Assembly (NCBI RefSeq): GCF_000715075.1
Contig: NC_134095.1
Span: forward strand, 50,582,806-50,646,805
Direction: 5' to 3'
Source of the DNA: Nicotiana tabacum
Taxonomy: Eukaryota; Streptophyta; Magnoliopsida; Solanales; Solanaceae
DNA length: 64,000 nt
Below, piece after piece: positions 1 to 64,000 of this stretch (position 1 is its first letter; every line of letters starts with the position of its first letter). The notes beneath the pieces are model-generated. The model was given only the letters and a program-made list of their open reading frames with translations. It did no database searches and was not told the origin of the DNA. The position numbers and the translations under genes are program-made.

Positions 1-1200
1 AGAGGGATACCCTTGCCGAAATCAAAGGTTATAAACCTCAAGGCCAAGGCCCGTGGACGAACAAGGAGAGCAATGAGCATGATTTGGGAAATTCATGCGA
101 GACTAAAAGGTCGAAAAAATGCAAGTTTCCGAGCCATGCCACGAAAGAAGAGGGATATCCCCAGCAGAAAGGAATTATCCCCAGCAAACAATATCATCCC
201 CACCAAGTTTTGGAACGCAGAGCAAGGAAGGAAAAAGGGAAAACCATCCCAGTAGGAGTATCACAACCAACCACCACGTTTTAAACTAACAAATTTTGTT
301 TGATTTGAAACAGGTAAAGGAAATGGCATTGATGCCAGAAATGCATGCCACAAGGGATATCATCAAACTAGGGCAGAAAATTTTCCTTCCATTTAGAAAA
401 TTTTCTGGAAGTCAGGTACCCATTCGAGGAAAAATAAAAATAACACCAGTCTCAAGGGAAGTGGTCTTTGAACCAGTGTTGCCCCCAACATAATAAGTTT
501 CAATGGAGGAAGTTGTTCCCCAGCAGACAGAACAAAGGGATGACACTTGTGCTCAGAAAAGCAAAAGGCCAGTATCATTCCCAACAGCCTTCCAAAGAGT
601 GAAGCACTAGTTCTGAAGGAATCAGAATCCTCCAGCAGTGTTATCCTCGACAGCGTTATCCCCAGCTGATAACATTCCATCCCCCAACAGGTAAGTAAAT
701 AATTCCCCAACACTGTTATCCCCAACAGTTTCGAGGAGTCCAACACAAGTTTGGTGAAAATCGGTGTCCTCAGCGGTTCCTTTCGGGGAAAGGCAAAACG
801 AGTTTTAAGGGAGGTAGTCTTCGAAGGAAGAAGCTAGCAAGAGAAAAAAAGAGAAAAAAAAAGAAAAGAAAAATAAGGGAAGTAGTTTGCAGAGGAATGA
901 AGCATCCTACTTAAAAGGAGGTAATTTTGGAAGGAGTAAGATAACATATTTACTCAGCAGAGTTATCCTCAGCAGTGTTAGCCCCAGCAGGGTTACTCAG
1001 CAGTTCGCAGTGTTATCCCCAGCTGATCATCGAGATGTAGAAGCATCTTCGACAGAGTTTCGACCAAGTTTCAAGAGGGTCGGACAACCCAGAGTGGGTA
1101 AAGAAGAAAAGGAAAATTCATCCCCAGCAAAATAATCCCCAGCAGTTTCGAGGGAAGACAACACAGGTAAGTAAATAATTCAGGAATAAGGAAATGGTTT

Positions 1201-1748
1201 ACCCATAGGAGAGGCATTTCCTCCTAAGTTTGTTTTACCCATAGGAGACGCATTTCCTCCTAAGTTTGTTTTTACCCATAGGAGAGGCATTTCCTCCTAA
1301 GTTTAGTTTCACCCATAGGAGAGGCATTTCCTCCTAAGTTTAGTTTTACCCCATAGGAGAGGCATTTCCTCCTAAGTTTATTTTTTTACCCATAGGAAAT
1401 GCATTTCCTCCTAAAGTTTAGTTTTACCCCTAGGATACGCACTTCCTAAGATTATTTTTACCCATAGGAGAGGCATTTCCTCCTAAGTTTGTTTTTACCC
1501 ATAGGAGATGCATTTCCTCCTAAGTTTAGTTTTACCCATAGGAGAGGCATTTCCTCCTAAGTTTATTTTTACCCATAGGAGAGGCATTTCCTCTTAAGTT
1601 TAGTTTTACTCATAGGAGAGGCATATACTCCTAAGTTTGTTTTACCCATAGGAGAGGCATATCCTCCTAAGTTTAGTTTTACCCATAGGAAAGGCATTTC
1701 CTCCTAAGTTTAGTTTTACCCATAGGAAAGGCATTTCCTCCTAAAGTT
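1201..1748 (+). repeat. Minisatellite A, unit 0 (15 copies, about 37 bp)
   Basis: Repeat core is ACCCATAGGAGAGGCATTTC followed by CTCCTAAGTTTAGTTTT. I count 15 copies. Each core contains AGGAG...CTCCT, so each copy can form a small hairpin. Copy 7 is diverged (CCCCTAGGATACGCACTTCC) and marks the register in all three arrays. Confidence 0.92.
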
Positions 1749-1867
1749 TGAAATCAGGAGCCCGCCTGAAGAGAAGAGTGGCGTTTTTATTTTTCAAAGT
1801 TGTTGTTGAAGTTAGGCGCCCACCTGGATAACAAGGGAATACATTTCTGTTTTCATTTCATGTTCTA

Positions 1868-2578
1868 GGTTGCCCACCAGTATAATGCGGGAATACATTT
1901 TGTCTTTTCATTTCATGTTCTAGGTCGCCCACCAGTATAATGCGGGAATACATTTCTGTTCTAGGTCGCCCACCAGTATAATGCGGGAATACATTTCATG
2001 TTCTAGGTCGCCCACCAGTATAATGCGGGAATACATTTCTGTCTTTTCATTTCTGTTCTAGGTCGCCCACCAGTATAATGCGGGAATACATTTCATGTTC
2101 TAGGTCGCCCACCAGTATAATGCGGGAATACATTTCAATTCTAGGTCGCCCACCAGTAAAATGCGGGAATACTTTTAAGTTCTAGGTTGCCCACCAGTAA
2201 AATGCGGGAATACATTTAAGTTCTAGGTCGCCCACCAGTAAAATGCGGGAATACATTTAAGTTCTAGGTCGCCCACCAGTAAAATGCGGGAATATATTTA
2301 AGTTCTAGGTCGCCCACCAGTATAATGCGGGAATACTTTTAAGTTCTAGGTCGCCCACCAGTAAAATGCGGGAATATATTTAAGTTCTAGGTCGCCCACC
2401 AGTATAATGCGGGAATACTTTTAAGTTCTAGGTCGCCCACCAGTAAAATGCGGGAATACATTTCAGTTTTCCATTTCCAGGTCGCCCACCAGTATAATGC
2501 AGGCATACATTTCACTTTTCCATTTCCAGGTCGCCCACCAGTATAATGCGGGCATACATTTCATTTTTCCATTTCCAG
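1868..2578 (+). repeat. Minisatellite B, unit 0 (16 copies, about 41 bp)
   Basis: Repeat core is GGTCGCCCACCAGTATAATG then CGGGAATACATTTAAGTTCTA, with TATAATG and TAAAATG subtypes. I count 16 copies. The outer copies have longer tails (CTTTTCATTT or TTTTCCATTTCC) and the inner ones are uniform. Confidence 0.92.
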
Positions 2579-3129
2579 GCACCCACCTGTATAACGAGAG
2601 GAATACTTTTCAGTCTTATACTGCAGATTTTGAAGTCAGTAACCCCACCGGAAGGCAGAAGGTTACAACAAGAATCCCCAGCAGGTAAAAATAAAAATCC
2701 CAACACCGGAAGGCAGAAGGTGGCAACAAGAAGTCTTAGAGCAAATTCAAGTGCATGAGTCAAAAGAAAGAAAAGACGCGTCTTGATGAATCTGATGAAG
2801 ATAATCGTGTCCCAAGAGGAACAGCCAAAAAGCTTAATGAAGAAAGCCATGTCCCCAGCGGACCGAACAAAATGACGAAAACTGGTATTAAAAAAAAAAC
2901 AAGGGCCAGAAGTCTTGGTAAAAAGGCACCAGAGGAAACACAAACCGACAAAAGGCAAGGCAACCGGAGCAAGGGGGAAAACAGATAAGATTCTGTAATT
3001 TCTAGCTTAGTCTAGCTTCTTATTTTTTTAAGCATGGTGTAATAAGGAGGTCAGCAAACAGTAAAAGTAGCATGCAACAACAGTAACATTGCAGTCCCAT
3101 GGTAGTCCCAGCTACCAAGACTTCCCGAA

Positions 3130-3194
3130 CTACATTGACCTGATTCCTGTTTAGCCCAGGATATGTAGGAAACCTTTGAAGCAAAGGTTCGGTC
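3130..3194 (+). other. Pseudoknot motif, copy D (unit 0)
   Basis: P1 is CTACA/TGTAG (3130-3134 with 3164-3168). P2 is TCCTG/CAGGA. P3 is AACCTTTG/CAAAGGTT with loop AAG (3171-3189). A 4-bp pseudoknot pairs GACC (3137-3140) with GGTC (3191-3194). The linker TGAT lies between the pseudoknot strand and P2, and TA between P2 and P1. Here P1 has an A-T pair where copies A-C have G-C. Confidence 0.75.
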
Positions 3195-3287
3195 AAATCT
3201 TTTTCAAAAAATGCTTCACACGGAGTACTCGGATGGGCAAAAATCGCTCGCTTTATCTTTGCACGAAAACCCTTCGTGTCTTCGGGC

Positions 3288-3296
3288 AAAGAGGGG
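3288..3296 (+). other. Polypurine tract before LTR1
   Basis: AAAGAGGGG followed by CAGC lies directly before the TG of the LTR, where plus-strand priming is expected. The same tract occurs before LTR2 and LTR3. Confidence 0.7.
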
Positions 3297-3905
3297 CAGC
3301 TGTAAGCACGTGATTTTTGCCCAATATGAGAATTACTCCCAAAAAAAATGATTTTTCTTTGATGTGCAATTTTGTGATATTTTGTGATATTTTGAATAAT
3401 TATTTGTATTTGTCTGTGCATGTTTATTTGCTAAATTAATAAAAAATACAAAAATATGTCGCATTTTGCATGTTGGATTTAATTCTACAATTGATAATAA
3501 TTAAATTTGTTTTACAAAAATATAAAAATTACAAAAATAGGCATCGTGTGCATTTTTAGCATTTAATGTCCAAATATACAATTTTATGCTTAATTAATAC
3601 TTAATTGTGCGTTAATTGTTATTGGGAGTTAATTTGCGCTTTTATAACTTAATTTAGTTCTTAATAATAGTTTAAGTATTTTATAATTTAGTTTTAGAAA
3701 AATAAAAGAAGAAAAGAGAGCGAAAATATAAATAAAGTCGGAATTGGGCCTTTTCTTCAATTTCAAGCCACATGCCCAAAAAATGGCCCAATCTTCCCTA
3801 CGACCCAGTCCATTTCGAACTGGGTCAACCCGGTCCATAACCCAACACCCTATTATCTTGCATTTCAAAAAATAAAACAAAGAAAAAAAAAAGAATAGTA
3901 ATAGT

Positions 3906-3914
3906 AAACCCTAA
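3906..3914 (+). promoter_or_regulatory. Telo-box AAACCCTAA in LTR1
   Basis: AAACCCTAA sits directly upstream of the GC-rich block of the LTR. Equivalent sites lie just before the poly-C run in LTR2 and LTR3. Telo-boxes are known in promoters of plant translation-related genes. A role here is inference, since this site is about 2 kb upstream of the TATA box. Confidence 0.35.
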
Positions 3915-5971
3915 AAATGCCTAAGCATCCCCCCCCCATTTCTCCTTCTTCTTCCTCAAAACTCCAAAGCACAACCATGGCTGCCCTCACCAACATCGAC
4001 CACCCTCCACCACGAACACCCCCTCACGTCGTCACACTCACACACACATGCACAAACAAACGACACAACAGTCCATCGCCCCAACGTTGTTTCTCCATTG
4101 AAGCTCAAGCTCGACCATGGACTACCCGTTGCTTCTGCTTCAGCGTCCTCTTAGTTGCTGCCTCACTTCGTCTTCTTCAGCTCGAATAGCCATAGCCACT
4201 GCTTCGTCGTCCTCCACACCGTAGCCGCTGCTCCTCCACACCGTCGACACTGTTCCTCCTCCTAGCTCCATAAACTCAGTCACGTCCAAACAACCCCGTC
4301 GCGGCCAGCTGCTCCTGTTCTGCGAGCTTCATTTTCTTCGTGCTGCTGCCATGGTTGTCGCTGCTATTGCTTCAACTTTCTTCTACTGCTGCTCGCGTTT
4401 CATGGCTGCTGTCGCGACTGCGTCTTCTCTTCGTCGCCGCGGCTATCGCCGCTAATTCCTCCGTCGAGCTGCTGTTGTTTCTGCCTTCATCAAGGCTCGT
4501 TGATGCTGTTTCTCCTCCTTCTACTAAGCAGCTGCTCCCAGCCCACACGACCCTATGTGCACGTCGAACAGTTGAAAACAAACCACGCTGCTGCATCGAC
4601 TATTGCTTCACTTCGGCGTCAACTCCAGTCGAGTTCGCGTACATGGATGAGTTTTGGTCGATGTCGTCGATCACTGTTCGAGTTCGTTGTTGGTTGGTCG
4701 TTTGTTCGTCGTTTCAATCCGGTTGGTAGATTTTGAGTTTTATTTTTTGCCCGTAATTTGTTTGATATTTTTCGGATCCAAAATCGATAAATGATTCAAT
4801 TCTTGTTTTGTTTGTTCATCATTGAAATAATTTTTTTTTAGTTTGTTTATATGTTTGGTTGGTTTAATTTTCAGATTCAAATCAAAATTTAATTAATTGA
4901 TTTTCAGTTTATTTCATGTTAATTTAATTTTTGCAAAAAAAAAGGAATTGTTAGTTTAGGTTTAATATTGTTAGATTTAGTTTAAATCGCTTGAATCCGT
5001 TGTTTGTTTAATATAGATTTCATTCATGATCATGTATCTTTGTTATATTTTTTTTGTTGGATTTAATTAAGAAAGATTAATTGATTATTTGAAGATTAAT
5101 GATTTGAATATGTTTATTTGTTTTGTTTAAGTTCAATTCGAAATTTGAATAAAATTTGTTATTGTGGTTGAATCTTTTCATTCATGTTCATACTTTGTTT
5201 GATTGATCTTGAATCCGAAATTTGTATAGTTTGATTTTCTTATTTCTTGTTTATCATTTGTGATTATTTCTTGAATTGGTCTCATAATCTTGTTTAAAGT
5301 TTAATATAAGAATTGTTTGTTGTAATGTTGTTAGAGTTGATTTTAAGTTCAATATTATTGAATTTAAGAATCTAAATATACTTGTTTGATTGTTGTTGTT
5401 TAAATCCGAAAAATAGGTTTGTTGTTGCTAAAAATATTGTTCAATCAAATTTTAGTTGTTCTTGGTTGTTCAATTTGTGTTCATGTGATTTGTTGTTGAA
5501 ATGTTGTTAAAATCATGTTCATGTGATATTGTTGTTATGATGTTCATCCGTGTTTATATTATTGTTTGAACATTGTTAGAAATTGATCATATTGTCTATA
5601 TTTTGGTTAAGTTTGATTAATTGATGTGTTATAGCTGATGGGTAGTTTGGTAAATTCGTAGTACGTTCAGGGGTAGTTTGGTAATTTCAGTAAGGTCGGA
5701 GGGGGTAGTTTAGGAATTGTACATTTTGTAATTATTTATTTGAAAGCATGGGGGACAAAATGAAATGGGGTGGGTTGTGATATGATTATTTAATATAAAG
5801 GGGGGACAAGATTTAAATTAAAGGGGAATCTTGCATTATTTTAAATAAAGCATGGGGGACAAAATATAATGGGGTGGTGTGATATATTTATTTAATGTAA
5901 TGGGGATGAGTGAGAATATAATGGGTTTGGTAGAGAAAGGGATTGATTTTAATTGATTAAAGGGTGGGGAT

Positions 5972-5979
5972 TATATATA
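5972..5979 (+). promoter_or_regulatory. TATA box of LTR1 (likely U3/R boundary region)
   Basis: TATATATA sits in a G-rich to A-rich transition, followed by GAGAGG and a purine-rich leader. This is a typical plant retrotransposon promoter context. Transcription would begin around 6000-6010, leaving about 2.1 kb of R plus U5. The same box is at 18626-18633 in LTR2 and 30766-30773 in LTR3. Confidence 0.55.
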
Positions 5980-6914
5980 GAGAGGTCTGAAAAATCAGAA
6001 AAGGGGAAGAAATACAGATAGAAAAAAAAGAGAGATTGAAAAAAGCTGAACATTTATTCCGAAAAAAAAACATTGAAACTCTCAAGAAAAGAAAAACATA
6101 CAAAGAAAAAAAAAAGTTGAAAATTAGAAGAGAAAGTAGGACACACCTGATAAATATTCTGGTATACAGGTGTAGAAATTAAGGGTTGAAGATTAACTAG
6201 CCTTTCAAAAATCTGAAAATTTCCCTTGGTTTCTGTCCATTATTTTCGGCATTCCTGGATTTTATTTTGAATTTTTCAAAGCTGTCACTGGGATTTTCGT
6301 TGACTGGTTATTGCTGGTTATTGTTGCTGTTGCTGTGTTACGTATTACGTTGCTGACTTTCTTCTTCTTATATTGACAATATCAGGTACACAACTGTAAT
6401 TTTGGCATTTTGTAAGCTGAAATGAAGAATGGAGTGTTAAATTTTTAATTTAGTTTAATTTAATTTTTTGTATTGTATTTAGGTTATTCATGTATTATTA
6501 TTCTGTAAATCACTGTCATCGGCATAACTAGGCATATTATAGCGACATATTAAATAACGCCTTTACCAGATTATTAGGAAATATATTTAAGCCTGATTAT
6601 TAATTAAAACTGTTTAAATAAAAATTATAGAAGAAATAACGTAAAAATGGCGTTATTGAATCAGTTTGGCAAAAATTAACTAAGTTCCTTATTCATAAGG
6701 TTTTTCGTCAACGATAAGTTAATCCGAATCATGTAGTCAATTTCAGTTATAACATGAATTAGTTTGCGAACAAGTATTAGGACATGATGAATTAAAACAA
6801 AGTTAGTTAATGTTAAATTGTTTAAATTTTTAGAAATATGATTTAGTACTCAAGTTTTTATTTTTATTTCTTTCAATTTTCAGTATTTGTAAATAATTAG
6901 TTTCAATAAGCTTA

Positions 6915-7426
6915 AGTCTTACTAACAATTTGAATTTTAATCCAACTATGGGATAATTAGTTTTTTTTATTTTTATTTTTTTACTTTTCGATAATTCCAT
7001 GTTGTATTTATGATTATAATTTTATTACTTTCTGTTAATATTTGTTTTTCTCTTCTATTTAATATGTCATTTTCAAGAATGTAGATATTGATTTTATATT
7101 TATAAAAAACTTAGTAATAATAAAAAGGTAGTCATTAAAGGATATTCTTAAAGGATTTCACTAAAAATAAATAGATAGTCTTACTAACAATATGAATTTT
7201 AATCCAACTATGGGATAATTAGTTTTTTTTTTTACTTTTCGATAATTCCATGTTGTATTTATGATTATAATTTTATTACTTTCTGTTAATATTTGTTTTT
7301 CTCTTCTATTTAATATGTCATTTTCAAGAATGTAGATATTGATTTTATATTTATAAAAAACTTAGTAATAATAAAAAGGTAGTCATTAAAGGATATTCTT
7401 AAAGGATTTCGCTAAAAATAAATAGA
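6915..7426 (+). repeat. 262-bp tandem duplication within LTR1
   Basis: The block starting AGTCTTACTAACAA at 6915 is repeated from 7177 and ends near AATAAATAGA. Both halves share poly-T runs, ATTCCATGTTG and AAAGGTAGTCATT. Because all three LTRs carry it, the duplication predates the array. Confidence 0.85.
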
Positions 7427-8090
7427 TGTAAATAATACAAATTTACAGGATTCTCCAATCTCATTTATTTATTTAATTACTTAAAAAAATTACTTAGAAT
7501 TTGGGATGGATTGTTTAGTGAATTTCACTTCCTTCCCCAAAGATAATGACGCGCTAGACTCTTTAGGCGCGATTTAATTAATTTTACCTTCTTAAACTCG
7601 GATGCGCATTTCATGCGACCCAAATCTAAATCCTAAAACATCAAATAAAATATGTTTCGTATTGTGGGTGCATTTCATGTGACACAATCCAAAGATATGT
7701 TTTAAGCGATGTTCACATTCCTAAAAAATAATAATTATAATAATAAAGCGGTAAAAGATAAAATTTGCACATGGTTCATAATTGTATTAAAAATCAGATA
7801 AATAAGCCGAATATAACAGTTGAGCGACCGTGCTAGAACCACGGAACTCGGGAATGCCTAACACCTTCTCCCGGGTTAACAGAATTCCTTATCCGGATTT
7901 CTGGTACGCAGACTGTAATATAGAGTCATTCTTTTCCTCGATTCGGGATTAAAATTGGTGACTTGGGACACCCTAAATCTCCCAAGTGGCGACTCTGAAA
8001 TAATTAAACCAATCCCGTTTCGACTGTCCTTTAATTGGAAAAAACTCCCTACGCACCTCGCGGTGCCGGAAAAAGGAGGTGTGACAGCTC

Positions 8091-8108
8091 TGGCGACTCT
8101 GCTGGGGA
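8091..8108 (+). other. Primer-binding-site-like sequence after LTR1
   Basis: TGGCGACTCTGCTGGGGA begins four bases after the LTR end. It opens with TGG, complementary to the CCA end of a tRNA, as a minus-strand primer site should. The style resembles PBSs of Tat/Ogre-type elements. I cannot assign the tRNA with confidence. Confidence 0.7.
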
Positions 8109-8540
8109 CTTTTGTCAACCCAGAACCACTGGTTCAGGGTTAGAAATTCGAGCTTAGATAAATTGTTATATTTGGTTTTATCTGATTTTTACATGTTTGA
8201 GCCTAATGTGCTAAATGTTACTTTTACTGCTTTGATATTATTTGAACTGTACATATAAATTGTGACGAACCCTTCTCTTCTTACCTCCGGGGAGAAGCTC
8301 GCTGGTCGAGACTCCCTATTCTGTTAGTGTCAATACCTGAAATAAGAAAGAGGTCGGACAAGTTACAAAGTCGGACGATCCCGCGGGTCCCCGGTACGTA
8401 GCCCCCTCCTCGACTCGAGTTGTCCACTCGGGTACACAGTCTAGAACAAATACCCAGGTTATGAACTTAGAATAACTCAGCTTCATGCCGGATCCCTAGT
8501 AGGAACGTTTGTTTGCATCACGTGCATCTGACTTTGGAGG

Positions 8541-8572
8541 CTCAACACGGGTGTTGAGTCTGTCTAGGACAG
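8541..8572 (+). other. Paired hairpins in the element leader
   Basis: CTCAACA-CGGG-TGTTGAG (8541-8558) is a perfect 7-bp stem with a 4-nt loop. It is followed at once by CTGTC-TAG-GACAG (8560-8572). They lie about 450 nt downstream of the PBS and are retained in internal region 2. Position and structure would fit a packaging or dimerisation signal; that role is inference. Confidence 0.5.
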
Positions 8573-9456
8573 GTGTACCAAAAAAATAAAAATGATCATC
8601 CTGATGCATCTTACTTGCTGCTACTTGCGCATTTATTTGATTCGGACTTGTGTGTAGACCGATTTTTGAATATCAGGAATATTGTGAAATTGAAAAAAAA
8701 GAAAAAAAAAGAAAGAAATAGCTGTTAGGGAATTGATTGTTTATTTCTGAAAAAAAAAACAATGCCCAAATACTGTCAAAAACTCTGCCAAAATTTTGAG
8801 AAAATGAGAAAAAAAAATGTCTTATTAGTTTGTTTTATTAAAAGCAAAGGAAAAATAGAAAAAAAAGTCGTTGTTCTGTCTTGTTTTTTTTGTAAAAAAA
8901 ATAATAAAAAAAAAATAGTTTGTCTTGCCAAGAAAATTCAAAGTAAAATTCCAAAAGATATGTCTTGCAAAATATATATATATAAATCTTTATTTTCCAT
9001 TATTGATTTCTTTAAAAAGTCTTTTAATTGTTTCTTTTAAAAAAAATATATATATATATATATAAAAATAAAAATAAAAATATTTTCTTTGAAAAAAAAA
9101 ATCGAAAATATTTTGATTCTTCTTTCAAAATTGAAAAGAAAATTCAAAATTCAAAAAAATATTTTTTAGAAGCATTTCTTTTATTAAAGGTAAAATTCCA
9201 AAAATATTTTCTTTCTTCTTTAGAATAAGAGAAAACAAATGAAAATTCAGACAAAAAATATTTTCCTTTTACTTTTGAAATTCTCAAAGTTCAAATCAAA
9301 AGAAAAGGAATTCTTAGAAGTCTTTCTTTCAAAAAGAAAATCAATCAAAAATCCAAAAAAAAAATATACTTCCTTTCTTCTTTTAAAGCAGTTCTTTTAC
9401 AAATTCAAAAAAATAATAATAATTAGTTTATTTACTTTATTCACGACCTGCCCGAA

Positions 9457-9518
9457 CTACGCGGGTTTGATTCTCACCGGATGTGAGATACGTAGGCAAC
9501 CCTCATCGGGTCCAACCC
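9457..9518 (+). other. Pseudoknot motif, copy A (internal 1)
   Basis: P1 is CTACG/CGTAG (9457-9461 with 9491-9495). P2 is TCTCAC/GTGAGA with loop CGGAT. P3 is ACCC/GGGT with loop TCATC. The pseudoknot pairs GGGTT (9463-9467) with AACCC (9514-9518). The TGAT and TA linkers are conserved. Confidence 0.75.
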
Positions 9519-9662
9519 CCTTTTTTGCTAAAATAGCCAAAAACCAATAAATAAATAAAAAACGTGTCAAAATTTTAATTTTTGTCATAAATAAGTCATG
9601 CGGTGTCCAACCTCTCCTTTTGCTAAAAAAATAGCCAAAAAAAAATGTCAAATTTTAATTTT

Positions 9663-10064
9663 GTCATAAAGAAGTCGGGTGACGCTGTTTTATCAAGACA
9701 TAGCCGAATGTTCCCGAAAGGGACGCCGGAAGGCTGACTTTGCATAAACAGCCACCTTTGGGTTATTTTTTAAAAATTTGGTCCGGTTGACCCACACAGC
9801 CTTAAAAATCTTCGTCCCCGAGGCGTTGAAAGGCCGTGTTTGCAATATTGAGTTTTCTAATTTGAAAAATGATAAAAAGAGTCATAAAGAAGTCGGGTGA
9901 CGCTATTTTATCAAGACATAGCCGAATGTTCCCTAAAGGGACGCCGGAAGGCTGACTTTGCATAAACAGCCACCTTTTGGGTCATGTTTAGGATTTTTGG
10001 TCTAGTTGACCCACACAGCCTTAAAAATCTTCGTCCCCGAGGCGCTGAAGGGCCGTGTTTGCAA
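9663..10064 (+). repeat. 218-bp tandem duplication, internal 1
   Basis: GTCATAAAGAAGTCGGGTGA begins at 9663 and again at 9881. Both copies run through GACGCCGGAAGGCTGAC, GACCCACACAGCC and CGTCCCCGAGGCG to GGCCGTGTTTGCAA; the second is shorter. It recurs in internal 2, so it predates the array. Confidence 0.85.
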
Positions 10065-10190
10065 CACCACGATTTCATTGTAATTTGAAAAGAAAAAAAA
10101 ACAAAGAGTCAGCGGTCAGGTGAATACCGTTTGGATTTTTGGTCAAAATAAGTCGAGCCAGCTTCGACCGCGTCTTAAACCGTTCTTGCC

Positions 10191-10234
10191 GAAATAGCCT
10201 TAGAGTATCTTTCAGTTGTCGAAAGGCTATTTTC
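10191..10234 (+). other. Long imperfect hairpin in internal 1
   Basis: GAAATAGCCTT (10191-10201) pairs with AAGGCTATTTTC (about 10223-10234) around a loop of about 20 nt. The same structure is kept in internal 2 (about 22858-22901). No function is suggested by the sequence. Confidence 0.45.
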
Positions 10235-10514
10235 GTAAAAGAATGAACAAGTTTGTAAAGTGTCATAAAATAATCCTCTCCGGCCTCAAAATTTGGAAGG
10301 GCCACATTTGCAAAAATAACCGTTCGGTTGCATTTGTCAAACGGAGAAAGGAAGCTGGCCGTTTGTTTTTGGAGTTTGTAAATCTTTTAATTAGAATATG
10401 TGGGTTGTTTGATTTTCGAGTTTGTAGGTCATCTTCAAACCTTTGAAACCCAGTTTATTTTAATATGAAAATTGAAAAAAATGATTAGTATTGTTTATCT
10501 TTTATTGGTCCGAA

Positions 10515-10575
10515 CTACGCAAGGTCTGATTCATGCGGGGTCATAATACGTAGGCAATCTCCATAAGATTCGGCC
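10515..10575 (+). other. Pseudoknot motif, copy B (internal 1)
   Basis: P1 is CTACG/CGTAG (10515-10519 with 10549-10553). P2 is an imperfect stem with one C-A mismatch. P3 is AATCT/AGATT with loop CCATA. The pseudoknot pairs GGTC (10523-10526) with GGCC (10572-10575), including one G-U pair. The TGAT and TA linkers are conserved. Confidence 0.7.
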
Positions 10576-11815
10576 ACAACAAAAAAAATGAAAAAAAAAT
10601 CGAAAAAAAAGGAAAAGAAAAAAAAAGAAAAAAAAAGGAAAAGATGTTGTTAATAATGAGGACCGACTGAGTCCATTTTAACTTGTTGTTTTGAACCACA
10701 AAGAAAGAAGGTGGTTGGTTTGTGGTAAGCCGGACAATGACACCCAGAATATCGCGCAGAATCCTTTACTTGCACCTCATGATACACACTCTACGGGAAT
10801 CGGGCCTGATAACAGAAGCACTCGAATCCTATTGGGGACTTGTTGACGGAGGTTGATGATATTAAAGCTGATAATGGTCTTGACAGTATTGATGCGAAGC
10901 TCAGTGGCTAAGATGCCAATTTTGATAAAGTGGGAGGACGCTCCGTTCCTTGGTTAGCAAGAGAGAAGCTTGTGGTGGCTTATTTTGTTGTTATTTCTGT
11001 TGTCCGGATTATTCTTAGGGTTGTAATCCGAATATTGTCTTGTGTCAAACCTTCTTATTTTTCTATTTTGTCATAGCGGTTTGTTTAAGTTTTGTCCAGG
11101 CTATTTTGGGATATTATTTCGGTTGGTTTCGGTTGTTTTGTTATTCAAACCATTTCACCGGTAGTCTAATACAAAATCCGGTCTTTTATTATTTTCATTC
11201 ATCTTTTTGTTTGATCCTTTTATCATTTTGTTTAGCGCCGATTCTAGTAACATGACATGCGCACACAGTTTGGGCCTAGTCTTTAAAGTTAATCATAAAA
11301 CTCCGGAAAGGCAATCAGAACATTTAAAGGAAATAAGAACGGTTTGAGATTATTTGAAGCCCGAGTCATGTGGAACTGGGGCAAGTAAAACATAAAGAAA
11401 ATCATTAAATGCAAGATTCGCCAAATTGGCATGAGGGTCGTTCATAAGAGTGAGAGTGTCGCCCAACGGTGCTTTAGAAATGACAAATGAAAAAGCAAGT
11501 GTTTAACATAATTGTCAAGTCCAGCACCATCGGAAGAGGCTATAAATCTATGTTCAATTGTGTTGTTTGCACTTGACATGTTTTGAAGACTGGAATGACG
11601 AAGGCATTTTGTTCTGCTAACTAAACACTTTATCCTTCATTACCCCTTTTGAGCCTTATTTATTTTCTTTCATACCCCTCGTTCGGAATCAATAGCAACG
11701 ACTAGGAAATACGAGCCTGGAAGGTAAAGAAAAAAAATAAAAAAAAAACGAAAAAAAAGAAGAAGAGAAAAATGATAACAAAAAAAAAGTCAAATGAAAA
11801 CAAAGGAATTGGGAA

Positions 11816-11869
11816 CTACGATCGACCTGATTCCTCAAAGAGGATACGTAGGCGCCTCACGGCTCGGTC
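11816..11869 (+). other. Pseudoknot motif, copy C (internal 1)
   Basis: P1 is CTACG/CGTAG (11816-11820 with 11847-11851). P2 is TCCTC/GAGGA with loop AAA. P3 is GCC/GGC with loop TCAC. The pseudoknot pairs GACC (11824-11827) with GGTC (11866-11869). The TGAT and TA linkers are conserved. Confidence 0.75.
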
Positions 11870-13924
11870 ATGGTGTTAAAAATTTTTTTTTTTAAAAAAA
11901 ATATATAAATAAATAATCCCCAAGCAAGAAACTGGGGCAAGGGTTGCGTTTGTTGTAAACAAATATGATTCCGAAGGTTGAAATTTTAAAACCCCAAATT
12001 TATTTTGTTTTTGAGCCTTAAATACCCTTTCTTTCTAGCCTATCCAAAACCCACATTACAGTCCAAAGAAAGACCTTCTGATCAGTTTTCAAAAGATGCC
12101 AAGTCAGACAAATGAGAGTCTTACCGGCGAACATAATATTTTGTTCCACAGCAGAAAGAGTCATACCGGCAACACTCCTAATCCCCAGTAGGAAAGTGAT
12201 ACAAATGAGAAAGTCTTATCGGTGAAAATCTTTACGGACACCGTAAGACGATGAAAGCTGAGAGAAAAAACAAAATGAGAGAGACTTGATAGTGAAAACC
12301 CTTTGGGCACTACAAGTCGAATAAGATTGAGAATCAGATGGGGAATCGCCAAATGAAGATCTTGAAAGATGATTGACGGTAGAGGATAGGCCACATGTGC
12401 ATGTCATGACCATTAGAGTCGGTATCTGCATTTGATAGGTTTTTATTTATGGTTTCTTTTGTTAAAGAGTCATCTTTTTCCTTTGTCCTTTTATTCTGTT
12501 CCCTTTTATCTTTTTCCTTTCATAGAAAAATTCCCCAATAGAGTCTGTTTGGTCAGAACAAGTGTGAATTGACTTCAAAATATGCCATCAGCTTTCCAAT
12601 TATGCAAGATGAGATCTGACTAGTACATCCAAGTGGTATAGTCAGCAAGGAACAAGCGCGAGGCCAGTGTCAAAAAGATATCCCCAGCAAAAGGGAATTG
12701 ACAAAAGGATTGACGAGTCTCAAGAGGGATACCCTTGCCGAAATCAAAGGTTATAAACCTCAAGGCCAAGGCCCGTGGACGAACAAGGAGAGCAATGAGC
12801 ATGATTTGGGAAATTCATGCGAGACTAAAAGGTCGAAAAAATGCAAGTTTCCGAGCCATGCCACGAAAGAAGAGGGATATCCCCAGCAGAAAGGAATTAT
12901 CCCCAGCAAACAATATCATCCCCACCAAGTTTTGGAACGCAGAGCAAGGAAGGAAAAAGGGAAAACCATCCCAGTAGGAGTATCACAACCAACCACCACG
13001 TTTTAAACTAACAAATTTTGTTTGATTTGAAACAGGTAAAGGAAATGGCATTGATGCCAGAAATGCATGCCACAAGGGATATCATCAAACTAGGGCAGAA
13101 AATTTTCCTTCCATTTAGAAAATTTTCTGGAAGTCAGGTACCCATTCGAGGAAAAATAAAAATAACACCAGTCTCAAGGGAAGTGGTCTTTGAACCAGTG
13201 TTGCCCCCAACATAATAAGTTTCAATGGAGGAAGTTGTTCCCCAGCAGACAGAACAAAGGGATGACACTTGTGCTCAGAAAAGCAAAAGGCCAGTATCAT
13301 TCCCAACAGCCTTCCAAAGAGTGAAGCACTAGTTCTGAAGGAATCAGAATCCTCCAGCAGTGTTATCCTCGACAGCGTTATCCCCAGCTGATAACATTCC
13401 ATCCCCCAACAGGTAAGTAAATAATTCCCCAACACTGTTATCCCCAACAGTTTCGAGGAGTCCAACACAAGTTTGGTGAAAATCGGTGTCCTCAGCGGTT
13501 CCTTTCGGGGAAAGGCAAAACGAGTCTTAAGGGAGGTAGTCTTCGAAGGAAGAAGCTAGCAAGAAAAAAAAGAGAAGAAAAAAAAAGAAAAGAAAAATAA
13601 GGGAAGTAGTTTGCAGAGGAATGAAGCATCCTACTTAAAAGGAGGTAATTTTGGAAGGAGTAAGATAACATATTTACTCAGCAGAGTTATCCTCAGCAGT
13701 GTTAGCCCCAGCAGGGTTACTCAGCAGTTCGCAGTGTTATCCCCAGCTGATCATCGAGATGTAGAAGCATCTTCGACAGAGTTTCGACCAAGTTTCAAGA
13801 GGGTCGGACAACCCAGAGTGGGTAAAGAAGAAAAGGAAAATTCATCCCCAGCAAAATAATCCCCAGCAGTTTCGAGGGAAGACAACACAGGTAAGTAAAT
13901 AATTCAGGAATAAGGAAATGGTTT

Positions 13925-14470
13925 ACCCATAGGAGAGGCATTTCCTCCTAAGTTTGTTTTACCCATAGGAGACGCATTTCCTCCTAAGTTTGTTTTTACC
14001 CATAGGAGAGGCATTTCCTCCTAAGTTTAGTTTCACCCATAGGAGAGGCATTTCCTCCTAAGTTTAGTTTTACCCCATAGGAGAGGCATTTCCTCCTAAG
14101 TTTATTTTTTTACCCATAGGAAATGCATTTCCTCCTAAAGTTTAGTTTTACCCCTAGGATACGCACTTCCTAAGATTATTTTTACCCATAGGAGAGGCAT
14201 TTCCTCCTAAGTTTGTTTTTACCCATAGGAGATGCATTTCCTCCTAAGTTTAGTTTTACCCATAGGAGAGGCATTTCCTCCTAAGTTTATTTTTACCCAT
14301 AGGAGAGGCATTTCCTCTTAAGTTTAGTTTTACTCATAGGAGAGGCATTTCCTCCTAAGTTTGTTTTACCCATAGGAGAGACATATCCTCCTAAGTTTAG
14401 TTTTACCCATAGGAAAGGCATTTCCTCCTAAGTTTAGTTTTACCCATAGGAAAGGCATTTCCTCCTAAAG
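13925..14470 (+). repeat. Minisatellite A, unit 1 (15 copies)
   Basis: Same 15-copy array and same order of variants as 1201-1748, with a few substitutions such as AGAGACATATCC in copy 13. Confidence 0.92.
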
Positions 14471-14591
14471 TTTGAAATCAGGAGCCCGCCTGAAGAGAAG
14501 AGTGGCGTTTTTATTTTTCAAAGTTGTTGTTGAAGTTAGGCGCCCACCTGGATAACAAGGGAATACATTTCTGTTTTCATTTCATGTTCTA

Positions 14592-15466
14592 GGTTGCCCA
14601 CCAGTATAATGCGGGAATACATTTTGTCTTTTCATTTCATGTTCTAGGTCGCCCACCAGTATAATGCGGGAATACATTTCTGTTCTAGGTCGCCCACCAG
14701 TATAATGCGGGAATACATTTCATGTTCTAGGTCGCCCACCAGTATAATGCGGGAATACATTTCTGTCTTTTCATTTCTGTTCTAGGTCGCCCACCAGTAT
14801 AATGCGGGAATACATTTCATGTTCTAGGTCGCCCACCAGTATAATGCGGGAATACATTTCAGTTCTAGGTCGCCCACCAGTAAAATGCGGGAATACTTTT
14901 AAGTTCTAGGTCGCCCACCAGTAAAATGCGAGAATACATTTAAGTTCTAGGTCGCCCACCAGTAAAATGCGGGAATACATTTAAGTTCTAGGTCGCCCAC
15001 CAGTAAAATGCGGGAATACATTTAAGTTCTAGGTCGCCCACCAGTAAAATGCGGGAATACATTTAAGTTCTAGGTCGCCCACCAGTAAAATGCGGGAATA
15101 TATTTAAGTTCTAGGTCGCCCACCAGTAAAATGCGGGAATACATTTAAGTTCTAGGTCGCCCACCAGTAAAATGCGGGAATATATTTAAGTTCTAGGTCG
15201 CCCACCAGTATAATGCGGGAATACTTTTAAGTTCTAGGTCGCCCACCAGTAAAATGCGGGAATATATTTAAGTTCTAGGTCGCCCACCAGTATAATGCGG
15301 GAATACTTTTAAGTTCTAGGTCGCCCACCAGTAAAATGCGGGAATACATTTCAGTTTTCCATTTCCAGGTCGCCCACCAGTATAATGCAGGCATACATTT
15401 CACTTTTCCATTTCCAGGTCGCCCACCAGTATAATGCGGGCATACATTTCATTTTTCCATTTCCAG
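14592..15466 (+). repeat. Minisatellite B, unit 1 (20 copies)
   Basis: Same array expanded to 20 copies. The extra four are all inner TAAAATG-type copies; the flanking diagnostic copies are unchanged. The length excess over unit 0 (164 bp) equals four 41-bp units. Confidence 0.92.
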
Positions 15467-16022
15467 GCACCCACCTGTATAACGAGAGGAATACTTTTCA
15501 GTCTTATACTGCACATTTTGAAGTCAGTAACCCCACCGGAAGGCAGAAGGTTACAACAAGAATCCCCAGCAGGTAAAAATAAAAATCCCAACACCGGAAG
15601 GCAGAAGGTGGCAACAAGAAGTCTCAGAGCAAATTCAAGTGCATGAGTCAAAAGAAAGAAAAGACGCATCTTGATGAATCTGATGAAGATAATCGTGTCC
15701 CAAGAGGAACAACCAAAAAGCTTAATGAAGAAAGCCATGTCCCCAGCGGACCGAACAAAATGACGAAAACTGGTATTAAAAAAAAAAAAAACCAAGGGCC
15801 AGAAGTCTTGGTAAAAAGGCACCAGAGGAAACACAAACCGACAAAAGGCAAGGCAACCGGAGCAAGGGAGAAAACAGATAAGATTCTGTAATTTCTAGCT
15901 TAGTCTAGCTTCTTATTTTTTTATGCATGGTGTAATAAGGAGGTCAGCAAACAGTAAAAGTAGCATGCAACAACAGTAACATTGCAGTCCCATGGTAGTC
16001 CCAGCTACCAAGACTTCCCGAA

Positions 16023-16087
16023 CTACATTGACCTGATTCCTGTTTAGCCCAGGATATGTAGGAAACCTTTGAAGCAAAGGTTCGGTC
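16023..16087 (+). other. Pseudoknot motif, copy D (internal 1)
   Basis: Same sequence and fold as 3130-3194. It ends about 95 nt before the polypurine tract, so it lies near the 3' end of the internal region and just upstream of the 3' LTR. Confidence 0.75.
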
Positions 16088-16180
16088 AAATCTTTTTCAA
16101 AAAATGCTTCACACGGAGTACTCGGATGGGTAAAAATCGCTCGCTTTATCTTTGCACGAAAACCCTTCGTGTCTTCGGGC

Positions 16181-16189
16181 AAAGAGGGG
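16181..16189 (+). other. Polypurine tract before LTR2
   Basis: AAAGAGGGG, four bases upstream of LTR2, identical to the tract before LTR1. Confidence 0.7.
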
Positions 16190-16193
16190 CAGC

Positions 16194-19100
16194 TGTAAGC
16201 ACGTGATTTTTGCCCAATATGAGAATTACTCCCAAAAAAAAATGATTTTTCTTTGATGTGCAATTTTGTGATATTTTGTGATATTTTGAATAATTATTTG
16301 TATTTGTCTGTGCATGTTTATTTGCTAAATTAATAAAAAATACAAAAATATGTCGCATTTTGCATGTTGGATTTAATTCTACAATTGATAATAATTAAAT
16401 TTGTTTTACAAAAATATAAAAATTACAAAAATAGGCATCGTGTGCATTTTTAGCATTTAATGTCCAAATATACAATTTTATGCTTAATTAATACTTAATT
16501 GTGCGTTAATTGTTATTGGGAGTTAATTTGCGCTTTTATAACTTAATTTAGTTCTTAATAATAGTTTAAGTATTTTTATAATTTAGTTTTAGAAAAATAA
16601 AAGAAGAAAAGAGAGCGAAAATATAAATAAAGTCGGAATTGGGCCTTTTCTTCAATTTCAAGCCACAGGCCCAAAAAATGGCCCAATCTTCCCTACGACC
16701 CAGTCCATTTCGAACTGGGTCAACCCGGTCCATAACCCAACACCCTATTATCTTGCATTTCAAAAAATAAAACAAAGAAAAACAAAAAAAAAATAGTAAG
16801 AAAACCCTAAAAATGCCTAAGCATCCCCCCCCCATTTCTCCTTCTTCTTCCTCAAAACTCCAAAGCACAACCATGGCTGCCCTCACCAACATCGACCACC
16901 CTCCACCACGAACACCCCCTCACGTCGTCACACTCACGTCCAAACAACCCCGTCGCGGCCAGCTGCTCCTGTTCTGCGAGCTTCATTTTCTTCGTGCTGC
17001 TGCCATGGTTGTCGCTGCTATTGCTTCAACTTTCTTCTACTGCTGCTCGCGTTTCATGGCTGCTGTCGCGACTGCGTCTTCTCTTCGTCGCCGCGGCTAT
17101 CGCCGCTAATTCCTCCGTCGAGCTGCTGTTGTTTCTGCCTTCATCAAGGCTCGTTGATGCTGTTTCTCCTCCTTCTACTAAGCAGCTGCTCCCAGCCCAC
17201 ACGACCCTATGTGCACGTCGAACAGTTGAAAACAAACCACGCTGCTGCATCGACTATTGCTTCACTTCGGCGTCAACTCCAGTCGAGTTCGCGTACATGG
17301 ATGAGTTTTGGTCGATGTCGTCGATCACTGTTCGAGTTCGTTGTTGGTTGGTCGTTTGTTCGTCGTTTCAATCCGGTTGGTAGATTTTGAGTTTTATTTT
17401 TTGCCCGTAATTTGTTTGATATTTTTCGGATCCAAAATCGATAAATGATTCAATTCTTGTTTTGTTTGTTCATCATTGAAATAATTTTTTTTTAGTTTGT
17501 TTATATGTTTGGTTGGTTTAATTTTCAGATTCAAATCAAAATTTAATTAATTGATTTTCAGTTTATTTCATGTTAATTTAATTTTTGCAAAAAAAAAGGA
17601 ATTGTTAGTTTAGGTTTAATATTGTTAGATTTAGTTTAAATCGCTTGAATCCGTTGTTTGTTTAATATAGATTTCATTCATGATCATGTATCTTTGTTAT
17701 ATTTTTTTTGTTGGATTTAATTAAGAAAGATTAATTGATTATTTGAAGATTAATGATTTGAATATGTTTATTTGTTTTGTTTAAGTTCAATTCGAAATTT
17801 GAATAAAATTTGTTATTGTGGTTGAATCTTTTCATTCATGTTCATACTTTGTTTGATTGATCTTGAATCCGAAATTTGTATAGTTTGATTTTCTTATTTC
17901 TTGTTTATCATTTGTGATTATTTCTTGAATTGGTCTCATAATCTTGTTTAAAGTTTAATATAAGAATTGTTTGTTGTAATGTTGTTAGAGTTGATTTTAA
18001 GTTCAATATTATTGAATTTAAGAATCTAAATATACTTGTTTGATTGTTGTTGTTTAAATCCGAAAAATAGGTTTGTTGTTGCTAAAAATATTGTTCAATC
18101 AAATTTTAGTTGTTCTTGGTTGTTCAATTTGTGTTCATGTGATTTGTTGTTGAAATGTTGTTAAAATCATGTTCATGTGATATTGTTGTTATGATGTTCA
18201 TCCGTGTTCATATTATTGTTTGAACATTGTTAGAAATTGATCATATTGTCTATATTTTGGTTAAGTTTGATTAATTGATGTGTTATAGCTGATGGGTAGT
18301 TTGGTAAATTCGTAGTACGTTCAGGGGTAGTTTGGTAATTTCAGTAAGGTCGGAGGGGGTAGTTTAGGAATTGTACATTTTGTAATTATTTATTTGAAAG
18401 CATGGGGGACAAAATGAAATGGGGTGGGTTGTGATATGATTATTTAATATAAAGGGGGGACAAGATTTAAATTAAAGGGGAATCTTGCATTATTTTAAAT
18501 AAAGCATGGGGGACAAAATATAATGGGGTGGTGTGATATATTTATTTAATGTAATGGGGATGAGTGAGAATATAATGGGTTTGGTAGAGAAAGGGATTGA
18601 TTTTAATTGATTAAAGGGTGGAGATTATATATAGAGAGGTCTGAAAAATCAGAAAAGGGGAAGAAATACAGATAGAAAAAAAAGAGAGATTGAAAAAAGC
18701 TGAACATTTATTCCGAAAAAAAAACATTGAAACTCTCAAGAAAAGAAAAACATACAAAGAAAAAAAAAAGTTGAAAATTAGAAGAGAAAGTAGGACACAC
18801 CTGATAAATATTCTGGTATACAGGTGTAGAAATTAAGGGTTGAAGATTAACTAGCCTTTCAAAAATCTGAAAATTTCCCTTGGTTTCTGTCCATTATTTT
18901 CGGCATTCCTGGATTTTATTTTGAATTTTTCAAAGCTGTCACTGGGATTTTCGTTGACTGGTTATTGCTGGTTATTGTTGCTGTTGCTGTGTTACGTATT
19001 ACGTTGCTGACTTTCTTCTTCTTATATTGACAATATCAGGTACACAACTGTAATTTTGGCATTTTGTAAGCTGAAATGAAGAATGGAGTGTTAAATTTTT

Positions 19101-20748
19101 AATTTAGTTTAATTTAATTTTTTGTATTGTATTTAGGTTATTCATGTATTATTATTCTGTAAATCACTGTCATCGGCATAACTAGGCATATTATAGCGAC
19201 ATATTAAATAACGCCTTTACCAGATTATTAGGAAATATATTTAAGCCTGATTATTAATTAAAACTGTTTAAATAAAAATTATAGAAGAAATAACGTAAAA
19301 ATGGCGTTATTGAATCAGTTTGGCAAAAATTAACTAAGTTCCTTATTCATAAGGTTTTTCGTCAACGATAAGTTAATCCGAATCATGTAGTCAATTTCAG
19401 TTATAACATGAATTAGTTTGCGAACAAGTATTAGGACATGATGAATTAAAACAAAGTTAGTTAATGTTAAATTGTTTAAATTTTTAGAAATATGATTTAG
19501 TACTCAAGTTTTTATTTTTATTTCTTTCAATTTTCAGTATTTGTAAATAATTAGTTTCAATAAGCTTAAGTCTTACTAACAATTTGAATTTTAATCCAAC
19601 TATGGGATAATTAGTTTTTTTTTATTTTTATTTTTTTACTTTTCGATAATTCCATGTTGTATTTATGATTATAATTTTATTACTTTCTGTTAATATTTGT
19701 TTTTCTCTTCTATTTAATATGTCATTTTCAAGAATGTAGATATTGATTTTATATTTATAAAAAACTTAGTAATAATAAAAAGGTAGTCATTAAAGGATAT
19801 TCTTAAAGGATTTCACTAAAAATAAATAGATAGTCTTACTAACAATATGAATTTTAATCCAACTATGGGATAATTAGTTTTTTTTTTTTTTTTTACTTTT
19901 CGATAATTCCATGTTGTATTTATGATTATAATTTTATTACTTTCTGTTAATATTTGTTTTTCTCTTCTATTTAATATGTCATTTTCAAGAATGTAGATAT
20001 TGATTTTATATTTATAAAAAACTTAGTAATAATAAAAAGGTAGTCATTAAAGGATATTCTTAAAGGATTTCGCTAAAAATAAATAGATGTAAATAATACA
20101 AATTTACAGGATTCTCCAATCTCATTTATTTATTTAATTATTTAAAAAAAATTACTTAGAATTTGGGATGGATTGTTTAGTGAATTTCACTTCCTTCCCC
20201 AAAGATAATGACGCGCTAGACTCTTTAGGCGCGATTTAATTAATTTTACCTTCTTAAACTCGGATGCGCATTTCATGCGACCCAAATCTAAATCCTAAAA
20301 CATCAAATAAAATATGTTTCGTATTGTGGGTGCATTTCATGTGACACAATCCAAAGATATGTTTTAAGCGATGTTCACATTCCTAAAAAATAATAATTAT
20401 AATAATAAAGCGGTAAAAGATAAAATTTGCACATGGTTCATAATTGTATTAAAAATCAGATAAATAAGCCGAATATAACAGTTGAGCGACCGTGCTAGAA
20501 CCACGGAACTCGGGAATGCCTAACACCTTCTCCCGGGTTAACAGAATTCCTTATCCGGATTTCTGGTACGCAGACTGTAATATAGAGTCATTCTTTTCCT
20601 CGATTCGGGATTAAAATTGGTGACTTGGGACACCCTAAATCTCCCAAGTGGCGACTCTGAAATAATTAAACCAATCCCGTTTCGACTGTCCTTTAATTGG
20701 AAAAAACTCCATACGCACCTCGCGGTGCCGGAAAAAGGAGGTGTGACA
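16194..20748 (+). repeat. LTR2 (4555 bp) of the giant element
   Basis: Same ends as LTR1. It lacks the LTR1 segment at about 4042-4283: CACTCAC is joined directly to GTCCAAACAACC. TATA box at 18626-18633, poly-C run of nine. It serves both as 3' LTR of internal 1 and 5' LTR of internal 2, as expected after LTR-LTR recombination. Confidence 0.93.
19569..20087 (+). repeat. 263-bp tandem duplication within LTR2
   Basis: Same duplication as in LTR1, with copies starting at 19569 and 19832. The poly-T run in the second copy is longer here than in LTR1. Confidence 0.85.
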
Positions 20749-20752
20749 GCTC

Positions 20753-20770
20753 TGGCGACTCTGCTGGGGA
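20753..20770 (+). other. Primer-binding-site-like sequence after LTR2
   Basis: Identical to the site after LTR1, with the same four-base spacer. No such site follows LTR3, where flanking DNA begins, so LTR3 is the array's terminal 3' LTR. Confidence 0.7.
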
Positions 20771-21697
20771 CTTTTGTCAACCCAGAACCACTGGTTCAGG
20801 GTTAGAAATTCGAGCTTAGATAAATTGTTATATTTGGTTTTATCTGATTTTTACATGTTTGAGCCTAATGTGCTAAATGTTACTTTTACTGCTTTGATAT
20901 TATTTGAACTGTACATATAAATTGTGACGAACCCTTCTCTTCTTACCTCCGGGGAGAAGCTCGCTGGTCGAGACTCCCTATTCTGTTAGTGTCAATACCT
21001 GAAATAAGAAAGAGGTCGGACAAGTTACAAAGTCGGACGATCCCGCGGGTCCCCGGTACGTAGCCCCCTCCTCGACTCGAGTTGTCCACTCGGGTACACA
21101 GTCTAGAACAAATACCCAGGTTATGAACTTAGAATAACTCAGCTTCATGCCGGATCCCTAGTAGGAACGTTTGTTTGCATCACGTGCATCTGACTTTGGA
21201 GGCTCAACACGGGTGTTGAGTCTGTCTAGGACAGGTGTACCAAAAAAATAAAAATGATCATCCTGATGCATCTTACTTGCTGCTACTTGCGCATTTATTT
21301 GATTCGGACTTGTGTGTAGACCGATTTTTGAATATCAGGAATATTGTGAAATTGAAAAAAAAGAAAAAAAAAGAAAGAAATAGCTGTTAGGGAATTGATT
21401 GTTTATTTCTGGAAAAAAAAACCAATGCCCAAATACTGTCAAAAACTCTGCCGAAATTTTGAGAAAATGAGAAAAAAAAATGTCTTATTAGTTTGTTTTA
21501 TTAAAAGCAAAGGAAAAATAGAAAAAAAAGTCGTTGTTCTGTCTTGTTTTTTTTGTAAAAAAAATAATAAAAAAAAAATAGTTTGTCTTGCCAAGAAAAT
21601 TCAAAGTAAAATTCCAAAAGATATGTCTTGCAAAATATATATATATAAATCTTTATTTTCCATTATTGATTTCTTTAAAAAGTCTTTTAATTGTTTC

Positions 21698-21728
<31 letters not shown>

Positions 21729-22122
21729 AAAATAAAAATAAAAATATTTTCTTTGAAAAAAAAAATCGAAAATATTTTGATTCTTCTTTCAAAATTGAAA
21801 AGAAAATTCAAAATTCAAAAAAATATTTTTTAGAAGCATTTCTTTTATTAAAGGTAAAATTCCAAAAATATTTTCTTTCTTCTTTAGAATAAGAGAAAAC
21901 AAATGAAAATTCAGACAAAAAATATTTTCCTTTTACTTTTGAAATTCTCAAAGTTCAAATCAAAAGAAAAGGAATTCTTAGAAGTCTTTCTTTCAAAAAG
22001 AAAATCAATCAAAAATCCAAAAAAAAAAATATACTTCCTTTCTTCTTTTAAAGCAGTTCTTTCACAAATTCAAAAAAAAAAATTTAAAATTAGTTTATTT
22101 ACTTTATTCATGGCAGCCCGAA

Positions 22123-22184
22123 CTACGCGGGTTTGATTCTCACCGGATGTGAGATACGTAGGCAACCCTCATCGGGTCCAACCC
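22123..22184 (+). other. Pseudoknot motif, copy A (internal 2)
   Basis: Same fold and paired bases as 9457-9518. The sequence just upstream has changed (TCATGGCAG for TCACGACCTGC), while the folded core is unchanged. Confidence 0.75.
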
Positions 22185-22329
22185 CCTTTTTTGCTAAAAT
22201 AGCCAAAAACCAATAAATAAATAAAAAACGTGTCAAAATTTTAATTTTTGTCATAAATAAGTCATGCGGTGTCCAACCTCTCCTTTTGCTAAAAAAATAG
22301 CCCAAAAAAAAATGTCAAATTTTAATTTT

Positions 22330-22731
22330 GTCATAAAGAAGTCGGGTGACGCTGTTTTATCAAGACATAGCCGAATGTTCCCGAAAGGGACGCCGGAAGG
22401 CTGACTTTGCATAAACAGCCACCTTTGGGTTATTTTTTAAAAATTTGGTCCGGTTGACCCACACAGCCTTAAAAATCTTCGTCCCCGAGGCGTTGAAAGG
22501 CCGTGTTTGCAATATTGAGTTTTCTAATTTGAAAAATGATAAAAAGAGTCATAAAGAAGTCGGGTGACGCTATTTTATCAAGACATAGCCGAATGTTCCC
22601 TAAAGGGACGCCGGAAGGCTGACTTTGCATAAACAGCCACCTTTTGGGTCATGTTTAGGATTTTTGGTCTAGTTGACCCACACAGCCTTAAAAATCTTCG
22701 TCCCCGAGGCGCTGAAGGGCCGTGTTTGCAA
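22330..22731 (+). repeat. 218-bp tandem duplication, internal 2
   Basis: Equivalent of 9663-10064, with copies starting at 22330 and 22548 and the same period. Confidence 0.85.
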
Positions 22732-23181
22732 CACCACGATTTCATTGTAATTTGAAAAGAAAAAAAAACAAAGAGTCAGCGGTCAGGTGAATACCGTTTG
22801 GATTTTTGGTCAAAATAAGTCGAGCCAGCTTCGACCGCGTCTTAAACCGTTCTTGCCGAAATAGCCTTAGAGTATCTTTCAGTTGTCGAAAGGCTATTTT
22901 CGTAAAAGAATGAACAAGTTTGTAAAGTGTCATAAAATAATCCTCTCCGGCCTCAAAATTTGGAAGGGCCACATTTGCAAAAATAACCGTTCGGTTGCAT
23001 TTGTCAAACGGAGAAAGGAAGCTGGCCGTTTGTTTTTGGAGTTTGTAAATCTTTTAATTAGAATATGTGGGTTGTTTGATTTTCGAGTTTGTAGGTCATC
23101 TTCAAACCTTTGAAACCCAGTTTATTTTAATATGAAAATTGAAAAAAATGATTAGTATTGTTTATCTTTTATTGGTCTGAA

Positions 23182-23242
23182 CTACGCAAGGTCTGATTCA
23201 TGCGGGGTCATAATACGTAGGCAATCTCCATAGGATTCGGCC
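23182..23242 (+). other. Pseudoknot motif, copy B (internal 2)
   Basis: Same as 10515-10575 except that the 3' strand of P3 reads GGATT instead of AGATT. This turns a U-A pair into a U-G pair, so P3 stays paired. Confidence 0.7.
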
Positions 23243-24072
23243 ACAACAAAAAAAATGAAAAAAAAATCGAAAAAAAAGGAAAAGAAAAAAAAAAGAAAAA
23301 AAAAGGAAAAGATGTTGTTAATAATGAGGACCGACTGAGTCCATTTTAACTTGTTGTTTTGAACCACAAAGAAAGAAGGTGGTTGGTTTGTGGTAAGCCG
23401 GACAATGACACCCAGAATATCGATAACAAAAAATCCGGTCTTTTATTATTTCCATTCATCTTTTTGTTTGATCCTTTTATCATTTTGTTTAGCGCCGATT
23501 CTAGTAACATGACATGCGCACACAGTTTGGGCCTAGTCTTTAAAGTTAATCATAAAACTCCGGAAAGGCAATCAGAACATTTAAAGGAAATAAGAACGGT
23601 TTGAGATTATTTGAAGCCCGAGTCATGTGGAACTGGGGCAAGTAAAACATAAAGAAAATCATTAAATGCAAGATTTGCCAAATTGGCATGAGGGTCGTTC
23701 ATAAGAGTGAGAGTGTCGCCCAACGGTGCTTTAGAAATGACAAATGAAAAAGCAAGTGTTTAACATAATTGTCAAGTCCAGCACCATCGGAAGAGGCTAT
23801 AAATCTATGTTCAATTGTGTTGTTTGCACTTGACATGTTTTGAAGACTGGAATGACGAAGGCATTTTGTTCTGCTAACTAAACACTTTATCCTTCATTAC
23901 CCCTTTTGAGCCTTATTTATTTTCTTTCATACCCCTCGTTCGGAATCAATAGCAACGACTAGGAAATACGAGCCTGGAAGGTAAAGAAAAAAAATAAAAA
24001 AAAAACGAAAAAAAAGAAGAAGAGAAAAATGATAACAAAAAAAAAGTCAAATGAAAACAAAGGAATTGGGAA

Positions 24073-24126
24073 CTACGATCGACCTGATTCCTCAAAGAGG
24101 ATACGTAGGCGCCTCACGGCTCGGTC
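24073..24126 (+). other. Pseudoknot motif, copy C (internal 2)
   Basis: Identical in all paired positions to 11816-11869. The poly-A/T sequence just downstream has small length changes. Confidence 0.75.
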
Positions 24127-26181
24127 ATGGTGTTAAAATTTTTTTTTTTAAAAAAAATATATAAATAAATAATCCCCAAGCAAGAAACTGGGGCAAGGGT
24201 TGCGTTTGTTGTAAACAAATATGATTCCGAAGGTTGAAATTTTAAAACCCCAAATTTATTTTGTTTTTGAGCCTTAAATACCCTTTCTTTCTAGCCTATC
24301 CAAAACCCACATTACAGTCCAAAGAAAGACCTTCTGATCAGTTTTCAAAAGATGCCAAGTCAGACAAATGAGAGTCTTACCGGCGAACATAATATTTTGT
24401 TCCACAGCAGAAAGAGTCATACCGGCAACACTCCAAATCCCCAGTAGGAAAGTGATACAAATGAGAGAGTCTTATCGGTGAAAATCTTTACGGACACCGT
24501 AAGGCGATGAAAGCTGAGAGAAAAAACAAAATGAGAGAGACTTGATAGTGAAAACCCTTTGGGCACTACAAGTCGAATAAGATTGAGAATCAGATGGGGA
24601 ATCGCCAAATGAAGATCTTGAAAGATGATTGACGGTAGAGGATAGGCCACATGTGCATGTCATGACCATTAGAGTCGGTATCTGCATTTGATAGGTTTTT
24701 ATTTATGGTTTCTTTTGTTAAAGAGTCATCTTTTTCCTTTGTCCTTTTATTCTGTTCCCTTTTATCTTTTTCCTTTCATAGAAAATTTCCCCAATAGAGT
24801 CTGTTTGGTCAGAACAAGTGTGAATTGACTTCAAAATATGCCATCAGCTTTCCAATTATGCAAGATGAGATCTGACTAGTACATCCAAGTGGTATAGTCA
24901 GCAAGGAACAAGCGCGAGGCCAGTGTCAAAAAGATATCCCCAGCAAAAGGGAATTGACAAAAGGATTGACGAGTCTCAAGAGGGATACCTTTGCCGAAAT
25001 CAAAGGTTATAAACCTCAAGGCCAAGGCCCGTGGACGAACAAGGAGAGCAATGAGCATGATTTGGGAAATTCATGCGAGACTAAAAGGTCGAAAAAATGC
25101 AAGTTTCCGAGCCATGCCACGAAAGAAGAGGGATATCCCCAGCAGAAAGGAATTATCCCCAGCAAACAATATCATCCCCACCAAGTTTTGGAACGCAGAG
25201 CAAGGAAGGAAAAAGGGAAAACCATCCCAGTAGGAGTATCACAACCAACCACCACGTTTTAAACTAACAAATTTTGTTTGATTTGAAACAGGTAAAGGAA
25301 ATGGCATTGATGCCAGAAATGCATGCCACAAGGGATATCATCAAACTAGGGCAGAAAATTTTCCTTCCATTTAGAAAATTTTCTGGAAGTCAGGTACCCA
25401 TTCGAGGAAAAATAAAAATAACACCAGTCTCAAGGGAAGTGGTCTTTGAACCAGTGTTGCCCCCAACATAATAAGTTTCAATGGAGGAAGTTGTTCCCCA
25501 GCAGACAGAACAAAGGGATGACACTTGTGCTCAGAAAAGCAAAAGGCCAGTATCATTCCCAACAGCCTTCCAAAGAGTGAAGCACTAGTTCTGAAGGAAT
25601 CAGAATCCTCCAGCAGTGTTATCCTCGACAGCGTTATCCCCAGCTGATAACATTCCATCCCCCAACAGGTAAGTAAATAATTCCCCAACACTGTTATCCC
25701 CAACAGTTTCGAGGAGTCCAACACAAGTTTGGTGAAAATCGGTGTCCTCAGCGGTTCCTTTCGGGGAAAGGCAAAATGAGTCTTAAGGGAGGTAGTCTTC
25801 GAAGGAAGAAGCTAGCAAGAAAAAAAAAAGAAGAAAAAAAAAAGAAAAGAAAAATAAGGGAAGTAGTTTGCAGAGGAATGAAGCATCCTACTTAAAAGGA
25901 GGTAATTTTGGAAGGAGTAAGATAACATATTTACTCAGCAGAGTTATCCTCAGCAGTGTTAGCCCCAGCAGGGTTACTCAGCAGTTCGCAGTGTTATCCC
26001 CAGCTGATCATCGAGATGTAGAAGCATCTTCGACAGAGTTTCGACCAAGTTTCAAGAGGGTCGGACAACCCAGAGTGGGTAAAGAAGAAAAGGAAAATTC
26101 ATCCCCAGCAAAATAATCCCCAGCAGTTTCGAGGGAAGACAACACAGGTAAGTAAATAATTCAGGAATAAGGAAATGGTTT

Positions 26182-26729
26182 ACCCATAGGAGAGGCATTT
26201 CCTCCTAAGTTTGTTTTACCCATAGGAGACGCATTTCCTCCTAAGTTTGTTTTTACCCATAGGAGAGGCATTTCCTCCTAAGTTTAGTTTCACCCATAGG
26301 AGAGGCATTTCCTCCTAAGTTTAGTTTTACCCCATAGGAGAGGCATTTCCTCCTAAGTTTATTTTTTTACCCATAGTAAATGCATTTCCTCCTAAAGTTT
26401 AGTTTTACCCCTAGGATACGCACTTCCTAAGATTATTTTTACCCATAGGAGAGGCATTTCCTCCTAAGTTTGTTTTTACCCATAGGAGATGCATTTCCTC
26501 CTAAGTTTAGTTTTACCCATAGGAGAGGCATTTCCTCCTAAGTTTATTTTTACCCATAGGAGAGGCATTTCCTCTTAAGTTTAGTTTTACTCATAGGAGA
26601 GGCATTTCCTCCTAAGTTTGTTTTACCCATAGGAGAGGCATATCCTCCTAAGTTTAGTTTTACCCATAGGAAAGGCATTTCCTCCTAAGTTTAGTTTTAC
26701 CCATAGGAAAGGCATTTCCTCCTAAAGTT
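26182..26729 (+). repeat. Minisatellite A, unit 2 (15 copies)
   Basis: Same 15-copy array and variant order. A single change in copy 6 (CATAGTAAATG) distinguishes it. Confidence 0.92.
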
Positions 26730-26848
26730 TGAAATCAGGAGCCCGCCTGAAGAGAAGAGTGGCGTTTTTATTTTTCAAAGTTGTTGTTGAAGTTAGGCGC
26801 CCACCTGGATAACAAGGGAATACATTTCTGTTTTCATTTCATGTTCTA

Positions 26849-27598
26849 GGTTGCCCACCAGTATAATGCGGGAATACATTTTGTCTTTTCATTTCATGTT
26901 CTAGGTCGCCCACCAGTATAATGCGGGAATACATTTCTGTTCTAGGTCGCCCACCAGTATAATGCGGGAATACATTTCATGTTCTAGGTCGCCCACCAGT
27001 ATAATGCGGGAATACATTTCTGTCTTTTCATTTCTGTTCTAGGTCGCCCACCAGTATAATGCGGGATACATTTCATGTTCTAGGTCGCCCACCAGTATAA
27101 TGCGGGAATACATTTCAGTTCTAGGTCGCCCACCAGTAAAATGCGGGAATACTTTTAAGTTCTAGGTCGCCCACCAGTAAAATGCGGGAATACATTTAAG
27201 TTCTAGGTCGCCCACCAGTAAAATGCGGGAATACATTTAAGTTCTAGGTCGCCCACCAGTAAAATGCGGGAATACATTTAAGTTCTAGGTCGCCCACCAG
27301 TAAAATGCGGGAATATATTTAAGTTCTAGGTCGCCCACCAGTATAATGCGGGAATACTTTTAAGTTCTAGGTCGCCCACCAGTAAAATGCGGGAATATAT
27401 TTAAGTTCTAGGTCGCCCACCAGTATAATGCGGGAATACTTTTAAGTTCTAGGTCGCCCACCAGTAAAATGCGGGAATACATTTCAGTTTTCCATTTCCA
27501 GGTCGCCCACCAGTATAATGCAGGCATACATTTCACTTTTCCATTTCCAGGTCGCCCACCAGTATAATGCGGGCATACATTTCATTTTTCCATTTCCA
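26849..27598 (+). repeat. Minisatellite B, unit 2 (17 copies)
   Basis: Same array with 17 copies. One extra inner copy relative to unit 0 and one single-base deletion (CGGGATACA) explain the length. Confidence 0.92.
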
Positions 27599-28157
27599 GG
27601 CACCCACCTGTATAACGAGAGGAATACTTTTCAGTCTTATACTGCACATTTTGAAGTCAGTAACCCCACCGGAAGGCAGAAGGTTACAACAAGAATCCCC
27701 AGCAGGTAAAAATAAAAATCCCAACACCGGAAGGCAGAAGGTGGCAACAAGAAGTCTCAGAGCAAATTCAAGTGCATGAGTCAAAAGAAAGAAAAGACGC
27801 GTCTTGATGAATCTGATGAAGATAATCGTGTCCCAAGAGGAACAACCAAAAAGCTTAATGAAGAAAGCCATGTCCCCAGCGGACCGAACAAAATGACGAA
27901 AACTGGTATTAAAAAAAAAAAAAAAACCAAGGGCCAGAAGTCTTGGTAAAAAGGCACCAGAGGAAACACAAGCCGACAAAAGGCAAGGCAACCGGAGCAA
28001 GGGGGAAAACAGATAAGATTCTGTAATTTCTAGCTTAGTCTAGCTTCTTATTTTTTTATGCATGGTGTAATAAGGAGGTCAGCAAACAGTAAAAGTAGCA
28101 TGCAACAACAGTAACATTGCAGTCCCATGGTAGTCCCAGCTACCAAGACTTCCCGAA

Positions 28158-28222
28158 CTACATTGACCTGATTCCTGTTTAGCCCAGGATATGTAGGAAA
28201 CCTTTGAAGCAAAGGTTCGGTC
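28158..28222 (+). other. Pseudoknot motif, copy D (internal 2)
   Basis: Identical to copy D in the other units, including the CTACA/TGTAG form of P1. It lies about 95 nt upstream of the polypurine tract of LTR3. Confidence 0.75.
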
Positions 28223-28315
28223 AAATCTTTTTCAAAAAATGCTTCACACGGAGTACTCGGATGGGTAAAAATCGCTCGCTTTATCTTTGCACGAAAACCC
28301 TTCGTGTCTTCGGGC

Positions 28316-28324
28316 AAAGAGGGG
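28316..28324 (+). other. Polypurine tract before LTR3
   Basis: AAAGAGGGG, four bases upstream of LTR3, identical to the other two tracts. Confidence 0.7.
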
Positions 28325-28328
28325 CAGC

Positions 28329-31300
28329 TGTAAGCACGTGATTTTTGCCCAATATGAGAATTACTCCCAAAAAAAAATGATTTTTCTTTGATGTGCAATT
28401 TTGTGATATTTTGTGATATTTTGAATAATTATTTGTATTTGTCTGTGCATGTTTATTTGCTAAATTAATAAAAAATACAAAAATATGTCGCATTTTGCAT
28501 GTTGGATTTAATTCTACAATTGATAATAATTAAATTTGTTTTACAAAAATATAAAAATTACAAAAATAGGCATCGTGTGCATTTTTAGCATTTAATGTCC
28601 AAATATACAATTTTATGCTTAATTAATACTTAATTGTGCGTTAATTGTTATTGGGAGTTAATTTGCGCTTTTATAACTTAATTTAGTTCTTAATAATAGT
28701 TTAAGTATTTTTATAATTTAGTTTTAGAAAAATAAAAGAAGAAAAGAGAGCGAAAATATAAATAAAGTCGGAATTGGGCCTTTTCTTCAATTTCAAGCCA
28801 CAGGCCCAAAAAATGGCCCAATCTTCCCTACGACCCAGTCCATTTCGAACTGGGTCAACCCGGTCCATAACCCAACACCCTATTATCTTGCATTTCAAAA
28901 AATAAAACAAAGAAAAACAAAAAAAAAATAGTAAGAAAACCCTAAAAATGCCTAAGCATCCCCCCCCCCCCCCATTTCTCCTTCTTCTTCCTCAAAACTC
29001 CAAAGCACAACCATGGCTGCCCTCACCAACATCGACCACCCTCCACCACGAACACCCCCTCACGTCGTCACACTCACGTCCAAACAACCCCGTCGCGGCC
29101 AGCTGCTCCTGTTCTGCGAGCTTCATTTTCTTCGTGCTGCTGCCATGGTTGTCGCTGCTATTGCTTCAACTTTCTTCTACTGCTGCTCGCGTTTCATGGC
29201 TGCTGTCGCGACTGCGTCTTCTCTTCGTCGCCGCGGCTATCGCCACTAATTCCTCCGTCGAGCTGCTGTTGTTTCTGCCTTCATCAAGGCTCGTTGATGC
29301 TGTTTCTCCTCCTTCTACTAAGCAGCTGCTCCCAGCCCACACGACCCTATGTGCACGTCGAACAGTTGAAAACAAACCACGCTGCTGCATCGACTATTGC
29401 TTCACTTCGGCGTCAACTCCAGTCGAGTTCGCGTACATGGATGAGTTTTGGTCGATGTCGTCGATCACTGTTCGAGTTCGTTGTTGGTTGGTCGTTTGTT
29501 CGTCGTTTCAATCCGGTTGGTAGATTTTGAGTTTTATTTTTTTCCCGTAATTTGTTTGATATTTTTCGGATCCAAAATCGATAAATGATTCAATTCTTGT
29601 TTTGTTTGTTCATCATTGAAATAATTTTTTTTTAGTTTGTTTATATGTTTGGTTGGTTTAATTTTCAGATTCAAATCAAAATTTAATTAATTGATTTTCA
29701 GTTTATTTCATGTTAATTTAATTTTTGCAAAAAAAAAGGAATTGTTAGTTTAGGTTTAATATTGTTAGATTTAGTTTAAATCGCTTGAATCCGTTGTTTG
29801 TTTAATATAGATTTCATTCATGATCATGTATCTTTGTTATATTTTTTTTGTTGGATTTAATTAAGAAAGATTAATTGATTATTTGAAGATTAATGATTTG
29901 AATATGTTTATTTGTTTTGTTTAAGTTCAATTCGAAATTTGAATAAAATTTGTTATTGTGGTTGAATCTTTTCATTCATGTTCATACTTTGTTTGATTGA
30001 TCTTGAATCCGAAATTTGTATAGTTTGATTTTCTTATTTCTTGTTTATCATTTGTGATTATTTCTTGAATTGGTCTCATAATCTTGTTTAAAGTTTAATA
30101 TAAGAATTGTTTGTTGTAATGTTGTTAGAGTTGATTTTAAGTTCAATATTATTGAATTTAAGAATCTAAATATACTTGTTTGATTGTTGTTGTTTAAATC
30201 CGAAAAATAGGTTTGTTGTTGCTAAAAATATTGTTCAATCAAATTTTAGTTGTTCTTGGTTGTTCAATTTGTGTTCATGTGATTTGTTGTTGAAATGTTG
30301 TTAAAATCATGTTCATGTGATATTGTTGTTATGATGTTCATCCGTGTTCATATTATTGTTTGAACATTGTTAGAAATTGATCATATTGTCTATATTTTGG
30401 TTAAGTTTGATTAATTGATGTGTTATAGCTGATGGGTAGTTTGGTAAATTCGTAGTACGTTCAGGGGTAGTTTGGTAATTTCAGTAAGGTCGGAGGGGGT
30501 AGTTTAGGAATTGTACATTTTGTAATTATTTATTTGAAAGCATGGGGGACAAAATGAAATGGGGTGGGTTGTGATATGATTATTTAATATAAAGGGGGGA
30601 CAAGATTTAAATTAAAGGGGAATCTTGCATTATTTTAAATAAAGCATGGGGGACAAAATATAATGGGGTGGTGTGATATATTTATTTAATGTAATGGGGA
30701 TGAGTGAGAATATAATGGGTTTGGTAGAGAAAGGGATTGATTTTAATTGATTAAAGGGTGGGGATTATATATAGAGAGGTCTGAAAAATCAGAAAAGGGG
30801 AAGAAATACAGATAGAAAAAAAAGAGAGATTGAAAAAAGCTGAACATTTATTCCGAAAAAAAAACATTGAAACTCTCAAGAAAAGAAAAACATACAAAGA
30901 AAAAAAAAGTTGAAAATTAGAAGAGAAAGTAGTACACACCTGATAAATATTCTGGTATACAGGTGTAGAAATTAAGGGTTGAAGATTAACTAGCCTTTCA
31001 AAAATCTGAAAATTTCTCTTGGTTTCTGTCCATTATTTTCGGCATTCCTGGATTTTATTTTGAATTTTTCAAAGCTGTCACTGGGATTTTCGTTGACTGG
31101 TTATTGCTGGTTATTGTTGCTGTTGCTGTGTTACGTATTACGTTGCTGACTTTCTTCTTCTTATATTGACAATATCAGGTACACAACTGTAATTTTGGCA
31201 TTTTGTAAGCTGAAATGAAGAATGAAGTGTTAAACTTTAATTTAGTTTAATTTAATTTTTTGTATTGTATTTAGGTTATTCATGTATTATTATTCTGTAA

Positions 31301-32882
31301 ATCACTGTCATCGGCATAACTAGGCATATTATAGCGACATATTAAATAACGCCTTTACCAGATTATTAGGAAATATATTTAAGCCTGATTATTAATTAAA
31401 ACTGTTTAAATAAAAAAAATAGAAGAAATAACGTAAAAATGGCGTTATTGAATCAGTTTGGCAAAAATTAACTAAGTTCCTTATTCATAAGGTTTTTCGT
31501 CAACGATAAGTTAATCCGAATCATGTAGTCAATTTCAGTTATAACATGAATTAGTTTGCGAACAAGTATTAGGACATGATGAATTAAAACAAAGTTAGTT
31601 AATGTTAAATTGTTTAAATTTTTAGAAATATGATTTAGTACTAAAGTTTTTATTTTTATTTCTTTCAATTTTCAGTATTTGTAAATAATTAGTTTCAATA
31701 AGCTTAAGTCTTACTAACAATTTGAATTTTAATCCAACTATGGGATAATTAGTTTTTTTTTATTTTTATTTTTTTACTTTTCGATAATTCCATGTTGTAT
31801 TTATGATTATAATTTTATTACTTTCTGTTAATATTTGTTTTTCTCTTCTATTTAATATGTCATTTTCAAGAATGTAGATATTGATTTTATATTTATAAAA
31901 AACTTAGTAATAATAAAAAGGTAGTCATTAAAGGATATTCTTAGAGGATTTCGCTAAAAATAAATAGATAGTCTTACTAACAATTTGAATTTTAATCCAA
32001 CTATGGGATAATTAGTTTTTTTTTTTTTACTTTTCGATAATTCCATGTTGTATTTATGATTATAATTTTATTACTTTCTGTTAATATTTGTTTTTCTCTT
32101 CTATTTAATATGTCATTTTCAAGAATGTAGATATTGATTTTATATTTATAAAAAACTTAGTAATAATAAAAAGGTAGTCATTAAAGGATATTCTTAAAGG
32201 ATTTCGCTAAAAATAAATAGATGTAAATAATACAAATTTACAGGATTCTCCAATCTCATTTATTTATTTAATTATTTAAAAAAAATTACTTAGAATTTGG
32301 GATGGATTGTTTAGTGAATTTCACTTCCTTCCCCAAAGATAATGACGCGCTAGACTCTTTAGGCGCGATTTAATTAATTTTACCTTCTTAAACTCGGATG
32401 CGCATTTCATGCGACCCAAATCTAAATCCTAAAACATCAAATAAAATATGTTTCGTATTGTGGGTGCATTTCATGTGACACAATCCAAAGATATGTTTTA
32501 AGCGATGTTCACATTCCTAAAAAATAATAATTATAATAATAAAGCGGTAAAAGATAAAATTTGCACATGGTTCATAATTGTATTAAAAATCAGATAAATA
32601 AGCCGAATATAACAGTTGAGCGACCGTGCTAGAACCACGGAACTCGGGAATGCCTAACACCCTCTCCCGGGTTAACAGAATTCCTTATCCGGATTTCTGG
32701 TACGCAGACTGTAATATAGAGTCATTCTTTTCCTCGATTCGGGATTAAAATTGGTGACTTGGGACACCCTAAATCTCCCAAGTGGCGACTCTGAAATAAT
32801 TAAACCAATCCCGTTTCGATTGTCCTTTAATTGGAAAAAACTCCCTACGCACCTCGCGGTGCCGGAAAAAGGAGGTGTGACA
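28329..32882 (+). repeat. LTR3 (4554 bp), terminal 3' LTR
   Basis: Same ends as the others. It shares the 242-bp absence with LTR2. Its poly-C run near 28960-28973 is 14 C against 9 in LTR1 and LTR2. This opens a spurious 191-codon frame (28948-29523), which I do not regard as a gene. It is followed by GTTAGGATGAGG with no PBS, so it ends the array. Confidence 0.93.
31707..32221 (+). repeat. 263-bp tandem duplication within LTR3
   Basis: Same duplication as in LTR1 and LTR2, with copies starting at 31707 and 31970. Small substitutions such as TTAGAGG for TTAAAGG in the first copy distinguish it. Confidence 0.85.
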
Positions 32883-32887
32883 GTTAG

Positions 32888-34137
32888 GATGAGGGACATG
32901 CATTATGATGTGATATTTGTTTTCTGTGTATACGTTCATGCCTTTACCTTGAACTATTATTGTCGTACTTATAGATCTTGTGTGACTTGTTGTTATTGTC
33001 TTGTCCTTAATCTCTATCTCAATTGTTGTTGTGTTGCCCATGTCTTCTACTTGTTTAACTTGCAAATACCATGCCTACTTCCTGCTGTTATAATTACACC
33101 CATGTCGTATCTATTCTGTTGCACTTTAGTACAAGCTCTTTTTCTATGTTAGTCATTCATGCCTCTACTTGTTAACTTGGAAAGATCATGTATTTTCTTT
33201 TTATTTGTTACACATGTATCTAGGCCTCCACCATGCTAGTTATTTGAAGTTGATATTCTTTGTCCTCCAATTATTGTCATTACTCACATGCCTTCCGCCT
33301 AGTCTGTTACTGTTGACCACATGTATATCCTCGTTCCTTATTGCTACTTGCGTATTTCCGACTTTGTAATTTTTGTTATCGGTATTTTTGTCATCTGGTT
33401 AGTTCTGTTATACGTATATTGAGTGAGGATGAGATAAAAGCACGAAGGGTGTTTCCGTGTAATTGACTTGATATCTGAGAACATTCCTAATGCTATGAAA
33501 GTTATGAAGTGACTGTCGTGAATAATTTGTTTTGTTCTAAGGAAAGGATTGGTCGAGGTATTGGAAGATGCTAAATTGTGATCTCTGCTAGCACTCGGTT
33601 ATTGGTTTGCGCATTCATTTCATGTATTCTTCTCTGTTATATCGTGGTATAGTTCTATTGCTAGTTTACGGTACAGGTTTTATCAGTAAGTATCTTTTAA
33701 CTAAAAAGCCTCATCACTACTTCGACGAGGTTAGACAAGATACTTACTGGGTACATGGGATCGGTTGTACTCATACTACACTTCTGCACCTTGCGTGCAA
33801 ATTTTCTTTTGGAGCGGAGCTGCTAGTGATGTTGGGAGCTGACTCTAAAGATGTTCGTGCATTTCGGATATAGCTGCTACTTGTCCTTGGTAGCTTAGGT
33901 TTTGCTAATATGTTATGTAAATTTCAAATAGACCGTGTAATTATTTGTACCAGCTTTGTAAATTCCAAGTCTTAGAAGCTCATGATTCGTACTACTAGTT
34001 CTTGGCTCAATTTGTAAATATTCAGATAATTCTTCACTATTTTCCTATAATCTCATTTGGATTGTATTTTCTGTTAGTTGGCTTACCTACCGGATCGAGT
34101 TAGGTGTCATCACAACCAGTAATTTTTGGGTCGTGAG
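32888..34137 (+). repeat. Remnant of an older LTR-like repeat flanking the array
   Basis: The region ends with a CATCACAACC word followed by a TGGGTCGTGAG-type motif. This style closes a very common family of solanaceous Ty3-type LTR sequences (recognition from memory, no alignment possible). The giant element seems to have inserted into this older repeat. No convincing coding capacity; the 88-codon frame at 33607-33873 lies inside repeat-like sequence. Confidence 0.4.
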
Positions 34138-34455
34138 ATAAATAATAACAAGTAAATCTCTATAACAAGAAATAATTAGTTACTCGATAATTAAACATGG
34201 TAACTAATTTGCTATAACAAGTAAAACTACTATGATAGAGTAATTTTTTATACTATTCATATGTATATATTTTAAATCCATTAACTAACGAAGGATAAAT
34301 ACGCTTACTCGCATCCAATATTTACACCAAACTAAACAATTGATTTATCGTCGAGAGGCTAGCAGACCTACTTTAAGGTTCTTTTTAAACCATATATTGA
34401 AGGCGTAATGAGGTTTCTTAGGAATATCTTACTTTCTACATATATATATTTCACG

Positions 34456-34968
34456 TAGGGGTGTACATAGATCGGGCTGGTTCGGTTTTTATCAAAACCA
34501 AATCAAACCAATTATATCGATTTGGATTGGTCCGGTTTGTCGGGTTTTCGGATTTTTTTATTACATGAATATTATTTCAATCTTACTTTGTTAAAATTAT
34601 AGATAAAGCTTTGATAAGTGAATATATGTTTAGTAAATATGAAAAAAATTGACAAACATATGATCTATTAAAATATTCTAATGGGAGATTTTTTTAGTAA
34701 CACATGATAGTTATTTTCTTAGTCCTCTAACAATAATTTTTCGTTAATTTATGCTTTCAGTGTTAATACATGAGAGGATCCCAAATATTTCTACATTTTC
34801 TAAAGAAAAATCACTATAAAGTCTTAAAAATATAAATAAAATTTATATATTTATATGTAGGTTTAGTTCGATTTTTTTACTCAATTCCAAACTTAATTGG
34901 TGTTTTTAATCGGTTTGGTTTGATTTTTCAGTTTGGTGCGATTTTCCGGTTCGGTTCGAACACCCTTA
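34456..34968. mobile_element. hAT-like non-autonomous element (513 bp)
   Basis: Starts TAGGGGTGTAC and ends GAACACCCTTA, which are imperfect inverted repeats. It is flanked by the 8-bp direct repeat ATTTCACG (34448-34455 and 34969-34976). An 8-bp duplication with these termini fits hAT. The interior is rich in TTTGG/CGGTTT words and has no transposase frame. Confidence 0.8.
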
Positions 34969-34976
34969 ATTTCACG

Positions 34977-36354
34977 TATCTAAACCTAAGTTGTGAAAAA
35001 GCCAGAAAGAGAAAATCCCTCCTACCCTAATACAAGAAGTACGTATCTTTTACCAACTTTCTCCAAAAAGATTGGTTGCTTTTCATCTTGGCGTTTACAA
35101 GCCGAGCAAGTTAACTATTTGCTCTTCCTTCCTCATGTTATCTTCTAACCGAAATCTTGTTAGCGTTGAATGTGGGAAGTTCAGTTAAAGTGAAAGCAAG
35201 ATTACATGAAAAAAGGAATATGCTCCACATAAAGATATACTCTCACCGTTTTAATTTATACAGCGGTGTTTGACTTGTTACAAGATGATGAAAGAAAGTT
35301 GAAAATTTTTTGTCTAGAAAAAACTATAAATATTTATGTAGTTATAAATCATCTCATTAAAAGTAAAATAGAAAGCGTAAGATAAAATTATTTCTAAATA
35401 AGGAGGTATGACTTTTTGGTACAGATTTAAAGAAAAGTATGACACATAAATAGAGAAAGAAGAAGTATAAATTAAGTTCTATGCATTGAAGGTATATTTT
35501 TTTCCCTTGCACCATCAGATTAAATTAATGTATAATATGTAATTATTTCTCGAATAAGCATAATAAAGTAATAATCTACCATAACTAATTAAATTGCATT
35601 GATAATATACTTTTGCACTTAAATTAAAGGAATATATAAATAATAAGTAAAGAAATTAAAAAATTAAAAAGATAACGATTTCCTTCATCCTTTTTTATAT
35701 GTTCTTTAGTAATTAAATGCTTTATTTTTCAGTAGAGACAAGCTTATGCAGATGCAAAGATTCTAAAAAGAGAAAATGTGTATATACAAACATCTGGGGG
35801 AACACTAAATCTAGTTGATGGAATGTGATGGCAACTAAAACTTTTGTTTATTTCGAAAACTTTCCACCATTATATGTGGCTGTAGTTATTGATTAATCTT
35901 CCATAGTCTTTTGCTATTATTCAAACTGTTTTGGACTCAACTAGTTGTACTATATATATGTTATATACATAGTCCATTTTGCTCTTACAAGATATTTCAC
36001 TGAACAGTCAGTTCTCTTCTATCCTCTATTATCAACACATATTGGCCAACTCTTTTGAGTGGAGATCATGCAGCCCAGAAAAGCAATTTGATATTGTAAA
36101 ACCGAAAAAGAAAAATAAAGATAATGCATTACTCAATGATATTAAGCACTGTGTATTTTATTCAGACATGACAATTCTTGGCATTTCTTCTTTTTCTCCT
36201 TTTAACCCTTATCTTTGCTATCTTTCTTTCCCTTTTCTTTTGACATGTTGCTAATCTGATGCAAAAAACTTTACATCAAAGCTCCTTTTGACAATGCTAT
36301 TACGCCAAAAGAGCCCAGAATTAATTTTAAAACTTATATTTTTAGGGTATAGAG
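34977..36354. other. AT-rich intergenic stretch
   Basis: Apart from the Stowaway-like element at 35240-35465 I see no gene, RNA gene or clear repeat. The short frame at 35979-36254 lacks any recognisable domain and lies in low-complexity sequence. Confidence 0.5.
35240..35465. mobile_element. Degenerate Stowaway-like MITE
   Basis: Begins CTCTCACCGTTTTAATTTAT and ends with ACACATAAATAGAG...AAG, recalling the solanaceous Stowaway termini CTCCCTCCGTTTCAATTTAT and their complement. Flanked by TA on both sides (35238-35239, 35466-35467). The GTTTGACTTG word typical of this family is present near the 5' end. Termini are diverged, so it is an old copy. Confidence 0.5.
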
Positions 36355-36359
36355 GGCTA

Positions 36360-36781
36360 TGTAAAGAATAACAGAAGAAGAGTATTATTCGGAGACCTTC
36401 TGCTAGCCCAAGATCGTTAACTAAGATTGGAAGATTCAACTAAAGAAGAGGAAGCTTGAAAAGAGAAGAGAGATTTTTGAAAGGAGAACTTTGTTATTGA
36501 AGAAGACTTTCTTGAATTTGGCTTCGCTACAAATGCCTAAGGCTACTCCTATTTATACTTATCTAGGGATAATTCTAGATACAAAAATAATCTAGACAAT
36601 TCTATCACCTTCTACTAATATCTTCCTTATCCAAGACTCTTGAATATCTAGATTTTTCTTATCTTCCCATTCTAGAACATCTAGATATGTCTACTAGATA
36701 AATATCAAGAATACTACACTAGGATATTCTAGAGAATTCTATGTTTCTCCAAAAAATCAACTTTACTTTATTTTTCGCACA
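36360..36781 (-). repeat. 3' LTR of the RT-less Copia element
   Basis: On the + strand it runs from TGTAAAGAATAACAG to CGCACA. It is followed by the complement of the polypurine tract (CTCCCCCTT at 36782). It is very similar to 39465-39884 over its length, so the insertion is fairly recent. Confidence 0.92.
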
Positions 36782-36808
36782 CTCCCCCTTAAAGTGATTT
36801 TTTGGAAG

Positions 36809-38068
36809 CTATCTCAAGCTTGTTGCGGAAGAACTCAATCGATGCTTTAGGACATGTCCTGATGAAGATCTCAGCACTATTTTTCTGGCTCGTCTTGCTT
36901 CCTTCAAGACTGAAAGTTCTTCAATTAATCCTGCAAAGGAACATGAGTATGTGCTGACGAAATTTTCATCTCTGAAACGAGCTGGCTTAACAATAGTTCT
37001 TTTTGGCCTTCCTGAATCACATGAATCCTTTTCTTGTTGAGTTTCATGTTGTTGAGTTCTCGGGCTCCCCCCTTCTCTTAGCTCTTCGACAACTGTATTA
37101 ACTAAAGAAGTACTCGTAATGGGCAGATTTGATGCTTCAGGGTTCAAGGGTTTATAACCTACCCCTTCTTGTTTAACTCCATAATACAAAGAGACTTCAT
37201 TGAATATGACATCCGTTGAAACAACAAAGAGATGAGTTTTCGGATCCATGCACTTCCATCCCTTTTTTCTTTCATCATATCCGACAAAGATACATTTCCT
37301 TGCCTTGGCATCCAACTTGCTCCGTTGAGAATCCGGAATGTGAACATAACAAATAGAGCCAAAAACCCTTAGGTGTTTCACGCTAGGCTTTTCTCCAAAT
37401 ATTAATTCATAGGGAGACTTCATATTATTTGGAGAAAGTAGCATCCTGTTAATCACGTACGCTGCACATTTCATGCCTTCAACCCACAAGGCTCTAGGTA
37501 AATTCTTGGCATAAAGTCAGCTCTTACATGTCTCAGTTAAGTGTCGGATCTTCCTTTCAGCCACTCCATTTTGTTGTGGCGTATCAGCGCATGTCAGCTC
37601 TCTTTTAATGCCATGCTGACGACAAAAGGAAAGAAACTCATATGATGTGAACTCACCGCCATTATTAGTTCGCAGCCGCCTTATTCTGAAATCGAGTTCA
37701 CCTTCAACTGTTTCTTTGAACCCCACAAACTTACTGAAAACTTCTGACTTGTGCTTCACAAAATAAACCCAAGTGAATTTAGTAAAATCATCAACGAAAA
37801 TTAGCATATAAGAATAGCCTGAAAATGAAGGAGTTCTCGTTGGCCCCATCAAGTCACTGTGAATAAGTTCTAGTGGGGCATTGCACCTTGACAAGGATCT
37901 GTCGAATGGAAGACAATGTGCCTTTCCATATTGACATCCTTCACAAACCTCTCCTCCACCAAAATTTTTTAAGTTAGGCAAACCTTTTAGTAGATTCAAC
38001 TTTACCATGGCTTTTAATCTATCAATGCTTAGATGTCCAAGTCTAGTACCAAAGATGTGTATTATCAT
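36809..38068 (-). pseudogene. Copia integrase, two open segments broken by one stop, no RT
   Basis: Segment one (38068-37517) holds the C-x2-C half of the zinc-binding domain (CEGC) and the integrase core. The first catalytic Asp is in HSDLMGP (residue 72 of the segment) and the Glu in NGVAERK (residue 171). The second Asp is replaced by Asn (RTNNGGEF, residue 135), which should abolish strand transfer. A TGA at 37517-37519 interrupts the frame. Segment two (37489-36809) continues in the same frame through the integrase C-terminal region (RVFGSICYVHIP, KCIFVGY). It ends in a tail that does not enter a reverse transcriptase domain. The polypurine tract follows after about 25 bp, so the RT/RNase H deletion is complete. 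Confidence 0.88.
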
Positions 38069-39392
38069 TGCTACTCATCTTCTCAATATATGAATTAGAG
38101 GTAGATAAGACATATAAATCGTTAACTCTCTTACCTGAGTGAACGATATCTGCCTTGAGCACCTTGATATTTCGAAGGAACTTTACATTACGTGGGCCAA
38201 ATAGCAAATAGTTTCCAGCATCTACAGCATTTGCAACCGAAAACAGATTTTTCTTCATTCCTAGAACATGAAAGACATTGTTGAGGGTGATAGTGTCTTT
38301 TTGCTTCTCGTTGATCACAACAGTGCCTTCCTTCTCAAAATTATGGACTGTATTATCTGCTGTAACAATGGCATCACGTCTGTTGTATTCGCAAAAGGTG
38401 GAGAATTTGGATTGATCTCCAGTAAGATGGTGCCCACATCCTGAATCTACTATCCAGTCTTTTTCAAAATTTATGGAAGCCATGACATTTATTGCTCGAG
38501 TCTCCGCTGCGAAGCACTTTCCCCAGTCTTCTTCTTTTTCTTCTTCTTCAGCAACTTCCTTGGTTTGAGCCCTATTGCTCTCTTTGGCTCGACAATATCT
38601 TTTTATATGCCCGACTTTGCCACAACGGTAACATTTTAAAAGTCTTTTACCGTTACTGGAAGACTCCCCCTTCTTTCCTGGCGAGCTTGAACCACTTGAG
38701 GATTGAAAGTTCATGTTATCTCTTAATTTTCCTTTAAAATTCCTCTTATCGGTGACAAGAGCATTTCCTTCCCCTTCTTTGATAGATACACCAGCCATCT
38801 GTTTGGCTAGTAGCTCTTGTGACGACAGCAAATTCTCAAATTCTTCCAAAGATGGTTGTTGAACCCATCCTTGAATTGATGTAACAAAGGGAATATATTT
38901 TGGCTTTAAACCACGAATAATAATTCTTCTTATTCGTGCTTCAAAGATAGCCTCATCCGGATTCAATAGAGAAATTTCGGAACACAGATTTTTAACCTTC
39001 AAAAAATACTCGGCGATTGAGAGATTACCTTGAGTGGTGTTAGCTAACTCATTCTCCAAAATCTGTAGCCGAGCTTCATCCTTCTCGTTGAACAGCGGAT
39101 CGAAGGTCCTCCATATTTCATGAGCTGATTTACACCTTATAATATGATCAAATAAATTAGGAGAGATAGACTTTTTTAGGATAAACTCTGCCTTAATATT
39201 AATATGCTTCCACTTCTTACGCGCATTGCTATTTTCCGGTGCGTCAGCATGAGGATTTGTGTTACTCCCATTGACAACTTCCCACGAATCCTCGCCAATA
39301 AGGTATGACTCCATACAACTCTTCCATACCTTGTAGTTGGACTGGTTCAATAACTCAATCCCCAGTCTATGAGCACGACCACCCAAATCCAT
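38043..39392 (-). pseudogene. Copia gag, protease and start of pre-integrase (449 aa open frame)
   Basis: The frame opens with a Copia-type gag domain (residues about 10-200, with the FDHII...SAHEIW region near 81-94). It continues through a basic Ser/Gly-rich linker to a zinc knuckle at residues 254-267 (Cys254, Cys257, His262, Cys267), which binds nucleic acid in the particle. The aspartic protease active-site triad is Asp316-Ser317-Gly318 in a WIVDSG context. The frame ends within the GAG-pre-integrase segment at a TAG produced by a small frameshift near 38043-38068; integrase continues in another frame. Gag and protease appear otherwise intact, so this part could still make protein. In the living element gag, protease and integrase would be one polyprotein. 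Confidence 0.88.
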
Positions 39393-39464
39393 TTAGAGAA
39401 ACCAGTTGAATCAACCATTAACCCGACCTTGAAATCCAGAAGCCGACTTAAGGCTCTGATGCCA

Positions 39465-39884
39465 TGTAAAGAAATAGCAGAAGAATATTATTCGGAGACC
39501 TTCTGCTAGCCCAAGATCGTTAACTAAGATTGGAGGATTCAACTAAAGAAGAGGAAGCTTGAAAAGAGAAGAGAGATTTTTGAAAGGAGAACTTTGTTAT
39601 TGAAGAAGACTTTCTTGAATTTGGCTTCGCTACAAATGCCTAAGGCTACTCCTATTTATACTTATCTAGGGATAATTCTAGATACAAAAATAATCTAGAC
39701 AATTCTATCACCTTATACTAATATCTTCCTTATCCAAGACTCTAGAATATCTAGATTTTTCTTATCTTCCCATTCTAGAACATCTAGATATGTCTACTAG
39801 ATAAATATCAAGAATACTACACTAGGACATTCTAGAAAATTCTATATTTCTCTAAAAAATCAACTTTACTTTATTTTTCTCACC
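39465..39884 (-). repeat. 5' LTR of the RT-less Copia element
   Basis: On the + strand it runs from TGTAAAGAAATAGCAG to CTCACC, the last base being changed from the expected A. It is preceded on the + strand by GGCTCTGATGCCA (39451-39463), the complement of the PBS. Confidence 0.9.
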
Positions 39885-39894
39885 GGCTATACGT

Positions 39895-40094
39895 AAAGGC
39901 GGATTCAGGATTTAAACTCTATGGGTTCAACTTTTAAAATTTTTAATATTGAACCCATTATATTTTTAAAGTTATGGGTTCAAATCTATTATTTTTGCAA
40001 TTTTAATGAATTTTTACACATAAATTTCTACTCTGCATCGAAAGTTATGGGTTCAATTGAACCCATAACTAACACACTACATCCGCCTCTGGGC
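39895..40094. mobile_element. hAT-like MITE (200 bp)
   Basis: Begins AAAGGCGGATTCAGG and ends ACATCCGCCTCTGGGC, inverted repeats around GGCGGAT/ATCCGCC. Flanked by an 8-bp direct repeat CTATACGT (39887-39894 and 40095-40102). The interior holds several GGGTTCAA/TTGAACCC words in opposite orientations. The RT-less Copia element inserted at the left edge of this MITE's target duplication. Confidence 0.75.
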
Positions 40095-40102
40095 CTATAC
40101 GT

Positions 40103-42666
40103 GCCATATCTTGAAGTATAATGAGTAGCATCACTACTTCTATTAATTATCATACAACACGTTGAGTGCTTCTAATTAAACAAATAGATTTCTCATATTA
40201 GTTTTGTCTAATTGGGCAACTCGAATGGGATCCTTAGATCGTTAAAGCAAAATAACTGCTAGTATAATAACTTTGATACTCCCTCTTAATTTATATATAT
40301 TTCCATATTTCTTTTTGATACATTTGGGAAAGCACTATTTTCTAGATTTCCTTTCAACATTATCAACGTGCATGACCATCTTTTTTTTTTTTCCCTTGCT
40401 CTTTTTGATGGTTGAAAAATCTGTTTGGAACTGACCCTTTAGCCAATTGCAACCTTCAAAATTCGGAGATTATAGACCAGTATTTTTACCTTTTTTCATT
40501 TAAATATTACAATTATTTCTCTTGGCGCAGAGTAAAATGTTAAAACGGGATAGATTAATATTTTTCTCGAATAATTGAGTCTATCTCTGAGAGGAGCGTG
40601 GATACCAAGCCTTAAACACAAAAATGTGTGTCGGCGATGCTAGCTGAAATTCAATAGTACCCGTTTTGAAGTGAAATCTAACAAGTTGAGATCAGCTACA
40701 TAAAATCTCAATCATGACCATATTTTCCAACATATAAAAAAATGTAATCTTAACTAGATTTACCGGGTCCTTTTAAAAAAGAAAGGAAAACTAAAACTAC
40801 AATTATACACACAAATAAATTCACGAATTTAATTTATAATGATTGGTGGAGGATCATTATCAGTGACTTTTTGGACCATGAAAAGAAACAATATTGATCA
40901 TATGTGCTTTCATCGTTCATATATAGTCTTTCCAAAAGCTTGGATAACTAGCTTTAAAAGCTAGCTAATGGATCCACACTTAATTACGTGACCTTCTCGC
41001 ATAGGAAGAGTCACCATTGTCAAGGGACAAAATAAAACTGTTCGTAGTCACATTTTGGCCTACATTACCAATCATGGGGTCTTCTTAAGTCCATATCAAA
41101 GTTAAAAAGAAGCATGTCATTTTCCAACTTAAAGTTCCATTTCGCATTCCCATTTTAAAGTTTTATATTAACACGAGCAAGAAACAAGGAAACTTCACTC
41201 GTACTCCATGAAATATCCCGCTTTATTCTATTTTATATGACATGCTTTTATCTTTAATAAGAAAAAAATTAACCTAAATGGTCGTCTACCCTACTGCTTA
41301 AAGTAAAAATACTTGATAGATGTATAATATATGCATAATCCATATATAGTATATGTATAATCATACATAATCGGTATATAATTTATGTATATCGATTAGG
41401 AAAAGTAAACAGTGAATGCCGACTATCAGCATAAAGATTTCTTTAATCAATCCCTACAAGAATAACACATTTCTATTTGTATAACAACAATTTTAACTTC
41501 TTAACTTTTCAATATGTAATGAGATGATTTTATAGTTTTTTTTAGAGAAATATTATGACATGTCTAAGATTACGATGTAAATTTTATTTTCTTAAACATT
41601 GTGTCCAGTCAAACGTCTTTATATAAAATGACACAAAGAGAGTAGCACTTTTGAACTTTTAATTTTATTTTTTTCTTTTTGTGGTGGGGATGGGAGGAAG
41701 TAGCCACCGGAGTGAATGAAATGCCCATGCAAGAAGTGGTGCCTGCAAAACCAATTAATTGAAGTAAAGTATGTAAAGAGGACGTTTCACAATAATTCAA
41801 ATAATTATAGTGCCTTATAGGAGAAGGAAAATGACAAAGAAAGAAAGGGAATTATAGGAGGAAAAAGAGAGAGAGATCCAAAGAGAAGGAAGAGTTCCAA
41901 TAAAGATGGATCAATAATGTAACATAATTGAAACTAATTATTTTCCTAGTTTCAAGTGGCCTAGTATAATATATCTAGTGTAGTTCCATAAAGAAATCAA
42001 GTTATCAAGAATATTCTAAGCAATCCTTAACTAGAGACATATCACAATATTCACCTCATTTGAACGACACTCAGACAAAAATAAGTCATTTAAAGAAAAC
42101 AAATTAATTGAAAAAGAATGAAAGAACTCATATAGAAAATTAAAAAATATAGATTAAGATTAGACTGTTCCATTGGAAGTCAATATTCAAAGCCTACTTG
42201 CAAATTAGCAATTCCTGTTCAAGATTCTATATTTCCTTTTCCAGACGGTCATAGTTTTCAGAAATTTCTGTTGAAAGACAAAGTCATCATCTTAACTTTG
42301 ACTGCAGTACGTGATAGGCAAAGACGTTGCATATTATTTCACCCATCAAATTTGGCCAAATTAAAGATAATCATTTATAGAAAATGCAGTAGCTCAATTA
42401 AAAACATTTAATTCGCACTCTGTAATTATATCAATTTAAATAATTTAATTTTAAAAAATTATAGATTAATATAAGAATAAATACATGTCAGTTAACCGTG
42501 ATTAATCAATATATAAAATCGATACACACACAGAGACACATGCTTGCATTAATTGGTTTGGCGCATACTAGTTCAACTGTACCATAGTGGTTGCTATTTT
42601 TTATCCTACACATTTGTAACACGCATAATATAATAAGACATAAAATTTTCTTGAAAAAAATTATAA
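40103..42666. other. AT-rich intergenic stretch
   Basis: No gene recognised. Contains a probable degenerate Stowaway-like element (41204-41642). The CTCCCTCTTAATTTATAT word near 40279 may be another eroded MITE end. Frames longer than 60 codons here have no domain. Confidence 0.5.
41204..41642. mobile_element. Degenerate Stowaway-like MITE, enlarged
   Basis: The left end CTCCATGAAATATCCCGC...TTTTATATGACATG and the right end ATATAAAATGACACAAAGAG are diverged inverted repeats, with the family word AGTCAAACGTCTTTAT near the right. TA flanks both sides (41202-41203, 41643-41644). At 439 bp it is longer than the usual 230-260 bp, so it probably carries an insertion. Confidence 0.4.
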
Positions 42667-42671
42667 AGTTG

Positions 42672-43150
42672 TGAACGAAATTGAAGAATGAGACCTGAAA
42701 ATTTTCTCTATGTATTTGTCAATTTCCAGTACATGTCTGTGTATAACATGTCTATATATACACTTTGCTAAGAAAAGAATAACAAAATAAAAGAAAATAC
42801 ATAAAGAATAATCTGTACATGTGTTCCTATTCTAATTGGCTTATTCATAACTAACTAATATTCCCTCACATGGCTTTCACGTGAGGGAAGCTTCCAGAAC
42901 TTATTTCATCAGATGGTCATTATTTAATCAATCAAGAACTCAGCTTGCTTGATCCAAGGGTCCTGGCTTCTCCACGTGTGTATCCAAAGTCGACCAAACT
43001 ATCACCTATAGACTTAGGTTATATCGAACACTCTTCACTTTGGTCTGAAGCCATTAGGTCTGCTTTTTCTTCTTCATCTCATCTTCTTCTCTAATTCTCG
43101 ATGAAGTACCATGAAGATCAGAATTATGAGGGGGCTTTTTCTTCTCAATA
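42672..43150 (-). repeat. 3' LTR of the degenerate Copia element
   Basis: On the + strand TGAACGAAATTG to CTTCTCAATA, followed by TCCCCCTCAAG, the complement of the polypurine tract. It carries an extra segment of about 15 bp (near 42735-42750, around CTGTGTATAACATGT) absent from the partner LTR, apparently a local duplication. Confidence 0.9.
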
Positions 43151-43438
43151 TCCCCCTCAAGTTAGATGGGAACTTGGTGACTCCTAACTTGCCCAAATAT
43201 CTCGATGAGAAACCCCAGAAAGGGGCTTCGTGAAGATGTCTGCAAGCTGTGCTTTAGAATGAATGAAGGAGAGAGTAATTAGCCCTGAAAGGAATTGTTG
43301 ACGCACAAAATGACAGTCAATTTCGACATGTTTTGTAAGTTCATGAAAAATGGCATTCCAGGCGATGTGAATTGTTGCCTTGATATCAGAGTGAAGGGGA
43401 ATTAGTAGAGTAACTGGTGCTAATAGATCTTCGAGAAT

Positions 43439-44803
43439 TCATACCAACCAGGTAAGCTCTGCAGTAACCCTTCGCATAGATCTATACTCTGATTCGGCAG
43501 AGGACAAAGAAATTGAGATTTGTTTCTTTGATTTCCAGGAGGTGGGAGCTCCTCCCAAAGTAATAAAGAAACCACTAACGGACCTTCTTGAATCCCTGCA
43601 GGAAGCCCAGTCAGCATCACAGAAAGCGAGCAAAGAGAAAGACGCCTCAGCTGACAATAGGATTCCTTGTACAGGATCAGAACTGAGATATTTGAGAACT
43701 CGCAAAGCAGCAGAGAGATGTGACTTATATGGCTTCTGCATGTATTGATTGAGGGTGAATATAGCAAATGAAAGATCTGGTCTAGTATTTTTTAAATAAT
43801 TCAGTCTTTTGACTAGATGACGAAATAAAGTTGGGTTTGCAGATATTCTCCATCATCAGCCTGAAGCTTGAGGGCAGGATCCAAAGGAGAACTGACTCGA
43901 GGCAGATGAGACACATCAAATTCTTGCAACATGTCTAAGGTGAACTTTCTTTGACTCACAATGAATCCTGCTTGTTCTCTCAAAATTTTCATGCCTAAAA
44001 AGTAGTGTATACTTCCCAAGTTCTTGACTTTAAATTCAGTATTTAGAAAATCTTTGATGTCCTGAATTTCTGCTAAGTCATCTCCTGTAATTAATATGTC
44101 GTCAACATAGACAGCTAAGATAGAGATAAGACCATTTGTGCGTTTAAAGAACAAAGAATAGTCATTCATTGATGAAGAATATCCTTTAAAACTTAGAGCC
44201 CCTACTAGCCTAGCATACAACTGCCTAGACGCTTGCTTTAAACCATAGAGTGACTTCTTCAAAAGACAAACATGCTTAGGACTAGGAGGATCCAAACCAG
44301 GTGGAAATTTCATATATACTTCCTCTTGCAAATCTCCATGAAAGAATGTATTGTTGACAACTAGTTGAGATACATCCAATCTTTCTTGGCTGCAACAGTG
44401 AGCAGACAACTTATGTTGTCATCTTCACCGCTGGTGAAAAAGTCTCACTGTAATCTATTCCTTCTCTTTGAATATCCCCCCTCACTACCAACCTTGCTTT
44501 CAACCTTTCAATTCTCCCATCTGACAAGTTCTTCACCTTGTACACCCATATACAAGGTAAAACTCTTTTCCTTTTAGGTAATTCAACCACTTCCCATGTG
44601 TGGTTGTCTTCTAGAGCTTTAATTTCTGCAGACATAGCTTCTACCCATCCTGGATGTTGACAAGCCTGGCTAAAAGTAGAGGGTTCTGTTAGGGTAGAAA
44701 AGGATTGCATTACATGTTGGTTGTTGGGTGAAAGAGATGAAAAGCAGTACTCATTAGGTACACAGGGTTGGGTGAAACAGGTTGTGGCTAAATCTGTCAA
44801 CAT
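43439..44803 (-). pseudogene. Copia reverse transcriptase and RNase H pseudogene
   Basis: Three frames cover it. The first (44803-44411) has the RT start ([19 protein letters not shown], then WVYKVK). The second (44409-43813) has the palm with YVDD and YGLKQASR. The usual first catalytic Asp before the NN.FLHGDL motif is replaced by Val ([13 protein letters not shown]). The third (43741-43439) is RNase H, with CDADWASCRDSRRSVSGF and SLSSAESEYR. The changes of frame near 44410 and 43800 are indels. Confidence 0.85.
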
Positions 44804-44807
44804 AATA

Positions 44808-46424
44808 CTACTGCAGACAAAGTCTTTTAGGTAGTGTAGAAACTCTTCCTGATCTTCTCAAAAGTGTAGGTTCTTTAGGTGTAGAAGAAAGTGTCCTAGT
44901 GTGAGGAGACTCTAGGCTAGGGGAGACTGAAGTTGGTGATGGTGGAGAAAAATGAGGGGGACTTGATGATACTGGTGAGAACATATCTGCTATATCATAT
45001 TCTGAAGGAATAGGTTGTGTTGTATCATGGAATGTGGTGGAGTAGGTAGGTTCTGTGGTGAAAGTTGAAGTTGGAAAGATGGGATGATGTGCTGTGTTTC
45101 TTTCTGTAAATGGAAAGTGTGATTCATGAAATTCCACATCCCTAGATACAAAGACTCTCCTTGTAGACATCTCCAGAAGTTTGTAACCCTTTTGTTGAAT
45201 AGGATAACCAAGTAAAACACAAGTTGTTGCCCTCTCATCAAACTTCCCTCTATCTTGTTTCAAAGTAGAAGCATAGCATAGACATCCAAATTTCCTGAAA
45301 TAGTCATACTTAGGCTTGTGATGAAAAAGATCCACAAATGGTGTTTTTCCTTGAAGAACACTAGAAGACAATCTATTAATAATGTGTGTTGCAGTCAGAA
45401 TAGATTCACCCCAATATGACATAGGTAACCTGGATTGAAACATTAGACCCCTAGCAATTTCTAAGAGATGACTATGTTTCCTCTCAACAATCCCATTTTG
45501 TTGAGGTGTTGCTACACAAGACACCTGATGCATAATTCCTTCTGAAGCAAGGAAGGCTGCTTCTTGTGACCCTTTCCCCAACTCTAAAGCATTGTCAGAC
45601 CTTATCATCTTCACTTTTGTACTGAATTGTCTTTCAACCATGGACAAGAAAGATTTTAGCATAGGAAATGCATTGCTCTTAGAAGACAACAAAAATGTCC
45701 ATGTTCCTCTACTGTAGTTATCCACTATAGTGAGAAAATATCTGAATCCATTATAGATATTGGACTTGTAGGGCCCTCATGTATCTATATGTATGAGATC
45801 AAATATATTTCTAGATTTAATGGTACTAACAGGGAAAGGTTTCCTTGTCTGCCTAGCCTTAGGACAAACATCACAAATAAAATCAGAATTTGAGTCACAA
45901 TGAAGGAAATCTAAATGTTTCATTGCTGAAAATGGGAGATGTCCCAACCTTACATGCCAAAGCTTAACATCATAAACAACATTAACGTGAATAGGACTAG
46001 AAAAAGACAGAGAATCTGAAATGGAATTCCTTCCTTTTTGAATTCAAAGTACATTACTACTGAATATTCCCTTAGACTTAAGACTACTAGGCTCCAATAT
46101 GTAGAGACCCTCTCTAACTTCACCAAACGCTTGTGGACTCTTCATTGAAAGGCCCTGCAACACACACCTAATAGATGTGAATACGACATCATATTGGAAC
46201 TGAATGCAAAACCTATGTACTGACAGTAGATTATACTTTAAATCTAAAACATGTAAGACATTGTTTATGACATGACCTGGCAGAATAGAAACACTTCCTA
46301 TATGAGTGACAATTACCTTGAATGAATTAGGTAAATTGATGTTCAAAGGAACAGGAAGTTGAGTTAGAAACAAGAAAGAGTTAGGATCAAAACACATATG
46401 CTCTGAAGCACCTGAATCAATGAT
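44808..46424 (-). pseudogene. Copia protease and integrase pseudogene
   Basis: The frame continues from gag past a TAG at 46425-46427. The protease active site DSGASEHM lies just after it, and the remainder of the protease runs to 46044, where another stop falls. Integrase follows in the same frame. The first catalytic Asp region (HID near 45780) is adjacent to an in-frame stop. The long segment 45725-44808 carries the second Asp (IRSDNALELG, residue 44) and the Glu (QQNGIVERK, residue 81), then the C-terminal region and a Ser/Pro-rich linker. Stops at 46425, 46044 and near 45777 show loss of function. Confidence 0.85.
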
Positions 46425-47728
46425 CTAGGTGTCAGAATTTAGAGTAGTAAACATTGAACCTAAGTACTTTAGAATAGTACCAGCAACTGCATTTGCATTG
46501 ATTCCTGAATTTCCTGCTTGTACCAATTTTGCCTTCTTGTACATGTTCATCATTTCTGCAAGTTGTTCCTTGTTAAGTTGTTGTCCAAAATTGTTGTTGT
46601 TTTCAATATTCTGTCCTGTCTGATTTTCATTATCCTCATGAGTTAGGACTGCATTTGCCTTGATCTGATTTTGATAATTCTTTTGATTGGTAAATTCAAA
46701 ATCATCTGGAAATCCAATGATTATGTAGCAATCCTCTTGAATGTGCCCTATTTTTCCACAATAGGTACAAGACACATTTGGATTGTACCTCTTCTTTGTC
46801 TTAAACTTCTGTTGTGGTTTGTTGAACTTCTGTCCTGAATTATTGTACTTTGTTCCCATTGTTGTTGCTCTTTGTGTTTGATTCCTGTTCTTCTGAAAAT
46901 TCCTTCCCTGCCCTCTGACCATAAATGCTACAAAATCAGCCAGAAGCTGAGCATTAGGTTGTTTCACTTCTCTTGTTGCCATGAATGACAATGAATCTGA
47001 GTTAAAAGTTTCTTTGCATAAACTTCTCTCTGATTTTCATCTTGTAAAAGAAGAGAATATGTTATATCCATGCTAGACAAGGGATTCATCATGAGTATGT
47101 TTCCTCTAGCTTGTGCATAGATGTCATTCAATCCCATTAGGAATTGAATTAACCTCTAATCTTCAAGTGATTTTGTCAATTTTGCTTTTCCTTCACAAGT
47201 ACATATATAGAAACAGCATATGACCATATTTAAAGCATCCAATTCATCCCATAATCGTTTGAGTTTGGTGAAGTATCCTACAATGTCACTATTTCCTTGT
47301 ACTAATCCTGACAGCTCCTTTTGCAGATGATATAGCTTGGCTCCATTTGATTTTCCAAACCTCTGCTCCAGGCTATCCCAAAGCTCCTTTGCAGTTTTGG
47401 AATATATCACACTGTCTGTGATATCATTAGAAAGAGCATTTAAAATCCAGGAAATCACCATGTCATTGACACAACTCCATTGTTCAAGATCTGGGGAACC
47501 CACATCTGGAGATTTGCAAGCTCCATTGATAAACCCAAGTTTTTTCTTAGCTGGCAAAGACAATAAAATAGATCTCCTCCATCCTGGATATCCTCTTCCA
47601 TCAAACAGGGTATTGACTAAAGTCATCCCAGGAGAATCAGAGTTGTTGAGAAAATATGGGTGATTGATGTCATAGGTTACAGCTTTTGCAGCACCAGTGC
47701 TCTCTGCAGATTTGCTTGTGTCACCCAT
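46425..47728 (-). pseudogene. Copia gag pseudogene
   Basis: The first frame (47728-47156, 190 aa) starts with the Copia-type N-terminal gag segment (HPYFLNNSDSPG...). It continues into the core gag domain (LWDSLEQRFGKSNGAKLYHLQ...), which builds the virus-like particle. It stops at a TAG (47156-47158) after which the same frame resumes. A further single-base shift near 47000 leads to the second frame (46991-46425). That frame contains the zinc knuckle CTYCGKIGHIQEDC (C-x2-C-x4-H-x4-C). The second frame ends at a TAG immediately before the protease active site. Gag would have been part of one gag-pol polyprotein. Confidence 0.85.
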
Positions 47729-47826
47729 TTTAGCTTAGTGAAGATGATGAGTTGATTGTAGAGAATCAGATGATGTAAATATTCTAGGCCTTTGGACTGT
47801 TGGATCGAGCTAATGCACTGACACCA

Positions 47827-48289
47827 TGAACGAAATTGAAGAATGAGATCTGAAAATTTTCTCTATGTATTTGTCAATTTCCAGTACATGTCTATATATA
47901 CACTTTGCTAAGAAAAGAATAATAAAATAAAAAAAATACATAAAGAATAATCTGTACATGTGTTCCTATTCTAATTGGCTTATTCATAACTAACTAATAT
48001 TCCCTCACATGGCTTTCACGTGAGGGAAGCTTCCAGAACTTATTTCATCAGATGGTCATTATTTAATCAATCAAGAATTCAGCTTGCTTGATCCAAGGGC
48101 CCTGACTTCTCCACGTATGTATCCAAAGTCGACCAAACTATCACATATACACTTAGGTTATATCGAACACTCTTCACTTTGGTCTGAAGCCATTAGGTCT
48201 GCTTCTTCTTCTTCATCTCATCTTCTTCTCTAATTCTCGATGAAGCACCATGAAGATCAGAATTATGAGGGAGCTTTTTCTTCTCAACA
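47827..48289 (-). repeat. 5' LTR of the degenerate Copia element
   Basis: On the + strand TGAACGAAATTG to CTTCTCAACA. Preceded by TGCACTGACACCA, the complement of the PBS-like site. Scattered substitutions against the other LTR indicate an older insertion than the RT-less Copia element. Confidence 0.9.
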
Positions 48290-48294
48290 AGTTG

Positions 48295-49762
48295 TTTGAT
48301 AATCTTTTTATTCTTGCTTTAGAGTAGGATTAGCGCCTCATAAATAAACAGGAATTATATTATTTTCTTTTTGCTATAGTGAAGGGAAAACATTGCAATA
48401 GTGTTTTTTTTCCTCTGTAAGGAAGTACTAATTAATATAGAATTTAAATGGAGAAAAGAATAGGGGGAGACAGGTAATTACCATGTTGGAATGTGACCAT
48501 CTTTTCTGTTTAGATAGTAAGAAATTAAACATGGATTAGACTAAACGTAAATTTTAAAATACTAAATCAAAAAAGACATCTCAACATGGTGATTTTATGT
48601 TGTCAAGTCCACCTTATTTTGCCTTTACAATTGCCTTTGCTTTTGTCTCCTTATCCCTGTCAAGCAGCAGTTGATCACCTTTAATTTTACACAAGTGGGA
48701 TTATTAAAAAAGTTACACGTTAGCTCCCTAATCCAATAACATTAATTTGTAATTATATTTCCATTTTCTTATCTTTTTTTTTTTCTAATCTTAGGAACAG
48801 AATGTCAGAGATAAAACTTTTAGTAACATTTGACATGTTACTATACCGAAAGATATTCGATATTTTTTCTTTCTTTTCTTCTTTTAAGTAAAGGTAACAA
48901 AGTTAGTTACACCTTTATTATATTGCAACACCTCACCATCACTTTGCTTAAATCCCTAGTTGTTGTACAAGAAATCTTTAACCTTTTTACCTCATCATCT
49001 GATTTCTTTAGCTATTGTATTTTATTGGATATGCACACGATTCTGTGTTAGGTATATGGTGTAATAGATGAACTTGTTGGCCAATTACCTAGCAAGTAGC
49101 AACTTTATTATTTAAAATAATATTATATCAAAAGTAAGTAAAATGAACACATAAAAATAACGTCTCAAATATTGTCACGTAAAGTTGATATCTACGTACT
49201 AGGACGGGTGTTAACCTACAACAAGCTAGTCAATATTTAACATGTCAAAATAGTTAACGAAACATCAAGATTTCGTATTAAACTTTATATTCTTATAGAA
49301 TTTATTAGTAAAACTAATCGTTTGTATATGTATCAATCAAGGTTTAATAATAGTAGTTAGAATTCTTGGGAATCTATATGGAACTCCATATGAGTATTGT
49401 ATACACTTTATGATAACACGTTACCATCTACTTTATAATCTATATATATACATAATTATCGGAGTACAAATAAATGTTTAAAGATAAACAGTGTCATGCC
49501 ACAAATCCTAATAGTGTAGTCTCCTTTAAAAAGACTTGGAGGATGCCAACAAGCCAAATGTCATTTCTCCTTTTCCACATTATAAAATCACTAAAGATGA
49601 AAAGAAAACGGCATTAACCTGAATGACTCATGGGGATGGCCCACGAAACAGATGTTGCCATCACCGAGGAGTGTGGTGGGATAATTTAATTTTTTTTTAC
49701 CTTTAATCTGAAATTTCGGGTTCGAATCTTGATAACAGAGAATATTTTATAGAATATTCTTC
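48295..49762. other. AT-rich intergenic stretch
   Basis: No gene or well-bounded repeat recognised. Near 49700-49740 a GGGTTCGAATC word resembles a tRNA-derived B box and could mark a SINE remnant, but no A box or tail is clear. Confidence 0.45.
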
Positions 49763-49770
49763 CTTCTTAT

Positions 49771-50690
49771 TAGGGGTGTACAAAGGAAACCGACAAACCG
49801 CACCAACTCGATAATTCGAGTCAAACCGAGGAAAAAACCCGACTATGGTTTGGTGTTGAAAAAAAAAACCCGATCATAATTGGTTTGGTTTGGTTTTAAC
49901 TAAAGAAAATCATACCGAAACCAAACCAACCTAACATTAGATATATATAAATTTTAGATATATTTAATATATAAATATACTTATTGTGATGTAATTTATA
50001 AATATTTCTTAAAAAATTTCATAATTTTATCTTTTAAGGTATTATTTCAAGGTTGGACGTAGAACTTTTGAATGTTCCAATAAGTTTTATAGCCATTAAT
50101 ATTAGTAAATTAAATAATGCTAACAAAAGCCCAAACCAAAATCAAATCAATACTAATGCTAACAAAAAACATTCTATTCAATACTACGAACAAGAATGTA
50201 TTGAATATCTATTTTTTGTTTTGCAATAATTTAGATAAATGCATAACCTATTTTTATTTTTTCTTTAGTGTTTAGTCATGTAATTAATACTCCCTTATTA
50301 GTCTACTTATTTTAGTATGACTTAGTACTTTTAGATTATACTTATTTTTGTTATGGCTTTTTAATTAGCAATATTCATATTACATAATTTTATTGTAGAA
50401 TATTTAGGATAATGCCATGATACATCTCATATTTCATATTATTTTTTTGGAAAATACTTTATATAGTTGTATCTTACTAGGATTAAAGAAATATTTTGAG
50501 CACAATTTATATGTTTTGTTCTACGAAAATTTTACCGGGAGAAAAAAAAACCCGAAAATCCGAGAAAAATCGAGAGTGAAAAACCCGAGTTTTATTGGTT
50601 TGGTTTGGTCTTTAGATTCAATAATCCGACAAAATTAGTTTGGTTTGGTAATTGTAAAATTCGAACCAACCCGACCTATGTACGCCCCCA
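49771..50690. mobile_element. hAT-like non-autonomous element (920 bp)
   Basis: Begins TAGGGGTGTACAAAGG and ends CCTATGTACGCCCCCA, inverted repeats with few mismatches. Flanked by the perfect 8-bp direct repeat CTTCTTAT (49763-49770 and 50691-50698), as expected for hAT. Shares its terminal motif and TTTGGTTTGG-rich subterminal sequence with the 513-bp element at 34456, so the two belong to related families. No transposase frame. Confidence 0.85.
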
Positions 50691-50835
50691 CTTCTTATAA
50701 TAAGCCTTATCAAGCGTAAAGTTAAATTAACCCGCGAATTTCAAATATTGAATGAGTAAATCGTAACAAATAAAAAAATATGACATGGCTATGGGTGGTG
50801 CAGACTCTAGGTTGGTAGGTCAGTTAAGCACTTAA

Positions 50836-51432
50836 GGGTCGTTTGGTAAGATGTATGAGCGGAAGATAATATATGTATTAGATTTGATGTTATTAATTCC
50901 TTATTTAGTACTCTCTTCGTTTCAATTTATGTTAATCTATTTCCTTTTTGGTCTGTTCCAAAAAGAATGATCCCTTTCTAAATTTGGAAACAATTTAGCT
51001 TAAACTTACAATTCTATCCTTAATGAAAAGCTTTTATAACCACAAAAATACTATTGGGCCCCTTTTGACTTGTTTAGGACTACAAATTTCAAGTCTTTAA
51101 TTTTTCTTAAACCCCGTGCTCAGTCAAACATGTTCACATAAATTGGAACGGAGGGAGTAGTATTTTTTTATTGTATTACTAATGCAAGTATTAGTTATAC
51201 AACTTATTTAATATTATCCTATATATAACTAATACATAGCAAACCATGGTATTAGCAATACCAAGGCTATTAATGCATATAGATAAGCATGTATACACCC
51301 CCTATGCAATACATATTATTTTTAATACACCAAACTAAACAGTAGATAAGAAAAAATCATAATATAACTAAACTCATTATTAATAATACACCTTATTCAA
51401 TATTATTCCTATACACCCTGACAAACGACCCC
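50836..51432. mobile_element. Tourist-like MITE carrying a nested Stowaway-like MITE
   Basis: Begins GGGTCGTTTGGTA and ends TGACAAACGACCCC, inverted repeats flanked by TAA (50833-50835 and 51433-51435). The 3-bp duplication and GGG...GTTTGG ends fit PIF/Harbinger (Tourist-like). Without the insert at 50911-51157 it would be about 350 bp. Confidence 0.7.
50911..51157. mobile_element. Stowaway-like MITE (247 bp) nested in the Tourist-like MITE
   Basis: Begins CTCTCTTCGTTTCAATTTAT and ends ATAAATTGGAACGGAGGGAG, close to the common solanaceous Stowaway termini. Flanked by TA (50909-50910 and 51158-51159). The AGTCAAACATG word near the right end is typical of the family. Confidence 0.85.
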
Positions 51433-51435
51433 TAA

Positions 51436-52342
51436 TCGAATTAAGTTGTTTTGCATTCCAAAACTCTGTATACTATACAGTAAACTCTTTCTTAATCATA
51501 TAAGTACGTGAGTGAGTGTGTATGTTTTCCTAGGTCTTTGTGTGAGTACATTTTTGTATAATGATATAAAAGCATCAACAGTTGACCGAGAGCATATCAG
51601 AAAGACAGTCAACTTCTTTAGTACTTTAAAATCTTTTAAAACTAGTTGTAGTTCTTTTGTCATTTGCTCTCTGTCTTTGTCCAGCGCGCTGGGGATAATT
51701 ACATTTGCCTCTAAATAGACAAACTTCCATTCTTTCAGGCCATATGGAGGGATTCTTTAAGCATTGATTCTTTTTACCTTTTTAGTTTGAATTAAGGTTT
51801 CTTCAAATAACCAAGAACTAGCTTAGCTAGTTTAATTTGCTGCTGATGAACAGGTTGGTCTTTTGTTTTTCTTGCTCAATTTCTTGATATTTTAATTTGT
51901 TTTGCTTCTGTTTTACTTGGTAAAATCTAACATATTGGACAACCATCAAAGAAACATTCCACTTCTTTAATTAGTGATTTTTGCCACATTCCTTTGACCA
52001 AGATTATGTATGTGGTGTGTGAGTGAAGAAGAATAATCCCAGTAGTTATATGCATAGGCTAATTCAATTTATCCGTCAGTAGATTAGTTTTGTTGATTTC
52101 CATGTTCCTCTTTTGATTGAATTCCTTATTGGAATCCATCTGTTCTTTTCCTACCTTGGTTTTCCTTTCCATTACAGTGGGTGGGATGGGGATTGAGAGA
52201 GAAGTAATCATCCATGATTTCTTTTTAAAAAAAATGGTCTAGGTGTAGTTTCAAAGTCATGCCGCTTAGAGTTGCCCACTGAACATTGAAGATAACTGTG
52301 AAACTTCACATGATTTCCCTTTGATGAGCGGATAAACAGTCG
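51436..52342 (+). promoter_or_regulatory. Upstream and 5' leader region of the TGA gene
   Basis: A TATA-like TATAAAA lies at 51565-51571. W-box cores TTGACC lie at 51582-51587 and 51994-51999, and the complement AGTCAA at 51607-51612; these bind WRKY factors in defence genes. A 5' UTR exon probably ends at 52342 before GTAAGT. The transcription start is not defined by the sequence. The MITE cluster ends directly upstream. Confidence 0.4.
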
Positions 52343-52749
52343 GTAAGTGTTCCTTTCTATTCTTTTTCCAAATAAAATTGCCAATGTTATACTTCCACCT
52401 TAAAAGGTCTAATTGGTTTATGCATGAAATTAAATTCATTAGATGCAGAAACTTAATTTTAACATGTCATAGATTCATAGTAGAAAGTTTATCCTTTCAA
52501 GAACATGGAACTTTTCATTGTTAGAGTGCTGCATGCTGAGGAATTAGTCTTCTGTTGCCTCTTTGGTCCAATGTAATTGGGAAAGTGTCTCATGTATCTC
52601 CCCAATCTCGTTATATATAGCTCTTTGTTTTTCTTCCGATGATATTTGACTTAAGTTCCTAGGCATGGCTATTCCGCCGTAGATCAGCAGCTTTCTCCTA
52701 CGTAATCTCAAAGCCGCGTCACATTTATTTTTTCTATTCTTGAATTCAG
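52343..52749 (+). other. Probable 5' UTR intron of the TGA gene
   Basis: The donor CGG|GTAAGTG (52343) and the acceptor TTGAATTCAG (ending 52749) bracket an AT-rich 407-bp interval. The start codon follows three bases after the acceptor. A leader intron is inferred from these signals only. Confidence 0.5.
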
Positions 52750-52752
52750 GCC

Positions 52753-55700
52753 ATGAACATGACTTCTCCAACAACTCAGTTTGCACCCACAAGAAGGATG
52801 GGTATATATGAACCGTTTCACCAGATGAGCGTGTGGGAAGACGCATTTAGAGGTGACATTATGCCTAGCTCTGATCCATGTATGGTTTCACAGCCAAACG
52901 ACAGGCCAGACGACAAGGTAAGGCAACATATATCCTTGTTCTGGTTTATAAAATTCTAGCTAATATAGTTTTCAGGCTGATGTCTTCCTCTGGTTACTGT
53001 AGTCGGGATATACGTCTGGGGAACAACATATGCCCTCTGGCTCTGGGGATAATCAAGCACCGAGGAGTACTTCAGAAAAGGTGGGTTTTTGGGTTTATAT
53101 CCTATAGAAATTATTGAAACTCCGAATGAATCATCCTTAAGCAAAGCACTTCCACATTTTATGCAAATTTATCCAAATGATAAGTAGAAAGAGTAACCTC
53201 TGATGTGGAAAGTCTAAATATATCTTCATATTGAATGACAGGTACAACGACGTTTAGCACAAAATCGTGAAGCTGCGCGTAAAAGTCGTATGCGGAAAAA
53301 GGTAAAGAAAATTTTAGTCATAAAATCCGTTGCAGCTGTTGATGTTTAGGAAACTTGTAGTCATACAGTTTTTCTTGTTTCCTTTCTTTGCCGTTTTCAC
53401 AGGCTTATGTTCAGCAGCTGGAAACAAGCCGTTTGAAGTTGGCCCAACTTGAGTTAGAGCTCGAGAGAGCTAGACAGCAGGTCAGGGACATCATCCCTTG
53501 CATATTTCATACTAATAAATACATATATCTGTGCTCTCATTTTGGTTTTCATCATTTCCTTTTGACATTACGAAATGGCTTATTGCAGGGACTATACATG
53601 TTAGGTTCAAATAGTAATATGGGGCTACTCGGAACAATTAATCCAGGTATGGGGATAGAGGAGTTGTCACTCGATAATTTATGCATCATTAGCTTGACTA
53701 CTGATATGTGATGAGTGATCTACCAATTTGACGTTTAAACTATGGAAAATTTCACGTTTTCGTTTCTCACATCCCATTGTTTATTTTAACTCCAAGATGT
53801 TTATGATAATAAGAAAACAGTATATAGGTGCAGAGTTTAGAACTTTTTTCTTGAATATTTATGTGTCTTTACTCTGTAGGGGGTTGTTCTTTGACAGATC
53901 TCGACTTTTCCAAATGAGATAGGCTATGCATAATTTTAACATTGTTCCATCAAAATAAAAGTATATTTAGCTATCCTTCTACAGCAGGCATGCTCAATCC
54001 CTTAAGTGAAAGTATAGACTACATACAGTGCTAGATGATGAATCCTTGCTATTAGAGTAGAATAATAGCCCACTTTGATGAATTTGTCGGGGAGTTAATG
54101 TTAGGTGTTTCCTATAATTTTCTTATCATATTTGGTTTTCTTATTTGTTGAAGGAAAGGGCAATATAATTACCTCAATTGGGTTTTCCTTTTTGTAGAAG
54201 GAAATTATAATTCTCATATACTTGGCTAGTCATTTTTCTTGTAGGAAAAGGTTTGAACTTCTATAAATTGAGGATCCTTCCTTCTCATTCAGTAGCATCC
54301 ACAATGTAGTCATATGGGGTTTGAGAGTCTTGTTTAGGGGGAGAGCTTTACGGGACAAATGTTAGTGTATCACTCGTGTTTGCCTCTTCGTGAGGTTGTT
54401 CTCTCGATGTTTTGTACTCTCTTTTTATTATAGTGGATTGCTCATCTCCGCTGTGGACGTAGGTTAGTTGACCGAACCACTTTAAATGTTTGTGTCTCTT
54501 TTGGTAGATTTCTCTTTTGCTATCTGATTTATCGTCGTTGAGAGATTTGTATTGCTAGCTTCCGCATGACACCTGATTTTCCGGTCCTAACAGTTAATCA
54601 CCTGTTTTGAAGGACCTTCATTTAACTATCTGCAAAAATGCTTGTATTCTGTCATTGACTTTGTTCCTAAGTTATTCTGCTTATGCAGGAATAGCTGCAT
54701 TTGAGATGGAATACAGTCATTGGGTTGAAGAGCAACAGAAAAAGAATGCAGAATTGCGGAGTATTTTGCAGTCTCCTGTAAGCGAAATGGAGCTTCAATT
54801 GCTGGTAGAAAATGTCTTAAGCCACTATTTCAATCTCTTCCGCATGAAAGCTGACGCCGCCAAGGCTGATGTGTTTTACTTAATGTCTGGGATGTGGAGA
54901 ACAACCGTGGAGCGCTTTTTCCTCTGGATTGGAGGATTCAAGCCATCAGATCTCATAAATGTAGTCCCTGGTGCATTTTTACTGTTTTTCTTTTTTAAAG
55001 TATTTTACCATCACTTGCTGCTTATGAGTTTCTCGTAGCGTCTTTCATACATAAATTTCCTGAAGCTAGACGCCTTCCTATGTTATGTACAGATCACTTT
55101 ACATCTAAAACTAGTCAAATGGCCTAAAATATATTTTAACTTATTGATTTCCTCTACTGATTTTCTGTTGCAACTTTCATCCAGTGCTGCAGCTATGTTT
55201 ATATATGTTGTCTGTCGCATGACAAACAATTCTCCTTTTAGGATGTTATATTCTTGGTGAATCACTATAGCATCCATTGAGGTATTTTACTGAGACTGAA
55301 CTACTGAATCTCAACTAAACTCGGAGTCACCTTGGTTTGCAATAGTAATGATCGTGAACAAAACGGCATATCCTAAATCCTTGACTGAAGGAGCACGAAT
55401 AGCCTTATTGTTTCGTTGCCATCACATATCTGTGCACTTTTCAAATTAATGGTACATGATCAAATAAGCACTATTTGTAAATGCTGATACTCTACAGTAT
55501 AAATTTCTTGGTAGACTCATCCAAACTTACGCGCTGCTAGACTAAGAACTACAAATCTGAAATTAGTACTCAAATCATGATTGTGTTTTTCTTTCCTTCA
55601 CCGTCTGCATGCAGAACATTTAATGAACGCGAGATTTCTAATTGTATATCAACTTAACAGGTGGTGATGCCACAACTCGAGCCTTTGACCGATCAGCAAA

Positions 55701-56426
55701 TCATTAAAGTCTGTAATCTGCGACACTGTTGCCAGCAGGCAGAAGATGCTCTCACACAGGGAATGGATAAACTTCAGCAGACTCTGGCCCAGAGCATCCT
55801 AAATATGACCACAGGAGCTGGAAATTACAGTTCCCAAATGGTTTCTTCTATGGAAAATTTGGAAGCATTGGAGAGCTTTGTTAACCAGGTTTGTGTTACT
55901 TTCATTATCTTGCACCACTGTCAATTTCGTTCTCTACGTCAACGCTCTATGGTCATTCAATATCGTCAAAGATCAAGATTCATAGATGTTTATAATTCTG
56001 AAAGAAACTGATGTGTACGTTCAACAAGTATATGTTAACTCGTTAAGTATAGATTGTTCCTATGTCCTTCAATTACTACTAAACACCTGCTAAGTTTTGA
56101 AAATACTATCAAATATACATTCTGTATCTAACACACGTATGCATCATGCTTATATATAAGGCCATTTGCTGGGACAAAATAACATAAACGAACTGTCCGA
56201 TTCTAGTGACTCTATACACATCTTGATACTTTCCTGAATGAAAACATAATGACGTTGCTTGATTCATAAACAGGCGGATCACCTACGCCAACAAACACTA
56301 CAGCAAATGTCTATTATTTTGACAACACGCCAAGCAGCTAGGGGCTTACTTGCTTTCGGAGAGTATCTTCAACGTCTTCGTGCTCTGAGTTCACTCTGGG
56401 CTGCCCGTCCTCGTGAACCAACTTAA
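52753..56426 (+). CDS. TGA7-like: TGA-class bZIP transcription factor (TGA7-like), eight coding exons
   Basis: Exons 52753-52917, 53003-53080, 53242-53301, 53403-53480, 53589-53646, 54689-54960, 55661-55888 and 56274-56426 join in frame with GT-AG introns to give 363 aa, the usual TGA length. The protein is a nuclear DNA-binding factor expected to bind TGACG (as-1) sites and to work with NPR1-type co-activators in salicylate-linked defence (family knowledge). The basic region is residues 82-101 with the N-x7-R signature (Asn89, Arg97). The leucine zipper follows in 102-127. A DOG1-type domain covers about 150-355 (FEMEYSHWVEEQ; MSGMWRTTVERFFLWIGGF). The C-terminus ARPREPT and NVVMPQLEPLTDQQI resemble the TGA3/TGA7 group, but the N-terminal MGIYEPFHQ is shared with TGA1/TGA4, so the subgroup is uncertain. 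Cysteines at 255, 260 and 261 cover the redox-sensitive site of TGA1-type proteins. Start: first ATG after the leader acceptor. Confidence 0.93.
54099..54592. mobile_element. Solo LTR (494 bp) in intron 5 of the TGA gene
   Basis: Runs from TGTTAGGTGTTTCC to CCGGTCCTAACA with terminal TGTTAGG/CCTAACA. Flanked by a perfect 5-bp duplication GTTAA (54094-54098 and 54593-54597). A TATA-like CTATAAATTG lies near 54261. Size and ends fit a Copia LTR. It makes up almost half of the 1042-bp intron; no internal retroelement sequence remains. Confidence 0.88.
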
Positions 56427-56841
56427 TCTGTTATGACAAAGGAGATGAACTTAATCAGATTATCCTTGGTTGTTGCTGGTAATGCCGGAGCTGTAAATTG
56501 GATGTGTTTGTCATAATTTATCTTAGGCGGATTTAGTTTTTTAATATCTGAAATACATATTTTTCGAGGAAATTTGGCAAGTCTAAAATTTGTGTATATA
56601 TATTTGGATGTTGTATATAGGCTATAGCTCTGTAATAATTTGCTTGGATGCTTTTTGAAGAATCGATAAGATTTACTATCTGACCCTTTTTTTGTGGACT
56701 CATCTATGAATATTTAAGAAGAAATGAATGCTGATCCTTAATATATTTAATATATGTTTGGGTTCTTAGAGAAGAATATAATTTAGTGTAGCCTCAAAGC
56801 TTCATATCCTTAACTTATGCATACTAAATGTACACACTCTT
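56427..56841 (+). other. 3' UTR and downstream flank of the TGA gene
   Basis: Follows the TAA at 56424-56426. It is AT-rich with several AATAA-like words near 56630-56740, which could serve as polyadenylation signals; the cleavage site cannot be placed. No other feature seen. Confidence 0.4.
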
Positions 56842-57018
56842 CAGAGGCGGAGCCAAAATTTCAAGCTTGTGGGTTCGAGATTTTAATTGTTTTAAGTTAC
56901 TAGGTTCTAAAATAATAATTTATACATATTCAATGAATTTTTTAAAACAAATACATGGTTCGAACCAAAACTATTGGATTCGGTCGAACCCGCACTTAAC
57001 TCTCTAGCTCCGCCACTT
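56842..57018. mobile_element. Small MITE of the GGCGGA family
   Basis: Begins CAGAGGCGGAGCC and ends AGCTCCGCCACTTA, imperfect inverted repeats. The interior has GGGTTCGA/TCGAACCC words, AATGAATTTTT and a layout like the 200-bp element at 39895, so both look like members of one family. No clear target duplication, suggesting an old copy. Confidence 0.55.
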
Positions 57019-57204
57019 AACAAAATGACCTAACTTCCGATTCATATCTTGCATACCATCTTTTGTAGGTTAGGGGCATGCTTACTATCAGAAATTGCAT
57101 GTTATTGATTTTTATGTAATTTCCCTAATAGATTGGAAAGTAAAAACAAAGAGAAAGAGAAATCAGAGGAGAGAGGTGGAAAAAGGAGTCGTATGATACA
57201 TATT

Positions 57205-57407
57205 TGTTGGGTGTACGAGAAAAGTCTCACATTAGTAGCTAAAAAAAATTCGGAGTTTACATATAAGGTGTAGGTATCTCTTGACAGAGTGAGATCTTTT
57301 GGGGGAAACCATACGGGTTTGGCCCAAAGTGGATAATATCACATCATGTTAAAGATTGTATTAGGCTAGTGCTAGTTGCGGGCTTTGGTTGCCATAATAC
57401 TCTAACA
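57205..57407. repeat. LTR1 of the TRIM-like element
   Basis: 203 bp, uninterrupted. Compare its AAACCATACGGGTTTGGCCC with AAACCATGCGGGCTTGGCCC at 59199-59218 in LTR2. Confidence 0.72.
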
Positions 57408-57874
57408 ATGTCGGTAGCACACAGCGAATTTCAAAAATTAACCCACGTGAATCATGTTACTGGGCCACGTGGAACTTAGTTCGAGGGTGAGATCGTTAGG
57501 TGTGCGAACAAAGTCTCACATTGGTAGCCCAAATGAGTAAAAATGGCGTGTAGTAGCCACTAATTAAGGGTGTCTTTAATTTTTATCCACTAATTATAAT
57601 GCTCAGCAAAAATAGCCACTACTAATAGAAAAAAGACAATTTTACCCTTTCTTCCTCTCTTTCGCGTTGCGTGATTTCATGGTTGGCCTCCTCCATGCTT
57701 GGTCAAAAGCATCAATCCCTCAATCCCTTATCTGTGCACATCAATCCCTCAATCCCTTGTCTCTCTCTCTCTCCAAAACAAAATGTCGGAACCCCTCTTC
57801 ATTTCACACACTGTTGTTGCTTCTCTCAAGCACAAAATTCAACTTCCAAAACCCAGAAACTTTATAATAAACCC

Positions 57875-57998
57875 ATGGATGAATTGCAGTCAGTTCGACT
57901 CACAACTACTGCCACTGCCACTAAGTGTAGTGGAAAAGTGAATAGATGGTCCCTTTATGGCATGAATGCTCTTGTAACTGGTGGCACTCGAGGCATGG
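57875..57998 (+). pseudogene. First exon of a tropinone-reductase-like SDR (captured fragment)
   Basis: The exon opens MDELQSV and ends with NRWSLYGMNALVTGGTRGMG. This is the start of a tropinone-reductase-like short-chain dehydrogenase: strand beta-1 followed by the NADP(H)-binding TGGTRGMG glycine motif. It stops at a splice donor (ATGG|GTACTT, 57999), where I recall genes of this family having their first intron. No later exon with the catalytic YxxxK appears downstream; minisatellite and inverted-repeat sequence follow instead. The fragment therefore cannot encode an enzyme. It includes upstream sequence with a plausible 5' UTR, so promoter and exon 1 may have been captured together. If transcribed, an in-frame stop in the intron would give a peptide of about 50 aa. 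Confidence 0.72.
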
Positions 57999-58194
57999 GT
58001 ACTTTTTCATTTGCTAGTTCATGATTTATGTTCTGTTTTAAGATATTTATAGTCTTCAGTCCATCTACCATTAAAAGCAACTATTATGCATATTGTTTCC
58101 ATCCTACAAGTCAAGAGAATGGGAAACAAAGGACATACGTTATAAAGCAATCCTTGTAGAATTAAGAATATGTGTACTGTAAGTGCAAGACCAA

Positions 58195-58711
58195 GATAAG
58201 GACTGTCTGTCCTTAACATTTAAACATGAAATTAAAAGTTAAGGACTTCCAGTCCTTAACTTTTGAACAAGAAATTAAAACTTAAGGACTGTATGTCCTT
58301 AACTTTTGAACCAGAAATTAAAAACTAAGGACTGCATGTCCTTTAACATTTAAACATATAATTAAAGTTAAGGACTGTCAGTCCTTAACATTTATATATG
58401 GAATTAAAAGTTAAGGACTGCCAGTCCTTAACTTCTGAACCAGAAATTAAAAGCTAAGGATTGCCTGTCCTTTAACATTTAAACATGTAATTAAAGTTAA
58501 GGACTGCCAGTCCTTAACATTTAAACATGGAATTAAAAATTAAGGACTGTCAGTCCTTAACTTTTGAACAAGAAATTAAAAGCTAAGGACTGCTTGTCCT
58601 TTAACATTTAAACATGGAATTAATAGTTAAGGACTGCTAGTCCTTAACATTTAAACATGTATTTAAAAGTTAAGGACTGTCAGTCCTTAACATTTGAACC
58701 AGAAATTAAAA
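58195..58711. repeat. 43-bp palindromic minisatellite, 12 copies
   Basis: Each unit contains a palindrome of the form TTAAGGACTG-N-CAGTCCTTAA followed by an AT-rich spacer (CATTTAAACATGGAATTAAAA or TTTTGAACAAGAAATTAAAA). I count 12 units over 517 bp. Every third unit (4, 7, 10) is a variant with CTAAGGAYTGC...TGTCCTTTAAC, giving a higher-order period of about 129 bp. Related AAGGACA words continue to about 58890. Confidence 0.88.
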
Positions 58712-59278
58712 CATACAATTTGAAACTCAAGCTACAGGACTTTGTATACAGAAGAACAACAACAAAGTGAAGGACATTTTGTCCTTAAGTTTTTTTATTC
58801 AATTTGCAAAATGAGGCCAGTAGAATCAAAGTTAAGGACATAGTGTTCTTATTTTTTTGAATTCAATTTCCAAAATGAAGACACTATGTCCGGAATACAG
58901 AATTATCATAGGAGGCGATGTCTATAACTTTATCAATCCACAGTTGATCGCCGCTGTGGTAACTGCTGCTGCTGCTCGTTTCTTCTCTTTGTGTAACTGC
59001 TGCTTGTGTTGATAGCGTAGGTATAAGTTATACCAGAAGGGTATTTTCGTCCAGTCAGGTATAAGTTTTTTAAAGGAGTGGCTAAAGTCTAAATACATTG
59101 AAAACAGTGGCTTTAAAATAAAAGCCACTGCTTTTAGTGGCTATTTGTGCCGTTCGCCCGCAAAGACAGCATTCGCAGTTTCCGATTTTTCACGCCAAAA
59201 CCATGCGGGCTTGGCCCAAAGCGAACAATATCACACTATATTAAGGATATATTTGGGCTAGGATAGCCTAACAATATT

Positions 59279-59852
59279 TAATCATTGGTACTATTAGGGC
59301 ATCACCATTCACCTACTACGTTCTGATAAAAGGATATTCCCAATAATTTCAACAATATCCAATCAAAAAATACTAATTTTCCAAAATTCGGTTTTCGAAT
59401 TCAAAGTATTGAAACAATTTAATTATCGTCAATGAAGCTTCTAATGGTTTCTGACCAAAACCAACTAGAATCTTCACTTAACCCTCTTAGAATTGAGATT
59501 TAAACGAAATGAGATTCCAAAAGAATCCTGCCATTAAAAAATACCCCTATATTCTAAAAGAATTGATAAAAAAAACAAAAAATAAGGTGGGTTCCCAATG
59601 TTATGAAGTTACTTAAATCAGTGGAAGAGAAAGGGGTTCTAATTAATGTGATAATAACAGGCAAATCCCAGTGAATTGAGTGAGCTGCTATATAGCTAGA
59701 CCTCTGAGACTGTCATTTTCTTAGAAGCATTTAAACAGAGAAGTAATTGAAGTATATTAAAGTTTTTATTAAATTTTACAATTTTCAGTTTATATGACGT
59801 GCTTCATTATATTATTAAAAAAAGAGTTTGACGCATCAATTAAATATATTTA
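59279..59852. other. AT-rich intergenic stretch
   Basis: Between the TRIM-like element and the solo LTR. I see no gene, repeat boundary or RNA gene in it. Confidence 0.5.
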
Positions 59853-59857
59853 CCTTT

Positions 59858-62636
59858 TGTCACGACCCGGATTTCTCACTCTCGAGAGTCGTGATGACGC
59901 CTACTAATGAAAGCTAGGCAAGCCAATCCTTAACTGCTTACTTCATTAACAAATTACTTCTTTTAACCTTTATCAGTGATAGCATGAAAACAACGGAATT
60001 AAATAAGTAAGCGGAAGACTTAAATTAAAGAACTGAACGATAATGCGAAAATCAACACAAGCCTCTACCCAAAAACTGGTGTCACATTACTCACGAACTT
60101 CTAAGAGTGCTAAATACAGCCGTTTGAAAGAAAATATAAGCTGTTTGTCTCGAATACATGAGATAACAGACGGAAATAAAAGATAGAGGAGACGCCGGGC
60201 CTGCGAACGCCTGCAAGGCTACCTCAGTGTCTCACTGGACTGAAGGCTGGTTCCCGCGCTACTGCTGCTGTCCAGAACCTGGATCTGTGCAAAAGAGCAC
60301 AAAGCGTAGTATCAGCACAACCGGTCCCATGTGCTGGTAAGTGTCTGGCCTAACCCCGGCGAGGTAGTGACGAGGCTAGGACCAGACTCCAGATAAACCT
60401 GTACAGTTATATAACATATGGCGGAAAAGTAAACAAGTAATAAGCAGTTAAAGATGGGGAAGGGGAACATGCTTCAGGGATAGTAGTTAAAAGAAATAAC
60501 ATGGAGTAATAAGGAAGCTAGCACTATAACTTCTATCACAAATGAAGAAAATAAAGGCAACTTTCACTTTCAGTTTCCTCTTGTTGCAGGCGTGCAATCC
60601 GATCCCATTTCTTATATCTTGTGGTAGGCGTACCACCCGCTCCCATTTCATTCTATCTCGTGGTAGGCGTACCACCCGCTCCCATTTCATTATATCTTGT
60701 GGTAGGCGTACCACCCGCTCCCATTTCATAATATCTTGTGGTAGGCGTACCACCCGCTCCCATTTCATAATATCTTGTGGTAGGCATACCACCCGCTCCC
60801 ATTTCATAATATCTTGTGGTAGGCGTACCACCCGCTCCCATTTCAATTTACCACACAATCACAAGAAATCCCGGCAAGGGAACATAAGTAGTATAATAAC
60901 TTTCCGGCAAGGGAACAAGGATATCGATATAGTCATCCCGGCAAGGGAGAATCAACTATAACCAATCTCACTTTGCTAATACTCAGTTCAATTAATGGAA
61001 ATACTTAATCATAGAGGATCATTAATTAAAGTATACAAGGTGTCGTTCAAAAACACAACAATTTTCCAGTTAAGACCCACGGTCATGCTTGACACCAACG
61101 TATAGATACTCGTCACCATGCCTATACGTCGTACTCAATGAGAAACAAGTAGCAATTATGACCCAACTCCTAATCCCTCAAGCTAGGGTTAAACCAATCA
61201 CTTACCTCGATGCCTTGAACACCACTCAAGTCTCAATTATAGCTTTACCTCTTGATTCCACCACCAATCCGCTCGAATCTAGCCATAAGTTACTTAATCA
61301 CATTAATAAATGCTAAATAAATCAACCCCAATGCATGAAAATGAGTTTTCCAAAGTCTTACCCAAAAGTCAAAAATGACCCTCGGGCCCACGTGGTCGAA
61401 ACCCAAGGTTCGGACCAAAACCCGATTACAAATATATGGTTGTTTTGAAATCGGACTTCAAATTGAGGTCCAAATCCCCAATTTTTGAAAAAACCTAGGT
61501 TCTAGCCAAATCGCCCAATTTCCCCATGAAAATCTTTGATTTGAAGTTGAAATCATGTTAAAAGATGTTAAGAAGTGAAGAAAATAAGTTAGAAATCACT
61601 TACCAATCGTTTTGGAGAAGAAACGTTGTTTGGAAAATTGCCTCTTATGTTTTGGGGTTTTGAAAAGTGTAAAATAGCTGAAATTCACGTGTATTTATAC
61701 CCCTCCGAAGTCCCCACCGCGGACCGCTCAAGAAGGACCGCGGCCGCACAGGTTTCTTGAAGGCCTGCGGATCTATGCCCCGCGCGGACCGTGCTAGACC
61801 GACTGCGACCGCGCAACACCTACCGCGGACCGCGAAAAGGCGACCGCGGCCGCGCTGGTCCCTCCGCGGCCGCACGCGTTTCCTCGCGGGCCGCGCCAAA
61901 GGGTTCAGAGACCTGTCAAAATTCCTGAACCTGCAACATCTGATCTTTTAAAGCCTAAGGCATCCTGAACCTACTAGAAACTCACCCGAGCCCTCGAAAC
62001 TCTAAACCAAGCATGCACACCACCTCAAAAACACCCTACGAACATATTCATGTGATCACATCACCAATATAACATCATGAACATCGAATTGAGCCTCAAG
62101 ATCCGTGAAATTTCTCAGATTTCCTTTTAAACATCAATTTTTTCCCAATTTGGGGCCGGATCACGCCAAACGACGTTCGTTTTTACCAAACTTTACAGGA
62201 GTGATTCAAAACATATATAAGACCTGTACCGGGCGCCGAAACCAAAATACGGGCCCGATACCATTACTTTCACATCAGTTTTCATTACATTTTTCTTTAA
62301 ATATTTTAAGAAAACAATTTCACTTAAAAATTCATAACTCGGGCATGGGACCTCAGAATTCGATTTCGGGCATACGCCCACGTCCCATATTTTCCTGCGG
62401 ACCCTCCGGGACTGTCGAATCACTGGTCCGGGTCCGTTTACCCAAAAAGTTGACCGAAGTCAAATTTACTCATTTTAATATCAAAACTTAGCATTTTTCA
62501 CAGAATTTTATATTTAAGTTTCCGGCTACGCGCTCGGACTGTGCATACAAATCGAGGCAACCCTAAATGAGGTTTTCAAGGCCTCAAAGACAAAAATTCA
62601 ATTAGAAACAGGTAATGACCCCTTTGGGTCGTCACA
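59858..62636. mobile_element. Solo LTR of a Ty3-type element (2779 bp)
   Basis: Begins TGTCACGACCC and ends GGGTCGTCACA. Flanked by a perfect 5-bp duplication CCTTT (59853-59857 and 62637-62641). Ends and size fit a solanaceous chromovirus-type (Tekay/Del-like) LTR; the lineage is inference. It includes the 39-bp repeat array at 60612-60845, CCCGGCAAGGGA words near 60871-60950, and a GC-rich block of GACCGCGGCCGC-like words (61715-61900). No gag-pol remains, so the rest was probably lost by LTR-LTR recombination. Confidence 0.82.
60612..60845. repeat. 39-bp tandem repeat, 6 copies, inside the solo LTR
   Basis: Six units of exactly 39 bp, each containing GTGGTAGGCGTACCAC, a perfect 6-bp stem around GGCG. 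Because 39 is divisible by three and the unit lacks stops in several frames, both strands stay open across the array (13-aa repeats). I regard these frames as a by-product, not genes. Confidence 0.92.
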
Positions 62637-62641
62637 CCTTT

Positions 62642-64000
62642 TCATTTTATTTACCTGCTATTGTGGCATTGTTTTGACATAATGTCCCGCAAGGGAGCAA
62701 GGGCGATGTAGGCAAGAAGTTAAGGATTCAATTGAACCGAATACTTTTGCCTGGATCACTATTGAATTTGTAAAATTTTTTATTAAATAAGTACGTAATA
62801 AAGTTTGAAACTAGCAAATCAGATAGATTATTCAGGAATTCTAAACTCGAACAACATAGTGTTCAAACTAGATTCCGCGCCTTTGCAAATGAGATTTTTT
62901 TTTCGGGTTCTTTTTAGGGGCGATAATTATTAGAATGTATAGATCTCCTCTAGCAATATATTTTCAAAAGGTGACTCTCAAGTACATGTGTGACCTAAAG
63001 TCAAAGGTTAATATAATGTCTGAATTTTTTTTTGAAGATTATAATATATATATTTTTATTTGATGTCTATTCCTCTAGCTTTTTGAGATGCAAAGTTGTT
63101 AATAATTTTGTTTTAATAGCTTTCTTCTAATAGTTTCTTTTAAATTGATAATATAGCAAATTCATTTAATCTTTCTCTAAACATTGTTGATCTTACTAAG
63201 ATTTATCAATTTTAAATTTAAAAGACTTATTTTCGATGCGGCAACTGTTATTGGAATTGTTAACACTATTATGTAAATATAAATATTTGAAAAGGAATTA
63301 AGCCTTTTTATTTGATTGAGTATATAGTATCTTTTACTTATACTATTTTTCTTATCAAATCAATTCTGATTCACACGTTAGAAAAATTATTCATACTAGC
63401 CATTTTTAGGGACAAGTGCACATATAGTCATTTTAAGGGATTCTATTTAGAAACCGGTACTTATTTTGTCCTGAAATTTTAAACTAAAAAATCTTAACTT
63501 TAGGACAATTTAGGACATTTTTTCCCCAAAAAAATTAAACTGAAAAACTGCAATTCATGATACATTGGCTAATTCCTAAATAGCAACCTTTAATGTGGCT
63601 ACATGGTGTCATTTCTACCCAATTTTAAGTAAGCCAAACGGTTACTTTATTTACATATCTAAAAAAAAAATCTTTCCTTTTATACGAGAAACAAAATTTT
63701 ATTTTTATTCAAATACCCATAAAACTATTATTTCTATAAATGGGGCCCCCAAATTTGGGGGCCTAAGACACAAACCTTATAAGCTACCTCATTATAGCTG
63801 AGCATCTTCTCTAGTTTGGGCTATAGAATTTGGCTAGATCATGTTCTGTAATTCATATTCTAAATCAGTTAGATATTAGGTTAGACTCTATTTATATCCT
63901 TGCTTGTTTGGATATCAAATAGTACATTAATTAAGACTATATTCATCAGTTTGAACACTAATATAGCTTTACATCATCTTATTATAAGTTAAGATTGTCA
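62642..64000. other. AT-rich intergenic stretch to window end
   Basis: No gene recognised. A perfect 20-bp palindrome lies at 63744-63763. Sequence near 63390-63600 with TAGGACAATTTAGGACATT has a repeat-like look but no definable ends. Confidence 0.5.
63744..63763. other. Perfect 20-bp palindrome
   Basis: GGCCCCCAAATTTGGGGGCC is its own reverse complement. It is GC-rich within an AT-rich setting. It could be the end of an inverted-repeat element or a palindromic binding site; nothing nearby decides. Confidence 0.6.

Follow-up and report, generated by a model that had tools for sequence, protein, structure and literature searches.

Self-comparison revealed a head-to-tail repeat with a unit of about 12.1-12.9 kb that covers bases 1 to 32883 of the window (the whole 64-kb stretch of Nicotiana tabacum DNA analysed here, positions 50582806-50646805 of its contig in a 4.0-Gb assembly) and has the layout LTR - internal - LTR - internal - LTR. 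In the third LTR copy the similarity stops at 32883, one base past the ACA at 32882. The primer binding site (PBS), TGGCGACTCTGCTGGGGA, is presumably of the tRNA-Arg type. Four coding relatives (e1, e2, e3 and e6) supplied open segments of 150 codons or more as queries; none matched the element at E 1e-5, with the sole exception of motif A read in frame, twice; the coding region that would place the lineage was likewise not found in the element with these queries. Since no coding segment matched in a head-to-tail LTR repeat, we read it as a gene-less LTR element in tandem, in line with the original prediction of a host without coding capacity: neither ORF1 nor gag nor pol of its relatives could be detected there. 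DNA homology of the LTR end, the leader and the motifs described below suggests that the element is a gene-less relative of the Ogre lineage.

Table 1. Features of the host element and RNA motif copies in the window (window coordinates).
Feature	Position	Strand	Remarks
Motif copy D	3127..3196	+	Covariance model 59.4 bits; 104 nt to LTR start
Motif copy A, unit 1	9454..9518	+	From GAA to end of pseudoknot 3' strand; covariance model 77.3 bits
Motif copy B, unit 1	10512..10575	+	Covariance model 73.0 bits
Motif copy C, unit 1	11813..11869	+	Covariance model 54.9 bits
Motif copy D, next unit	16020..16089	+	Covariance model and sequence
Motif copy A, unit 2	22120..22184	+	Covariance model and sequence
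Motif copy B, unit 2	23179..23242	+	U-A to U-G change in P3
Motif copy C, unit 2	24070..24126	+	Covariance model and sequence
Motif copy D, third unit	28155..28224	+	Covariance model and sequence
37-bp and 41-bp tandem arrays	1198..2614	+	Upstream of D, 3' region of element
Polypurine tract	3288..3300	+	Directly before LTR; matching junction in relative L082
LTR of host element	3301..8086	+	Starts TGTA after polypurine tract, ends ACA
Primer binding site	8091..8108	+	Sequence
Primer binding site, unit 2	20753..20770	+	Sequence
Second conserved leader block	9646..9840	+	Tandem duplicate at 9876-10059

Each retrotransposon unit carries four copies of an RNA motif (A to D), all four of which are kept in the gene-less element. 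The motif is about 65 nt long (span about 57-73 nt), lies in sense orientation, and has the strand order a - b - TGAT - hairpin P2 - TA - a' - hairpin P3 - (T)C - b', where a/a' is helix P1 (CTACG/CGTAG) and b/b' a pseudoknot. Its core is nearly fixed (GAA, CTACG, TGAT, TA, CGTAGG), whereas the arms and loops differ between copies in sequence and length; P1 and b are separated by 0-3 nt (2 nt in 20 of 34 classes). The original prediction had proposed a search with a covariance model and against Rfam. A model built from 41 sequences with 14 pairs, leaving the pseudoknot out (R1), found nine copies in the window, all on the + strand (two each of A, B and C and three of D), and Rfam 15 gave no match at gathering score in the window. 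A core pattern that does not cover the D type matched six times in the window, against none in 100 shuffles.

All pairings attributed to copies A-D by the original prediction were present when re-read from the sequence. P1 is CTACG/CGTAG in A and CTACA/TGTAG in D, and the pseudoknot strands are GGGTT/AACCC (A), GGTC/GGCC (B) and GACC/GGTC (C and D). The single P2 mismatch of copy B is a C-A, and its P3 strand changes from AAGATT in unit 1 to AGGATT in unit 2, turning one U-A into U-G. The range 9457-11869, into which all four copies had been placed, is right for A, B and C of one unit and wrong for D, which lies at 3127-3196. For the second leader block, RNAalifold on 41 sequences (-6.2; little covariation) gave no convincing covariation.

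In the eight coding relatives that were mapped, the order is PBS, A, ORF1, B, gag and following frames, C, and in e1, the one relative followed further, D comes after C and is followed by the polypurine tract and LTR (L082). The PBS is present with 0-2 changes in seven of eight relatives (five exact), and the stretch of the eighth, e8, may begin after it. The ORF1 start peptide follows motif A at a distance of 103-536 nt, and motif B lies 155-218 nt past the ORF1 end, both in 8/8 relatives; B is 314-438 nt before gag in the six relatives in which a gag start was found, and C follows the peptide DAVKRYY, near the end of pol, by 133-337 nt (8/8). Regions in which the window's element matched e1 (blastn, E 1e-10) included the leader and the second leader block, 9427-9558 with motif A, 10512-10610 with motif B, 11563-11871, which ends at motif C, and 3' parts. 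At the same threshold e6 matched at the leader, motif A and the second block, and gave no match at B or C. AUGs were not depleted between motif and ORF (33 against 34.4 expected from A to ORF1, 32 against 33.6 from B to gag), while from the PBS to A we counted 61 against 79.8 expected.

The protein domains of these relatives resemble those of the Ogre lineage of Tat Ty3/gypsy elements. According to the part of PMC6317226 available to us, 57% of Ogre elements have a 5' extra ORF with a plant mobile domain, and the lineage has a second RNase H domain between RH and INT. ORF1 pieces of three relatives (L022, L024 and L026) gave PF10536 and PF24924, with the plant mobile domain (PMD) above the Pfam cut-off in 2/3 and DUF7745 in 3/3. 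In the one pol piece scanned (L022), RVT_3 was found at residues 580-643, after RT and RNase H. The coding relatives share with Ogre the plant mobile domain 5' ORF and, going by this one pol piece, may also have a second RNase H-like domain after RT-RH. The window's element has the long LTR and tandem repeats of the lineage and differs from it in that no coding region was found.

The motif is extremely abundant. Exact matches to the strict core pattern AACTACG..TGATYC..TACGTAGG number 57,283 in the 4.0-Gb genome (reversed control: 0), and the D-type form, in which the P1 closing pair is changed on both sides to A-U (CTACA/TGTAG), adds 25,766 (control: 0), so that both forms together reach 83,049 exact-core matches in one genome. 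Changes on one side of this pair are far rarer: 3,288 matches have the 3' side alone changed (G.U; control 0) and 2,762 the 5' side alone (A.C; control 1). Independent change of the two sides would predict about 159 A-U copies. The surplus may stem from a single ancient compensated change that the D class inherited. No support for the helix comes from the inner A-U pair of P1, where five double-change matches stand against seven in the reversed control and there is no excess; three of the five resemble real copies, only one of them compensated (G-C), and single 3' changes at this pair number 427 (control 0). Being nearly invariant with one compensated pair, P1 itself is not shown by broad covariation.

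Covariation was assessed on 112 distinct copies parsed from the fetched loci, 111 of them from the same genome or the window and one from the contig L010 discussed below; P3 was not found in 2/112. Grouping the copies by pseudoknot strand and P2 arms gave 41 classes, among which the partner strands were permuted. The five outer pairs of P2 were formed in 180 of 205 cases, compared with a permuted mean of 140.7 and a maximum of 156 (0/5000). P3 paired in 36/41 classes (mean 16.9, maximum 27; 0/5000), and the pseudoknot formed within 0-3 nt after P3 in 33/41 (mean 18.7, maximum 26; 0/5000). A looser pseudoknot test, allowing the partner anywhere in about 20 bases, was weak (36/41 against a mean of 31.7; 99/5000). 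In a MAFFT alignment with one copy per class (A1), 93.0% of the cells of 18 pairs were paired, against 82.6% after shuffling (0/500) and 18-37% when slid, and the covariation score was 0.423 against 0.226 for shuffled alignments (0/500). All four pseudoknot pairs changed on both sides in A1. Among the classes, pseudoknot types include GGTT/AACC, GGTC/GACC, GATC/GATC, GACC/GGTC, GACT/AGTC and AGTT/AACT, and some classes have an unpaired pseudoknot, for example GATT/AACT.

We also used a tree-aware null in which substitutions are redistributed on the tree, with trees from all columns and from unpaired columns. Helix scores of P2 and of the pseudoknot were never reached (0/600 each). Those of P3 were reached in 22/600 and 18/600 replicates, a weak result, and those of P1 in 59/600 and 87/600, so that P1 rests on complementarity and one compensated pair. 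Single pairs ranked 1 to 4 among all column pairs, yet had tree-null E values of 0.2-0.65. P2, P3 and the pseudoknot occur together in 94 of 111 own-genome copies, compared with 152 of 20,000 random fillings. The covariation, the shared orientation described below and the survival of motif islands in an element without its relatives' genes support the view that selection acts on an RNA fold in this non-coding retrotransposon. The original claim of such selection stands for P2 and the pseudoknot, which covary over the 41 classes instead of varying independently; for P3 the tree-aware test lends it weak support, and P1 hardly varies. Orientation was uniform: none of 30 loci with more than one copy had mixed strands, and the motif lay on the PBS strand in 22/22 copies from loci with a PBS on one strand only.

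Nested folding, which leaves out pseudoknots, turned copies A and D into a three-way junction that has b/b' as one helix and P2 and P3 as its arms. The helix named a pseudoknot in the original prediction is hence the one that closes the junction carrying both hairpins, and, given this b/b' junction, P1 is formed by the upstream strand CTACG pairing with the CGTAG strand between the two hairpins. In copy C, P2 and P3 form and part of the b strand pairs otherwise; copy B, which has the P2 mismatch, adopts another fold, and the L010 piece used as input ended before its b' strand. Nested folding energy was no better than that of shuffles for A (z 0.05) and B (z -0.87), and moderately low for C (z -2.1), D (z -2.0) and the L010 piece (z -2.5). 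We consider it nearly certain that a structured RNA module exists, and very probable that it works in cis on transposon RNA, through its fold.

We also searched collections beyond the host genome. A scan of prokaryote contigs from 84,980 species, whose search pattern prescribed P1, TGAT, the first two P2 pairs and TA, returned two matches, L009 and L010. The helices are absent from L009. L010, from a Bacilli MAG of roe deer gut, has a P2 of 7 bp, a P3 of 8 bp and a pseudoknot of 7 bp, of which the pattern required only two P2 pairs, and these helices differ from those of Ogre-lineage copies. Upstream of the motif is a 656-codon frame, open to the contig end, with hAT domains PF05699 and PF14372; 52 nt separate its stop from the GAA of the motif. 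No good Ogre protein match was found in this stretch (best E 0.046, 27 query segments), and when it was compared with the loci of the tobacco genome at the DNA level, the best match was the motif itself (53 nt, 81%). The contig looks like a chimera, with an SSB gene cut at its start so that only profile positions 59-104 are left, and a second pattern search of the MAG gave no site beyond the known one. We infer that the DNA derives from a plant eaten by the deer. The motif may be part of an hAT transcript or an old inserted fragment, between which one contig cannot tell. In the tobacco genome no hAT gene was found near the motif (best E 0.31; 69 loci, 282,618 bases, plus the window). One pattern matched eight loci of a viral collection, with three distinct cores, six of the loci carrying one core inside a shared 472-aa (or partial) frame; the full helix set was absent from all eight, as it was from L011 and L012, found with another pattern. 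Altogether, six distinct core matches other than L010 in microbial and viral-collection DNA are without the complete helix set. A scan with the PBS pattern returned a single contig, L013, whose frames resemble phage genes by eye.

Among known RNA systems, the closest in strand order are the HDV-like ribozymes, whose nested double pseudoknot follows a-b-hairpin-a'-hairpin-b', as here. They need P1.1 and a catalytic C in J4/2, and they occur in non-LTR retrotransposons such as R2, so that presence in retroelements is a second likeness. The helix names and the catalytic C are given in the part of PMC3774820 available to us. Resemblance to flavivirus class 1 xrRNAs lies in a three-way junction into which the 5' flank pairs, and in a conserved core with an arm of variable length (PMC7603331 and PMC7527734, in part). 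According to the same excerpts, these xrRNAs have PK1' between P3 and P1' and a second pseudoknot, PK2, that helps to close the ring; here the inner strand lies between P2 and P3. Membership of this class was rejected on the grounds that the motif uses another junction strand. The xrRNA_D of plant Tombusviridae and Luteoviridae share with the motif plant hosts, a pseudoknot, and intergenic and ORF-upstream positions; as far as the consulted part of PMC6299227 describes them, they consist of P1, P2 and one pseudoknot, some with a dispensable downstream P3, and the strand order of our motif is another.

The motif appears to match no described family in the sources covered. Relaxed Rfam searches gave one match beside motif A at E 6 and, in 12 loci, six matches at E 0.36-3.9, far below gathering scores and at chance level; those over motif copies were snoR138 in L062, on the other strand, and CrcZ in L063 (14 of 95 bits). 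The word GATACGTAGGCA was absent from the full-text literature searched. Judged by titles and the opening lines of abstracts, neither the papers that contain TACGTAGG together with 'retrotransposon' nor the topic literature report the motif, a scope that excludes bioRxiv and most subscription journals. In the main text of a paper on Retand, the sister lineage (PMC11963269), the terms 'RNA structure' and 'secondary structure' do not occur.

A fixed junction core with free arms suggests that the work is done by the fold. As its function we tentatively put first a fold-intrinsic block to 5'-3' RNA decay, a choice that leads our ranking while falling short of an even chance. The fold would mechanically stop a 5'-3' exonuclease of the XRN4 type, and the downstream parts of decapped or sliced transposon RNA would stay intact. 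Our reason for thinking this most likely is the closed junction into which the 5' strand is tied; xrRNAs likewise have their 5' end tied into a ring around the junction (PMC7603331 and PMC7527734, in part). Variable loops and arm lengths on a constant core are also a trait of viral xrRNAs, whose P2 varies (PMC7527734, in part), and those of plant viruses occupy intergenic positions and sites ahead of ORFs (PMC6299227, in part). In yeast, loss of Xrn1 abolishes Ty1 RNA packaging, according to the part of a review consulted (PMC12786077), a result that links decay to retrotransposition and does not favour the block itself. Several points stand against a block: a strand order unlike that of class 1 xrRNAs, ordinary nested folding energy in A and B, single-pair E values of 0.2 at best, an hAT case of one contig, the lack of e6 matches at B or C, and weak P3, P1 and looser pseudoknot tests. 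The absence of AUG depletion after the motif moreover removes one expected sign of 5'-trimmed mRNAs.

Two other roles would act on the same RNA. In the first, the Gag or ORF1 protein of an autonomous partner would bind the folds and bring the RNA into particles, and gene-less elements would have to keep them. Retention of all four copies in the gene-less element, a leader copy 1.4 kb after the PBS and the nearly fixed core agree with such packaging or dimerisation, but the loops are not conserved and the sites are scattered over the internal region, one lying 104 nt before an LTR. The fold also occurs downstream of an hAT transposase frame, in a setting that has no detectable Ogre protein matches and in which packaging would be pointless; if real, the hAT case argues against Gag packaging and speaks for an mRNA-level role. 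We rank this reading second and consider it unlikely. Ranked just after it, and also improbable in our view, is export, in which the motif would carry long, partly spliced transposon RNA out of the nucleus, a role comparable to that of retroviral CTE/RTE. The position of copy D between pol and the 3' LTR, several copies per RNA, and a fit to gene-less element and hAT mRNA alike all suit this reading, but the conserved part is the junction core and not a loop or bulge. Medicago Ogre elements have introns, and RNA export of plant LTR elements has not been studied directly, as stated in the part of PMC12786077 available to us.

The remaining readings fare worse. Internal initiation or reinitiation for ORF1 and gag would account for the placement of A upstream of ORF1 and of B upstream of gag; a translation element would hardly be retained in a gene-less element, C and D lie after pol, and the lack of AUG depletion from motif to ORF led us to reject scanning across this interval, so that we give the idea little credence. 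A self-cleaving ribozyme of HDV-like topology is less probable again, and we set it aside: strand order agrees, but key features fail. P1 has 5 bp instead of about 7, with a next outward pair possible in 0/101 copies; a strand of 0-3 nt precedes the last helix and leaves no room for P1.1, to which loops such as AAA, among the commoner ones together with GAAA, offer nothing. P1 is nearly fixed in sequence here, a conserved GAA lies upstream, and no HDV family appeared among the Rfam matches at E up to 10 or 5. Least probable of all is a repeated DNA word without RNA function, kept by DNA-level binding or recent amplification. The near-invariance of P1 and the close relationship of copies within a type would fit it, but P2 and pseudoknot strands differ between types and yet pair, only one strand is used within elements, and the hAT-linked copy has helices of 7, 8 and 7 bp beyond the two P2 pairs fixed by the pattern. 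We therefore disfavour this reading.

Beyond the tobacco element, we regard as possible, with more doubt than confidence, that the motif is a portable RNA module common to unrelated plant transposon classes (Ogre-lineage LTR elements and at least one hAT gene), with its own threaded three-way junction and most likely belonging to a large cellular class of RNAs that block exonucleases or recruit host factors. Knowledge of cis-acting RNA signals in plant LTR retrotransposons is scant. A well-defined RNA module, retained in a gene-less element, opens RNA survival, nuclear exit and the choice of RNA for copying to direct tests. Should the fold block exonucleases, viral xrRNAs would have in it a cellular counterpart at very high copy number.

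Beyond motif A, the leader of the host element carries a second block that is repeated in tandem. Its alignment, for which 41 distinct sequences were gathered from relatives, showed little covariation with RNAalifold. Each unit of the host element also bears its own set of short tandem arrays, in which the copy number of the 41-bp repeat varies from unit to unit (about 15, 19 and 16 copies).

Two further stretches of the window contain frames on the minus strand that look copia-like, as judged by eye from the sequence. The direct repeats around them (425 bp with 96.7% identity for the stretch at 36356-39883, and 477 bp with 94.3% for that at 42672-48287) look like LTRs.

Features of the window other than the RNA motif
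Feature	Window position	Remarks
Second leader block	9646-9840	Tandem duplicate at 9876-10059; conserved in relatives
37-bp and 41-bp tandem arrays	1198-2614, 13922-15502, 26179-27635	One set per unit
Stretches with minus-strand frames	36356-39883, 42672-48287	Direct repeats on both flanks
43-bp tandem array	58193-58711	Palindrome within unit (GTTAAGGACTGCCAGTCCTTAAC)
39-bp tandem array	60579-60845	About 7 copies, 93% matches

In a contig of a Bacilli MAG from roe deer gut (L010 / L083; G001:C163), the RNA motif lies 52 nt downstream of the stop of a hAT transposase frame; this contig looks like a plant-bacterium chimera.

Motif A is present twice in two of the fetched loci, 229 nt apart in L065 and 221 nt apart in L066, and hence the number of motif copies per element is elastic.
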